Source: Paraescarpia echinospica (taxonomy: Eukaryota; Annelida; Polychaeta; Sabellida; Siboglinidae). From it: 64,000 bases of DNA. This document shows positions 1-64,000 of this stretch, in pieces; positions within the stretch are counted from its first letter, which is position 1, and each line of letters opens with the position of its first letter. The stretch lies in assembly GCA_020002185.1 (NCBI GenBank), contig CM034538.1, positions 66,697,424-66,761,423 on the forward strand, written 5' to 3'. Made by a program: the position numbers and the translations under genes. The notes beneath the pieces were generated by a model. That model made no database searches and was not told the origin of the DNA. It was given only the letters and a program-made list of their open reading frames with translations.

Positions 1-1197
1 AGTTGGTTGGCGTATGTTATTGTGACATCACACCAACTTGGAGATATATCAGTTTTGCTGACATCAAAGTACGTCAGTATCGCCGCCGTTTAAAAGTGGG
101 CATAACTTGGAATTAAGAAATTGTGAAGTGTGCATGTCTGAACCTATGCAAATAAGGAAAACAGCGCCGCAATCGGAAGATTAGTGTACTGAGTATCCGC
201 CGCCAACATCGTTCGGAACCGTACAGAACACCGAAAACGGCGTGATTGTAGGTCCGTTTATAGGTGTTCTATAAATGGTTACCGGGAAATCTAGGTGACG
301 CTAGAATAAAAGAAAGTGCATCCTTTCAAATTATACCAAGATCGTTGGGATAGGACCAGCCATGAGGGTGACTGTAGAATTTCATGTTTTGGACGTGTTC
401 CGAGTTGTTCATTTTTCGCTCGCTTATCTATTTTTGATTGTATGTATTGCTGGTTGTGTGGTGAATTATCTGATTTATGAATTTGTTGGTATGGCCGATC
501 TGAACAGTTCTGGCAAATTAAGAACCATTTTAATGGACCCATTTAGTTTTAATGGTATACATTTCTATGTTGGTATTGATGAGAAAACTAATTGCATCCT
601 GGTATCACAGCTGTAACTGTGTCTGTGCTGTACTATTAACATACGTTTTTCTAAAATGTTTATTTATTGCTCACCTTATTTAATAAAAAAAGTTAACCTA
701 GTATCCTATGTGACGTGGTTATGTGCTAACTTCTCTTCTTTTATATAAATGCATTAGTGAAATCTTCAGATAAACTATCTGATCAAAATTATGCCTAAAA
801 TTGCAAAAATGGTCCAGCTCCATGTACAGTACCATAACTGCAACTTACACCAGCTAACAAAATAAATTCTTTTGATAATAAAAAAAATGTTTTATTTATT
901 TACCAAACTACACATATTACTTGAAGTATTTACACGACAAAAATTGGTATAAAGACAAGTGTGGATCTAATGGGCTAAATCAAAAAGTGTTTAAGGCTGC
1001 ATGAATAGGATCGTTTGGAAGCACAAGGTTTCATCTTAATGCTACACCTGCTGCATGTTACACTTATTGTTTGTTACACATTTTGCTTGTTACTCTCACT
1101 TACGTTACTGTCAGCAACATTTATATCTTTGTTGCTCGCGCTTGTGAAGATTACTGTCGACTTAGAAATCAGAGAGCTCTGTTGTCAACCTTTTCAG
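1..1197. other. upstream intron or 5' flank of the TOGARAM gene
   Basis: No coding exon could be supported here. There are CpG-containing patches near 80-250 and AT-rich, T-rich sequence from 640 to 990. An 84-codon open frame at 362-616 encodes a hydrophobic stretch, but it resembles no TOGARAM segment and has no matching splice context. The first recognised exon starts at 1198 with two bases of a split codon, so an upstream exon ending in phase 1 is expected, probably left of this window. A short 5' UTR exon in the CpG patches cannot be excluded. Confidence 0.5.
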
Positions 1198-1397
1198 GTA
1201 TGTTCGACATCAACAGCAGCCACATGGAGCACACAGGAACACCACCAGGGGGCAGTAGTGGTGACAAAGGGCGGCGGATGTCCCGTAGCGACTTTGATCA
1301 GAACAACTTGATGAAGGGCGTGTATGGGGTGGGGGTCCACCCCAGCTCCCCGGAGAAGGCAGGCTCTATGGAAGACGGCAGTGCAGAGGAGGAGGAG
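1198..1397 (+). CDS. TOGARAM1: TOGARAM exon A (linker before TOG3)
   Basis: The acceptor is ACCTTTTCAG and the donor is GAG|GTGAGT. The exon enters with two bases of a split codon and leaves in phase 0. It encodes a low-complexity linker (GTPPGGSSGDK, then SPEKAGSMEDGSAEEEE), typical of the disordered segments between TOG domains. The assignment rests on phase and position rather than on a conserved motif. An ATG at 1200 falls just after the acceptor, so translation could conceivably begin here. Confidence 0.7.
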
Positions 1398-4300
1398 GTG
1401 AGTTACAGGTCGTAGGTTACTTGATGCTCGGTCGAAGGTCAGGTGCACTTCAGTGAAAACACGCCTCATTTTGGTGGTTCAGAACATATTATCTGTGAGA
1501 CACAGTGACGTTATGGTTAGCACATCAGACTCTTTGTCAAGAGAACCCGAGTTTGACTCCTCTTGCTGTAATTTTGAACCTTGGGAAAGTTTGTTCTCCA
1601 CTTTGCTCCAATTCACTCAGCTATATGATTGAGTAGGTGGTTATAGACAGTGGTGGACATTTGTGTATGAGTAGTCTTCATGTAGTAATTGCAACATGGC
1701 TGAATGCTTTTCAGTGAAGTTGAAATGGTGTTTTATTGAAGAGTTCTGCCAAGGAGTGATGTGTGAAGCGCTCTGAGCAGGTGCATAAGATTTTTTTAAA
1801 TCCATGTAAGATCAGTTTACGACTCTACAGCAGTCCTCAGATGTATAGCATTCTTCAAATAATTCATCACATATTTCTATTCAGTATGACCATCAGGCAA
1901 CAAAATATACTCACATAAAAATAATCTGCTTGTTTTTTTATCTACCTAGCATCATGCTGTAAGATTGTAATTCAATTTCTCCTTGTGCGATGAACTCAAG
2001 AAAATATGTATACGTTATCACAATTTTTCCATTTCAAACAGTTCATGTTAAAATTTTATACGACATGTTAAAAGGGATACATCATATTTCTCACCAAACC
2101 TTTGTTGTATACCCATGGTACACGAAACCTGTATAATGTAGCTAGTCTGTCGATGGCCTTTACGTGTGTTGGAGTCGAGGTACATTGAAGAATATGAGAT
2201 GTTATATTCACGTTTACTGTGGGAGGTACGATAGATCTATGATAAATCTCTACCTGCTGGTGCAAAATAGAAGTGCTTTTATGAATAGATTTCATCATAT
2301 AAAACTGTCATTGTTTCTGAAGATTGAATCACATAGAACTCGCCATTTCAAAATTATTATTTATGTTTTGTTACAAAATAGTTGAGTTAGTCATTTGTAT
2401 AATATTACTGCCATTCAGAATGGTTGTCAGTATAAGCAGCTTAGATTAATGATAACCCTGTGTCCAGAAAATCTCTGTCCATTACCCTGTTATGATTGGG
2501 GCCGAATATCTTCAGGTCCTTCTTTGTAACTGCCATGTTATGATCATGGTGATTTGCTAACTAAATAATAGTTACCAGGTAGTATTTATTCCTGTTAACC
2601 AAATGAATGAATGAAAAGTATTCATTTGACCAATATAATTATGGATACAAAATATAAGAAATATAAATTCTCACAAGACTTACAACAATAAAATGTCACT
2701 GTCACAAAGAACCACCCCCGGAAAGTTAATATTCCAATATAGTAACATTGCATTAACAAACAAACTAACTAGCTAATACTACCACTGCAACATGAGTACG
2801 TTGTTAGAGAGAGTTGACTGAGACGAGGCAGCCGCTGTGTGGTGAGTTGTTAGAGAGAGCTGACTGAGTCGAGGCAGCCGCCATGTGGTGAGTTGTTAGA
2901 GAGAGCTGACTGAGACGAGGCAGCCGCCGTGTGTTGAGTTGTTAGACAGAGCTGACTGAGACGAGGCAGCCGCCGTGTGTTGAGTTGTTAGAGAGAGCTG
3001 ACTGAGACGAGGCAGCCGCCGTGTGTTGAGTTGTTAGAGAGAGCTGACTGAGACGAGGCAGCCGCCGTGTGTTGAGTTGTTAGAGAGAGCTGACTGAGAC
3101 GAGGCAGCCGCCGTGTGTTGAGTTGTTAGAGAGAGCTGACTGAGACGAGGCAGCCGCCGTGTGTTGAGTTGTTAGAGAGAGCTGACTGAGACGAGGCAGC
3201 CGGCGTGTGTTGAGTTGTTAGAGAGAGCTGACTGAGACGAGGCAGCCGCCGTGTGTTGAGTTGTTAGAGAGAGCTGACTGAGACGAGGCAGCCGCCGTGT
3301 GTTGAGTTGAGTTGTTAGAGAGAGCTGACTGAGACGAGGCAGCCGCCGTGTGTTGAGTTGTTAGAGAGAGCTGACTGAGACGAGGCAGCCGCCGTGTGTT
3401 GAGTTGTTAGAGAGAGCTGACTGAGACGAGGCAGCCGCCGTGTGTTGAGTTGAGTTGTTAGAGAGAGCTGACTGAGACGAGGCAGCCGCCGTGTGTTGAG
3501 TTGTTAGAGAGAGCTGACTGAGACGAGGCAGCCGCCGTGTGTTGAGTTGTTAGAGAGAGCTGACTGAGACGAGGCAGCCGCCGTGTGTTGAGTTGTTAGA
3601 GAGAGCTGACTGAGACGAGGCAGCCGCCGTGTGTTGAGTTGTTAGAGAGAGCTGACTGAGACGAGGCAGCCGCTGTGTGTTGAGTTGTTAGAGAGAGCTG
3701 ACTGAGACGAGGCAGCCGCCGTGTGTTGAGTTGAGTTGTTAGAGAGAGCTGACTGAGACGAGGCAGCCGCCGTGTGTTGAGTTGTTAGAGAGAGCTGACT
3801 GAGACGAGGCAGCCGCCGTGTGTTGAGTTGTTAGAGAGAGCTGACTGAGACGAGGCAGCCGCCGTGTGTTGAGTTGTTAGAGAGAGCTGACTGAGACGAG
3901 GCAGCCGCCGTGTGTTGAGTTGTTAGAGAGAGCTGACTGAGACGAGGCAGCCGCCGTGTGTTGAGTTGTTAGAGAGAGCTGACTGAGACGAGGCAGCCGC
4001 CGTGTGTTGAGTTGTTAGAGAGAGCTGACTGAGACGAGGCAGCCGCCGTGTGTTGAGTTGTTAGAGAGAGCTGACTGAGACGAGGCAGCCAGCGTGTGTT
4101 GAGTTGTTAGAGAGAGCTGACTGAGACGAGGCAGCCGCCGTGTGTTGAGTTGTTAGAGAGAGCTGACTGAGACGAGGCAGCCGCCGTGTGTTGAGTTGAG
4201 TTGTTAGAGAGAGCTGACTGAGACGAGGCAGCCGCTGTGTGTTGAGTTGTTAGAGAGAGCTGACTGAGACGAGGCAGCCGCCGTGTGTTGAGTTGTTAGA

Positions 4301-7300
4301 GAGAGCTGACTGAGACGAGGCAGCCGCCGTGTGTTGAGTTGTTAGAGAGAGCTGACTGAGACGAGGCAGCCGCCGTGTGTTGAGTTGTTAGAGAGAGCTG
4401 ACTGAGACGAGGCAGCCGCCGTGTGTTGAGTTGTTAGAGAGAGCTGACTGAGACGAGGCAGCCGCCGTGTGTTGAGTTGTTAGAGAGAGCTGACTGAGAC
4501 GAGGCAGCCGCCGTGTGTTGAGTTGTTAGAGAGAGCTGACTGAGACGAGGCAGCCGCCGTGTGTTGAGTTGTTAGAGAGAGCTGACTGAGACGAGGCAGC
4601 CGCCGTGTGTTGAGTTGTTAGAGAGAGCTGACTGAGACGAGGCAGCCGCCGTGTGTTGAGTTGTTAGAGAGAGCTGACTGAGACGAGGCAGCCGCCGTGT
4701 GTTGAGTTGTTAGAGAGAGCTGTCTGAGACGAGGCAGCCGCTGTGTATTGAGTTGTTAGAGAGAGCTGACTGAGACGAGGCAGCCGCTGTGTGTTGAGTT
4801 GTTAGAGAGAGCTGACTGAGACGAGGCAGCCGCTGTGTGTTGAGTTGTGCAGCAGGTGGTCGTGTGTTTCAGGAGCGGATATCAATAACGATGGCGCGTA
4901 CAACGCGTGAGCGAATCTCACAGAAAGTGCGACAGAAACAACTTGAAGAGGAGGAGAAGAAACGACTGGAGGAACTACAGCTGCAACAACAACAACAGCT
5001 GCAGCAACAGCAGCTGCAACAACAACAACAGCAGCAACAACAGCAGCGACTGCAGCAGCAGCAGGCAGAAGAGAAGAAGCGGCACGAGATGCGAGAGAAA
5101 GAACGACACAAAGCGAGGAAACTAGGGGGCGCTGCGGGGGCTGGCGATGTAACGTCTACGGAAGGTAAGGCCTCTGGGATATTTCCACAGCTCTATCATC
5201 AAAATATTAACTCGCAAATTGGAAATGGAAAATTGATGTGATAATCTGTTGTATTTAATTAGATTGTTAATTCATTGAAATGTAGATATTCAAATCATGT
5301 AATGATCCAGGTCCTGTCTAATAAGACAGTGCAAGTTTGAGGTATGTCTTACATGATACCCAGAAGTGGGTTTTTATTTATAATGTTCTGTGACAAGTGT
5401 TGATATTTTCAAAAAGAATATCTTGTTGCGTCTGTTCTGCTGTGATATATGGTGCTGTCAGAAATGTCTTTGTGTTGTACAGATCTCTCTCTTAGATCAA
5501 GGTTATTACATTTCGCTACAAGTACACCTATGTAATTACATGGTAATACAGATTCCAAGAGAATGTGTGTCAGGTTTTGCTCTCTTACTGCGGCGTGAAC
5601 ATGGCAGTCCCAGGATGTGACCTTGTCTTATAATGCCTGGGGGGGCGTCTAATTGTTGCTGGATTAAACCGCATTATCATCAGTGGCGTGACGACGCGCA
5701 TGAGTGCCGTCTAATGTTCACACATGTGCTGGCTTGCATGATCACTGGACCGTGACACTTGCAGCTCTCAGCATTGCTGGCAGCTCACAGGGAGCCCCGC
5801 CAATGGCTGCTGGACGCACACACAATCGGCCGACAGGGAAACCACCGACGACGATGAAAAAGAAGAAGTCGTGAGTGGCTGACCTGTTGTTTTTATATAT
5901 AAAGTAATGTAACATTGGTGGCCAAGCAGTCAGATCACTGCGGTCATGCTGACGACAACTAGAGGTGGACGTCTGTTTGTTCACTTGCTGAATGAAGCTA
6001 TGTATGTATTTCCTCTATAGACATGCTATAATAATTAGGTTAGCTACTGTTGAATATGGTGTCTTCGTTATGATTCTTTTAAATTACCATTATGCATGTG
6101 TTGATCTACAAAATAGTAAAGATTTGTGCTTCTCTTTTTGTCAGTCATGGCTGTCTTAGAATTAACAATGACCGCCTGTGGAAAGATCTACGTCATAGTA
6201 AATATGCTGTCTTAGAATTAACAATGACCGCCTGTGGAAAAATCTACATCATAGTAAATATGCTGTCTTAGAATTAACAATGACCGCCTGTGGAAAGATC
6301 TACGTCATAGTAAATATGCTGTCTTAGAATTAGCAATGACTGCCTGTGGAAAGATCTACGTCATAGCAAACAAGCTATTGATTTTGTGGTTCAGTTTAAC
6401 CCTTTCAAACCATGTGGTCGTAAACAAAAATTAGTCCCAGGAACAGCTTTTTCAAGGATCCAATATTCTATTCCACATGGGAGATCACCTGATAACAGCA
6501 TACATGTGAGATTACCTGATAACAGCGTAGCAGTAACAGATAGAAAAGTACACATTTCTAAAGTAAATTAGCTATCCAACCAGCCGCAATTTATTTATGA
6601 AAACACAGACAGTTGTATCAAACTTATTGTGGAGATCAACTGTAAAATGTACAAAAATGTCTCAAACGAGGCAATAAAACTTGCCACAAGCACCAGTCCA
6701 ACTGGCAATTGACAGTTCTCGGTAACTTTGAAAGACATTGTTGACTGGTAACATTGGCAGACAATGAAATAGTCCATTTAGAAGTCTGGCCTAATGTTTA
6801 CGTATCAAGTCTCATTGATTATTAAATATGCTATGTATTTGGGTCTGCAGGGCTTAAGGTAGCGGGGGCTGGTATCGTGTCAGTTGATTTCTTTACTTTT
6901 TTCCTCATAGAACATTAGTAGGTGTCAGTATGAACATTTGTACTAAAAAAAAACCATGGCACTAGTGCCATATGTCACCAATCAGTCCTTTAAAAACTAG
7001 TATTTTTAGTATGTTTGTGGAGATTCTTGGAAACTGACGATGTTTCCATAGTGATGATCACATGTTCATCATGGCCAGTTCAAACATTACGCAAAGATGA
7101 ATTCATTCACCTTGAACGCAGATCATATAGTCTGGTTATTCTATATGATGTATTATAATTACATAAATGCATTACACTGTTAAATCACCAAATACTGGCG
7201 GTAGTTTTGTTTATTCTGTGACAAGGCCGACTTTCGCTGCCAGTTGCAGTGACACTGACTGACCCCAGCCGGTGTCAATCAGTCAATCTTGTCTACTACA

Positions 7301-10300
7301 GCAAGTTCAACACTGGCCCTTCGTAACACAATGTCATTAGACATTTGTCATTACAAATACAGATTGTAGGGCCAATTTGGCGCGAAAACCTTTGGGGGAA
7401 TCTCAATAATAGAAGTGTCTGTCAAATTGTGTTGAAATAAGCCACCTGCCAGTGAAAAAGTCACATTTCTAAGCAAAAAAATACACATCTGGTGACATTT
7501 GTATTATCAGTAACAACTACAAAGTATTACTTAATGTAACTTTTCATAAAAACTACAACATTTTTATTATGCTGTGATAGACTTGGTCAATTAATCTATT
7601 TAATAAAAGCATGTGAAATTCAATGAATTTCTGTTTACCAATTACTCTTATGTCAACTGGTTGCTACTTTTATACATTAAGTAAATACGTACTAAGTTTG
7701 CCATGCGTAGGCAGAACTGACAATGAATCGATAAGCTGTTAAGAAAACACACTTTATCGGCAGTGCTTTATTCATCTGCCGATTATCCCACCATTCTAAG
7801 AGCATAATCCCTATTCACCTGTGACTGTCTGTACATAAAAGTGCACCTGCCATTTAATAATAAAAATAACTTTATCCGCCATCAAATCCGGGCCAAAGGT
7901 GCCACTTACGAGGGTAAACATAGCACAGTCGAACTTCACTTGATGGTCACCTCAGTAAAGCAGCCACCTTGCAATTACGGTAATCAGTTCCATTAATATG
8001 ATCACCTTGCAAGTTAGGGTGACTAGTTATGAGGCACCAGTGAACATAAAAATTATATTTTAAAATTATTTTAAAATCACATTTCTACATTACGTTTTTA
8101 AATTACTTTTTAAAATCACATTTTTTAAACAATATTTTTAATTACAATGTAAAATTACAAATAATGTATAGACATTATAGTACATAAACAATATACATTT
8201 GTGGAGGATTGGTTGTAAATAATAATAACTGGGAATACATTCTCAAGGAAGTAAGTTAAACAGTATTGGATAACGCTGCCATAAGTATAAGGTAACATAT
8301 GCAAAATAAAAGGGAGTTGATGTGATAGATTTAACCCGTCTCCTCTACTTTGACCCTGACAGGCCTTCAGCAGCAGAGAATGACGGGGGCAGTCAGACTG
8401 GACCGGTCTCTAGTAAGTCGTATGAGACTGTCTGTGCAGAGGACCTCAAGCCCTTCAAGGACCCCAACAGGGCACTCATTGATGCCATGCAAGCAATGTC
8501 TCAAGAAATATGGTAATTACTCCACACTTCTGCTAACAAACATTTCATATCAATAGAATATTTTTTTTTATGGTTTGTGGATGTTACACAGACACTGATA
8601 TGGTGGCATTCAGGCAAATATATAGCATTGAAATATCTTATCACAAACATCTTTTATTCACAGATGTATATAGATACTCAGTTGGACTAAATTAGCTAAC
8701 TTTACAATTATTTAAGATTATTTTTGGGTAAAACCCAAATGTCTGTCAGCAAGTGACTAATTATTTTTTGTTCTTCCTATTAATTTTGTGTGACGATGTA
8801 ATTCAACACAATCCATTGACATTAATTTCAGTTGGAACTTAGATGATGATCAGTTATAGGAGAGTGTTTTTAATGGTGGATCAGTAGATTATCTCATAAT
8901 CCCGTGTTTAGACGCACTTGTGCATGTGACATTGTTGTCTCAGGGACATCAAGTGCAACGGCATGAACAGTATCCGACGACTGGCAAAACACCATCCACA
9001 AGTCCTCATTGGCCAACTTCACAGTATTGTAGTTGCCATAATACAGGAGGTATGTCGTTGTACACACAGTATTGTAATCGCCATAATACAGGAGGTATGT
9101 TGTTGTACACACAGTATTGTAATCGCCATAATACAGGAGGTATGTCGTTGTACACACAGTATTGTAGTCGCCATAATACAGGAGGTATGTTGTTGTACAC
9201 ACAGTATTGTAATCGCCATAATACAGGAGGTATGTCGTTGTGCACACAGTATTGTAGTCGCCATAATACAGGAGGTATGTTGTTGTACACACAGTATTGT
9301 AATCGCCATAATACAGGAGGTATGTTGTTGTACACACAGTATTGTAATCGCCATAATACAGGAGGTATGTCGTTGTACACACAGTATTGTAGTCGCCATA
9401 ATACAGGAGGTATGTTGTTGTACACACAGTATTGTAATCGCCATAATACAGGAGGTATGTTGTTGTACACACAGTATTGTAGTCGCCATAATACAGGAGG
9501 TATGTCGTTGTACACACAGTATTGTAGTCGCCATAATACAGGAGGTATGTTGTTGTACACACAGTATTGTAATCGCCATAATACAGGAGGTATGTTGTTG
9601 TACACACAGTATTGTAGTCGCCATAATACAGGAGGTATGTCGTTGTACACACAGTATTGTAGTCGCCATAATACAGGAGGTATGTTGTTGTACACACAGT
9701 ATTGTAATCGCCATAATACAGGAGGTATGTCGTTGTACACACAGTATTGTAGTCGCCATAATACAGGAGGTATGTCGTTGTGCACACAGTATTGTAATTG
9801 CCATAATACAGGAGGTATGTCGTTGTGCACACAGTATTCTTGTATCTTGTACAGCACGTGCATTAATCTAACAAGTTTGCTGGATAATTTATCACTCGCT
9901 TAGTTACAGCCGTGCACTTTTAATGAACGTGACATTTTTTAAAGAAACTTGTTTTAATCTAATATCTATTCATGTAATTGAATATTTTGTTAAACTATAT
10001 ATTGTAATGATTTTTATGTTTTCACGTATGTCTTACAATATCTATACATACCTATAAACAGTCCCACATGTATGGCATTTCATAATTAAAAATAATAATA
10101 ATATTAGTATTATTTTCTTGAGTATTATTGTGCAGTGCAAAATCACGTGATTTTAGCCGCCACATAATAATCGCATGCAGTGCTATGACCTGCTGCCCTT
10201 AAGCATACGATTGGGTATGTACCAAGATGTATATTTGCAGATAAAAAATCTTCGGTCACAAGTGTCACGCCAAGCGATCGGGTGTCTCAGTGAAATGTAC

Positions 10301-13300
10301 ACACAACTGAAACGCAACATGGACCCGGTAAGTCACCCCCCAGAGCTCGTGTTAGAATGGTTGAACTATTGACCTTTCGTGTACTTTCACGCTGATCTAT
10401 CGTTGCTTTTTTTCAGAACGTTAAAAGAATGAATGAACTTATGAATATTATTCCAGTGTTTTGTTGCTTAAGTAGCTATATCGACATTTGATTTTATTTC
10501 AGCCTGCTGCTGGGTCCTGTGATTATATGTAGGTGATTGTAAAGAATTTGCTGCACTACCTTTTACCATTAATTACCAACATTTTGACATGTGATATAGT
10601 TTTTGTTGCAAAATAAACCTATTTTACTTCCTGTTGCTGTAAGATGATTGTGGCCAAAGGTAAACTGATGGTGTAAGTGTCATTCTGTGGTAAGGTGGGA
10701 TTCTACAATGTACACACTTTTGAGCAATACGTAGATGTGTCTTTGAAACATCATAACTTTGCCAATAATTTCCACAAAAATGTATTAAAAAAAACCTGCT
10801 ACAAAAGGGTGTGTGATGCTGTATGTAACCCTCTGTCTGTGGGACCAGGAGCTGGACCAGACGACAAAGACGCTGCTGGCCAAATGTGTCGAGAGCAATG
10901 CATTTATCCGGGAGGACATTGACAAGGCACTGAGTGCGATGATCGAACACACGTCACTACAGAGGGTGCTACCTGCCCTCCTGGCTGGAGGGGTTACGTG
11001 AGTCTCTGTTTACATTGCTACACCTGGGACAGTGGGTCAATAGCAGTAGTTTCCTGCAGCTTATGACACATGCAATAGACACAATAATGCATTATTATAT
11101 GTAGATTAATAATTTTTCACTGAACACATCATTAGTTTGAACATTGGTTCAATCATTTCATTTTAGGCAGGTCTATACGTCTAGTATTTTGCCGATTGTT
11201 TCGCACTGGACATGGTGATACGTTGTGATGATCGCAGAGAGCTGTTTGTGAAGGGATCAGGCTAGTTGATGTACGGCTGCACTGCCCTGGCTGTTACTCC
11301 TCTCTGCTTCTCCCTATTAGCAGCCTTCTCCTTTCAGTTGTCATCCACCTCTTCCTTTCTCATAACAACACATCAGTGAATAAAGAAAACTCCATTAATT
11401 ACAAGTCCATCCTAACAGATAGCATGGTACCACATGGGGCCTGTAGTTTACCGAGTGTGTTGTTTTGTCTGCAGACATCGTAGCGTGGCGGTGCGTAAGA
11501 CGTGCGTGCAGTTTGTGTGTCGGGTCGTGGAGAACATGGGTCCAGGACGTGTCCTCAGTGGGGTGAAGGACACCACGGACAAGCTGCTACCGGCCGTCGC
11601 AGAGTTCCTGCAGGACTCTTCCTTAGAAACTAGGTAAGTGACGTTGACAAGGGAAACACAGGAAGTGGTGGCATAGTGGGTAAAACACCCAATGGTTGAT
11701 CGAGAGAATGGCGGATCAGTTGTGCTTTGTTTTGAAGGTTGTGTAGTTTGGTTCACTCCATCTTGCCTGTGCCTGGGAAGAGACACTGAAACCCAAAATT
11801 CCATTCTACCTAGTGTATATGGCAGAGGAAATAAAATATATAGTGCTAGGAAACGGAAAATATATGTTGTGGACTCATCAACTCTACATGACTCAGAAAT
11901 AAGCCATCAGTCCTTATAATTGGTTCTCAGACCTGTTAGAAGTGAAAAAAACATTTACTTCACTTATTTTTTGTGTGTGCCCCAAATTAACTGCGTTTTA
12001 GAGATTTAGTACTAGATTGTTGGTTTTCTGGAAAAAAAAATGCAAATTCCAAAAATTCTAGTACATTTTAAAATATTAAATCAGTCACTGTTGACATAAC
12101 GGTTCCCAATAAGGCAAATAAAATTCTGAAACATTCATCAATGTGGATAACCTCAAACCCTTCCACGACTCCAACAGAACTATTCTAGGCAACGAACCCT
12201 CACAGGCATTGAACCCATGCAGGCAATGAACCCTCATAGGCGATGAACTCACACAGACAATAAACCCTCACATGCAATGAACCCCCACAGGCAATGAACC
12301 CACACAGGCAATGAACCCTCACACGCAATGAACCCACACAGGCAATGAACCCACACAGGCAATGAACCCACACAGGCAATGAACCCTCACAGGCAATGAA
12401 ACCACACAGGCAATGAACTCTCACAGGCAATGAACCCACACAGGCAATGAACCCTCACAGGCAATATGTCTAGAAATTTTGTAGTAGGTGCATAGTTCTG
12501 CTGACAGAATACATGCGCAGTTTATTCAATTCTCTACTCAACCGTGTTGTGTAGACTGCAGTTATGGACAAATATTGTTAATCTAAGGTTATGAATTGTG
12601 ATAAATATTGCTGCTTTTAGAATGTGAATCTGGAGGACTGCTGTTGCTCTTAGACTGAATGGGGTAGGATCGTTGTTCCTCTTAGACTGTGATTGACGAG
12701 GACTGTTGTTGCTCTTAGACTTAATGAGGAGGACTGTTGTTGCTCTTAGACTGAATGACGAGGACTGTTGTTGCTCTTAGACTGAATGACGAGGACTGTT
12801 GTTGCTCTTAGACTGAATGAGGAAGACTTGTTGCTCTTAGATTGTGATTGAGGAGGACTGTTGTTGCTCTTAGATTGAATGAGGAGCACTGTTGTTGCTC
12901 TTAGACTGAACGAGGAGGACTGTTGTTGCTGTTAGACTGAATGAGGACTGTTGTTGCTCTTAGACTGTGATTGAGGAGGACTGTTGTTGCTCTTAGACTG
13001 GATGAGGACTGTTTTTGCTGTTAGACTGAATGAGGAGGACTGTTGTTGCTATTATACTGTGATTGAGGAGGACTGTTGTTGCTCTTAGACTGTGATTGAG
13101 GAGGACTGTTGTTGCTCTTAGATTGAATGAGGAGCACTGTTGTTGCTCTTAGACTGAATGAGGAGGACTGTTGTTGCTGTTAGACTGGATGAGGACTGTT
13201 GTTGCTGTTAGACTGTGATTGAGGAGGACTGTTGTTGCTGTTAGACTGAATGAGGAGGACTGTTGTTGCTATTATACTGTGATTGAGGAGGACTGTTGTT

Positions 13301-15746
13301 GCTCTTAGACTGAATGAGGACTGTTGTTGCTCTTAGAATGTGATTGAGGAGAACTGTTGTTGCTCTTAGACTGAATGAGGAATGTTGTTGCTGTTAGACT
13401 GAATGATGAGGACTGTTGTTGCTCTTAGACTGTGAATGAGGAGGACTGTTGTTGCTCTTAGACTGAATGAGGACTGCTGTTGCAGTTAGACTGAATGAGG
13501 AGGACTGTTGTTGCTCTTAGACTGAATGGGGTGGACCGTTGTTGCTCTTAGACTGTGAATGATGAGGACCGTTGTTGCTCTTAGACTGTGATTGAGGAGG
13601 ACTGTTGTTGTTCTTTGACTGTGAATGAGGAATGTTGTTGCTCTTAGACTGTGAAAGAGGAGGGCTCTTGTTGCTCTTAGACTGTGAATGAAGACTGTTG
13701 TTTCTCTTAGACTGTGATTGAGGAGGAATGTTGTTGCTCTTAGACTGTGATTGAGGAGGACTGTTGTTGCTCTTAGACTGAACGAGGACTGTTGTTGCTC
13801 TTAGACTGAATGAGGAGAACTGTTGTTGCTCTTAGACTGTGATTGAGGAGGACTGTTGTTGCTCTTAGACAGAATGGGAGGACCGTTGTTGCTGTTAGAC
13901 TGAATGAGGAGGACTGTTGTTGCTCTTAGACTGTGATTGAGGAGGACCGTTGTTGCTCTTAGACTGAACGAATAATGTTGTTGCTCTTAGGCTGTGAAAG
14001 AGGAGGATTGTTGTTGCTCTTAGACTGAATGGGGAGGACCGTTGTTGCTCTTAGACTGTGAATGATGAGGACCGTTGTTGCTCTTAGACTATGATTGAGG
14101 AGGACTGTTGTTGTTCTTTGACTGTGAATGAGGAATGTTGTTGCTCTTAGACTGTGAAAGAGGAGGGCTCTTGTTGCTCTTAGACTGTGAATGAAGACTG
14201 TTGTTGCTCTTAGACTGTGATTGAGGAGGACTGTTGTTGCTCTTAGACTGAACGAGGACTGTTGTTGCTCTTAGACTGATTGAGGAGGACTGTTGTTGCT
14301 CTTAGACAGAATGGGAGGACCGTTGTTGCTGTTAGACTGAATGAGGAGGACTGTTGTTGCTCTTAGACTGTGATTGAGGAGGACCGTTGTTGCTCTTAGA
14401 CTGTGAACGAATAATGTTGTTGCTCTTAGGCTGTGAAAGACGAGGATTGTTGTTGCTCTTAGACTGAATGGGGAGGACCGTTGTTACTCTTAGACTGTGA
14501 ATGAGGAGGACTGTTGTTGCTCTTAAACTGTGAATGATGAGGACCGTTGTTGCTCTTAGACTGTGATTGAGGAGGACTGTTGTTGTTCTTAGACTGTGAA
14601 TGAGGAATGTTGTTGCTCTTAGACTGAAAGAGGAGGACTGTTGTTGCTCTTAGATTGAATGGGGAGGGCCGTTGTTGCTCTTAGACTGTGATTGAGGAGG
14701 ACTGTTGTTGTTCTTAGACTGTGAATGAGGACTGTTGTTGCTCTTAGACTGTGAAAGAGGAGGACTGTTGTTTCTCTTAGACTGAATGAGGACTGTTGTT
14801 GCTCTTAGACTGAATAAGGAGGACCGTTGTTGCTCTTAGACTGTGAATGATGAGGACCGTTGTTGCTCATAGACTGTGATTGAGGATGAATGTTGCTCTT
14901 AGACTGTGAAAGAGGAGGACTGTTGTTGCTCTTATACTGTGAATGAGGAATGTTGTTGCTCTTAGACTGAATGAGGTCTGCTGTTGCTCTTAGTGAATGA
15001 GCAGGAGTTGTTGCTCTTAGACTGTGAATGAGGAATGTTGTAGCTCTTTGACTGAATGAGGTCTGCTGTTGCTCTTAGTGAATGCGCAGGAGTTGTTGCT
15101 CTTAGACTGAATGAGGAGGAATGTTGTAGCTCTTAGACTGAATGAGGACTGTTGTTGCTCTTACACTATGAATGAGGACTGTTGTTGGTGTTGCCAGGTA
15201 TTACGCCCAGAAGATCTTCTTCCTGTTGATGTCGCACGAGGACTTCGACAAGATGATGCAGAAGTACGTGCCGAGTCAGTCACTGCGCAACATCCAGGAC
15301 AAGCTGGACACGCTGAAGAAAAAGGTAGGACAGCACATACACCCTGAGTGATCTGTATGAGTAACCTCGCCAGCAAACTGACAGAGCACTTCTGGATCTT
15401 ATTATCATCCCATGTCCCACTTGGTGTGATATGGTAGGTCGATGACTAGAACACCAGACAGTCATTTGGTGTAGCCTCGTTGAAAACCACCAGTGGGTGC
15501 TTCAGAACTTTCGTTCACCGGATTTTTCCTTTGTCTTTTCGGATGAGACAAAATTATGTAAGTTTCTTCAACCTGTGTCTACATCAGGAGAAGTTAACAG
15601 TCTACATGGAGCAGACGTACAGCCTGTTGTGGACTCACAGAGGGAGTGGGGTCTGTCTCCAACCACTGTGTATGTACATACGCATGTTTGTATGTAGTAT
15701 GTAATGAATGTTTTTATTTGCTGCTAATGGTTTTTAAATATATATA

Positions 15747-15778
<32 letters not shown>

Positions 15779-18700
15779 CCTGACGTATGTAGATATCCAC
15801 ACCTATACATTCCCTGTCAGGTCAGTTGATGATGTGAAGTCATGCGTGACAGAACTAGTGTAATCACTGCATTGAATGCACTCAGTCCAGTACAAGAATG
15901 TCCTATCCTAGCATTTAGCGACTTGATACTGTGTCAGTTGGATCCATTGTAAACACACCCGTCTTGAGGTAATTTAGTAGTGCAGCTATGGTGAGCCAGT
16001 AACCATAACTAGCATTGTGTCATTATCAGTGCTTCCTTTCCTTCACAGTCGTCACAATAAAGTAATAATTAGAGGCAGCAAGATGATTGTTTGGCATGTG
16101 GAAGGTTCTGTGTCATTTCATGCTCCATTAACGTCTGTTATTCACACGTTTGTCTTGTTATCAAGTACTCGCGTGTCTCCTGTGTGGCTCATTTAGACGC
16201 AGTCACACAGACAAAGTGGTTAATTATTTAACCGCCTGATTAATTGGTGTATGTGTTTAATCACATTTATTTAATTTCTTTGCACAGTCGTGAATCTTTT
16301 ATGAAGCAACAAGTTCATGTTTGTGATTACCTTATCCAGAGGCATTTTAGGTAATATTGTCATGAATAGTTTAGTGTATCAAACGTAAAACTTTGCAAAG
16401 TTGAAAGCAATGCCACTTAACCAGGATTTTTATAGATTTATTGGGGTTTCTAATACCCATTCTGCTGTGAAGTAATATTTAATGTTTGAGGCATGATGGC
16501 CAAGTTACCATGTATTGCCCAATTATTTAATAACAATTAGTATAACTTATTGTATGATTGCTTACCTACTGGCACACAGGTTGTAAGTGGGAATTGGGTC
16601 AAGGTCACGTCTACTTAGTTCCCTGTTAACAGAAGAAAGACACCCAACCCACATCAGTGGATCACAGATTCACACATCTAGTCTCAAAACCTAAACCAAT
16701 GAGAAAGACAGAACATTTCAAGAATTAAATCAATGTGTTTCCTTTGGTTCTGGGTGTCAGCACCCACTCCCGTAGAGAAACAGACAGTGGCTAAGTCAGG
16801 GAAGAAACTCTCATAGAAATAATGTAATGGAAGGAGATAGGATCTTTTATTTTTGGTAGTCAATAAATTATGAAATTTGCTAGCAGTGTTGTGAGCATTA
16901 TTGACTCAGTGTACCTATTTACATTGTTATTAAAGTGAGTTGTGGCTGATTCAGTATTGTTACTAGAGGCCATAAAATGTTGTCATGCAACTATCGATTA
17001 TGCATTTTCTTCTCCCAAATTCAGGGTCTCGGTGACCCACCGAGTGAAGTGTCATCAGCTCGCAGCAGGAGGTCGGGTCATGGGTCAAGGTCAGGGTCAT
17101 CCACACGAGGCAATTCTGCATCGAGGTAGGTTTCATTGCATTCATAAACAACAAACTGTATCTCTAATTCACTTGTGCTATATATGTGTTTGAGTTGGTG
17201 ATGATGGGATGTTTGAGTTGATGATGACGGGATGTTTGAGTTGATGACGACGGGATGTTTGAGCTGGTGATGATGGGATGTTTGAGTTGGTGATGACGGG
17301 ATGTTTGAGTTGATGATGACGGGATGTTTTAGTTGATGACGACGGGATGTTTGAGCTGGTGATGATGGGATGTTTGAGTTGGTGACGACGGGATGTTTGA
17401 ATTTATGGTGACGGGATGTTTGAGTTGGTGATGACGGGATGTTTGAGTTGATGATGACGGGATGTTTGAGTTGGTGATGACGGGATGTTTGAGTTGATGA
17501 TGGGATGTTTGAGTTTATGATGACGGGATGTTTGAGTTGGTGATGACGGGATGTTTGAGTTGATAATGACGGGATGCTTGAGTTGGTGATGACGGGATGT
17601 TTGAGTTGGTGATGACGGGATGTTTGAATTTATGGTGACGGGATGTTTGAGTTGGTGATGACGGGATGTTTGAGTTGATGATGACGGGATGTTTGAGTTG
17701 GTGATGACGGGATGTTTGAGTTGATGATGGGATGTTTGAGTTTATGATGACGGGATGTTTGAGTTGGTGATGACGGGATGTTTGAGTTGATAATGACGGG
17801 ATGCTTGAGTTGGTGATGACGGGATGTTTGAGTTGGTGATGACGGGATGTTTGAATTTATGGTGACGGGATGTTTGAGTTGGTGATGACGGGATGTTTGA
17901 GTTTATGATGACGGGATGTTTGAGTTGGTGATGACGGGATGTTTGAGTTGATGATGACGGGATGTTTGAATTGATGGTGACGGGATGTTTGAGGAACGCT
18001 TTTACGTGGTAACCATTCTTTTTATCAGCGCGAGTGAGAATGGCCCAACACCTTCTAGTGGCACAAAACGGCGGTCAGCGATACGAACAGACGAAGTGAC
18101 AATGAACGAGATAACGTCAATGACAGCGCTGATGGCTGCCAACGACTGGCGAGATCGACAGAAGGGACTGGCTCAGTTCCAGGAGATGACGGAAAGCATC
18201 CCGACCATTTTGGGAAACCACATAGTTAAGGTACCTATGTTATCCTTATAGGGAGAGGGGCATGGCACGGGTCTCAACCTCCCAATCCCAACTTGTTTAG
18301 GGGCTAAAATCCAACAATTTTTTTTAGAGTCCACTTCCCTCTCACAGAACATCTGCATTTCTTAGAGTATTAGAGTATTTTGATTTAATTTGCAAATCTG
18401 CTAAGTTAAGGCGCTAATTCATAATGTTTGAAAATGTAAGCAAAATGATAGTTATCGTGATTTTTTTACATAGCAGATTCATAAAATGCATATTTTGGCC
18501 ACAAAATGTATCAATATTCCATTTTCTTGTAGTTAAGCATATAGTCGAGATGGTGTTCGATTGAACAGGTCTGCCAGCTCTTTGAACAATGCAGAGGACT
18601 GCATTCTACACTATATAAGAACTTACCTTTACCTTTTTAGTTGTTTTTAAGATGTAGCTATTTCATAGTAATTGTTTTATTTCTAGGTATCAATTTAAAA

Positions 18701-21700
18701 TAACGTTTTGTTATAAAATATCAGTGCACATAATTTTAGCAAACATATTTGTATTTTTTATTATTTTTGGTTGACAAAGAAAACAATTACTGTTGTTATT
18801 ATTGTCATTAATCATGGCAAACTAGTTGTTTGTGAAAGCAAAATAGAATGGTAAGATCCAACAATGAAAATCTACAATATAAACAACTAAAACTGTCATT
18901 CACCAAAACAAACACTCTGCACTCTGCCTTGTTGTTTTACGTCTTTTGTCGATCTGCAGCATGACTGGTAGCCTAGCTGAGGTACATTTTCGCTGATTCC
19001 CTCCACAGTGCTACTCCATATTTATGGTTGTCGTCATTGTTCTTTTCCTCCCCATGTCCATATCAAGACTTATTTTAGCTGCTTTGCCACCGTCTTTTAT
19101 ATCATACGACCAGTTCATCTCCTTATGCTGTGTAGGTGATTTGTGTTACTTTGTACACTCTGTGTGACAGAGAGCTGACAACTGATGGAAATGTTTGTAT
19201 CATACAACTAGTTCATCTCCTTATGCTGTGTAGGTGATTTGTGTTACTTTGTACTCTCTGGGTGACAGAGAGAGCTTACAACTGATGGAAATGTTTGTAT
19301 CATACAACTAGTTCATCTCCTTATGCTGTGTAGGTGATTTGTGTTACTTTGTACTCTCTGGGTGACAGAGAGAGCTTACAACTGATGGAAGTGTTTGTTT
19401 CATACAACTAGTTCATCTCCTTATGCTGTGTAGGTGATTTGTGTTACTTTGTACACTCTGTGTGACAGAGAGAGCTTACAACTGATGGAAATGTTTGTAT
19501 CATACAACTAGTTCATCTCCTTATGCTGTGTAGGTGATTTGTGTTACTTTGTACTCTCTGGGTGACAGAGAGAGCTTACAACTGATGGAAATGTTTGTAT
19601 CATACAACTAGTTCATCTCCTTATGCTGTGTAGGTGATTTGTGTTACTTTGTACTCTCTGGGTGACAGAGAGAGCTTACAACTGATGGAAGTGTTTGTTT
19701 CATACAACTAGTTCATCTCCTTATGCTGTGTAGGTGATTTGTGTTACTTTGTACACTCTGGGTGACAGAGAGCTGACAACTGATGGAAGTGTTTGTATCA
19801 TACAACTAGTTCATCTCCTTATGCTGTGTAGGTGATTTGTGTTACTTTGTACACTCTGGGTGACAGAGAGCTTACAACTGATGGAAGTGTTTGTATCATA
19901 CAACTAGTTCATCTCCTTATGCTGTGTAGGTGATTTGTGTTACTTTGTACACTATGGGTGACAGAGAGCTGACAACTGATGGAAGTGTTTGTTTCATACA
20001 ACTAGTTCATCTCCTTATGCTGTGTAGGTGATTTGTGTTACTTTGTACACTCTGTGTGACAGAGAGCTGACAAAAGATGGAAGTGTTTGTTTCATACGAC
20101 CAGTTCATCTCCTTATGCTGTGTAGGTGATTTGTGTTACTTTGTACACTCTGGGTGACAGAGAGCTGACAACTGATGGAAGTGTTTGTTTCATACAACTA
20201 GTTCATCTCCTTATGCTGTGTAGGTGATTTGTGTTACTTTGTACTCTCTGGGTGACAGAGAGCTGACAACTGATGGAAGTGTTTGTTTCATACAACTAGT
20301 TCATCTCCTTATGCTGTGTAGGTGATTTGTGTTACTTTGTACACTCTGGGTGACAGAGAGCTGACAACTGATGGAAGTGTTTGTTTCATACAACTAGTTC
20401 ATCTCCTTATGCTGTGTAGGTGATTTGTGTTACTTTGTACACTCTGTGTGACAGAGAGCTGACAACTGATGGAAGTGTTTGTTTCATACAACCAGTTCAT
20501 CTCCTTATGCTGTGTAGGTGATTTGTGTTACTTTGTACACTCTGTGTGACAGAGAGCTTACAACTGATGGAAGTGTTTGTTTCATACAACTAGTTCATCT
20601 CCTTATGCTGTGTAGGTGATTTGTGTTACTTTGTACACTCTGGGTGACAGAGAGCTGACAACTGATGGAAGTGTTTGTTTCATACAACTAGTTCATCTCC
20701 TTATGCTGTGTAGGTGATTTGTGTTACTTTGTACTCTCTGGGTGACAGAGAGCTGACAACTGATGGAAGTGTTTGTTTCATACAACTAGTTCATCTCCTT
20801 ATGCTGTGTAGGTGATTTGTGTTACTTTGTACACTCTGGGTGACAGAGAGCTGACAACTGATGGAAGTGTTTGTTTCATACAACTAGTTCATCTCCTTAT
20901 GCTGTGTAGGTGATTTGTGTTACTTTGTACACTCTGGGTGACAGAGAGCTGACAACTGATGGAAGTGTTTGTTTCATACAACTAGTTCATCTCCTTATGC
21001 TGTGTAGGTGATTTGTGTTACTGGAAGTGTTTGTTTCATACAACTAGTTCATCTCCTTATGCTGTGTAGGTGATTTGTGTTACTTTGTACACTCTGTGTG
21101 ACAGAGAGCTGACAAAAGATGGAAGTGTTTGTTTCATACGACCAGTTCATCTCCTTATGCTGTGTAGGTGATTTGTGTTACTTTGTACACTCTGTGTGAC
21201 AGAGAGCTGACAACTGATGGAAGTGTTTGTTTCATACAACTAGTTCATCTCCTTATGCTGTGTAGGTGATTTGTGTTACTTTGTACTCTCTGTGTGACAG
21301 AGAGAGCTTACAACTGATGGAAGTGTTTGTTTCATACAACTAGTTCATCTCCTTATGCTGTGTAGGTGATTTGTGTTACTTTGTACACTCTGGGTGACAG
21401 AGAGAGTTAACAACTGATGGAAGTGTTTGTTTCATACAACTAGTTCATCTCCTTATGCTGTGTAGGTGATTTGTGTTACTTTGTACACTCTGTGTGACAG
21501 AGAGAGCTTACAACTGATGGAAGTGTTTGTTTCCTTGCAGATCTTTGACAAATTCATCCCCTGCCTAAAGGACTCGAACAGTAAGGTGAACTTGCAGGCT
21601 CTGCATGTGATGTCAGAGGTGACACGACCACTGCGTGAATACATGAACAATGTCATCAACCTCACTGTATCGACTGTCTCCTCCAACCTGTCTTCTAAGA

Positions 21701-24700
21701 ACAAGGACATCCTGCAAGCAGCGACCACCGTATTAGACAGCTTCATTGAGTGTCTAGGTATGTGGTGTTATCATATTGCAGAAGCCACAGTTTGATAGGT
21801 AACAATATTTTTGATGTGTTACTGCAGTCTGATCTTCATTTAAAACTCACTCTCCCTCTGCAGCCCGTCATTAAGCATGCTCGTTTGTGTTCATAATATA
21901 AGTGTTCATAACATAAGTGTATGAAGTGACACATGCATATGATACGTGTGTAGAGTCTTGCCAAAGTCATTGACAGAAGTAACTCTGATTGTTAGATGTG
22001 GTAGCTTGAGAACGTCTCAATAGCCTTGTGATGGACAGTACACAGAGTTCGACCACTTGTTTCTTTACAGTTCAAGTGATGTACAGTACACAGAGCTTGA
22101 CAACTTGTGTCTTTACAATCCAAGTGATGTACAGTACACAGAGCTCGACCACTTGTGTCTTTACAGTTCAAGTGATGTACAGTACACAGAGCTCAACCAC
22201 TTGTGTCTTTACAATCCAAGTGATGTACAGTACACAGAGCTCGACAACTTGTGTCTTTACAATCCAAGTGATGTACAGTACACAGAGCTCGACCACTTGT
22301 GTCTTTACAATCCAAGTGATGTACAGTACACAGAGCTCGACAACTTGTGTCTTTACAATCCAAGTGATGTACAGTACACAGAGCTCGACCACTTGTGTTT
22401 TTACAGTTCAAGTGATGTACAGTACACAGAGCTCGACAACTTGTGTCTTTACAATCCAAGTGATGTACAGTACACATAGCTCGACCACTTGTGTCTTTAC
22501 AGTTCAAGTGATGTACAGTACACATAGTTCGACCACTTGTGTCTTTACAGTTCAAGTGATGTACAGTACATAGAGCTCGACCACTTTTGTCTTTACAGTT
22601 AAAATGATGTACAGTACACAGAGTTCGACCACTTGTGTCTTTACAGTTTAAGTGATGTACAGTACATAGAGCTCGACCACTTGTGTCTTTACAATCCAAG
22701 TGATGTACAGTACACAGAGCTCGACCACTTGTGTCTTTACAGTTCAAGTGATGTACAGTACACAGAGCTCGACCACTTGTGTCTTTACACTTCAAGTGAT
22801 GTACAGTACACAGAGCTCGACAACTTGTGTCTTTACAATCCAAGTGATGTACAGTACACAGAGCTCGACCACTTGTGTCTTTACAGTTCAAGTGATGTAC
22901 AGTACACAGAGTTCGACCACTTGTGTCTTTACAGTTCAAGTGATGTACAGTACACAGAGCTCGACCACTTTTGTCTTTACAGTTAAAATGATGTACAGTA
23001 CACAGAGTTCGACCACTTGTGTCTTTACAGTTCAAGTGATGTACAGTACATAGAGCTTGACCACTTGTGTCTTTACAATCCAAGTGATGTACAGTACACA
23101 TAGCTCGACCACTTGTGTCCTTACAGTTCAAATGATGTACAGTACACAGAGTTCAACCACTTGTGTCTTCACAGTTCAAGTGATGTACAGTACATAGAGC
23201 TCGACCACTTGTGTCTTTACACTTCAAGTGATGTACAGTACACAGAGGTCGACCACTTGTGTCTTTACAGTTCAAGTGATGTACACTACATAGAGCTCGA
23301 CCACTTGTGTCTTTACAGTTCAAGTGATGTACAGTACACAGAGCTCGACCACTTGTGTCTTTACAGTTCAAGTGATGTACAGTATATAGAGCTCGACCAC
23401 TTGTGTCTTTACACTTCAAGTGATGTATAGTACATAGAGCTTGACCACTTGTGTCTTTACACTTCAAGTGATGTACAGTACATAGAGCTCGACCACTTGT
23501 GTATTTACAGTTCAAGTGATGTACAGTACATAGAGCTCGACCACTTGTGTCTTTATTCATACAAATTCAAGTAGACCCAGTGGAAAATAATTTAATCTAT
23601 CAAATGATTTCATCAAAACTAAACAATACATTTTTACAAATGAGCTACTGCTATAGAGGATACTAGACAGGGTATGATGTTTTGCGAGATGATTTTAGAC
23701 GAGACAGAAAACATTTGTTTTTAAATTCTATTGTGGAATTCAGTCTTGAAAATATTAAAATTGAACTGCCTGAAAAAAACATTGGAATTATCTCAGAATA
23801 AAAAAAAAATTGGTGGTTAAATATCGGAGGTAAGTAAATAAGAATGTTATCTTGGATGTGATAGTCACCAGCTTACCGTCTTTGTTACCATGTAATTGAG
23901 TGAACCATGTTGAGCAGATCACGTGACAGTCATGTAATTGCTTGCAGATGGATCACTGCTGTTGCAGCCGTTTGCTAACCAAGTACAGAGTGGAAATCAA
24001 CGGATAAAACCAGACATGATAGACCGTGTTGCATGTAAGTTGCCACTGTGATTCATAAAAAGTTTTACTGGACAGATAAGCCAGCACTGTGGAAGACCTA
24101 ACAACTGTCAATTAAGAGGACCAGCGTTGAACCTCTCTTGTGCATTTTGTTGTTTTGTTAAAACTGTCTACAACTCGTCAAATACCTGCCATATGGCAAG
24201 GCAGTTGGAAGTGTCTTCATTCAAACCCTCCAATGCTACAGAGTAACCCTACTGGACAATACTTGTCACATTTGATATGTACCTAATACAGAGACAAGAG
24301 TTGTAGTAAGAGAAGCAGCTGTATGAATATATGTCTGTGGAGCGTTGTTTTTAATGTATTGCTTTGATGCAATAGCCATTGTCTATTAGCTGTGCAGTTG
24401 TGTTGTGTCCACCTGGACTGTCAGGGGAATCCACTTAGATTGTACATCTTTTCTTTTAGTTACGTTGCCATGTGGCAACTTCTAACAAGACGTTGTATCA
24501 GCAGTAAATGTAAACATTATGTTAACCATTACTATTATTACTACTATGACTGACTTGGGGGGTTCTGTAGCGGGAAGTAATACAACAAACGTGTGCTGTG
24601 TTACTGCTGATGTTGAAGTGGTCACTGTGTTCTTACTGCCATTTAGTGTCTCAGGTTTGTGGTGACCAGTTTCTATGGCAGAACTGAGGCATGACGCTTT

Positions 24701-27700
24701 ATTTGCTAAGTGATTGTTAGTTTCTGGCAAAAGTCGTTGTTTGGCACAGAGCCAGATGGACAGTGGAGTGAGTGGACATTAATACACTTCATACATCACT
24801 GACCAGATGTGTCAATAATGGATGAAAATATTTCTTTCAGAATATAACATTCCATATATACCAAATAGAATACAAGGAGTATTGTGTTTGCAATGTATAA
24901 CATTCCATATATACCAAATAGAATACAAGGAGTATTGTGTTTGCAATGTATAACATTCCATATATACCAAATAGAATACAAGGAGTATTGTGTTTGCAAT
25001 GTATAACATTCCATATATACCAAACAGAATACAAGGAGTATTGTGTTTGCAATGTATAACATTCCATATATACCAAACAGAATACAAGGAGTATTGTGTT
25101 TGCAATGTATAACATTCCATATATACCAAATAGAATACAAGGAGTATTGTGTTTGCAATGTATAACATTCCATATATACCAAATAGAATACAAGGAGTAT
25201 TGTGTTTGCAATGTATAACATTCCATATATACCAAATAGAATACAAGGAGTATTGTGTTTGCAATGTATAACATTCCATATATACCAAACAGAATACAAG
25301 GAGTATTGTGTTTGCAATGTATAACATTCCATATATACCAAATAGAATACAAGGAGTATTGTGTTTGCAATGTATAACATTCCATATATACCAAATAGAA
25401 TACAAGGAGTATTGTGTTTGCAATGTATAACATTCCATATATACCAAATAGAATACAAGGAGTATTGTGTTTGCAATGTATAACATTCCATATATACCAA
25501 ACAGAATACAAGGAGTATTGTGTTTGCAATGTATAACATTCCATATATACCAAATAGAATACAAGGAGTATTGTGTTTGCAATGTATAACATTCCATATA
25601 TACCAAATAGAATACAAGGAGTATTGTGTTTGCAATGTATAACATTCCATATATACCAAATAGAATACAAGGAGTATTGTGTTTGCAATGTATAACATTC
25701 CATATATACCAAATAGAATACAAGGAGTATTGTGTTTGCAATGTATAACATTCCATATATACCAAATAGAATACAAGGAGTATTGTGTTTGCAATGTATA
25801 ACATTCATGGACGTATTATGTTTTATGCCAGTCTTTGCTACATCCCCACTTATGTGTTGTCATGGACGTATTATGTTTTATGCCAGTCTTTGCTACATCC
25901 CCACTTATGTATTGTCATGGACGTATTATGTTTTATGCCAGTCTTTGCTACATCCCCACTTATGTGTTGTCATGGACGTATTATGTTTTATGCCAGTCTT
26001 TGCTACATCCCCACTTATGTATTGTCATGGACGTATTATGTTTTATGCCAGTCTTTGCTACATCCCCACTTATGTGTTGTCATGGACGTATTATGTTTTA
26101 TGCCAGTCTTTGCTACATCACTTACTTATGTATTGTCATGGACGTATTATGTTTTATGCCAGTCTTTGCTACATCCCCACTTATGTGTTGTCATGGACGT
26201 ATTATGTTTTATGCCAGTCTTTGCTACATCCCCACTTATGTGTAGTCATGGACGTATTATGTTTTATGCCAGTCTTTGCTACATCCCCACTTATGTGTTG
26301 TCATGGACGTATTATGTTTTATGCCAGTCTTTGCTACATCCCCACTTATGTATTGTCATGGACGTATTATGTTTTATGCCAGTCTTTGCTACATCCCCAC
26401 TTATGTGTAGTCATGGACGTATTATGTTTTATGCCAGTCTTTGCTACATCCCCACTTATGTGTTGTCATGGACGTATTATGTTTTATGCCAGTCTTTGCT
26501 ACATCCCCACTTATGTGTTGTCATGGACGTATTATGTTTTATGCCAGTCTTTGCTACATCCCCACTTATGTATTGTCATGGACGTATTATGTTTTATGCC
26601 AGTCTTTGCTACATCCCCACTTATGTGTAGTCATGGACGTATTATGTTTTATGCCAGTCTTTGCTACATCCCCACTTATGTGTTGTCATGGACGTATTAT
26701 GTTTTATGCCAGTCTTTGCTACATCCCCACTTATGTATTGTCATGGACGTATTATGTTTTATGCCAGTCTGCTACATCCCCACTTATGTATTGTCATGGA
26801 CGTATTATGTTTTATGCCAGTCTTTGCTACATCCCCACTTATGTGTTGTCATGGACGTATTATGTTTTATGCCAGTCTTTGCTACATCCCCACTTATGTA
26901 TTGTCATGGACGTATTATGTTTTATGCCAGTCTTTGCTACATCCCCACTTATGTATTGTCATGGACGTATTATGTTTTATGCCAGTCTTTGCTACATCCC
27001 CACTTATGTGTTGTCATGGACGTATTATGTTTTATGCCAGTCTTTGCTACATCCCCACTTATGTATTGTCATGGACGTATTATGTTTTATGCCAGTCTTT
27101 GCTACATCCCCACTTATGTGTAGTCATGGACGTATTATGTTTTATGCCAGTCTTTGCTACATCCCCACTTATGTGTTGTCATGGACGTATTATGTTTTAT
27201 GCCAGTCTTTGCTACATCCCCACTTATGTATTGTCATGGATGTATTATGTTTTATGCCAGTCTTTGCTACACCCCCACTTATGTATTGTCATGGACGTAT
27301 TATGTTTTATGCCAGTCTTTGCTACATCCCCACTTATGTGTTGTCATGGACGTATTATGATTTATGCCAGTCTGCTACATCCTTACTTATGTATTGTCAT
27401 GGATGTATTATGTTTTATGCCAGTCTTTGCTACACCCCCACTTATGTGTTGTCATGGACGTATTATGATTTATGCCAGTCTTTGCTACATCCCCACTTAT
27501 GTGTTGTCATGGACGTATTATGATTTTTAATGGGAAACAGTTGCAAGGATGACAGCATAAACCCGAAGCTCGATGGCCAAAAAGGCCGTCATTTAAAATC
27601 AACAGACTAACAACCACGTCTAAAAACGCAGAGTCATTCAAAATCAACAGACTAACAACTACAGCTAAAAACGCAGAGTCATTCAAAATCAACAGACTAA

Positions 27701-29115
27701 CAACCACAGCTAAAAACGCAGTCATTCAAAATCAACAGACTAACAACCACAGCTAAAAACGCAGAGTCATTCAAAATCAACAGACTAACAACCACAGCCA
27801 AAAAGGCAGCGTCATTCAAAATCAACAGACTAACAACCACAGCTAAAAAGGCAGCATCATTCAAAATCAACAGACTAACAACCACAGCTAAAAAGGCAGC
27901 GTCATTCAAAATCAACAGACTAACAACCACAGCTAAAAAGGCAGCGTCATTCAAAATCAACAGACTAACAACCACAGCCAAAAAGGCAGAGTCATTCAAA
28001 ATCAACAGACTAACAACCACAGCTAAAAAGGCAGAGTCATTCAAAATAAACAGACTAACAACCACAGCTAAAAAGGCAGCGTCATTCAAAATCAACAGAC
28101 TAACAACCACAGCTAAAAAGGCAGAGTCATTCAAAATCAACAGACTAACAACCACAGCCAAAAAGGCAGCGTCATTCAAAATCAACAGACTAACAACCAC
28201 AGCTAAAAAGGCAGCATCATTCAAAATCAACAAACTAACAACCACAGCTAAAAAGGCAGTCATTCAAAATCAACAGACTAACAACCACAGCTAAAAAGGC
28301 AGTCATTCAAAATAAACAGACTAACAACCACAGCTAAAAAGGCAGTCATTCAAAATAAACAGACTAACAACCACAGCTAAAAAGGCAGCGTCATTCAAAA
28401 TCAACAGACTAACAACCACAGCTAAAAAGGCAGAGTCATTCAAAATAAACAGACTAACAACCACAGCTAAAAAGGCAGAGTCATTCAAAATCAACAGACT
28501 AACAACCACAGCTAAAAAGGCAGAGTCATTCAAAATAAACAGACTAACAACCACAGCTAAAAAGGCAGCATCATTCAAAATCAACAGACTAACAACCACA
28601 GCTAAAAAGCATGAGACGAGGGAAAAGAGAAACGTTGATAATATGTACCATCCACCGTAGCCACATTCTGGGTGTACCAGATTGTTCTCGCTGTGAGAAA
28701 CTGTGCCGAGCAAAGATTGCACTATTAAATCGTATGAACACACAAAAATGAGACTTACCATCCAGAGAAACTCCATCCTCGCTACGAGAGATTGCTGATG
28801 ATATGTTGTGACAAATGTAAAAACTTGTTAGCATATTATAATAAACTGCTGTTGCTTTCAGACCTCGTGACGCAGGTGTATTCACGGAAGCCTAAGGCCA
28901 TCCACCTGCACGTATTGCCACTGCTGTGGCACCTACTAGGTGGCAGCACTGGCACTGGAGCGGCATCTCTCGCCACGAGCAACATGCGGTCGGCGACGGC
29001 CAACCTCGTGCAGGCACTGTATTGCCAGATGGGACCAAGCTTGGTGGAAGCGGCCTCACGCAGCGGCACACCAAGGATGCAGGAGTCGCTACAATCCCTC
29101 ATCGACAACCCGTGA
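1198..29115 (+). CDS. TOGARAM1: TOGARAM1/crescerin-like TOG-array protein, 3' part of gene (13 exons)
   Basis: TOG domains are HEAT-like arrays that bind tubulin, and this family regulates microtubules of the ciliary axoneme (known for the family). I read thirteen exons: 1198-1397, 4873-5164, 8371-8512, 8944-9049, 10241-10327, 10849-10997, 11475-11633, 15198-15324, 17025-17125, 18029-18230, 21541-21757, 23948-24034 and 28862-29115. Phases agree at every junction and the total is 706 codons plus TGA. Order: acidic Ser/Gly-rich linker, polyQ coiled-coil-like exon, TOG3 (exons 3-8), Ser/Arg-rich linker (exon 9), C-terminal TOG (exons 10-13). Recognisable family blocks are KNLRSQVSR, FIREDIDKAL, GPGRVLSGVKD, QDSSLETRYY, FDKMMQKYVPS, DSNSKVNLQAL and LLQPF. 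TOG1 and TOG2, found at the N-terminus of vertebrate members, are not in the window, so the gene is probably cut at its 5' end. TOGARAM2 is the alternative name; the two are hard to separate in invertebrates. Confidence 0.92.
1505..1645 (+). mobile_element. tRNA-derived SINE-like repeat
   Basis: An A-box-like stretch (TGGTTAGCACATCAGA) is followed about 25 bases later by a B-box-like stretch (GAGTTTGACTCC), the layout of a tRNA-derived pol III promoter. The downstream body (CTTGGGAAAGT, then CTCCAATTCACTCAGCTAT) has the form of the conserved domain of invertebrate SINEs. It sits in the first intron of the window. The exact family is not identified. Confidence 0.6.
1646..2790. other. intronic sequence, nothing recognised
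   Basis: This is AT-rich single-copy-looking intron between the SINE-like repeat and the 46-bp array. I see no exon, RNA gene or further repeat. Confidence 0.5.
2793..4847. repeat. 46-bp minisatellite, about 44 copies
   Basis: The unit begins GTTGTTAGAGAGAGCTGACT and continues through GAGACGAGGCAGCCGCC to GTGTGTTGA. The copies are nearly identical. A few contain a 5-bp slip (GTTGA duplicated, giving 51 bp), for example near 3300, 3450, 3725 and 4195. The array ends about 25 bp before the acceptor at 4872. The unit contains stops in every frame, so it is not coding. Confidence 0.97.
4873..5164 (+). CDS. TOGARAM1: TOGARAM exon B (polyQ and charged coiled-coil-like linker)
   Basis: The acceptor is GTGTGTTTCAG, just downstream of the 46-bp array, and the donor is GAAG|GTAAGG. 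The exon enters in phase 0 and leaves in phase 1. It encodes a basic segment (MARTTRERISQKVRQK), an E/K-rich helix, a glutamine tract at 4978-5064 (24 Q in 29 codons, mixed CAA and CAG) and another E/K/R-rich helix. The pattern suggests a coiled coil or disordered linker before TOG3. Tract length may vary between individuals. Confidence 0.85.
6150..6370. repeat. 56-bp tandem repeat, 4 copies
   Basis: The unit starts GCTGTCTTAGAATTAACAAT and includes GACCGCCTGTGGAAAGATC. Copies start at about 6150, 6206, 6262 and 6318 and differ by only a few substitutions. Confidence 0.95.
7925..8042 (-). mobile_element. MITE-like fragment related to the element at 39279-39463
   Basis: Read on the opposite strand, this shares ordered blocks with the element in CGRRF1 intron 4: GGTCACCTC, CAGCCACCTTGCAATTA, ATATGATCACCT and GAGGCACCAGTG. 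It is about 65 bp shorter because part of the interior is missing. Its ends still look like degraded CAGTGGAACCTC-type termini. Confidence 0.6.
8371..8512 (+). CDS. TOGARAM1: TOGARAM exon C (start of TOG3)
   Basis: Phase demands two bases before the first whole codon. Acceptors after 8370 or 8373 both satisfy this (a NAGNAG-type TTCAGCAGCAG), so one alanine may be optional. The donor is ATATG|GTAATT, phase 2. It encodes DLKPFKDPNRALIDAMQAMS, the family lead-in to the first HEAT helix, and the split Trp (TG|G) that begins the helix pair. Confidence 0.88.
8944..9049 (+). CDS. TOGARAM1: TOGARAM exon D (TOG3, HEAT repeat A)
   Basis: The acceptor is GTTGTCTCAG|G and the donor is CAGGAG|GTATGT. 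It encodes the first HEAT helices (MNSIRRLAKHHPQVLIGQL, then HSIVVAIIQE). It leaves in phase 0 and joins KNLRSQVSR in the next exon. The last 29 bases of this exon, together with the donor, are the founder of the tandem array that follows, so the true exon end is one of 18 equivalent donors. The first is the one compatible with the family's usual spacing. Confidence 0.93.
9021..9835. repeat. 45-bp minisatellite built from the exon D donor, 18 copies
   Basis: Each unit holds the last 29 bases of exon D plus 16 intron bases and carries GGAG|GTATGT. Donor GT dinucleotides fall at 9050, 9095 and every 45 bp to 9815. The unit length is a multiple of three and contains no stop in several frames, giving roughly 300-codon open frames on both strands that are consequences of the periodicity. 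Copies differ at a few sites (CG/TG in TATGTCGTTG, AATCGCC/AGTCGCC). Confidence 0.98.
10241..10327 (+). CDS. TOGARAM1: TOGARAM exon E (TOG3, KNLRSQVSR helix)
   Basis: The acceptor is ATATTTGCAG and the donor is CCG|GTAAGT, phase 0 on both sides (29 codons). It encodes KNLRSQVSRQAIGCLSEMY, the most conserved helix of the third TOG domain, which carries intra-HEAT loop residues expected to face tubulin. Confidence 0.95.
10849..10997 (+). CDS. TOGARAM1: TOGARAM exon F (TOG3)
   Basis: The acceptor is GTGGGACCAG and the donor is TTAC|GTGAGT. It enters in phase 0 and leaves in phase 2. It encodes ELDQTTKTLLAKCVESNAF and then IREDIDKALSAMI, a strongly conserved family block. Confidence 0.95.
11475..11633 (+). 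CDS. TOGARAM1: TOGARAM exon G (TOG3)
   Basis: The acceptor is TTTTGTCTGCAG and the donor is ACTAG|GTAAGT. One base completes a Thr codon from exon F, followed by HRSVAVRKTCVQFV, GPGRVLSGVKD and AEFLQDSSLET. It leaves in phase 2. Confidence 0.95.
11665..11840 (+). mobile_element. tRNA-derived SINE-like repeat
   Basis: A tRNA-like head (GTGGCATAGTGGGTAAAACA, then GATCGAGAGAATGG) is followed by a body with GCCTGGGAAGAGACACTGAA and ATTCTACCTAGTGTATATGG, a layout typical of invertebrate SINEs. It begins about 30 bp after exon G. It differs from the SINE-like repeat at 1505-1645. Confidence 0.55.
12185..12466. repeat. 17-bp minisatellite (GGCAATGAACCCACACA type)
   Basis: About 16 imperfect copies of a 17-bp unit. 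The unit alternates between CCCACACA and CCCTCACA endings. Non-coding. Confidence 0.93.
12640..15190. repeat. complex 30-42 bp minisatellite ending at the exon H acceptor
   Basis: There are dozens of copies of GACTGTTGTTGCTCTTAGAC plus a variable spacer (TGAATGAGGAG or TGTGATTGAGGAG). Longer blocks are repeated within it; for example, the stretch near 13530-13720 recurs near 14020-14210. Each unit contains TTGTTGCTCTTAG, which resembles a splice acceptor. The final unit runs straight into the authentic acceptor GTTGTTGGTGTTGCCAG at 15197. Confidence 0.96.
15198..15324 (+). CDS. TOGARAM1: TOGARAM exon H (end of TOG3)
   Basis: The acceptor is GGTGTTGCCAG and the donor is AAG|GTAGGA. One base completes Arg. 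It then encodes YYAQKIFFLLMSHEDFDKMM and QKYVPSQSLRNIQDKLDTL, matching the family's end of TOG3. It leaves in phase 0. Confidence 0.95.
15325..17024. other. TOGARAM intron 8 of the window
   Basis: The only clear feature is an AT/GT dinucleotide tract at about 15736-15779. The remainder looks like single-copy AT-rich intron, and I saw no exon or mobile element. Confidence 0.7.
15736..15779. repeat. AT/GT dinucleotide microsatellite
   Basis: An alternating AT run is interrupted by a GTGTGTGTGT block and followed by a longer AT run. Confidence 0.9.
17025..17125 (+). CDS. TOGARAM1: TOGARAM exon I (Ser/Arg linker)
   Basis: The acceptor is CCCAAATTCAG and the donor is TCGAG|GTAGGT. It enters in phase 0 and leaves in phase 2. 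It encodes GLGDPPSEVSSARSRRSGHG and then SRSGSSTRGNSAS, the Ser/Arg/Gly-rich inter-TOG linker that begins with GLG in this family. Confidence 0.9.
17190..17993. repeat. 23-bp minisatellite with 227-bp higher-order period
   Basis: The basic unit is GGGATGTTTGAGTTGGTGAT plus GAC with small variants. Two consecutive 227-bp blocks (17396-17622 and 17623-17849) appear identical base for base, and a third begins at 17850. The array fills nearly the whole intron, from about 65 bp after one donor to about 35 bp before the next acceptor. Confidence 0.96.
18029..18230 (+). CDS. TOGARAM1: TOGARAM exon J (start of C-terminal TOG)
   Basis: The acceptor is CTTTTTATCAG and the donor is AAG|GTACCT. One base completes Ser, and the exon leaves in phase 0. 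It encodes the end of the linker (TPSSGTKRRSAIRTDE) and the first helices of the last TOG domain (ALMAANDWRDRQKGLAQFQE, then GNHIVK). Confidence 0.93.
18231..19103. other. unique part of TOGARAM intron 10
   Basis: AT-rich intron with no recognisable exon or repeat, before the 98-bp array. Confidence 0.6.
19104..21530. repeat. about 98-bp minisatellite, about 25 copies, abutting the exon K acceptor
   Basis: The unit runs from CATACAACTAGTTCATCTCC through TTATGCTGTGTAGGTGATTT and TTACTTTGTACACTCTG to GATGGAAGTGTTTGTTT. Units vary by 2 bp (AGAGAGCT or AGAGAGAGCT), and one near 21019 is truncated. The last copy changes from GTTTGTTTCATACAAC to GTTTGTTTCCTTGCAG, the real acceptor, so the array reaches the exon edge. 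Confidence 0.97.
21541..21757 (+). CDS. TOGARAM1: TOGARAM exon K (C-terminal TOG)
   Basis: The acceptor is TTTGTTTCCTTGCAG and the donor is TCTAG|GTATGT. It enters in phase 0 and leaves in phase 1. It encodes IFDKFIPCLKDSNSKVNLQA, REYMNNVINLTVSTVSSNL and SSKNKDILQAATTVLDSF, clear family blocks of the last TOG domain. Confidence 0.96.
22027..23565. repeat. 48-bp minisatellite, about 32 copies
   Basis: The unit runs from GTGATGTACAGTACACAGAG through CTCGACCACTTGTGTCTTTA to CAGTTCAA. Most units contain TTGTGTCTTTACAG, which resembles a splice acceptor. Others carry TTTACAATCC instead, which removes the AG. The period is a multiple of three, so long open frames on both strands are expected by chance. 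Confidence 0.97.
23566..23947. other. unique intron before exon L
   Basis: AT-rich sequence with no recognisable feature other than the intron 3' end. Confidence 0.6.
23948..24034 (+). CDS. TOGARAM1: TOGARAM exon L (C-terminal TOG)
   Basis: The acceptor is AATTGCTTGCAG and the donor is GCAT|GTAAGT. It is joined in phase 1 on both sides. It encodes DGSLLLQPFANQVQSGNQRI and then KPDMIDRVA, matching the LLLQPF block of the family. It is short and has no ATG-initiated frame of its own. Confidence 0.94.
24035..24840. other. unique part of TOGARAM intron 12
   Basis: No exon or mobile element recognised. It precedes three consecutive tandem arrays. Confidence 0.6.
24841..25805. repeat. 53-bp minisatellite, about 18 copies
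   Basis: The unit runs from AATGTATAACATTCCATATA through TACCAAATAGAATACAAGGA to GTATTGTGTTTGC. Copies are almost identical; the main variant is AAATAG/AAACAG. The minus-strand open frames of about 330 codons through it are artefacts of a stop-free repeat. Confidence 0.98.
25806..27533. repeat. 55-bp minisatellite, about 31 copies
   Basis: The unit runs from CATGGACGTATTATGTTTTA through TGCCAGTCTTTGCTACATCC to CCACTTATGTGTTGT. It begins with no spacer after the 53-bp array. Variants include GTGTTGT/GTATTGT/GTGTAGT and a few 2-bp losses near 26770 and 27372. It is non-coding despite plus-strand open frames of up to 463 codons. Confidence 0.98.
27588..28608. repeat. 45-bp minisatellite, about 23 copies
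   Basis: The unit runs from AAAATCAACAGACTAACAAC through CACAGCTAAAAAGGCAG to a short CGTCATTC end. Some copies are shorter because they lack the AGC/AGAG triplet. Each copy contains ACTAACA, which resembles a branch-point consensus. It ends about 250 bp before the last exon. Confidence 0.96.
28862..29115 (+). CDS. TOGARAM1: TOGARAM exon M (terminal exon)
   Basis: The acceptor is GTTGCTTTCAG. Two bases complete a Tyr codon, and the stop TGA is at 29113-29115. It encodes LVTQVYSRKPKAIHLHVLPL, LWHLLGG, MRSATANLVQALYCQMG and a C-terminal helix (MQESLQSLIDNP). This matches the RKP...LWHLLG...R(T/S)ATA pattern at the family's C-terminus. Confidence 0.96.
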
Positions 29116-29627
29116 TGTCGGAAAGTCTTCCCATCACAACGTCTGTCCAGCATCCCGAGGGTGGCATGGCTGCACTGCGGCAGTGTGACGGTGTCATCTG
29201 TTCCGTCAGTCTGTCGATCAGTCGAGTCCGACCAAACCTGCACAAAAAACAGCCGAGTTTGGGCGATGGTGGCCGCAGTTCACGGTGTCACACAGGATTC
29301 GTACACGTGCCTCAAATCTCTTATACTTGGGACAAACAGGGCTGCCTACCATTACGGATTCTCCATAATCATTATGAAAATTCACCTCAGATTACGGCAG
29401 TACGGAAACTGCCGATGTGTTACGGGAATACAAATATCCGACTACAGAAAATGATACACATTAAGAAATTGCTAAATCTATAAATAATGCTGCTCGAGAT
29501 GCCCTGAAGAAACTGTCATAATTCACTTATTACAATTTGTCAACAAATATTTAGTCCACTACAAGTTTTACAAAGTCAGTACGGTGACGTCATCCAATGC
29601 TGTGAAAAAGTATGTATAGTTTTGATG

Positions 29628-29633
29628 ATTAAA
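29628..29633 (+). terminator. possible polyadenylation signal ATTAAA for TOGARAM
   Basis: ATTAAA lies about 510 bases after the stop codon and is the first good hexamer variant downstream. Placement is inferred. Confidence 0.35.
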
Positions 29634-29639
29634 ATAGTA

Positions 29640-32600
29640 AATTCCTGGATTAACAGGCGGGGCTTGTCATTGTATCTGCTTCAGAGAAAGGTTTGATTGG
29701 CAATCTTGTGGAATGGGGAGCGGGGTGGGATGCGACCCTGGTAGGGGTATCATTACGAAATTGTTTTTGTCGGGTAGGCAGCCCTGGACAAAACATTCTT
29801 TGTGATTAGGTAAAATCCAGTCTGCGTCGTTGCTACAGACTGGGTGAGAATCCTTCAGGCACAGTTCTGTATGTATTATAATGTAGATATACATGGATAT
29901 GCAATGGGGGTATTTGTATAATAGTTGTATAGTATGAGTACACAGTGTGTAGGGTCTAATCTGGTGACAGCGGCTTGCTTCAGTCAATCCCAACACGTCC
30001 CACCAATGACCTCTGTACATAGAATCTCTAAAATTGTATTTATTAATGCATGTTGTTGTGCGTGCCAACATATTTTCATGTAGGATGTTGAGTCGTTTGT
30101 TGTTGCTGGTGAGTTACATTTTGCCACCAGGTGGAGTAGTATTTTTACTGGCGCTAAGCAGGGAAATTTGCATGGACCACATATGACAAGATGTTTTGGC
30201 TTTGCTCAAAGAAGTGTTGTGAAACGCTTGTATTTTTTGACGGAAGTTTGTATTAAGCAGGTGGCAGGTTTCTTGGTTACTAAAAGGACGTCCAAAACTG
30301 CCAAACTGCCTTTTGTCTGCCTGAACAAAGTTTTCAAACAGACCTATAATTTGTACAGATTTGGGAAATGTCCAACTGGGTTTACCTATTTATAAAGTGA
30401 CCTGATCTTAGCCGTGTTGAATGTGTGCATTGATGCTATATCTAGCAGGGTGTTAACTTGAATTATAATATGTATAAAGATTAGTCGAAATGTTACTTAG
30501 GACGAGAATTTTGTTTGTAACTGATTGTTTTACCAACAAATTATATTTGACCACGTCATAATATACAATTGTTATTTCAGTTGCAAAGCATATATCAATT
30601 TTTTTGTGAGATTTCCATGTTACAATAATGTATATTTGGTTGCATGCAAGCATTTTTTGTGATGTAGTCCTTTTTGGGCCTGTTTTGACGTTTGGTTTGC
30701 GAGTTTAATTGTTTGACTGTGATGCACTCGGAAGCGCTATTTTAATATATATACGTCTGTGATTTGTTTTGGTTGCATAATACCACTTGTGAGGCGTGAT
30801 ATCACGAGAGTTTTGGGTTCACATGCCAGTTTTATTACGGAAAATCTAACGGATTAGGAAACTGGTAACTCAAAAGTTCATTATTTCACTTAATTTATCT
30901 TTCCTCCAAAACAGTTATTTTTTTGCACACATGCCTACTTAGAGTTGTTTGTGCACAACATATCAACATTTTGTTGTCAAGTAAAACGTGCATGAGAACC
31001 GCATTAGATCCTACGGTAGTTTGGTTACTGTGCCATGGCTGTTTGAGAAATTATTTATTATCGGGTATGAAATCAAGTGGGTGTCTGCCAGGAGGTTCTT
31101 TTCCCAAAATGCTTTAAGAACCTGTCGTCGATAAATTATGGCGTTTTGGATGGTAGCCCGATGCAGTGCAATTGCTGTTTATATCGTGAGAAATGTCTGG
31201 TTTACAGCTGGCGTTGGTTTCGTTTTGGTTCACTATTCATTCTGTGTCGAGTTTGTTGTTTAGAAAGACGTGGTGTGGGGAGTGAGTGCCACTCAGTATT
31301 AGCAACACTGTAGCAATGCAAAGATAACTGATGGCTGGTTGGCATACAGTGTGTTGTATGGGTTAGCGGATGGACTGTGGTGGACACTGTTTCTTGTTCA
31401 TTCTACATATATATGCATCTAGTTACAGGACTGTATGTATGAATTGCAATATCTTGAGCCTTCGTACGAAAGATTTTCACATGTTGATTAAACTAGAATC
31501 ATCTGCTGGCATTGTTTTGTGGATTGGTTCGCATTCCATTGTGGGCCACTGACTTACAATGCATTGTGGGTCAACTGCTGGCATTGCATTGTCAGTTGCT
31601 TCTGTGTATGTACATACGAACACACAAGATCTATATAACTGTACACCTCCAAACATCACAGATACACACAAAAGCTGGTGGCATGCCTGTATTTATTGAA
31701 TGCTGAAATGTTGTGTATTTTTTATTTGCGCGTAGACTGCACAGAATTGCTGCATGGAAGTGGTGTTTAATGACGGGGCAGTCTGGTTGTATTTTCCCGC
31801 TTGTACAGTATGTTTTCATGTTTCACTCGTTTCCTGTTGAGTATATAATACAGCCTTAGTTGCATTGTGAAATCATGTTCTGTCGAAATAGCGTTGTACA
31901 GGAATTCATGACAGAAATTCTGCTTACCTATATTACATTTTTGCCAGTGAGCCGTGTGGCGTGTATTTGCAAACGTTGCACCAGTATTGCCGTCCGTATA
32001 TATATATTGCAGAAGTTTTTACGATATATAAAATGACATGTATGGTTCTGAGACTCTCTGACTGTCACGTAACTTACGGTGTTTGTTGTTAGAGTTTGGT
32101 CAACCCTTGCTATTTATAGTTTGGCCTTGAGATGGCGTGCCCCACAGTTTGCTTCACTAGTCATTGATATCCCCCCCCCGTAGATCATGCGCTGTTTATT
32201 GTAACTAGTCAGCTGACTTTTGCGTCCCTAGTTGCACTGTGTGTATTCTTGGCTTTGGTCAGACACACGCCTTCTATTGTCAGCTGCGGTCAACTGAAAT
32301 GCTTCTGTTGCGTGGCTTGTGTAGATCCCACATCTGCCAGCACTTGTATGAAGCATGTCAACAGATTTATTATAATAATACACTCGTTTTGTTGCTGTTG
32401 GTTGGACTATAAACAGGACTGTCGTACCTAGTGTTGCTCTATATTTCCCTGTGTCCAGGCAACAAAGCTTTCAGTGGGCGTTGTTGTAAGGATGGTCTAG
32501 TCTTGGAGTAGGCAGCGCATGACAATTTTATGATGCACACGCACTATAGATGATTCTCAGGTCCTCAAAAAGAAGAGAGATAGATGCAAAAGAAGTTTGA

Positions 32601-33890
32601 TTATTTGCACAACATTGAGGCTTAGATGGTATGGATTCAGTCATGCGTATCTTCCTTCAACTCTTCAGATAATGGTGTATCGTACTGGTTTACATCTTGC
32701 TTATTAGTGGGTGGTTTGTGGCACTTTTGTATGGTGGGAAAACACACCAGTTGTGATTTCATATCGAAATGTATATATACTTAGATCACAGCTGACAATT
32801 GTATATACAGTGTATGTGTGCTGGCTGAGCTAAAATTGGCCATATCAATGTTCTACTGGTGTAGTTCCTGCTGTTGCCTGTTAGTGGCTGCAACAGGAAT
32901 GACAGCGAAGAGTCTAACAAACATAACGACACACAGAAAGGGCACCTATGATTGCAGTGTTTGTACACAATATTTTTGTACCGTAATCGGAACAGTAGCA
33001 TGAGTGTATGCAACGTAGAAAGTATGCTTGTCGATCTGGCTGCGTCAGAGTTAGTCAGAGTTTCACATTTCCACTGTACTTGTAATGAACATGTGATATG
33101 CACCGTAGTTTCCATCCAGGTAGCACGTGCGAGAGCCGACAACTGGGTGTTTTGTGCTGCGATGGCAGCTTATCACTTTACGAACATAGTATTATTGTGA
33201 CGGTCGGTTTCTGTGAGGTGGACCTTGGGATACGACCGCTGTATAGATGTGAATGACAAATGATAGCTTTTTCACATGTTAGTGCCGCCGCACTGCTACT
33301 GTGTGAAATCATCTTAATTTTGTTGTGAATGCCACTGATGACTGTCGCATAACATAATTAAATAAGTATGGTTATTACTGTGTGCGTGCTCTTGTGAAGA
33401 TTATTTATTATTAATTTCATTAAATTCCATTAAATTATATTAATTTTAAGCGTGTCAGTGTTATTGTGTCATTGCTGCTGGATGTTGTTGTTATGGTAAC
33501 CATTAGCTAACAGGCAAGCAAAGGGGAAACATTGCATCACATACATATACAAGTATTCACTACACTCATTTCAGCTGTGATAACCTCACCCCACTCTGTA
33601 TCTTAGCACATGTATCAATTTGATGAAACTACGTACTGTACACATGTAGGCAGTTCCCCATATTTTGAAGTGGTTAAAATGTTGTTAAAGTCGCTTTCTC
33701 AACTGGTTTAACCCACCAAAAATCGGTTTAATAAAGAGTGCTTATTTTTAACTGGTTGAAAGAATTTATTTAGTCTTTACATCTAAAGCCAGGCTGGCGA
33801 TAATTAGCCTTCACTCAAACCACTGTCAACTGAATTTGTCAGCTACGTTGTTTTAGTTTCGAGACGGCAAGGCAGGGATCTCAACCCCCC
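29640..33890. other. intergenic region between TOGARAM and CGRRF1
   Basis: I see no coding exon, RNA gene or clear mobile element in these 4.2 kb. Many short open frames exist but none has recognisable motifs. Part of it may be extended 3' UTR. Confidence 0.6.
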
Positions 33891-33899
33891 TTCTCCCAC

Positions 33900-35815
33900 T
33901 TTTAATTATTGGGGTCCTCATCCTACTATTTGTGAGACTCCACTGTGGACATATTTATCAATCTGTTGACATTGTCTGGCAGCATTCGCAAGTCTAGGTT
34001 GAGTACTGGCCAACACTCCTTAGGAGTCGTACGGTCAGGGTTGGGGGCGTATGCTAGTTGTGTATTAAAGCTTGTCTGAATTCCTGTGGTTCTGTAATGT
34101 TGACTACTGCATCTGGTAGGAAATTCCAATCTTTTATTGTTCGGGGAAAATAGGAAAAATTATAATGGTTCTTGCTGGTGTGGCAAAAGCGAGCTGCCCA
34201 TCTTTGGACCATTTCTATTTTGTTGATGAGGACTTGGGTGTGGGGGTCCCACAGGGATGATGAGTATTCTAAGAGTAGTCGGACAAAGGTTGTGTAGGCA
34301 GTTGTTTTAATGTTTTTGGGGCACGAGTAGAGATTGCGTCTGATAAATGCTAGAGTATGGTTTGCCGAGGCTGTAATCTGATGGATGTGTTTGTTCCAGG
34401 TGAGATCTTTGGTGATACATACTCCTAGATAGGGATGACTGTCGGTTTCCTGTAGAGTTGCGTTTCCTAGAGTATAATTTAAATGTTTTACGTTTCTTGC
34501 ATGGGTTAGTCTCGTCACAAAGCATTTTTTTGGGTTAAAGTGCATCTGCCAGTCGTGTTCCCATTTTGCTAACTCATTTACCGGTAGGTCTTTCTGTAGT
34601 TCTTGTGAGTCAGACTGATTATTGATCTCAATACAGGACACAGTCGTCTGCAGAGACGGACTGTGGAGTGGATATTGTCAGGTAGATCATTGATGTATAT
34701 CAAGAAGAGAAGCGGTCCCAATACCGTACCTTGCGGTACACCTGGTATAACATTTGTCCAGGTGGAATGTTCTCCACCAACCACCACTCTCTGTTCACGG
34801 CACTTGAGAAAATTAGAGATCCAGGCATGTGTTTTGTTGTGGATGCCACATTTCTTTAATTTATTTAGGAGCCGGTTATGGGGAACGGTGTCACATGCTT
34901 TTGAGAAGTCCATTATTATCATGTCCACTTGGGATTTATTATTTAGATGTCTGGCATAGCGTCAGGCGAATGTTTGAGTATGGTTCTTGTGGTAGGTTGG
35001 TGTTTTCATTTGTAAAGACCGACTTAAATTGGTTAGTGAGGATTTCGGCTTTAAGTCTGTTGTTTGATTCTACCCTGTTGTCTTTCATTAGGGTTGGTAT
35101 TCCAACTGTATCAACTTTAAGGCTTTTTATGTATGACCAGAATTGTTTTGGTGAATCGGAACAAATGGATGATATATACCCCCTGTGTCTTCTGAGAGCA
35201 TTTCTTGTTTTCACATATATAATTATTATCATGTTTGTGATACATATATATTTTGTGTGGGTTTTGCTTGACGACCCTGGGCTTGCAGCTGTTTATGATT
35301 ATTGGGATGCCGTCGCGATCGCCTATTCCTGGTACTACTGTAGATCTTTCAATAAGGGTGGGGTTAGTTGTAAAGAACAAGTCCAAAGTGTTGTTTAGTC
35401 TGGTGGGTTTGCGTACAAGTCCAGTCATTGGCAATTTCTATTTTTTTTAATGTTATTATTTATTTTATAAATTGTGTTTTGATGGTGACCCAGATAATTT
35501 CACAATTGCTATCGAGGTCTCTTCTGCGTGTTCCTATGAGGTCAGTCTTTAGTGCTATCAAAGAGTTTATATACTAATTACTATATATAGCTCTTTGGTG
35601 CTATTTGGCCTCCTCCTTTTGAGTTGTCAAAGTCTCTGTCTTCTCAAATGATTGAATAATTGGAGGGGAACAGTTCATTGCTGTCAACTGAGCTGTCTAG
35701 GTGTGTTTCAGTGCCTATAATTATGTCAGGGTTGTAATTTTTAATGCACACGGCAAGGTCCGAAACTTTGCTCCTGATACTACACAGAAGTCTAATACCA
35801 TGGTTTATATACCGG
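33900..35815 (-). mobile_element. dead non-LTR retrotransposon (endonuclease plus reverse transcriptase), CR1/Jockey-like
   Basis: Reading leftwards, 35815-35590 encodes the start of an EEP endonuclease (IRSKVSDLAVCIKNYNPDII, then GTETHLD). A further endonuclease piece follows (DLDSNCEIIWVTIK, near 35500). The interior with the GDFN/SDH catalytic motifs is missing, and an AT-rich stretch at 35430-35470 replaces it. From 35434 the frame resumes with LDLFFTTNPTLIERSTVVPG and the linker QFWSYIKSLK. The RT at 34928-34578 has [11 protein letters not shown] and [12 protein letters not shown]. The catalytic ADD near 34655 is followed by frameshifts and a stop. A 195-codon frame (34641-34054) covers the thumb and C-terminal region. 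It is clearly non-functional. Family assignment beyond CR1/Jockey-like is uncertain. Confidence 0.88.
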
Positions 35816-35819
35816 GTCT

Positions 35820-36060
35820 GGCCTAAGCTTAGCCTACTGCCAAGTGAAAGTAGGACCTATTCCGAGTAGCGTTGCACTGGGAATCAATGCCAGGATGTAA
35901 ACACATGGGTTGTTGACATTTAAAATGCAACATTCGGAAACAGACTTCGCGAGACCGAAGGCGCTCGTCACTTCCGATGTAATAACTGGTATGGAATAAC
36001 AATGTTAGTCAGAAGTTAATTTTACACAATCTATTTTGTCAACACAAACGAACACGGACA
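35820..36060 (+). promoter_or_regulatory. probable promoter/5' UTR region of CGRRF1
   Basis: This interval lies between the dead element and the CGRRF1 start codon. It contains a CpG-bearing patch (GCGAGACCGAAGGCGCTCGT near 35949) and no TATA box that I trust. The call is positional. Confidence 0.4.
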
Positions 36061-36170
36061 ATGTCCGTAAACGTAATCGAAGCTGGTTTAAATTTACCGA
36101 GCTATTCAGACTTCACATCATTTGCAGTGATCGCAATATGTCTAGTGTCATTATTTGTCTTCATCGCGAG
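36061..36170 (+). CDS. CGRRF1: CGRRF1 exon 1 (start codon and membrane helix)
   Basis: It has only 36 whole codons plus two bases before the donor GCGAG|GTAACG. It starts MSVNVIEAGLNLPSYSD and continues into a roughly 18-residue hydrophobic helix (FAVIAICLVSLFVFIA). Known family members begin the same way: a short N-terminus and one membrane segment. The split Arg codon (AG|A) joins exactly to exon 2. The reading frame hits a stop just after the donor, so it shows up only when phase is considered. Confidence 0.8.
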
Positions 36171-39100
36171 GTAACGTCCCTGGATAAACATGATATGTGG
36201 CCTAAACTTATACGGTCGCAAGGTACCCATGCAGTGACCCAGTCCCATCCTTGCGTCACCGCAATCGGCCGCTCGCGAAGACCCAAGTTTCGTTTCTACA
36301 TTCGCCAAAATGTTGGCGTTCAATTATGTTTCAAACTCCCTATTTTAAATAAAAAACCTCCCGACTCCTTGTATGTAATCAATTGTGTAATAATATTAGG
36401 CATGTTGTTTTACAGTATTAATCATGTTATATATATACCACATCCACTCACCTCAACTTCAAGTTCAACTGCCTAATATTACTATTAGACTAAGTCCAAG
36501 GCCCTTCAGTCCATAAAAACAAACACAAGTACTGCAAGGTAACTGGCTCTGGTGTGTGGGACCTGAATATGTGTGAGACTTCACATGACATTTCCACAAT
36601 CCACATACCATACCAAAAAAATTAGATTATACACTCATAGAGTTAATTATTACATAACATAACCTATCAACAACACATGGACACAAACTCCTATATTAGT
36701 CCTACATACTGAGTAGGGCTGTCTGGAGTATAATTTCTTGAGATGTAAAACAATTTAGTTATATTGTTACAACATTTAATAGTTCTGACAAAGAAAAGGA
36801 AAGCCGTTGTAGTTTGTACTACCATTACTGTGATGTACTTGCACAGACTTGCTGGACCTGAGCCAGGCATGTCCACTGAAGTGACCGTTGCTGAGACAGC
36901 GGTCAAGCAGGATATGCAACAGCTATATAATCCGTTCATTCTCAAACTGACCAAGGAAACCAAGGCATCTATACAAGGTATCACCAGCAGATTCTAATTA
37001 CATCTTCATCCTGTATATTTATTACATCTTCATCGTTATGAAAAGGGACAATTCAATAATTATTTAAGGAAGGTGATGTTAGGATTTATATAGCAGAAAA
37101 CCACGCATAAGTTACCACCATTAATACTTTGATCTTAAACTCATTTCCACTGAATACTTTGTAATTGTTTTTGTTTGGTCACTAAAAACGGAATGTAATA
37201 CCACAACTCTCTCTGGATCACCACTCAATCCCACCTTTCTCGGACAGGTATATTGGGTGGGCAGCAAATGCATAATAATGACTTTAAATAACTACTTAAA
37301 AAAATATGTTTTTTAATGCATCACCAGTTGGCAGATGAGAGCCCATTGGTTAAGAGAAACGACTGGACACAGAAAGAGGAGAGTGGACCTTGGGACCTGG
37401 GAGGAGATATGCCAGACTGTCCCCAAAGTCAGCATATTTATGTATACATAATACCTGTATGTTTATTAAAAAGAGCATTAGATGTAAACATTATTTATCA
37501 TTTCAGAGGGCGCCACTTTTGAGGTAACCTGTCGCGTCGCTGCCGAACTTCGACCCCTGTGGGCTGTGTCCATTGACGAACTATATCCAGCCATACACCA
37601 GCCATGGCCTGATATTGCACGCCAGATTTCTGACCGGTCGTTTCTTACTGACCACTGTTTTGAAGATGACAGTGGACACCAAATCCTGTATCCTTGGCAC
37701 TGCTTTCTGTGTAGGCTGCAGATGTTTACTGTGAACTGTACAGACAATCTTTGAAAATTCACTGCAGGAAGTTTACAAAATAGAGGGAGGTTTAATGACA
37801 AGGTATTGCGCTTAAATAATTGGAAACCAAGCTCAGAGGCACATCAAGACAAAAGGTTTGGTCAATTTCAGAATCGATAAGCAGTATTTTAGTTGTCAAC
37901 TGGTGGATGGATATGCCGCTATATAGTAGATAAGCAAGGTTATATAGGTAACACCCTTCTCTGTTCTGTAAAAAAATATTCGCTTTGCTGACTATAAGGT
38001 GCACTGTGAAATGAAAGGCACCTTGCAATATGAGATGCAGTATATAAAGCTGTTATAGATCTAAACTGATACGATGTGCTGTTGCTGGATAACCGAGACG
38101 CAATTCTTTTGAAATGTATGCCTACAGCCATTTACTGAAATTACTGTCGTTTGTCACAGAAATACCACAAATAAAAAAATATATAAATGACTGTACATCA
38201 ACATGAGAATGAATAGCTGATGTTGGTAGGATGTCACAGAAGACAACAAAACACACCAGCATTAAACATGTATCAGGTACTTTGTGTTATCTATTGTTGG
38301 TTTACTTTATGGTGTGAACAACTGAACATACACAAAAACACAACACATAATATCCAAAATGTATTTTTGTATTTTTCCAAACGTAATTAAATTTGAACAT
38401 TTCTTGGTACCATTCTATGAGAATCACACTTTTGCCAGTTCTCCTTAAGTGACACCTCAGTACCATAGAAACGTGTGAGAAGAAAGAGATTGTGGTCTCC
38501 CCACCACTGTCACAACTACCCTTGGGAAACGTCCCAAGGGCGAAATACCCCCTTGTCGTTCTTCTTTACAACCCAGAAGCCATCAAAGACAATGTTGCCA
38601 TGACAACCGAACTTGCCCATCAGGTTGTGAGTAACACAAAAGTTACTTTGCATAACAACGTTTTCATTTCATGTCACTAAACATTTCATATTACTAAACA
38701 TTTCATATTATAAACATTTCATGGTATAAACATCTCATGTCAGTAAACATTTCATGTTACTAAACATTTCATGTCACTAAACATTTCATGTTATAAACAT
38801 TTCATGTTATAAACATTTCATGTCACTAAACATTTCATGTTACTAAACATTTCATGTTATAAACATTTCATATTACTAAACATTTCATGTTATAAACATT
38901 TCATATTACTAAACATTTCATATTATTAAACATTTCATGTTACTAAACATTTCATGTTATAAACATTTAATGTCACAAAACATTTCATGGTATTAAACAT
39001 TTTTAATTTCTTAGATTATTTTAGTCTGGATCATTGTTTTTCTGCATCAAGAATATTAGCATCTGATGTCATTGTATCGTGTCATTTAAAGAGATTGTTA

Positions 39101-42100
39101 CAGCAAACTAAAACAGTAATTCACATGCAACAAGAATCACAATAACTATGTTTTTTAATTCTAAATATAATACAAGTGAAAAATATATATTATTGCTTAA
39201 TAAAATGTTTTACATTTGTTTAGAATCAATTGTACATTTATTCTAGTGATGCTACAGTGGAGTAGCTTTAATTGTATACAGTGGAGCCTCTGTATTAAAG
39301 TCATGCTTTGGGACTGGGCAAAAGGGACCTGTATGGTGAGGTGATCATATTAGTGAGACTAATTTTCTATAATTTTCTGTTTACAAATTTGGGGCTATTT
39401 TTGGGTGACCTTAATTGCGAGGTGGCTATATTACCGAGGTGACTGTAAAGTGAGGTTCCACTGTAATTAGAAGGTAATTGTTTGTTTCTCTCTCTTTCTC
39501 ACTAGATGGTGCATGACACTTGCCATGTCATGTTTCAGGTGTTGACGATGACTCACCTGAAAGATGACACATGTCCTGTCATGTCACATGTTTCAGGTGT
39601 TGTCAGTGACAGTGCTCCACCTGAAAGATGACACATGTCCTGTCATGTCACATGTTTCAGGCGTTGACAGTGACAGTGCTCCACCTGGAAGATGACACAT
39701 GTGCTGTCATGTCACATGTTTCAAGCATTGACAGTGACAGTGCTCCACCTGGAAGATGACACATGTCCTGCCATGTCACATGTTTCAGGTGTTGACAGTG
39801 CTCCACCTGGAAGATGACACGTCCTGTCATGTCACATGTTTCAGGCGTTGACTGTCAGACAATGACATTGCTCCACCCCCAAAGATCACACGTCCTGCCA
39901 TGTCACATGTTTCAGGTGTTGACAGTGACAGTGCTCCACCTGGAAGATGACACATGCCCTCCATGTCACATGTTTCAGGTGTTGACGGTGACAGTGCTCC
40001 ACCTGAAAGATGACACATGTCCTGCCATGTCACATGTTTCAGGTGTTGACAGTGACATTGCACTACCTGAAAGATGACACATGTCCTGCCATGTCACATG
40101 TTTCTGGTGTTGACAGTGACATTGCACTACCTGAAAGATGACACATGTCCTGCCATGTCACATGTTTCAGGTGTTGACAGTGACATTGCACTACCTGAAA
40201 GATGACACATGTCCTGCCATGTCACATGTTTCTGGTGTTGACAGTGACATTGCACTACCTGAAAGATGACACATGTCCTGCCATGTCACATGTTTCTGGT
40301 GTTGACAATGACATTGTTCTACCTGAAAGATGACACATGTCCTGCCATGTCACATGTTTCAGGTGTTGATAGTGACAGTGCTCCACCTGAAAGATGACAC
40401 ATGTCCTGCCATGTCACATGTTTCAGGCGTTGACAGTGACAGTGCTCCACCTGGAAGATGACACATGTCCTGCCATGTCACATGTTTCAGGTGTTGACAG
40501 TGACAGTGCTCCACCTGGAAGATGACACATGTCCTGTCATGTCACATGTTTCAGGCGTTGACTGTCAGACAGTGACATTGCTCCACCCCCAAAGATCACA
40601 CGTCCTGCCATGTCACATGTTTCAGGTGTTGACAGTGACAGTGCTCCACCTGGAAGATGACACATGTCCTGCCATGTCACATGTTTCAGGCGTTGACTGT
40701 CAGACAGTGACATTGCTCCACCCCCAAAGATCACACGTCCTGCCATGTCACATGTTTCAGGCGTTGACAGTGACAGTGCTCCACCTGGAAGATGACACAC
40801 GTCCTGCCATGTCACATGTTTCAGGTGTTGACAGTGACAGTGCTCCACCTGGAAGATGACACATGTCCTGTCATGTCACATGTTTCAGGCGTTGACTGTC
40901 AGACAGTGACATTGCTCCACCCCCAAAGATCACACGTCCTGCCATGTCACATGTTTCAGGTGTTGACAGTGACAGTGCTCCACCTGGAAGATGACACATG
41001 TCCTGCCATGTCACATGTTTCAGGTGTTGACAGTGACAATGCTCCACCTGAAAGATGACATATGTCCGGCTGTGTCACATGTCATTGCGCAATATGTTAG
41101 AACGCCATATTTACAACCACATCTTCTGAAGGTAAGGTTTATTTCCCTCCCTATACTGTTGTCACTTACAGATTGCAGTGCTGGGAAAAATACTCTAATA
41201 AAGTAACTAAGTAAAAATAAAAATTCCCTCCCCCAAAAAGTACTTAAATAAAAGTATCCCCCAAAGAATTTCTTCAGTAAAACATACTTTAAAAACTACC
41301 AGAGTAGCCGCTATCATAGTTGTTGTTGTTGTTCCCTTGTTGTTGTTGTTGTTGTTCCCTTGTTGTAGTTATTCCCTTGATTCCCTGTTGTCAGGGGTGA
41401 GGCTGGACTCAATTATGTTCCTCGATTTCAGTTATCTTTCTTTTCTTCTTCTTTTTCCTCTCTTCGCTTGCTCTTCTCTCTCCAGTGTGCAACATATATA
41501 GAGTGTATGCCGTGCTAGATGAGACTCTGTATTACCCCTTCATAGAGTGTATGCCGTGCTAGACGAGACTCTGTATTACCCCTTCATAGAGTGTATGCTG
41601 TGCTAGACGAGACTCTGTATTACCCCTTCATAGAGTATGCCGTGCTAGACGACACTCTGTATTACCCCTTCATAGAGTGTATGCCGTGCTAGACGAGACT
41701 GTATTACCCCTTCATAGAGTGTATGCCGTGCTAGACGAGACTCTGTATTACCCCTTCATAGAGTGTATGCCGTGCTAGACGAGACTCTGTATTACCCCTT
41801 CATAGAGTGTATGCCGTGCTAGACGAGACTCTGTATTACCCCTTCATTCAACCTCATGGATTAGTTCTCTGCAAACAGCAGAGCTCACTTCGTACATTTT
41901 GAGTGGCGCAAATGCATTAGGATGTTTTCACAGCCTTGGTAGTTACTGGACCAATATTGTGCAGGCGGCCACTAAGAGAAGTTGATATGTGTCTGATACT
42001 TGTGTGAAAAGCTGGGGGAACAGGAATCAACTAAAAGGACCACTTTGTTCAGGCAGCAATCACACCGTCCAGGACTAGCACACAAGAAGCCATGATTACA

Positions 42101-42918
42101 CCAAAATGTAGTCAAAGCTGCTTCATTGCTGCTTTTATAACATAAAACGTAATTAATAACATGGAAGTAGAACTGTAGGCTGTAAAAATAAAACATGTGG
42201 ATCATAATTCATTTTTGAGCCTCATAGGTGTGTTCAGTTGAAGGTTTCTGGTGAGTAAAGGGGATGCAATTGGATATTTTTATGTGCTTCAGGGGGGGCA
42301 GTATGAGACTGGGGGGGAGTTGAAGATTTTTGTTAAGTGAGTGTGGTATGGTTTTGGTGATTCCCAAGGGAAGGGTGCAGTTGGTATTTTTTGTGAGCCT
42401 CAGGGGGTGCAGTTGGAGGTTTTTGGTGAGCCTCAAGGAGGTACAGTTGGATTTTTTTCGTAAAACGATGATGGATATGGAAAAATTCTCCTGGATTAAA
42501 AAAAATAAAACAAAAAAGTTGGCGGGTATATACAATAATAAATAACGTTATATATTATACGTCCAATGCTATCAGTGATTAGGCAAATTCCATTGTTTTG
42601 TAATGTTAACTGGTTGTTGCATTTTTCTTGTTTCTTTCGTAGAATCTGTTCGTGGCGAACACTGACGACCACGTTGCTAATGATGACACTGACCGCCAGG
42701 CGGCGCTACAGCACAATGAGGAGTCGACACTGTGCGTGGTGTGTCAGAGCGCTGAAGTCGACCGGGTGTTGCTGCCGTGTCGTCACTGCTGTGTCTGTTC
42801 CATCTGCTTCCCTCGTCTCGGACGCTGCCCCATGTGTCGCAGTCACATCAACGCTTACTTCGAGCTCAACGCGCGTGCACAGAACGTGTCAGAAAACTTG
42901 ACAGCAGAGGTCCACTAA
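36061..42918 (+). CDS. CGRRF1: CGRRF1-like RING E3 ubiquitin ligase (6 exons)
   Basis: CGRRF1 (cell growth regulator with RING finger 1) is a membrane-anchored RING ubiquitin ligase linked to growth control in vertebrates (known for the family). Exons are 36061-36170, 36847-36977, 37507-37687, 38461-38623, 41024-41131 and 42643-42918. All phases match and give 322 codons plus TAA, close to the vertebrate length of about 330. Order: N-terminal membrane helix in exon 1, the KQDMQQLYNPF block in exon 2, a domain with LYPAI in exon 3, VPRAKYPLVVLL in exon 4, LTVTMLHLKDD in exon 5, and a C-terminal C3HC4 RING in exon 6. The exon 3 donor is the least certain boundary. It is the next gene after TOGARAM on the same strand. 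Confidence 0.92.
36847..36977 (+). CDS. CGRRF1: CGRRF1 exon 2
   Basis: The acceptor is TGTACTTGCACAG and the donor is ACAAG|GTATCA. It encodes AVKQDMQQLYNPFILKLTKE, which fits the family's K-x-M-x-Q-x-x-NPF block. It leaves in phase 1. Confidence 0.88.
37507..37687 (+). CDS. CGRRF1: CGRRF1 exon 3
   Basis: The acceptor is TTATCATTTCAG. Two bases complete a Glu codon, then GATFEVTCRVAAELRPLWAV and SIDELYPAIHQPWPDI follow. The donor chosen, CCT|GTATCC, satisfies the phase needed by exon 4 but is a weak consensus. T|GTGTAG at 37708 would also satisfy phase and add seven residues. Confidence 0.8.
37800..38000 (-). mobile_element. 3' tail fragment of a non-LTR element
   Basis: About 130 bases (37820-37955) are clearly related to 56221-56345, the 3' end of the element at 56.2-58.0 kb. 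Shared blocks include TGGAAACCAAGCTCAGAG, TAAGCAGTA, GTTGTCAAC and GATAAGCAAGGTTATA. It is a 5'-truncated insertion in CGRRF1 intron 3. Confidence 0.7.
38461..38623 (+). CDS. CGRRF1: CGRRF1 exon 4
   Basis: The acceptor is AAGTGACACCTCAG. One base completes the previous codon, then TIETCEKKEIVVSPPLSQL and GNVPRAKYPLVVLLYNPEA follow. The V-P-R-(A/S)-(K/R)-YPLV motif is diagnostic of the family. The donor is CATCAG|GTTGTG, phase 0. Confidence 0.88.
38670..39005. repeat. AT-rich minisatellite of CATTTCATGT-type units
   Basis: Roughly 18 copies of a 15-20 bp unit (TAAACATTTCATGTTA or TAAACATTTCATGTCAC). It starts about 45 bp after the exon 4 donor. Confidence 0.93.
39279..39463. mobile_element. 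185-bp MITE with terminal inverted repeats and TA target duplication
   Basis: The ends are CAGTGGAGCCTC and GAGGTTCCACTG, a 12-bp inverted repeat with one mismatch, flanked by TA on both sides. This is the layout of a Tc1/mariner- or pogo-type non-autonomous element. It has no coding capacity. A shorter relative is at 7925-8042. Confidence 0.75.
39506..41088. repeat. 64-bp minisatellite carrying a splice acceptor plus exon 5 start, about 24 units
   Basis: The unit runs from GTGTTGACAGTGACAGTGCT through CCACCTGGAAGATGACACAT to CATGTCACATGTTTCAG. Lengths are 58, 64 and 71 bp, the long form with GTCAGACAGTGACATTGCTC. About 20 units keep TTTCAG|G; four lost it (three TTTCTGG, one TTTCAAG). The last unit is the 5' part of the real exon 5. 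A much stronger pyrimidine-rich acceptor (TTTCTCTCTCTTTCTCACTAG without its first base) lies at 39486-39505, just left of the array. Confidence 0.97.
41024..41131 (+). CDS. CGRRF1: CGRRF1 exon 5
   Basis: The acceptor is the last of the repeated TTTCAG sites and the donor is CTGAAG|GTAAGG, 36 codons in phase 0. It encodes VLTVTMLHLKDDICPAVSHV and IAQYVRTPYLQPHLLK. This aligns with the family segment between the YPLV block and the acidic linker before the RING. Upstream acceptors would add 58-71 bp each and shift the frame, so this one is required for full-length protein. Confidence 0.85.
41320..41377. repeat. GTT trinucleotide microsatellite with CCCTT interruptions
   Basis: Two runs of GTT are separated by CCCTT blocks, in the last CGRRF1 intron. 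Confidence 0.9.
41498..41848. repeat. 44-bp minisatellite, 8 copies
   Basis: The unit runs from TAGAGTGTATGCCGTGCTAG through ACGAGACTCTGTATTACCCC to TTCA. Two copies have small deletions. It lies in the last CGRRF1 intron. Confidence 0.96.
42235..42470. repeat. degenerate about 33-bp G-rich tandem repeat
   Basis: Imperfect copies of GTGAGCCTCAGGGGGTGCAG plus TTGGAGGTTTTT. It is G-rich on the plus strand and lies about 170 bp before the RING exon. Confidence 0.8.
42643..42918 (+). CDS. CGRRF1: CGRRF1 exon 6 (RING finger, terminal exon)
   Basis: The acceptor is GTTTCTTTCGTAG and TAA ends at 42918, giving 91 codons plus the stop. An acidic segment (NLFVANTDDHVANDDTDRQA) precedes a C3HC4 RING: CVVC, 11 residues, CRH, three residues, CSIC, six residues, CPMC. 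All eight zinc ligands are present. The CVVC and VLLPCRH wording is characteristic of CGRRF1 and its relatives. Confidence 0.95.
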   Translation, partial: NLFVANTDDHVANDDTDRQAALQHNEESTLCVVCQSAEVDRVLLPCRHCCVCSICFPRLGRCPMCRSHINAYFELNARAQNVSENLTAEVH

Positions 42919-43950
42919 CACCTCGTCTTCCATGTGTTTCAACACTAAACTACAGGGGAAGGTGGGGAGATGGCCCAACTCACAAATAAGGGTATAGGAT
43001 AAAACTACACACTTATCAGGAACCAAAAATGCACCACATTAAAGGCTTGGTTTTTATGAACAACGTATGCGATAATGAACTTTCTTGAGGAATTTATTGA
43101 TTAGTTATCAGAAAAACAAAATTGTCGTCACCGGGGGCCATTTTATCTGCCACTATGGGTAAAATGGTCCCAGCAATATTGACTAGAAAACCAATTTATT
43201 TCACATAAATAAAATAGTGCTTAGTAGAAAAATTTTCCTGATATTATAGATAAAAAATTATGTATAATAAATTATCAGTCGTATGGTTATTTACACGTGT
43301 GGTAAAACGGCCTTCTATACTGCTTCATCTCCCACTGAAAGGGGCGTTTTACCATACCATGACCTCATGCTGAATGACACGGCTAGGACAAAATTGGGCA
43401 TATTAATGGTAACTTTTAATGAGTTTCATACTGTCTGCTGGGGAGTAGTAAACAGATGTATTCCAAAATACAAATTATATTTGATTGATACCTTTCATGA
43501 TGGCTTGCAAAATTGTGAAACACCTTAGATCAGCGAGGAATAAAATTTATATTTCAATATATTATTTACATATATACAAGGCTGTATATATACACAATAT
43601 TGTTATGGTTTGTTTGGGATTAACTGTATTATGTTTTAGTTATTATAAGAACGTTGCATTTTACAACAAAGATTTTAGTAATGAGTTTCTATACGTATCC
43701 AGCGGTTAAATGTCGGCCACTGAAGCAATTAAAGCAATCATTCACTTCAAATGAACTTTACATAATCACTCTTTTTCCCTCAAATTTACAGCTGAAGTAC
43801 CTTTTACACCAAATGAGAGTTGGTTGTAATAGTAGCACGACAATCGGTTTCATAATTTCGACGCTAAATCACACAGCTCCTTTTGTAGGAAATATATGAA
43901 TTGCGAAAGAGGATGCTACTTGTAAGCGTGCGGACATGACCAGCGACAGG
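42919..43950. other. CGRRF1 3' UTR and flank
   Basis: An AATAAA hexamer lies at 43208-43213, about 290 bases after the stop, and is the likely polyadenylation signal. No other gene is visible before the retroelement at 43.96 kb. Confidence 0.55.
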
Positions 43951-43959
43951 TAGACCTGA

Positions 43960-45480
43960 TGCTAGATGCTTGTTACTGAAATATCTCTTTTTACAAAATG
44001 TTTTTGTATATTAGTTGGTAACATGCAGTGGTATGCCTTGAACATGAATATAGCTGTTTTGAATTTTACAAGATCTAAAAATTCCAGTGTTTGCGACCTA
44101 TAAAATAGAGGGGTTGTGTGGTCAAGATGACTTGCACCATATAACAATCTCATTGCTCTCTTTTGAAGCATGACGATAGAATTGATATTGGAGGAATACG
44201 TGTTTCCCCATATTTCAGAACAGTAATTAATGTGTGGTAAGAACAATGAGCAGTGCAGGATATGTATAAACAACGAATCTATCAGCTGACTACATTTATA
44301 CTATATGGCAGTACTCTTTGAGTGTTTAGATTTAACATTTGCTATATGATCTTTCCAATTCAATTTCTCATCTATTAATATCCCAAGAAATTTTGCCACT
44401 CATACTCTGTCAATATTTGTACCATTGATTGCTATATCAACATGTGTATTCAAAGTATAATTACCAAACAACATGTAACTTGTTTTCGAAACATTTAGTG
44501 AAAATTTGTTTACAACAAACCAATTACACATTTTGTCAAGAACAGTGGATACCGTTGTAACAAGTTGATTGATATCTTTGCTTCCACAGAACAAATTAGT
44601 GTCGTCAGCAAACAATATATATTTTACAAGACTGGAAATAAATAATTCACATACAGTATAAACAGTTTAGGTCCTAGTATTGAGCCTTGTGGGACTCCAC
44701 ATTATATATTTAACAAGTTGGAGTTATATCCATCATAGCAAGCAAATTGCAATCAATTTGATAAATAAAGTTACTACTTATCCAATTATGAGCCATACCT
44801 CTGATACCATAAAAAAAATTCACAAAGCAGTTCATGATCTACTGTATCAAGATTTTTTTCAAGTCGATGAATACACCAATGGAATACATTTTGCTATTTA
44901 GAGATGCAATTATTTAATTAATTAATTCAGTCAGGGCATAGGACGTAGACATGTTTTCACGAAATCCATACTGACTATGGTTAATAATATTGTGATTATC
45001 AATAAATGCACTTAGTCTAGTATTAAACAGTTTTTTTCTCAAATATTTTGGAAAATTGTGAAAGTAGTGAAATTGGTCTGTAGTTTGTACAGTTTTCTTT
45101 GATTCCAGCCTTAAATATTAGGATAACTTTAGCAATTTTCAGTTTGTCTGGGAATATCCCAGTTTTTAAAAATATAGGTGAGTGGCTTAATGATGGTGGT
45201 AATTACACGTTTAACAATGTCCATACTCAGACCATCTGCATCAGTCGAGCTTTTGTTTTTGCAGTTTTCGACTACACTGTGAACTTCATTTTCATCAGCA
45301 GGCGACAAGAACATACAGTTATCATTTCGATTTTTTTAATAATAGAGTACAGATGCACCAGCAGGAGGCTTAATTTTTTTAGCAAGGTCTGGACCAACAT
45401 TGGTAAAGAACTTGTTGAACATGCTAGCAATATTTTCTTTACTTTCAATGACTGTCATCTTTGATGAACTTTTCTGGATA
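43960..45480 (-). mobile_element. decayed non-LTR reverse transcriptase
   Basis: Reading leftwards, 45314-45129 encodes an RT N-terminal block (NKSSTDADGLSMDIVKRV). Around 44950-44680 lies a broken palm region. At 44615-44400 is the catalytic FADDTNLF block followed by NWFVVNKFSLNVSKTSYML. At 44273-43962 is the C-terminal part (HINYCSEIWGNTY, then LQKRAMRLLYG). Multiple frameshifts and stops are present. It is CR1/Jockey-group-like. Confidence 0.85.
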
Positions 45481-46320
45481 TTGATGTTTCCTCTGCTTTT
45501 TATATATTTTTCACAGACAGTTTACATTTTCAACATTAGTTATAGTCTATGAATTCGTTCAGTGATGCCATCTGACGGTACCTAGTAATTCGACATTTTC
45601 AAGTGCGTTTTCTGCCAGACTTCAACGTGGGTTCACGCAAACTATCACCCCACGGCGCGTGGATAATCTAGGCTACGCAGTAGTGGTACGCAAACTAGGG
45701 TTAATGTGGCGCCATCTAGTGATATGTGGGTAAATAACCAGATGACGTCATGACGAATACATCAGCGGTCCGCTAGTTGAAAAGTGACCTATGCAGGTAA
45801 ACAGGTATAAGAAACGAATGCCTATAAAAAAATGACGCTGTTTAAAACAGCGTCATCTCGGCTGCCTTGTTGACATGAACAACTATCAATCGGTTACTGA
45901 AATGTATATTTCTGCGGCGTAACATAACTAAATGCGCGAACTCTTCATAATAGTGAGACCAGGCGATAATGTGGTAATGGCACTAATGCCTATGACGTAT
46001 GAGTATGTACTATGTCTATGGGCTTTACTTTAGTTAGGTACATTACACAAAAATTCAAAATTGATATATAATCATTTAAACACTTCTATGTGATAGTGTA
46101 TGCTATGTAGTTTACAACCCTTTTTGAAATATCTCTTATTAACAAAGTAAATCCACTTTTTAGTGTCTGAAAAAAGGGTCATTGCCATTGTGTCTGTAGC
46201 AGTGTAGGATTCATGCCATCGTGGCCATTTTTTGTGGTCTGGAGCTTGTGCAGACTGTGCTGCCACCATGTGACACTGAATATAGGCAAAACATTACATA
46301 ATCTCTAATGAAGATATTGA
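45481..46320. other. unassigned sequence between retroelements
   Basis: It contains a perfect 12-bp-arm palindrome at 45832-45856. Otherwise nothing recognisable. Confidence 0.5.
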
Positions 46321-46329
46321 AGTAAAGTA

Positions 46330-46400
46330 AAAACATTTTGAAACCTACGCATAGCCATACTAAAGTTTAGTATGGCTATGCGTAGGTTTCAAAATGTTTT
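46330..46400. repeat. perfect palindrome, 35-bp arms, 1-bp centre
   Basis: Arms 46330-46364 and 46366-46400 are exact reverse complements around G46365. The inner part reads CATAGCCATACTAAA then TTTAGTATGGCTATG. Pairing stops abruptly on both sides. Confidence 0.97.
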
Positions 46401-46589
46401 CTGTTTTTCTCTCATAGTGAATCGTGAAATTTCTTTTGTTTCTTCGGTTATTGTAGAGATATTAGGCAATGTTTTACTTAACTGGCCTAAATTATTAGCA
46501 GCATCCGCCGGGTAAGCACTCCCCTGGCCCTGGTGGGTTAAAGCATAGCCATAGCTGGCATAGGCTTAGCCATGGCATAGGCATTGCCT

Positions 46590-49060
46590 AGGTTTGGGAC
46601 ATTAGTCATTACGATGGTTAGGGTCAGTAGGATGTCCACGTCATCCACGATTCTTCACGGTCAACTTTCACATAAATTCAAACAGCACTTTCAACTTCAA
46701 GACAACATAAGAACTGCCATCACAGAGTTGCTGGATACGGATGGGGATTTCATAAAATCAAATGTTTCTTCAATCAAAACATCAAACAAGTCTCTGACAG
46801 TGACAATGCAACTGCTCTGCAGGATAGGATCGCTGATCTTAAAACAGCAAAACAATTACTTACCGACGAGATAGACCAAATGAACAATACAGTAGACGCA
46901 ACTTCTTCCTCATCCATGGAGTGTCGGAGGACGATACAGACGTCGAAAGCTGCCATAGATGTGTTCAGCACAAAACTCGGCTTAGACATGAACCGTGATG
47001 TCATAGATCGCAGCCACTAACTCGGGCAGAGAGCAGACACTAGCCGTAAACCTAGACCAATCATTGTCAAACTCAAAGACTACAATGTCCGAAATGACAT
47101 TTTCATGGCTAAAAGGAGATTGAAAAGGTTCCGGATTGTTATAACCGAAAACCTCACAAAGAGAAGATCGGAGTTGCTCAGAAAGTGCCAGGAAATGAAG
47201 GATGTCAGAGACGAGGACAATTGACGGCCATGTAATGTGACTCCTGGACAATGGGAGGAAGGTTACGTTAACAACGGAAGAACACCTGCGACAGGAGACC
47301 TTGACTATCTCATGGACGGTATTTCTTATGGCCCATGGCTTTTCATGACCAGTTTTCTCCATGCAGTAATTATTCTATTCATATGGCTAATGACACCGAC
47401 TTGTGCTTCAGCATCGACAATGTCAGTCAAGACACTGACGACCATCTAGTTAATTTGCAATACTGTTTAAATCATTGCAGATAATATACTGACTCCGAAT
47501 TTTATAGCTTGCAAAGTAAATTCAAAAGTATTAATACTCTGTTCTGATAACAAACTCGAATATAGCTTGAAATCACTTCATTAAAATTTTGATTGTATAG
47601 GATTAACTGAAACGTGGTTAAAGACTACCGAAAATGTAAATATTTATAATATGGCAGGATATACCTTCTTGTCAAAAACAAGACTGTAAAAGAGGTGGAG
47701 GAGTAGGAATGTATATTTCTGACAGGTTCAAGTACAGAAGTAGAAATGACTTGTGTAATAACTCTGAGGAATGTCATTATGAGTCATTATTTATAGAGGT
47801 AGAAGTTGATAATACTAAAATTGTGATCAGCGCTATAAACCTCCTGATACAAACATAAATACATTTAATGAACATTTCAGTAACTTATTAAGACAAATTT
47901 CAAATGAATGGAAAAAATGCATATTAATGGCAGATTTTAATGTTGACTTACTATAGACAGACACAAACATTCAAATAACCGACTTTGTACATAAAATGTT
48001 TGCTAGTACGTTCTACCCAACAATTAGTAAACCAACAAGAGTCGCACAACAAACAGCCACACTCATAGGTAATATTATAACCAACATTCATGAATGTTCC
48101 ATTACACCCGGAATTTTATATGATGACATATCAGACCACTTTCCAGTATTTAATTATTCTAACATTGGAATAAGATTACACATAAAATAAACATTTACAA
48201 ACATGGCTAATTCAGAAAATATTAATAAATTAAATTTGCAGTTACAAAATGCAAACTGGGAAGAGGTGTACAAGGATCCATATCCTTGTACTGCATACGA
48301 TACCTTCCTCGAAATACTTGACACAATAATTAAGGAATGTTTACCTCTAACAAATTTAGGTAAAAACCTACAAAAATGAGTGGATCTCAAAAGGAATATT
48401 GATATCATGCAGTCAAAAAATAACTTGTACAAAACATTTAAGAGAAATACTACTCCATAAAATGAAGTTACCTATAAAAATTATAAAAAATAAACTCATA
48501 TTATCAGGCAGTCAAAGGAAAAAATATTTTAAAGATAAATTTGACCTATATAAAAAGATTGCAGAAAACAAAATGGAGTACCATAAATGAAGTTTTAAAA
48601 TCAAAGGACAAAGCCTATGGTAAACTGATGGTACCCTCTGTACAGACAAAAAGGAAAGTGTGGAATAATTCAATAATTTGTTTATCAACACTAGCCTCTG
48701 CCTTAATGTTAAACTACCGAAAACAGGAAATGACCCAACACAATGTATACAAAATAATACTGCAAGTTTTTTCTGTACACCCACTGATCCTGTTGAAATA
48801 ACTAATATCGTAAGATCAGTAAATTCATCCAAGTCCAGTGGCGTTGATAGTATTGATCCATATATTATGCAACAAGTTATACAACACATTGTAAACCAAC
48901 TCGCATACATTTTCAATAAGTCATTGCAGACTGGCATTGTTCCAGACAAACTTAAAATAGCAAAAGTCATACCACTGTATAAAACAAAAACCTTGAACTG
49001 TTAAAAAAATTAGACCAGTTTCAATCCTCCCATGCTTCTAAAAAAATACTTGAACGCCTA
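46590..49060 (+). mobile_element. non-LTR retrotransposon: ORF1, endonuclease and RT start, truncated
   Basis: From left: a degenerate ORF1 with a coiled-coil-like part and a C-terminal block (RKPRPIIVKLKDYNVRNDIF, then IVITENLTKRR) resembling LINE ORF1 RNA-binding domains. Then an EEP endonuclease (GLTETWLK near 47605, GGGVGMYISDRFKYRSR near 47695, ADFNVDLL near 47935, ISDHFPVF near 48130). Then the start of an RT (SSKSSGVDSIDPYIMQQV near 48830, LKIAKVIPLYK near 48950). Several stops and frameshifts interrupt it. It ends near 49060, where an opposite-strand element begins. Confidence 0.85.
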
Positions 49061-49061
49061 A

Positions 49062-50720
49062 TGTAAATGTAAATGTTTATTGATTTCTATAGCACAATAT
49101 TTATACGATAATATTCTATGATGCTGTACAGAAACTATAAATGGCATAGTAGAAAGTTAAAACAACACAAGCATTCAACATGATACAAATATTGATATAA
49201 AAAGGTAAAACTATAAAATGATAAAATTAATAATTTCAATAGAAACATCGAACATATTTTATATAATTATCTAACAAGTGTAAAACTATTTAAATTAGTA
49301 AAATTAATAAGTTAATTGTATGCAATTCTAAAATAGTGAGTCTTCAGTTTGCTCTTAAAAACACTGGCATTGTTGCAGCTGCGAATATCTTTGGGAAGGG
49401 AGTTCCATAGTTTCGGTGCAGCAACTTTAAAAGCATGATCTCCCAGAGTTTTCCTTTTTGTCCTTGGTACATCAAGCTTAAGATCATCCTGCGATCTTAG
49501 ACCGTAATGGATGCTTCTACGAGTCAGCATTTCCAACATATATTCTGGTCCATGGCCATGTAATGAATTAAATGTCGGTAAGCAAATCTTATATTTAATG
49601 CGAAATTCCACCGGCAACCAGTGAAGTGACTTTAGTACTGGTATGATATGGTTATATTTGCCGATTCTGCACAACACTCTGGCTGTGGTGTTTTGAACCA
49701 TTTATAATTTCCGTATAAGGTATTTTGGTAAGCCGATCAAAAGGGCATTACAGTAGTCAATATGGCTGTGGACAAGAGCATGTATAAGTTTCTCTGTAAT
49801 CTGTTGATCAAGATATTTTATGATTTTTCCGATGCTATACAGTTGTGTATAAGCGGCCCGACATTTGAACTTGACATGTTCTTCCATAGACATGTGTTTA
49901 TTAAAATAAGCGCCCAAATTTCGTGCACACAATTCAGTGCATGTACCTCATAGCCCCCGAAGTTAATGGCCGTGTTGGTGCATTTGGCTGGTTGTTGTGG
50001 AGTGCCCAGTAAAATGTACTCAGTCTTGGAGTTATTCATTTTAAGTTTCATGCCTTGCATTCAGCTATTGATGTCTCTGATGCATCTTTCCATAGACTCC
50101 CGGTTACTGTCCATAGAATCAGGATGGAAACCACAGTAAACCTGATGATCATCGGCGTAGGCATGCCCCAGCTTCCCATGCTGATCAATGACAGAGAAAA
50201 CAGGGCTAGAGTACTCTGTGAATTCAACAGGGCCTAGGCATGAGCCTTGCGGTACTCCCTAATCAAGTTTAAACTGCTCAGACACCGTACCATTGATAGA
50301 AATACGCTGTGACCTTGATTGGAGATAAGAGGAAAACCAATTTAGAGCTGTGCCTGATACTCCAAAAGAGCAATTCATGATATTTAACAAAATGTTGTGG
50401 TCCGCTGTATCAAAAGCCGACGACAAGTCAATTAAAACCAGTTGTGTTACCTTCTGTTGATCCATGTTTAGAAGTATGTCAGACTGGACCTTAACTAGAG
50501 TGGTTTCTGCAGAATGCCCTGCTCTATAAGCAGACTGACAAGGTGGCAACGGGAATCCACAGTCTGAGTGAAGACAAAGTTGGTTTACAACAGCTCGCTC
50601 AGTTAGTTTTGACACATACTGGAGATTCGATACAGGATGATAGTTTCTTGGAATAGGATCCAATCCTGCCAAGAACTCCTTACCTGCATTCAAGACACTC
50701 GCCTGAGCCAGATTGTTGAA
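49062..50720 (-). mobile_element. non-LTR reverse transcriptase, 5'-truncated, CR1/L2-like
   Basis: Reading leftwards: NYHPVSNLQYVSKLTERAVV, QSAYRAGHSAETTLVK, LIDLSSAFDTADH and NWFSSYLQSRSQ (50693-50259). Then AYADDHQVYCGF near 50150, LKMNNSKTEYILLG (50060-49950), and the C-terminal region with LKSLHWLPV and AAPKLWNSLPKDIRS (49701-49312). The 3' tail ends in repeated ATTTAC at about 49062-49075, a typical CR1/L2-style 3' microsatellite. Only a few stops separate the blocks, so it is younger than its neighbours. Confidence 0.88.
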
Positions 50721-50990
50721 GAACCCACCAGGACCACGGAGTACTCCACCAACTGTTTGACTTGTTCTTCACAGATAACAAACGTTATCGGTGAAGAACC
50801 CCAGTGCAGCTGTGATACACAACTACTGACTCTAGTTCATGAACTTCGCTACAGCATCGATAAAGGAATGCAGACAGACCTCACAATACTGTAGAGAGAG
50901 CTGTCAGTCCGAGGATATCCTCGGGGGCCGCTACGGTTGTCGAATTGGTCTGGTCAGGATACTTGAAAACTGGTTGCGCCTCTTTTTTTC
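50690..50990 (+). mobile_element. small non-LTR fragment (endonuclease end plus RT piece)
   Basis: The plus strand encodes RLSQIVEEPTRTTEYSTN followed in another frame by LFFTDNKRY, an endonuclease C-terminal pattern. After an apparent deletion it encodes LVHELRYSIDKGMQTDLTIL, the RT segment just before the catalytic D-F-S-K-A-F-D block. It is a short degenerate remnant. Confidence 0.65.
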
Positions 50991-50999
50991 ATTTCTGTT

Positions 51000-52070
51000 T
51001 CCTTTTATTTCTTCCTGTGTCACGTGCATGTCGACGTCGTATAATTGTCAAATATGACAGCTCGATGTAAAAAATTGAATTCATACATAAAACTAATATT
51101 ATCCGCTTCAGTTCAGCTCTTGGTATCCTGCAGTGCCAGTTGTTCCTTACTGGGGTCAGAACACAGTTAACCTTCCTATAGTAGGACTATGATGATGATG
51201 CCCAGGTAGTGCTCTAGTCTGTGCCAGTCTGCTCCGCTGTGGCCACGCATTACTGCGCCGTGCGCCTGAAATGAGTTCTTCCATTAATGTTCATCTGTCA
51301 TATGGATCAATAATTACTGACAATTGGTGGAAAAAGATCTGCACAGCTTAGGATTTGGAGACAGTAGAAACAAAATATAAACAAAGTATAAGACTAACTC
51401 ATAGCTGTATACTGGGCTGCCCACAAGCCACACTCCTGTCTCCCTGGCAAGCCGGCGGTAAGTGTGTCCCAGAGCACCCAACTGGTGCCCCAGGCCTGCA
51501 GATCATTGATTAGACATGTCTTGACTCCCTGAGAATGAAGGTTCCAAGTGTGGGGAACTGGCCGGGTTCTGGGGACAGAGCGTTCCAGTCACGGATGTGA
51601 CAGTATAAACAATTTATAATGTAAACATGCCTGTGATGATGTGGAGTGATGGAATTAATGCACTGAGGCATCACAATTATGCAAAAATACAGTTACAATG
51701 ATGAAATCGAGGCGAGTCTGGATTCTACACAAGTGCCATTCCAATGGTAATATTTGGAAGAAACTGTTTTGGGGAAATAGACTAGATGAGGCATATTAGC
51801 AGGTTGAGTGTTAGTGTTACTGTCAACATGATGATGTATTGACTGTTGACAGTGAAATGATTCATATTTGGAAGAATGTAGTTGACTGAATGATTTCTTT
51901 GCCACTTTTATTAACACAACACACGTGGTTGTAGAAAAACATGGCTATTTTGGTAAATATTGATTGGGCCACGCATACAAAGATAGCATACAAACTACTT
52001 GATCGCACTGGAAGTCGATTTGAACTGCACACAAACGCATACATGCACACGCAGACACAAACATACACAT

Positions 52071-52111
<41 letters not shown>

Positions 52112-52284
52112 CATGATATTGTGTTTGTGGTATATGTTCGACCATGTCTGAATAAGATTTTTAGCAAGTTTAGGAATTTCGTCAATAATTACAGAGAAAT
52201 AGTATATACTGCAGCAGGAATGATATGTAACAGCACTAAACATAACTGACTCTACTAAGTTATATCCAATTTATGTTTTTCCAG
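51000..52284. other. upstream flank or intron of the zinc-finger gene
   Basis: No coding exon was recognised. It contains a CA microsatellite at about 52075-52102. A plausible splice acceptor, TATGTTTTTCCAG, ends at 52284, so the zinc-finger exon may begin at 52285 with a noncoding leader. Confidence 0.5.
52074..52102. repeat. CA dinucleotide microsatellite
   Basis: An uninterrupted CACACA run of about 28 bases, preceded by looser CA-rich sequence. Confidence 0.93.
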
Positions 52285-52381
52285 ATGCCAGAAGGAGACA
52301 GATGTGTGAAGCCAGTTGATCACTTAGAGTCCAGCAAAAATCATCAATGTCCAAGTCTCGTGTGTCCTGATGTCCAACTGA

Positions 52382-53875
52382 ATGGCTGCAGACAGCAGCG
52401 AGTTTATGGTCCATTATCTTCTACAACAGTCTGCAGCAGACCAGCATCAAAACAGGAAACAAACAAACAGTTTTCCTGACAAAATGGATAAACATACGTT
52501 TGGACGAAGCGATAACTTAAACGATGGCCATCATTCTTCCACCCAGGGAAAACTTCACACATGTGACACATTTGGTGAAGTGTTTGAAGACAGTTATAAT
52601 CTTCAGGCCCAACTGTGCAATAACACTGAAGAGAAACCGTACATATGTGATGTTTGTGGGGAATTGTTTGCCCAGGAAGAAAATCTTCAGGAACATGTGT
52701 GCATTCAGACTGAAGAGAAACCATACATATGTGATGTTTGTGGGGCAGTGTTTGCTCAAAGTGAAAATCTTCAAGAACATCTTCGTATTCACATTGAAGA
52801 GAAACTGTACATATGTGATGTTTGTGGGGAAGTGTTTTCTGAAAGCGACAATCTTCAGGAACATGTGTGCATTCACATTGAAGAGAAACCCTATATATGT
52901 GATGTTTGTGGGGAAGTGTTCGCTCAAAGTGAAAATCTTCAGGAACATCTGCGCACTCACACAGAAGAGAAACCCTACAAGTGTGACACGTGTGGGGCAG
53001 TGTTTGCACAACGCGGTCATCTCAAATCCCACATGCGCATCCACAACGCTGGACCTTATGTGTGTGACACTTGCGACGCCCGCTTTATGAACTACAACAC
53101 TTCTAAGTGGCATCTCCGCACTTGCTCAAGGGAAACACGACACAGATGTGACACGTGTGGGGCACAATTTGCAGAGAGATCACAATTAGAGACGCATGAA
53201 AACACCCATAGTAGGAAGGGAACTGATAAATGTGAAACTCCTGTAGAACTGCTTGCAACAAGTGTCACCCCCGACAAACACTCGGAGGAGAAACCATACA
53301 AATGTGAAGTAGCATTTGCATGCAGTGATACAGGGACCAGGAACCTTCAAACTCACACTGTTGAGAAACCTTATAAGTGTGTCGTTTGTGACGTACATTT
53401 TGCCCAACGCGTACAATTGAAGATACATATGCAAATACATTCAGGGCAAACACCCATCAAATGTGTCACTTGTGGAGAGCAGTTTGCATTGAATAGTACT
53501 TTGAAACGTCACATGCGCATTCACACCGGTGAAAGACCGTACACATGTGATGTATGTGGAGCAAAGTTCTCGCAGAGTTATAGTCGAAATCGACATAAAC
53601 TCATTCACAACGAGGAAAATACTTTCAAATGTGACAAATGTAAGGAATGCTTAGCAACGAGGCATGACCTAAAGATGCACACGTGTAGTCGCATTCGCAC
53701 TACCAAGAAACCTGCCGCGTGGGACACGACTGGGACACAGTTGTCAGGTGCACTAAAGAGACATCTGCCCAATGAGACTACAGAGAAACCATTCAAATGT
53801 GACAGTTGTGGGGTGCAATCTCACAACTATGGTAGTTTTAAGTGGCACGTGTGTATTCGCCCAACGAAGAAATAG
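52382..53875 (+). CDS. C2H2 zinc-finger protein, 497 codons
   Basis: A single long exon encodes an array of about 16 C2H2-type units, spaced 28 residues with EEKPY/TGERPY-type linkers. About eight to nine fingers are canonical (C-x2-C-x12-H-x3-H), for example YICDVCGAVFAQSENLQEHL and YTCDVCGAKFSQSYSRNRHK. The rest are decayed: the second finger ends H-x3-Q, one is a C2HC type (CDTCDARF...HLRTC), and units near residues 281-315 and the last three lack ligands. The protein is probably nuclear and DNA-binding. The start is fixed by a TGA directly before ATG 52382. An overlapping upstream frame from an ATG at 52285 could act as a uORF. No KRAB, BTB or ZAD domain is visible. No orthologue is assigned. 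Confidence 0.9.
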   Translation: MAADSSEFMVHYLLQQSAADQHQNRKQTNSFPDKMDKHTFGRSDNLNDGHHSSTQGKLHTCDTFGEVFEDSYNLQAQLCNNTEEKPYICDVCGELFAQEENLQEHVCIQTEEKPYICDVCGAVFAQSENLQEHLRIHIEEKLYICDVCGEVFSESDNLQEHVCIHIEEKPYICDVCGEVFAQSENLQEHLRTHTEEKPYKCDTCGAVFAQRGHLKSHMRIHNAGPYVCDTCDARFMNYNTSKWHLRTCSRETRHRCDTCGAQFAERSQLETHENTHSRKGTDKCETPVELLATSVTPDKHSEEKPYKCEVAFACSDTGTRNLQTHTVEKPYKCVVCDVHFAQRVQLKIHMQIHSGQTPIKCVTCGEQFALNSTLKRHMRIHTGERPYTCDVCGAKFSQSYSRNRHKLIHNEENTFKCDKCKECLATRHDLKMHTCSRIRTTKKPAAWDTTGTQLSGALKRHLPNETTEKPFKCDSCGVQSHNYGSFKWHVCIRPTKK

Positions 53876-53889
53876 ATCAAGTGTTACAC

Positions 53890-54080
53890 CTGGGAGAAAG
53901 GTCCTTACATTTTGATATGTTAGGCAGTCATCAGGGGAGCCACGTGGCAGTCCAAGGATAACAATTCAGGGAACAGACCCTTCTCCATAAAAAAATTGCC
54001 TTTCAGAGAGAAACAATTGTGCACAAGAGACAACATGTTATTTTATCCATGTGTGTGGGTATCTATATTACAGGTATAAA
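53890..54080. repeat. dispersed repeat copy in the zinc-finger 3' UTR
   Basis: It is related to 58190-58345. Shared blocks include GGCA(G)TCCAAG, CAATTCA, GGAACA, TCGCCTTT/TTGCCTTT, CTGTGCACAAGAGA and AACAT, ending near a shared TATAAAAC. It could be a dispersed repeat or a duplicated gene tail. Confidence 0.6.
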
Positions 54081-55120
54081 ACAATGTGGTTCTCTGGCTG
54101 TCTGTTTGTTAGTCTCGCTTAACCGACTCTCACCTGGCTGTGTGACTTCGCCAGGAAGATAGTCTGGCTCAGAATCGCGTTTTGACTGCCCAGTTATTGA
54201 CAGCCATGAGAGCTGCCACCTAGTGAATATGCATGTGATTAAAAGGCACTAAACTACGAAAAAAGTTTAACGTTGGTTTATCTTTTATGTGACGTTTCAA
54301 CATAAGTTTAATGTTGAATAGTTGTATAGTGTAGTATTATATGATAAAAGTGTATCCTTATTTAATTTGTTATTTCATAGTTGGCCTGAGAGCCAATCAT
54401 CGTCTCTACCCGAATCTGGGGTAAAGCCTCCTACCGGTAACATTGGCAGGGCTTCAACATTCCAGGCCGTAGTGAGGGGCCAGTGCTACCACCTCATGGC
54501 GCCTGGGTAATCGAGGTTATCTGTGTGTCTCTGTATGTGGCCACATATCTCCGTTAGCTTTGCATATAATGGAGCAGAAACGTTTTATATACATGTATGA
54601 TCTATCGGGCTCTTTGGGGTGGTCCGTAGGTTTATATATATATATTTTTCGAAATTCGTGTGTGGGGGTCACAATTTTAAAATGGCACTTATCCCCGTCA
54701 GTTTTGCATGCAAGGGACTGACATTTTGTGTGCGATCTAGCGGGTTCATTGGGGTGGTTCGTAAATTTAGATTAAACAAAATCTTGGAGTCACAATTTCA
54801 AAACGGCAGCATAGTGTATTTGTACCTCCCTCTTTGACATGTTAACTACAGATGAGGCTACGCGCCTTTCAGTTATTGTATTTAGACATAAATCGGCCAA
54901 TAAAACCACAACTTTTCAAAACTATCGTTAGAGTGTTCGATTAGTTTGTCTGGCATACTGAGTTCGATGTCCGGATCGACCCATAATTTGTGTCGTATTT
55001 ATACTGATGACATAAGATAATAATTACATTTCAGTCATGCCATTTGTTTTATAGTGTGGTTTAAATGAGAAAAGACATGGCTGTATAACTGCCGACTTTT
55101 TATAATTCCGGGAGATTCGT
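54081..55120. other. gene-free flank with a diverged tandem duplication
   Basis: Two diverged copies of a roughly 130-bp segment occupy about 54540-54810. Shared blocks include CCGTTAGCTTTGCAT/CCGTCAGTTTTGCAT, GATCTA and TTTGGGGTGGTCCGTA/ATTGGGGTGGTTCGTA. No gene was recognised. Confidence 0.55.
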
Positions 55121-55129
55121 AAGCTATTC

Positions 55130-55325
55130 TGATTCAGCACGCTTCCATGTCGCGCTGTCTCGGATCTTGACATCGGAAGACGTGGGGGTGCTGTTCTCGC
55201 CGGGACTTCAGCAGTTCAGCACGTCTCTCTTGGTGTCGCACTGTCTCAGATGACGACATCGGAAGAAGGGGCGGGGTGTGCTGTTGGAGTCAAGAAGAAA
55301 GTTGGTAGGTATATGACTGCCTTTT
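55130..55325. repeat. dispersed repeat, copy 1 (internally dimeric)
   Basis: It contains CGCTGTCTCGGATCTTGACA, TCGGAAGACGTGGGGGTGCT and then a second similar half (CACTGTCTCAGATGACGACA). It matches 61765-62030 in order and orientation. Confidence 0.7.
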
Positions 55326-56200
55326 TCTCGCCGGGTAACTCGGCTAGTTTGTAATAAAACAGTCTCATGAATGCAAAATAACATTGGTATGTGGGGTGTT
55401 TGAAGCACAGTGAAAGAGTTGTCATCTGTAAATATATACACGAACACTGATAACAAATCCTGGCATTATTTCACACGCGAAGTGGTCTTCTGTCAGTCCG
55501 ACGTGTCGTGCTGTGGGTCACATTGGCTTGTGTGAGAAGGTATAGTTGGCCAGGAGAGCTGTTGTGTGTAATCAAATAATTGCATATACTTCCCAAACAT
55601 TCATGTCAACTGCCGAATTTTGAATGCCAACAAGATAATTGGCTCAGCTGAAGTTGAGCATTTTGCAAGGCGAACTTCAACTACCAGGGGGGTATTGAGA
55701 CTGATGTAATCAGCAGCACCCCATGGCGCGCGAGGATGGTGTAATATATGTTACCGGTTACATAATGTTTGTATTAGGGATTTAAAGTGCTTGCTTTCTA
55801 GCATGTTGTTGTTTCTGCTGTACTTGGTCCAAACAAGTCATTAACTTTCATAAGTTGTTTTTGGAAGGTTTGTGCATGCGTGCATGTGCTTGTGTGTGTG
55901 GAGGGGGGGGGGGTGAGTGCGTGTGTGTGTACAGGTCTAATAGAATATGAGTTGATAACACCAGAGCAGCGCGGTAGTTAACCTTTTTGGCACTGTTTCC
56001 CCTTGAAATGGCCAACAAAACCATAATTACACTTACGGTAACAAAACTAGAAAAGGTGTTGTTTTAAAGAACATGTTACAACTACGTAGCCAAAAATGAA
56101 TAAACGTTATATCCTCGCTTCACCAGCCCACCTTAAGATGAACGTATCAGAGTATTACTAGAAATAAATGGGTTTGCTTCTTCTTGACTTAATAATAATG
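55326..56200. other. gene-free stretch with a G-run
   Basis: A poly-G stretch within GT-rich sequence lies near 55900-55930. No gene or further element was recognised. Confidence 0.5.
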
Positions 56201-56204
56201 TAAC

Positions 56205-58020
56205 TTCTTTTGCACCTAAATCCTTGGAAACCAAGCTCAGAGACGCATCAATACAAAAGGGTTAGTCAATCTCAAAATCCATAAGCAGTAGTCCAGTTGT
56301 CAACAGATGGTTAAGGAGCTATGGTGGATAAGCAAGGTTATAAAGTTTTTAAATGACGACGGATTTTTTAAATATTTTCAACTGATCTACCACTAAGAAG
56401 GAGCATACTCCAGAGAGTTGGTGCAGCAACAGAAAAAGCCCTAGTTCCAATGTTAGTGTTGATTCTAGGAACAAAAAGTAGGTCAGAACTAGATGATCGA
56501 AGCTGGATAGGTTTTTTTACAGGAGTAAGCAATGTATATAAATATGCTGGTTGCTTACATATAAAAATGTCTGACAGGTAATGGTGCATATCTTTAAAAT
56601 ACTACGATATCGTACAGGAAGCCAGTGCAAGGACTTCAGAAGAGGCACTGAGTGAGAAAACCGCGGAGACCGAGTCACAACCTTAGCTAAGCAATTCTGT
56701 ACACGTTGTAACCTAGTGATATCCAATATTGTGGAAAAGGGAATTACAATATTCAAGCCTACTAATAACAACTGCAGTTGCGATAGTTTTTGCAGCAGAA
56801 AGAGGCAAGTAACGGCGAATACGTCGTAAATCACGAATATGATAATACTAGCAGCGACACGTTTGAGAAATATGCCGTCTACAATTGAAATTATCATCAA
56901 AGATTACTCCAATATTTCGTGCTGAAGGTGCAGGCGTAACATGCTTTAAGGTTAATTTTTTTTGTCTGTGTACCAATTATAAGAAACTCTGTTTTATCAG
57001 CATTTAACTTTAATCTACTCTCAGTCATCCAAACGAAAATGTCATTAAGACAATTTCTGAACTGATCTAAGGAACAATTAGTATTAGGCGTAAATCAAGA
57101 AATGTAAATCTGGGTATCATCTGCATAAATATGATGGTTTAGATTATGACTGTTAATAACAGAGCTTAGTGTGTTGCGTAGAGAGTGAAAAGCAAAGGCC
57201 CAAGAACAGAACCCTGGGGAACACCACATAAAGTGGGCAGTGCAGCCGAAAAGCAGTTCCCAATATTAATGGTTTGGTATCTATCAGTTAGGTGTGACGA
57301 AAACCAGCCCAGAGCTGTGCTAGATGTGCCGTACCACTTTGATAAACGTTTAATTAATAGAATGTTATGATCGGTGGTATCAAAGGCGGCAGATGGATCA
57401 AGTAAGTTTAGGGCAGTTAAGTACTTTTAAAAGAGCGGTTTCTGCTGAATGAAATTGTTTCTATGCTGATTGTAACATATTAGTTAATACATTTATGTTA
57501 ATATGAGACCTTAGACGGCTAGCCTCAACCTTTTCTAGTATTTTAGAAATAAACCTAAGGTTAGGTCTATAACTGTTTTGGTCTTGTCTAAGCAGGGATG
57601 AATTCTTAAGAACTGGACTGACATGGGCGCATTTGAAGTCATCGGGAAATAAGCCAGGACACAGTGATGTATTGATGATATTTGTGATAGGTATGAATAA
57701 TGTATCGAGACATGTCTTTAGCAGTATAGTCGGAAATGGATCGAGAGCACAAGACTTATATGGGGAGGTCATAATTATTTTTCTCACTTTATCAACTGTA
57801 GCAGGTTCAAGCGACACTATAGTATAGAATTTGGAGAGTCCATATTCACAGTACTCAAAGTATCATGTGGTAAAGCCGAGGGAATAAGACTGATTTTATC
57901 CTTAAAATGACCAGAGAACGAGCCACACAGAGACTTGATTGATACAGTAGGTAGTTTGTGACTAATAGGATGAAGATTGAAAGCTCTGTCCGAGAGAATT
58001 GGTTATTCACCAGAAGCATT
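56205..58020 (-). mobile_element. decayed non-LTR reverse transcriptase
   Basis: Reading leftwards: the RT N-terminus at 57817-57461 (SPYKSCALDPFPTILLKT, then SYRPNLRFISKILEKV), LGWFSSHLTDRY and CGVPQGSVLGPLLF near 57300-57200, IYADDTQIYIS near 57120, LSPSKTE-like remnants, and the C-terminus with LKSLHWLPVRYRSILK (56640 region) and FSVAAPTLWS (56420 region). The 3' tail down to about 56205 is shared with 37820-37955. Stops and frameshifts show it is dead. Confidence 0.86.
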
Positions 58021-58029
58021 ATTTTTGGT

Positions 58030-60005
58030 CAAACAGTAGCGATGTGCTCCTTTTTCCCAGAACGTAGCGAATTCTCTTAGTTAGAACAGCTGATGAAATA
58101 CTGTCCGCGTGGTAACGAACGAACCCCCATGTGGAAAAAGAGAATCCCGATATCGGTTCCAGCCTTTTCACATTCACTGACAATTCTAAGGTTCGCGGCA
58201 CTCCAAGAATAGCAATTCACGGAACATGCAGTTATCGTTTACAGAGTCGCCTTTGAAGGAGAAGCAACTGTGCACAAGAGATAACATTTGTTAATTTGTC
58301 CATTTGAACCGGAAAGTGTGAGTATTTGTTATAAAACAGGCCCACACAAAAATAGCGTTTCTCATCTCAGATATTAAATTCTTTACGTTGATATTGAAAA
58401 AAATATATATCTGATTCATCTTTCTCCCTTCCAAAAATATACGCCACACTAACATGTAAATGGTATTGTTTTTAATATTGACCCTGTGGGGCAAAACGCC
58501 CAAGCACAAATGGGGCAAAACCCACAGGGTAGAAAATACTATAGCTGTCGTATACGTGAATTTGAAAGTGAGTCATTGAGGGAAAAAATATTTCGCTATG
58601 AATACGAGTTTATAATAAATACATAAATTCAAACGCTCTTGTAGAATATTATATAAAGGACTGATTAATTAGCAATTCCAATCACGATTTTTTAAGAAGA
58701 TAAAAACATATGACTACGGCTTGCAGCAAATTGGAATACGGAATAATTTCCCGGTTACCGCTGCAAAAACAACTTCCAAAGAATCTCCGGGGTTCAGAAT
58801 CAGGTTGTCTGTCTGTTTGACTGTCTGTACATGTACACTAACTGTCCCCTTGAACAGCATCCCTCCTGAGGCCCCAAAAGAACCTGCAACTACATCCGAT
58901 TGAGACGTCCAATTGCACAGCTTCTGAGACCCCATTCCACCCGCACGACTTGATGGCAAAGATACTAAATACAGACACCATCGGAGAAGTATCATCAACT
59001 GCCTTTATAGGACTTCCCTCCAGTGACTATATGATTAGATCTCTTGTCGACGTGAAGCCAAAACACTTGTCAGTTTCATATGTCCAGAACAAAGTTGAAT
59101 TAAGTCCACGTGCACAAGGGCAGACCGTCGCACAGTATCGAACACGTTCGTTGATAGGCACGCGTGTTATGTTGTTAGGTGCTATCTTCAGTCAGCAACA
59201 TACCACGCATCCGTATTGGCACATAGGGATGCCATAAACACTGTTATGTGCGTGCGAAGCATTACTCACCACGTATTGTATACGTCAATAATTAAAATAA
59301 TATAACAACTATTGTGACGTCGTTTCCTTCCATACTGAAATGTTAAAATGTTAACATACTGGCACGCTGACACGCCAACATTTTACCACGCTACCAATGT
59401 AATGCGCTAAAATATTAAGTTTCCCCAACATGCCTAACCACACGATTGTTAATTTATTATATATAGTTTTAGCATTCAGAACAATGTTTTCGTGAAAGTA
59501 TTTAGTTTATTATTCAGTATTTTGGGGATCATTTGGACCCACGATGGGTGAACGTCTTACGATTAGTAGTGTATAATATAGTATATTGATTGGTTTCCGT
59601 CCCTATAAATGCATTGTTTTGTTTTATATCCGTCTTATTTTCGGGAGGGACGTCTTACCCGCATCCCCCTACAAGTGGTGATAGTTTCGCTTGTGCCGCT
59701 TTCAAAACATTATAGCCAAGAGTCTGCCATTGGCTTCGGCCGTATGACCTTAGTTATTTTTGGCCCAGTTTGTATCTACAACACACATAAACAGCACAAC
59801 TGAAATTTCGTCATGATAGCTCATTTAATTCACTCCAATTCGTATTATCACATGCAAAGTTGTTATTAGTCTGACGGAAATTTTGTAAATATAGCGAAAA
59901 AATTTCTAGATAAAAATTATACTTTGGATATGATAATAAGAATTGTAAAGAATGCACACTATATGTTCCTATCGCTTCAATCGCGTTCACCACTTGATAT
60001 TTCCA
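58030..60005. other. gene-free stretch, no confident features
   Basis: It includes the second copy (58190-58345) of the repeat found after the zinc-finger gene. It also includes a 10-bp-arm inverted repeat (ACCCTGTGGG at 58481, CCCACAGGGT at 58521). Open frames at 58721 and 58950 have no recognisable motifs. Confidence 0.5.
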
Positions 60006-60013
60006 CTTACAGG

Positions 60014-60178
60014 GATTGACCGTGGAGACGTTCGTCGAGCCTTATGTGTTCGAGCCGACGTTGAAATTGCGTAAAACTTGTGGATTCAGCTCCGGACGAG
60101 AAGCTGTCCTCTTCCTGGAACGCGTCTCTCAAATCTGCTTCTCCATCGCCTTCGTCAAGTTCAACATAATTTACTGGT
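60014..60178 (-). CDS. candidate coding exon of unknown gene
   Basis: On the minus strand this stretch is open and has strongly G-first codons, reading NYVELDEGDGEADLRDAF, then EEDSFSSGAESTSFTQF and RRLEHIRLDERLHGQS. It ends at CCCT|GTAAGTGG, an ideal donor. An AG (AACCAG) lies upstream near 60178. The acidic Ser-rich composition is unlike the surrounding AT-rich DNA. The plus strand also has an acceptor at this edge (the reverse complement), so the strand is a judgement. The function is unknown; a transposase-type origin is possible. Confidence 0.35.
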
Positions 60179-60582
60179 TTGTGTACCTTCGGTCGTATGA
60201 ATACTAACTACTTGTCCGTGTAACTTCGGCCACGTAAATACTAACTGTTGTAGCATAAGCCATCCATGATACATTTCACTCAATCCGCCTTAAGTGGTCC
60301 AACTGGGACATGATATTGACACGGTGGATCATATCGTTGGATTCAACTTTAATTTACCTATTCCGGATGTACACAATCGTGTTTTATGTTTGGATTTGCA
60401 TCGATTATTTGTATCGGCATTTAAGTATAACCGGTCGTGTCTGCTGTGACAATATATGCTTCCATACGATTAAACACTGCATTGAATTACAGTAAAGAAT
60501 TTCTTGTGTTATGTTTAAAATAATGTAATTGTTCTTAGACTCCTTACTAATAAATAACGTTTGAAACTATAGCAAAAAGATT

Positions 60583-60650
60583 CGAACACGGAATGTCTCG
60601 ATTGAGATTCCGACGCTCTACCTACTACGTCATGTCCGCCGTTTCCTATG
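60583..60650 (-). mobile_element. tRNA-like SINE head fragment
   Basis: On the minus strand there is an A-box-like GTAGTAGGTAGAGCGTCGGA and a B-box-like GTGTTCGAATC at proper spacing. The acceptor and anticodon stems do not pair, so it is a tRNA-derived relic rather than a tRNA gene. Confidence 0.45.
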
Positions 60651-61760
60651 CTACTCTCTCAAGTCTTTAGTTCACACACCAACTCCCGCCAGTGCTAGCG
60701 GTCGAGTGCGCGCAGAGCATCGACGTCGACATACACGCCAAAGATCCGACCTCAATGCTGTCGGCAGTCTCGTTCTTGATCGGCCCCTGAATAAAATAAC
60801 TCGACGCCTGATAAGACAATTTTATGTTACAGCCGCTACACATAACTGCATTCAAAGCCACCTCAGAAATTGTCTCGGCGATCGTTCCCAGGTCTGGTGC
60901 TCATGTTAACAGGAACATTTTTACTGGACTTGCAATTCCTCCTGACCTGTTAATAACCTATGATGGTCCTGGCTGATCACATCATTTTCCAACCATATGC
61001 TAAATAATTTAAATTCAATTAACTGTATCCCCGATACAAATTCTGGAAAGACCATATATTCAAAACTGCTAGGTATCCCATAATGATCCAAGATTTAAGC
61101 AATATTGAAGTAAAGCCATAAAGCGCATGCATTGAAGTAGCTTTTCTTGTGATTTTAGGGTAATCATAAACCGCCAGTTCGGTTAACTCTTGTTACTTCC
61201 TGTCGACTAGTTTTGTAGTAAAGTCAGTACAACGTTGTGAACCGTCATACTAGCAAGTGTTGTCTTTTACCTTGGTATGAAGTAACGTTTGTATGTCTAG
61301 CACAGACATAGCACTTACGGTGACGCATTTAAGCCTATATAAGGGAACCGACGTTCCAAATACAATCATCAAAGGGATCAAAAGGAGGTAAGGGGTGAAA
61401 TCATAAGTTCACAGACACCACGCAATCATATATAATATCCAACTGCGACCCACAACCTCCAATACGAGGTATGGGATTTGCGATTTTAACACATCTAAAA
61501 TGGTTCAAAAATAATAGCCACTATCCACCTGATTCAACTGATATGAAATGGTTGCCAAGAATCATAATTTTCCGGTTCTGAGATCCGTAACAGCAAGAAT
61601 GTGTGTTAAATTCGATTGAATGTGTCACAGTAGCAATTTATGTTGACGACCAATTTGTCACTCAACCACATGTGTGTTTTGGGATTTTACATACTTATGT
61701 GACCTAATAGTATACCTGCCATCTTTTTTGTTGAAATCAATGAGTTTCATCAGCGCTTCA
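60651..61760. other. gene-free stretch
   Basis: No gene, repeat or RNA recognised. Confidence 0.45.
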
Positions 61761-61764
61761 GCAA

Positions 61765-62030
61765 GCTTCCTGTGTCGCGATGTCTCGTCCCGCTGTCTGG
61801 AATCTTGATATCGGAAGACGGGGGTGGGGGGAGGGGGCTGTTGGAAATGTTTTTGCCGGAAATTCAGCAGTTGAGCACGTCACCCGTGGTGTTGCACTGT
61901 ATCGAAGACGGGGGGTGCTGTTGGAGATTTTCAGAGAAAATCTGAGTGAATTGCCTGTATTCCGTGAGACCGGGAGATACACAACAACCCGGGAGACATC
62001 CTGATCACGGCAGAGTTGGCAGGTATATAA
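61765..62030. repeat. dispersed repeat, copy 2
   Basis: Shared with 55130-55325: CGCTGTCTGGAATCTTGATA, TCGGAAGACGGGGGTG, TTCAGCAGTTGAGCACGTC and GGGGTGCTGTTGGAG. It is longer than copy 1 by an insertion of about 60 bp near the right end. Confidence 0.7.
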
Positions 62031-62925
62031 TAGTTATGAACATTGAAGTGGATATGCCGGTGGTAGAATGGCTACGCTGGTTCTGTATAATTTTTAACGC
62101 ATAATGTTACCAATAAACACACAAGAGATCAAACGGTTATACACTTCGATGGGATGTGTTTTGTTATCAACAAATGCAAGAGTCACCATTACAGCGTTGT
62201 TCACTCTGTCGTAGGCAACGTTACGTAGCGCAGACCCCTGGGGGAAGCAGAACAATTTAACAGATGTTGCAACATCCCCTTTGAAGATACTACAACGGCA
62301 CCTGACGTATGTGCCACTCGCATCGCAGTTGATTTTTTTTGCAATACGCCCTTCATTTGTGATTGTGGCTACACTTTGCCCCGCATTTCGGTCGGCCCGG
62401 TGTCGTACGTTTGCAATGACTGTGGTGGCCTTTGCAGTAGCAATTGCCTTTTGAGCACTTAATGTAACAATCATCTGCATCTACAAAGGGACGTGTACAT
62501 AAAAGAGTGTGTATGTGTATGTGTGTGCGCCGTCGTAAATACATACAAACACGCTGCGCACACGCGCTGTACTGGAAAGACTTCGTCACGACACCTGTTT
62601 TTAGTTGTCGATGTTTCATATTAGTTGGAGCGCAAAACATATAACGTAAACAGAGATGCCAGTGCAATTATGGAAATATATAGTCAGTTCCGTGACAATA
62701 CTGCATTCGTCCTGAAGCAACATGGGATCCAACTGAGAAGAACTGTTATTGATCGACGGTGTCATCTACAACGGTAGTTCGATTGAGTCCCTACACACGA
62801 TAAAGCTCTTCTCACTCCGACGATTATATTTTGATATAGGAAACCAGCCTAATGTATATCTTGTTGAATTCTATGATGTTTTATTAAGTTCTTTGTTTTC
62901 TATTTTACGCAAAGTTCTGTTTTAT
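62031..62925. other. gene-free stretch with a cysteine-rich minus-strand frame
   Basis: The minus-strand frame around 62510-62355 encodes a Cys/His-rich stretch (CYIKCSKGNCYCKGHHSHCK, then CGAKCSHNHK), loosely like a CXC-type zinc-binding segment. There is no supporting context, so it is not called as a gene. Confidence 0.3.
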
Positions 62926-62929
62926 ATAT

Positions 62930-64000
62930 ATTGTGCTTGAGTGGCGATCGTAGAAAGACCTGATTACACTGCAGAGCTTTGGGAGGATCCTATCTTCGGT
63001 AGGATCTTGAACAGACCATCCCTGCTCACAAGGTCGAAGGCTTTGGTAAGATCGATGAAGGCAATGTACAGCGGCTTCTGCTGTTCCCTGCATTTCTCAT
63101 GTAACTGTCGAAGCGAAACGATCATGTCACTAGTTGATATATTTGCTCTGAAGCCACACTGGGATTTGGGGTAGACTTTGTCAGCGAGTATGTGTAGTCT
63201 GTTCAGGATGACACGAACAAACAACTTGCCAACTACGCCCAGGAGTGAGATGTCTCTGTAATTGTTACAATCACTCCTGTCTCTTTTCTCCTTGTATAGC
63301 GTAACGATGTTGGCATCCCTCGTGTCTTGCGGCATGGCCTCTTTACTCCAGCACTGACAAAGAAGTACGTGTAGGGGTTTGAGTAGAGTGCTCTTGCCGC
63401 ACTTGATGATTTCGGGTGGAATTCCATTGCCTCCAGGTGCTTTTCCACTGGAGAGGCTGTCAATAACCTTGCTGAGTTCGTCGATGGTTGGTTCCTCGTC
63501 CAGCTCTGTTAGAATGGGCAGACATTCTATGCCATCCATGGCTGAGCTGGTGACAGCATTCTCTCTGGAGCATAGTTCTGAGTAGTACTCTACCCACCGC
63601 TCCATTAGGTTTTTTCTGTCATGGATGGGCTCTCCTGTGGAGGACCTCAAGGGAGCTGTCTTGCTCTGAGTAGGGCCTATAGCTTTCTTGATGCCGTCAT
63701 TCATGGCCCTAATGTTACCTGTATCAACTGACCTCTGGGTGTCCTTGCATATATGGTGCCAGCATCGTTCGCACAGGGCATAGCAGTCTGCTAAACTTTG
63801 CTTCTGGCTGTTCGGAGTACCTGGAGCGTTGCTTGGCTGGGTGAGCACTTGTTTTCTTCAAGGGCTGCACGCTTGGCCTCGATAACTAGAGTCATCACAC
63901 TGCAGTTAATCTCGAACCAATCATTTGTTTTCCTTGACTTCTTCTTTCCAAAGACTGTGATGGCATCATTTGGTAGTGTGTCGCGTACATGGTTCCATGT
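62930..64000 (-). mobile_element. RTE-like non-LTR reverse transcriptase, truncated, runs off right edge
   Basis: A 294-codon minus-strand frame (63848-62964) encodes the linker (WVEYYSELCSREN) and RT blocks IDSLSSGKAPGGNGIPPEII, NYRDISLLGVVGKLFVRVIL, YPKSQCGFRA and IAFIDLTKAFDLVSRDGLF. The right-hand continuation to the window edge encodes TNDWFEINCSVMTLVIEAKR, one frame off, implying a frameshift near 63770-63840. On the left, a one-base frameshift near 62995 moves to PKLCSVIRSFYDRHSS, and the element stops near 62930 before the YADD motif. It is dead and 3'-truncated. Confidence 0.9.

Follow-up and report, generated by a model that had tools for sequence, protein, structure and literature searches.

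Tandem repeats that span exon-intron boundaries have been described in amphioxus under the name of mirages, in Adh3, in the globin genes BflGb6 and BflGb9 and in the troponin C gene, and duplications in PGBD5 have been likened to them (PMC3087553, PMC3902484). Reported unit sizes are 10-72 bp for Adh3 and 150-160 bp for the globin genes (PMC3087553, PMC3902484). The AG or GT splice signals are present in many, not all, of the units of the Adh3 and globin mirages; the arrays show length instability, and RT-PCR suggests regular splicing (PMC3087553). The mirages of Adh and troponin C are reported to generate no aberrant mRNAs (PMC3902484). Exon-edge minisatellites have been put forward as one way in which new introns may arise. 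Repeats at exon edges are also on record from human genes. The minisatellite of IFI6 (6-16, G1P3) has a unit of 12 bp and is said to have been described by Turri in 1995 as carrying multiple splice donors. Two of its downstream repeat units are reported to act as donors, with three mRNA species as the outcome (PMC4526556). In genes of human segmental duplications, variable internal tandem repeats at exon-intron boundaries have been reported that may form new introns (PMC2812944). For annelids, a limited literature search found no report of exon-edge minisatellites; a paper on earthworm metallothionein genes describes intron repeats and, in its available part, mentions no edge repeats (PMC12783039).

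The array considered here lies at the splice donor of an exon of the cilia gene TOGARAM1 in the annelid Paraescarpia echinospica, within a stretch of 64,000 nucleotides (the window, C8:66697424-66761423) of a genome assembly of 1.08 Gb in 3111 contigs. Its unit combines exonic and intronic bases of one boundary and bears the splice signals in 18 of 18 copies. The amphioxus mirages, as reported, likewise span a donor or an acceptor boundary and have AG/GT signals in many units, and their unit sizes bracket the 45 bp found here. What differs is taxon, not anatomy, the present array belonging to a lophotrochozoan (an annelid by the tree described below) and not to a cephalochordate; in addition its unit length is divisible by three and no copy interrupts the exon frame with a stop. 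IFI6 resembles it in having a donor repeated at an exon end with a period that is a multiple of three (12 bp in IFI6), and differs in being another gene in another animal for which use of downstream donors is reported. The human segmental-duplication repeats are reported from recent paralogues with a mean of 4 units of 30 bp, as compared with 18 copies of 45 bp in TOGARAM1.

The TOGARAM1 gene and the array at the exon D boundary

The following features of the gene are referred to throughout (a slash marks an exon-intron border).

1198-29115, plus strand: C-terminal part of TOGARAM1, 14 exons
1198-1397, 4873-5164, 5765-5870, 8363-8512, 8944-9049, 10241-10327 and 10849-10997, plus strand: exons of TOGARAM1
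11475-11633, 15198-15324, 17025-17125, 18029-18230, 21541-21757, 23948-24034 and 28862 to the stop at 29113-29115, plus strand: remaining exons of TOGARAM1
8944-9049, plus strand: exon D, 106 nt, DIKCNGMNSIRRLAKHHPQVLIGQLHSIVVAIIQE, with AG before and GT after it and TOG homology
10241-10327, plus strand: exon E, acceptor TTTGCAG/ATAAAA

Joined at their AG and GT borders, the 14 exons encode 744 aa in a single open frame closed by a stop codon. A protein search with residues 220-744 returned 84 proteins at E <= 0.001, many of them named TOGARAM1 or FAM179B and the weakest rows being of CLASP type; the best match, from Paralvinella, is 56% identical over 99% of the query. A Pfam scan of exons C-G found CLASP_N at 1.9e-14, a PDB sequence search returned CLASP1 and CLASP2 alone, and in a 26-row tree the protein clusters with those of Paralvinella and Capitella with support of 99/97. 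Judged by this similarity, which concerns the C-terminal half, the gene is an orthologue of TOGARAM1 with a predicted TOG (CLASP_N-like) fold. The preliminary description had placed the array inside TOG3; a TOG domain of TOGARAM1 is supported by CLASP_N and by homology. No Rfam RNA was matched in the window at gathering scores.

At the end of exon D, Tandem Repeats Finder (TRF) reports a minisatellite at 9020-9838 on the plus strand with a period of 45 bp, 18.2 copies and 96% matches, so that the repeat first placed at 9021-9835 stands and its exact ends shift. Read in register from 9021, each unit consists of the 29 bases that end exon D (9021-9049) and the first 16 bases of the intron (9050-9065), a composition proposed earlier and borne out by the unit table. 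Three features of the array matter for what follows.

9050-9051, plus strand: first, presumed authentic splice donor, GAG/GTATGT, from the exon model and with the exon length seen in 62 of 63 homologues
9095-9816, plus strand: the other 17 donors, all of them exact copies (17 of 17), at 9095 + 45n with n from 0 to 16
9830-9838, plus strand: CACAGTATT, a copy of exon bases 9020-9028 and likely the seed of the first duplication, a role suggested by its sequence

The motif GGAG/GTATGT is identical in 18 of 18 units at 9050, 9095 and onwards to 9815 (9050+45n), and the frame of exon D runs open through the array to 9868, with a stop at 9869-9871. Splicing from any later donor to exon E at 10241 would keep phase: the addition of 1, 2 or 17 units yields 759, 774 or 999 aa as against 744, and translation confirms 15 residues per unit of the type V-C-R-C-T-H-S-I-V-V-A-I-I-Q-E. 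On all these points the preliminary description was correct. Spliced at the last donor, exon D would measure 871 nt. The 9-base CACAGTATT stands at both ends of the array, exon bases 9020-9028 being equal to intron bases 9830-9838. Among 26 splice borders tested in the TOGARAM1 window, the donor of exon D alone recurs as an array.

Four columns of the unit vary, at positions 12, 14, 36 and 42; three fall on codon position 1 and alter the amino acid, and one falls on position 3 and is silent. Because three of the four change the amino acid, the variants look neutral, with no sign of constraint on a protein. When units are typed by positions 12 and 36, the same type returns at lag 3 in 8 of 15 cases and never at lags 1, 4 or 7, a pattern suggesting that later growth may have proceeded in three-unit blocks. 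Selection on the donor motif was considered and rejected, since with 4 variable columns among the 45 the 9-base donor would be spared variation in all 18 copies with P = 0.40. The open frame likewise fails as evidence of coding: five of the six frames of the array are open, the sixth having 36 stops. When the 45-bp unit is shuffled, any given frame stays open in 32% of cases, and one third of periods are multiples of three, so that an array both in frame and open is expected with a chance of about 1/9; by itself this property is not remarkable.

With a U1 match of -6.9 kcal/mol, the first donor is middling among those of the gene, whose other 12 donors range from -5.1 to -11.3, and it is no better than the 17 others of the array. 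RNA structure that would hide the donors was also rejected: the array RNA is less folded than its shuffles (z +5.8; 20 of 20 shuffles fold at least as well), and nothing therefore hides them.

The D/E junction in homologues and structure models

Exons C-G could be aligned with 81 of the 84 homologues. The D/E junction and its flanks are covered by 63 of these 81, among them 8 CLASP or CLASP-like proteins. No residue is inserted at the junction in 62 of the 63. The sole exception, a predicted TOGARAM1-like protein of a lizard (P0050), has 16 unrelated residues exactly at this point, perhaps reflecting a mispredicted donor at the same intron; another homologue (P0068) is without the stretch that follows the junction. 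The Lottia protein was modelled with AlphaFold2 from 36 sequences (mean pLDDT 86.8). There the junction corresponds to E74/V75 and separates the final two residues of helix 64-75, and both the model and the homologue alignment place it directly before a short conserved loop, KNLR; Lottia E74, N77, R79 and S80 are invariant in the 36 rows. We take this loop to be the tubulin-contact T2 loop of TOG3.

The array peptide was covered by none of the 10 matches of a protein search. A search with the isoform carrying one additional unit gave no match; it also missed a known partial homologue of 437 aa (P0048) that falls within its length range, and its silence is therefore weak evidence on transcripts. 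AlphaFold2 folds the translated array into a confident beta-solenoid (mean pLDDT 90.2). We rejected this model, in which the TOG helix of exon D becomes a strand, as confident and unrealistic beta-solenoids have been reported as an AlphaFold2 artefact for perfect repeats (PMC11795689).

Exon-edge arrays at other genes of the same genome

Exon loci elsewhere in the genome were picked from match lists with their sequence unseen: 40 of 76 listed myosin-head exon matches, hand-thinned of tandem paralogues, and 30 of 91 dynein DHC_N2 matches (the first 20 without the C629 rows and 10 of the next 13). Six of these 70 loci hold an array that repeats an exon edge with at least 9 exonic bases, four at a donor and two at an acceptor; this number is a rough one and probably too low, as the HMM matches may stop short of exon ends and the borders were read by eye.

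L061: donor array, ATCATGGAG/GTATGA, 52 bp
L062: donor array, AACATGACACG/GTCAGTGAC, 20 bp
L055: donor array, GGGGGCAT/GTAAGTACC, 25 bp
L068: donor array, GACTCTACTTCCCCAG/GTCAGACT, 24 bp
L052: acceptor array, TTGTGTTACAG/TACCATGTG, 20 bp
L082: acceptor array, 61 bp, with 41 exonic bases

A further locus, L093, is marginal, its 33-bp unit containing the whole acceptor and the array entering the exon by 2 bases only; L030, with a 4-base AT-rich overlap with the match, was excluded from the count. Arrays lying wholly inside an exon match (at least 3 copies, period at least 10, at least 65% matches) were found at 0 of the 70 loci.

The periods of the donor arrays L061, L062, L055 and L068 leave remainders of 1, 2, 1 and 0 on division by three, and in their exon frames a stop follows the first donor after 3, 25, 45 and 7 bp (0.06, 1.25, 1.8 and 0.29 units). 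L062 and L055 each have a single donor ahead of the stop, one unit on, where the frame is shifted (periods 20 and 25). By reason of a stop or a frame shift at the later donors, only the first copy can be productive in all four. TOGARAM1 is thus the sole open array among five donor cases, which is about what chance would give.

Exact copies of the donor make up 17 of 17 downstream sites in TOGARAM1, 9 of about 9 in L061, 4 of about 25 in L062, 10 of about 20 in L055 and 0 of about 13 in L068. If up to 2 mismatches are tolerated and the GT is kept, the last three rise to 19, 15 and 10, so that decay there is only partial. These differences fit neutral arrays of differing age, which is not proof of such a history. 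The acceptor array of L082 has 18.4 copies on contig C629 and at least 27.3 on C13, with 98.9% identity over 1149 bases counted from the exon side; the C13 stretch (L096, L094 and L082) and C629 (L095) are likely one dynein locus, in which case the variation in array length would be allelic. Along the sense strand of L061 (634-1153), the 52-bp unit contains the telomere-like hexamer CCCTAA, and an extra copy of it lengthens some units.

Repeat background and array placement

The modelled gene has 25,681 intron bases, 56% of which are taken up by arrays. The array share is 27% for the window and 15% for 200 kb sampled along C8 (20 pieces, three holding Ns). Along the same contig (L004-L023) the minisatellite share varies from 0 to 66% per 10 kb and peaks in the three stretches nearest the contig start. 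The sequence AGGTRNG occurs in the unit of 3 of 106 array-strands, that of TOGARAM1 included, and a donor with as much U1 pairing in 9 of 106, these being the 53 arrays of at least 5 copies in the window and L002-L023, taken on both strands. A donor inside a repeat unit is not background. Several other minisatellites of the gene adjoin exons.

2800-4848, plus strand: 46-bp minisatellite ending 24 bp before exon B
12608-15178, plus strand: 33-bp minisatellite ending 19 bp before exon H, its consensus unit with TTGTTGCTCTTAG
17187-17993: minisatellite ending 35 bp before an exon
19102-21533, plus strand: 98/100-bp minisatellite ending 7 bp before exon K, hugging the acceptor and not spanning the exon
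L003:3905-4528: minisatellite in the same gene upstream of the window, ending 8 bp before an exon

Four of the gene's 11 arrays lie at most 25 bp from a splice site (null 1.14, P 0.01; P 0.08 if a 30-base exon overhang is allowed), so that placement near splice sites is suggestive only. With the exon D array set aside, 3 of 10 end at most 25 bp before an exon on the acceptor side (null 0.51, P 0.006) and 4 of 10 at most 40 bp before one (null 0.79, P 0.002), both thresholds being post hoc; on the donor side 0 of these 10 lie near an exon. The exon-adjoining minisatellites listed above are all on the acceptor side, and some of their units have acceptor-like motifs. Arrays before dynein or myosin exons end, by eye, about 7 (L072), 16 (L075), 8 (L090) and 27 bp (L048) ahead of them, and at L093 the true acceptor lies within the array.

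The window also holds an open frame of C2H2 zinc-finger type at 52382-53875 on the plus strand, with an 84-bp finger tandem repeat at 52573-53011, and open frames at 34054-34677, 50259-50768 and 62964-63857 on the minus strand that by eye resemble fragments of LINE-type reverse transcriptases.

Origin and use of the array

We consider it likely that the TOGARAM1 array is a donor-type mirage in which splicing takes place at 9050, the remaining 17 copies belong to the intron and the protein is probably unchanged. The match of CACAGTATT between the exon end and the intron 45 bases on would have permitted a first 45-bp duplication by slippage or unequal exchange, and further slips, at times of three-unit blocks as the period-3 pattern of unit types suggests, would have enlarged it. 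The outermost donor at 9050 would bound the normal 106-nt exon, the 17 copies being removed as intron together with their exonic-looking bases, and the array would drift neutrally in a repeat-rich genome. At a splice boundary coding sequence could thus be amplified harmlessly, its additional copies ending up in the intron. In support of this reading, exon-edge arrays recur at 6 of 70 loci of the same genome, the four other donor arrays are productive at the first copy only, the junction is free of insertions in 62 of 63 homologues, the variants look neutral, and splicing is reported to proceed undisturbed at the mirages of amphioxus (PMC3087553, PMC3902484). Against it stand the facts that sole use of 9050 is inferred, that nothing hides the donors (the array RNA folding less than its shuffles) and that the first is no better than the others; moreover, an open array with a multiple-of-three unit and 17 of 17 exact donors also fits a field of donors in use.

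Such a field, with competing donors that lengthen the protein in 15-residue steps inside TOG3 in the manner of IFI6, was among the proposals of the preliminary description. It would account for 18 identical donors all in phase, and IFI6 offers a reported precedent for the use of downstream donors (PMC4526556). We nevertheless hold it unlikely given the 62 of 63 homologues without an insertion (the exception, P0050, being a predicted protein with unrelated residues), the neutral-looking variants, the 0 of 10 search matches that cover the array part and the empty isoform search. The insertion point, furthermore, adjoins the invariant E74, N77, R79 and S80 of the Lottia protein, exon D would grow to 871 nt at the last donor, and the other four donor mirages of the genome cannot use later donors productively, owing to their periods or stops. 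The same homologues, variants, unmatched peptide and sister arrays weigh against length-variable TOG domains as then envisaged. Were all 18 in-frame donors used and copy number to differ between individuals, TOGARAM1 would form a ladder with 0 to 17 extra 15-residue steps, a scenario that we regard as decidedly improbable; if true, it would make a length-variable ciliary microtubule regulator, with the steps just before the tubulin-binding loop of TOG3.

The copies might instead act as back-ups or decoys: by offering many U1 sites close to a donor of middling strength they would make the definition of exon D more likely, the cut itself being made at the first donor. The 18 equal U1 sites and an array RNA less structured than its shuffles would suit this role, which we find very doubtful, seeing that many of the extra donors are altered in three of the four other donor mirages and that the variant-free donor of TOGARAM1 is non-significant (P 0.40). 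Expansion or collapse of the repeat during assembly, for which one could invoke the single locus match reported in the assembly and the absence of a second haplotype, is scarcely credible for an array of just 819 bp whose units carry distinct variants in irregular order and which has similar counterparts at other genes. A donor-type mirage spliced at 9050 is thus the reading that we retain.

Implications

If the C13 and C629 copies of the dynein array are alleles, mirage arrays are length-variable in this genome. Given 6 of 70 sampled exon loci in a lophotrochozoan, besides TOGARAM1, the phenomenon is probably wider than the located literature suggests. As natural experiments, arrays of equal donors bear on how the spliceosome chooses among identical sites, and open in-frame arrays such as that of TOGARAM1 would be rare instances in which a slip in donor choice still yields protein.
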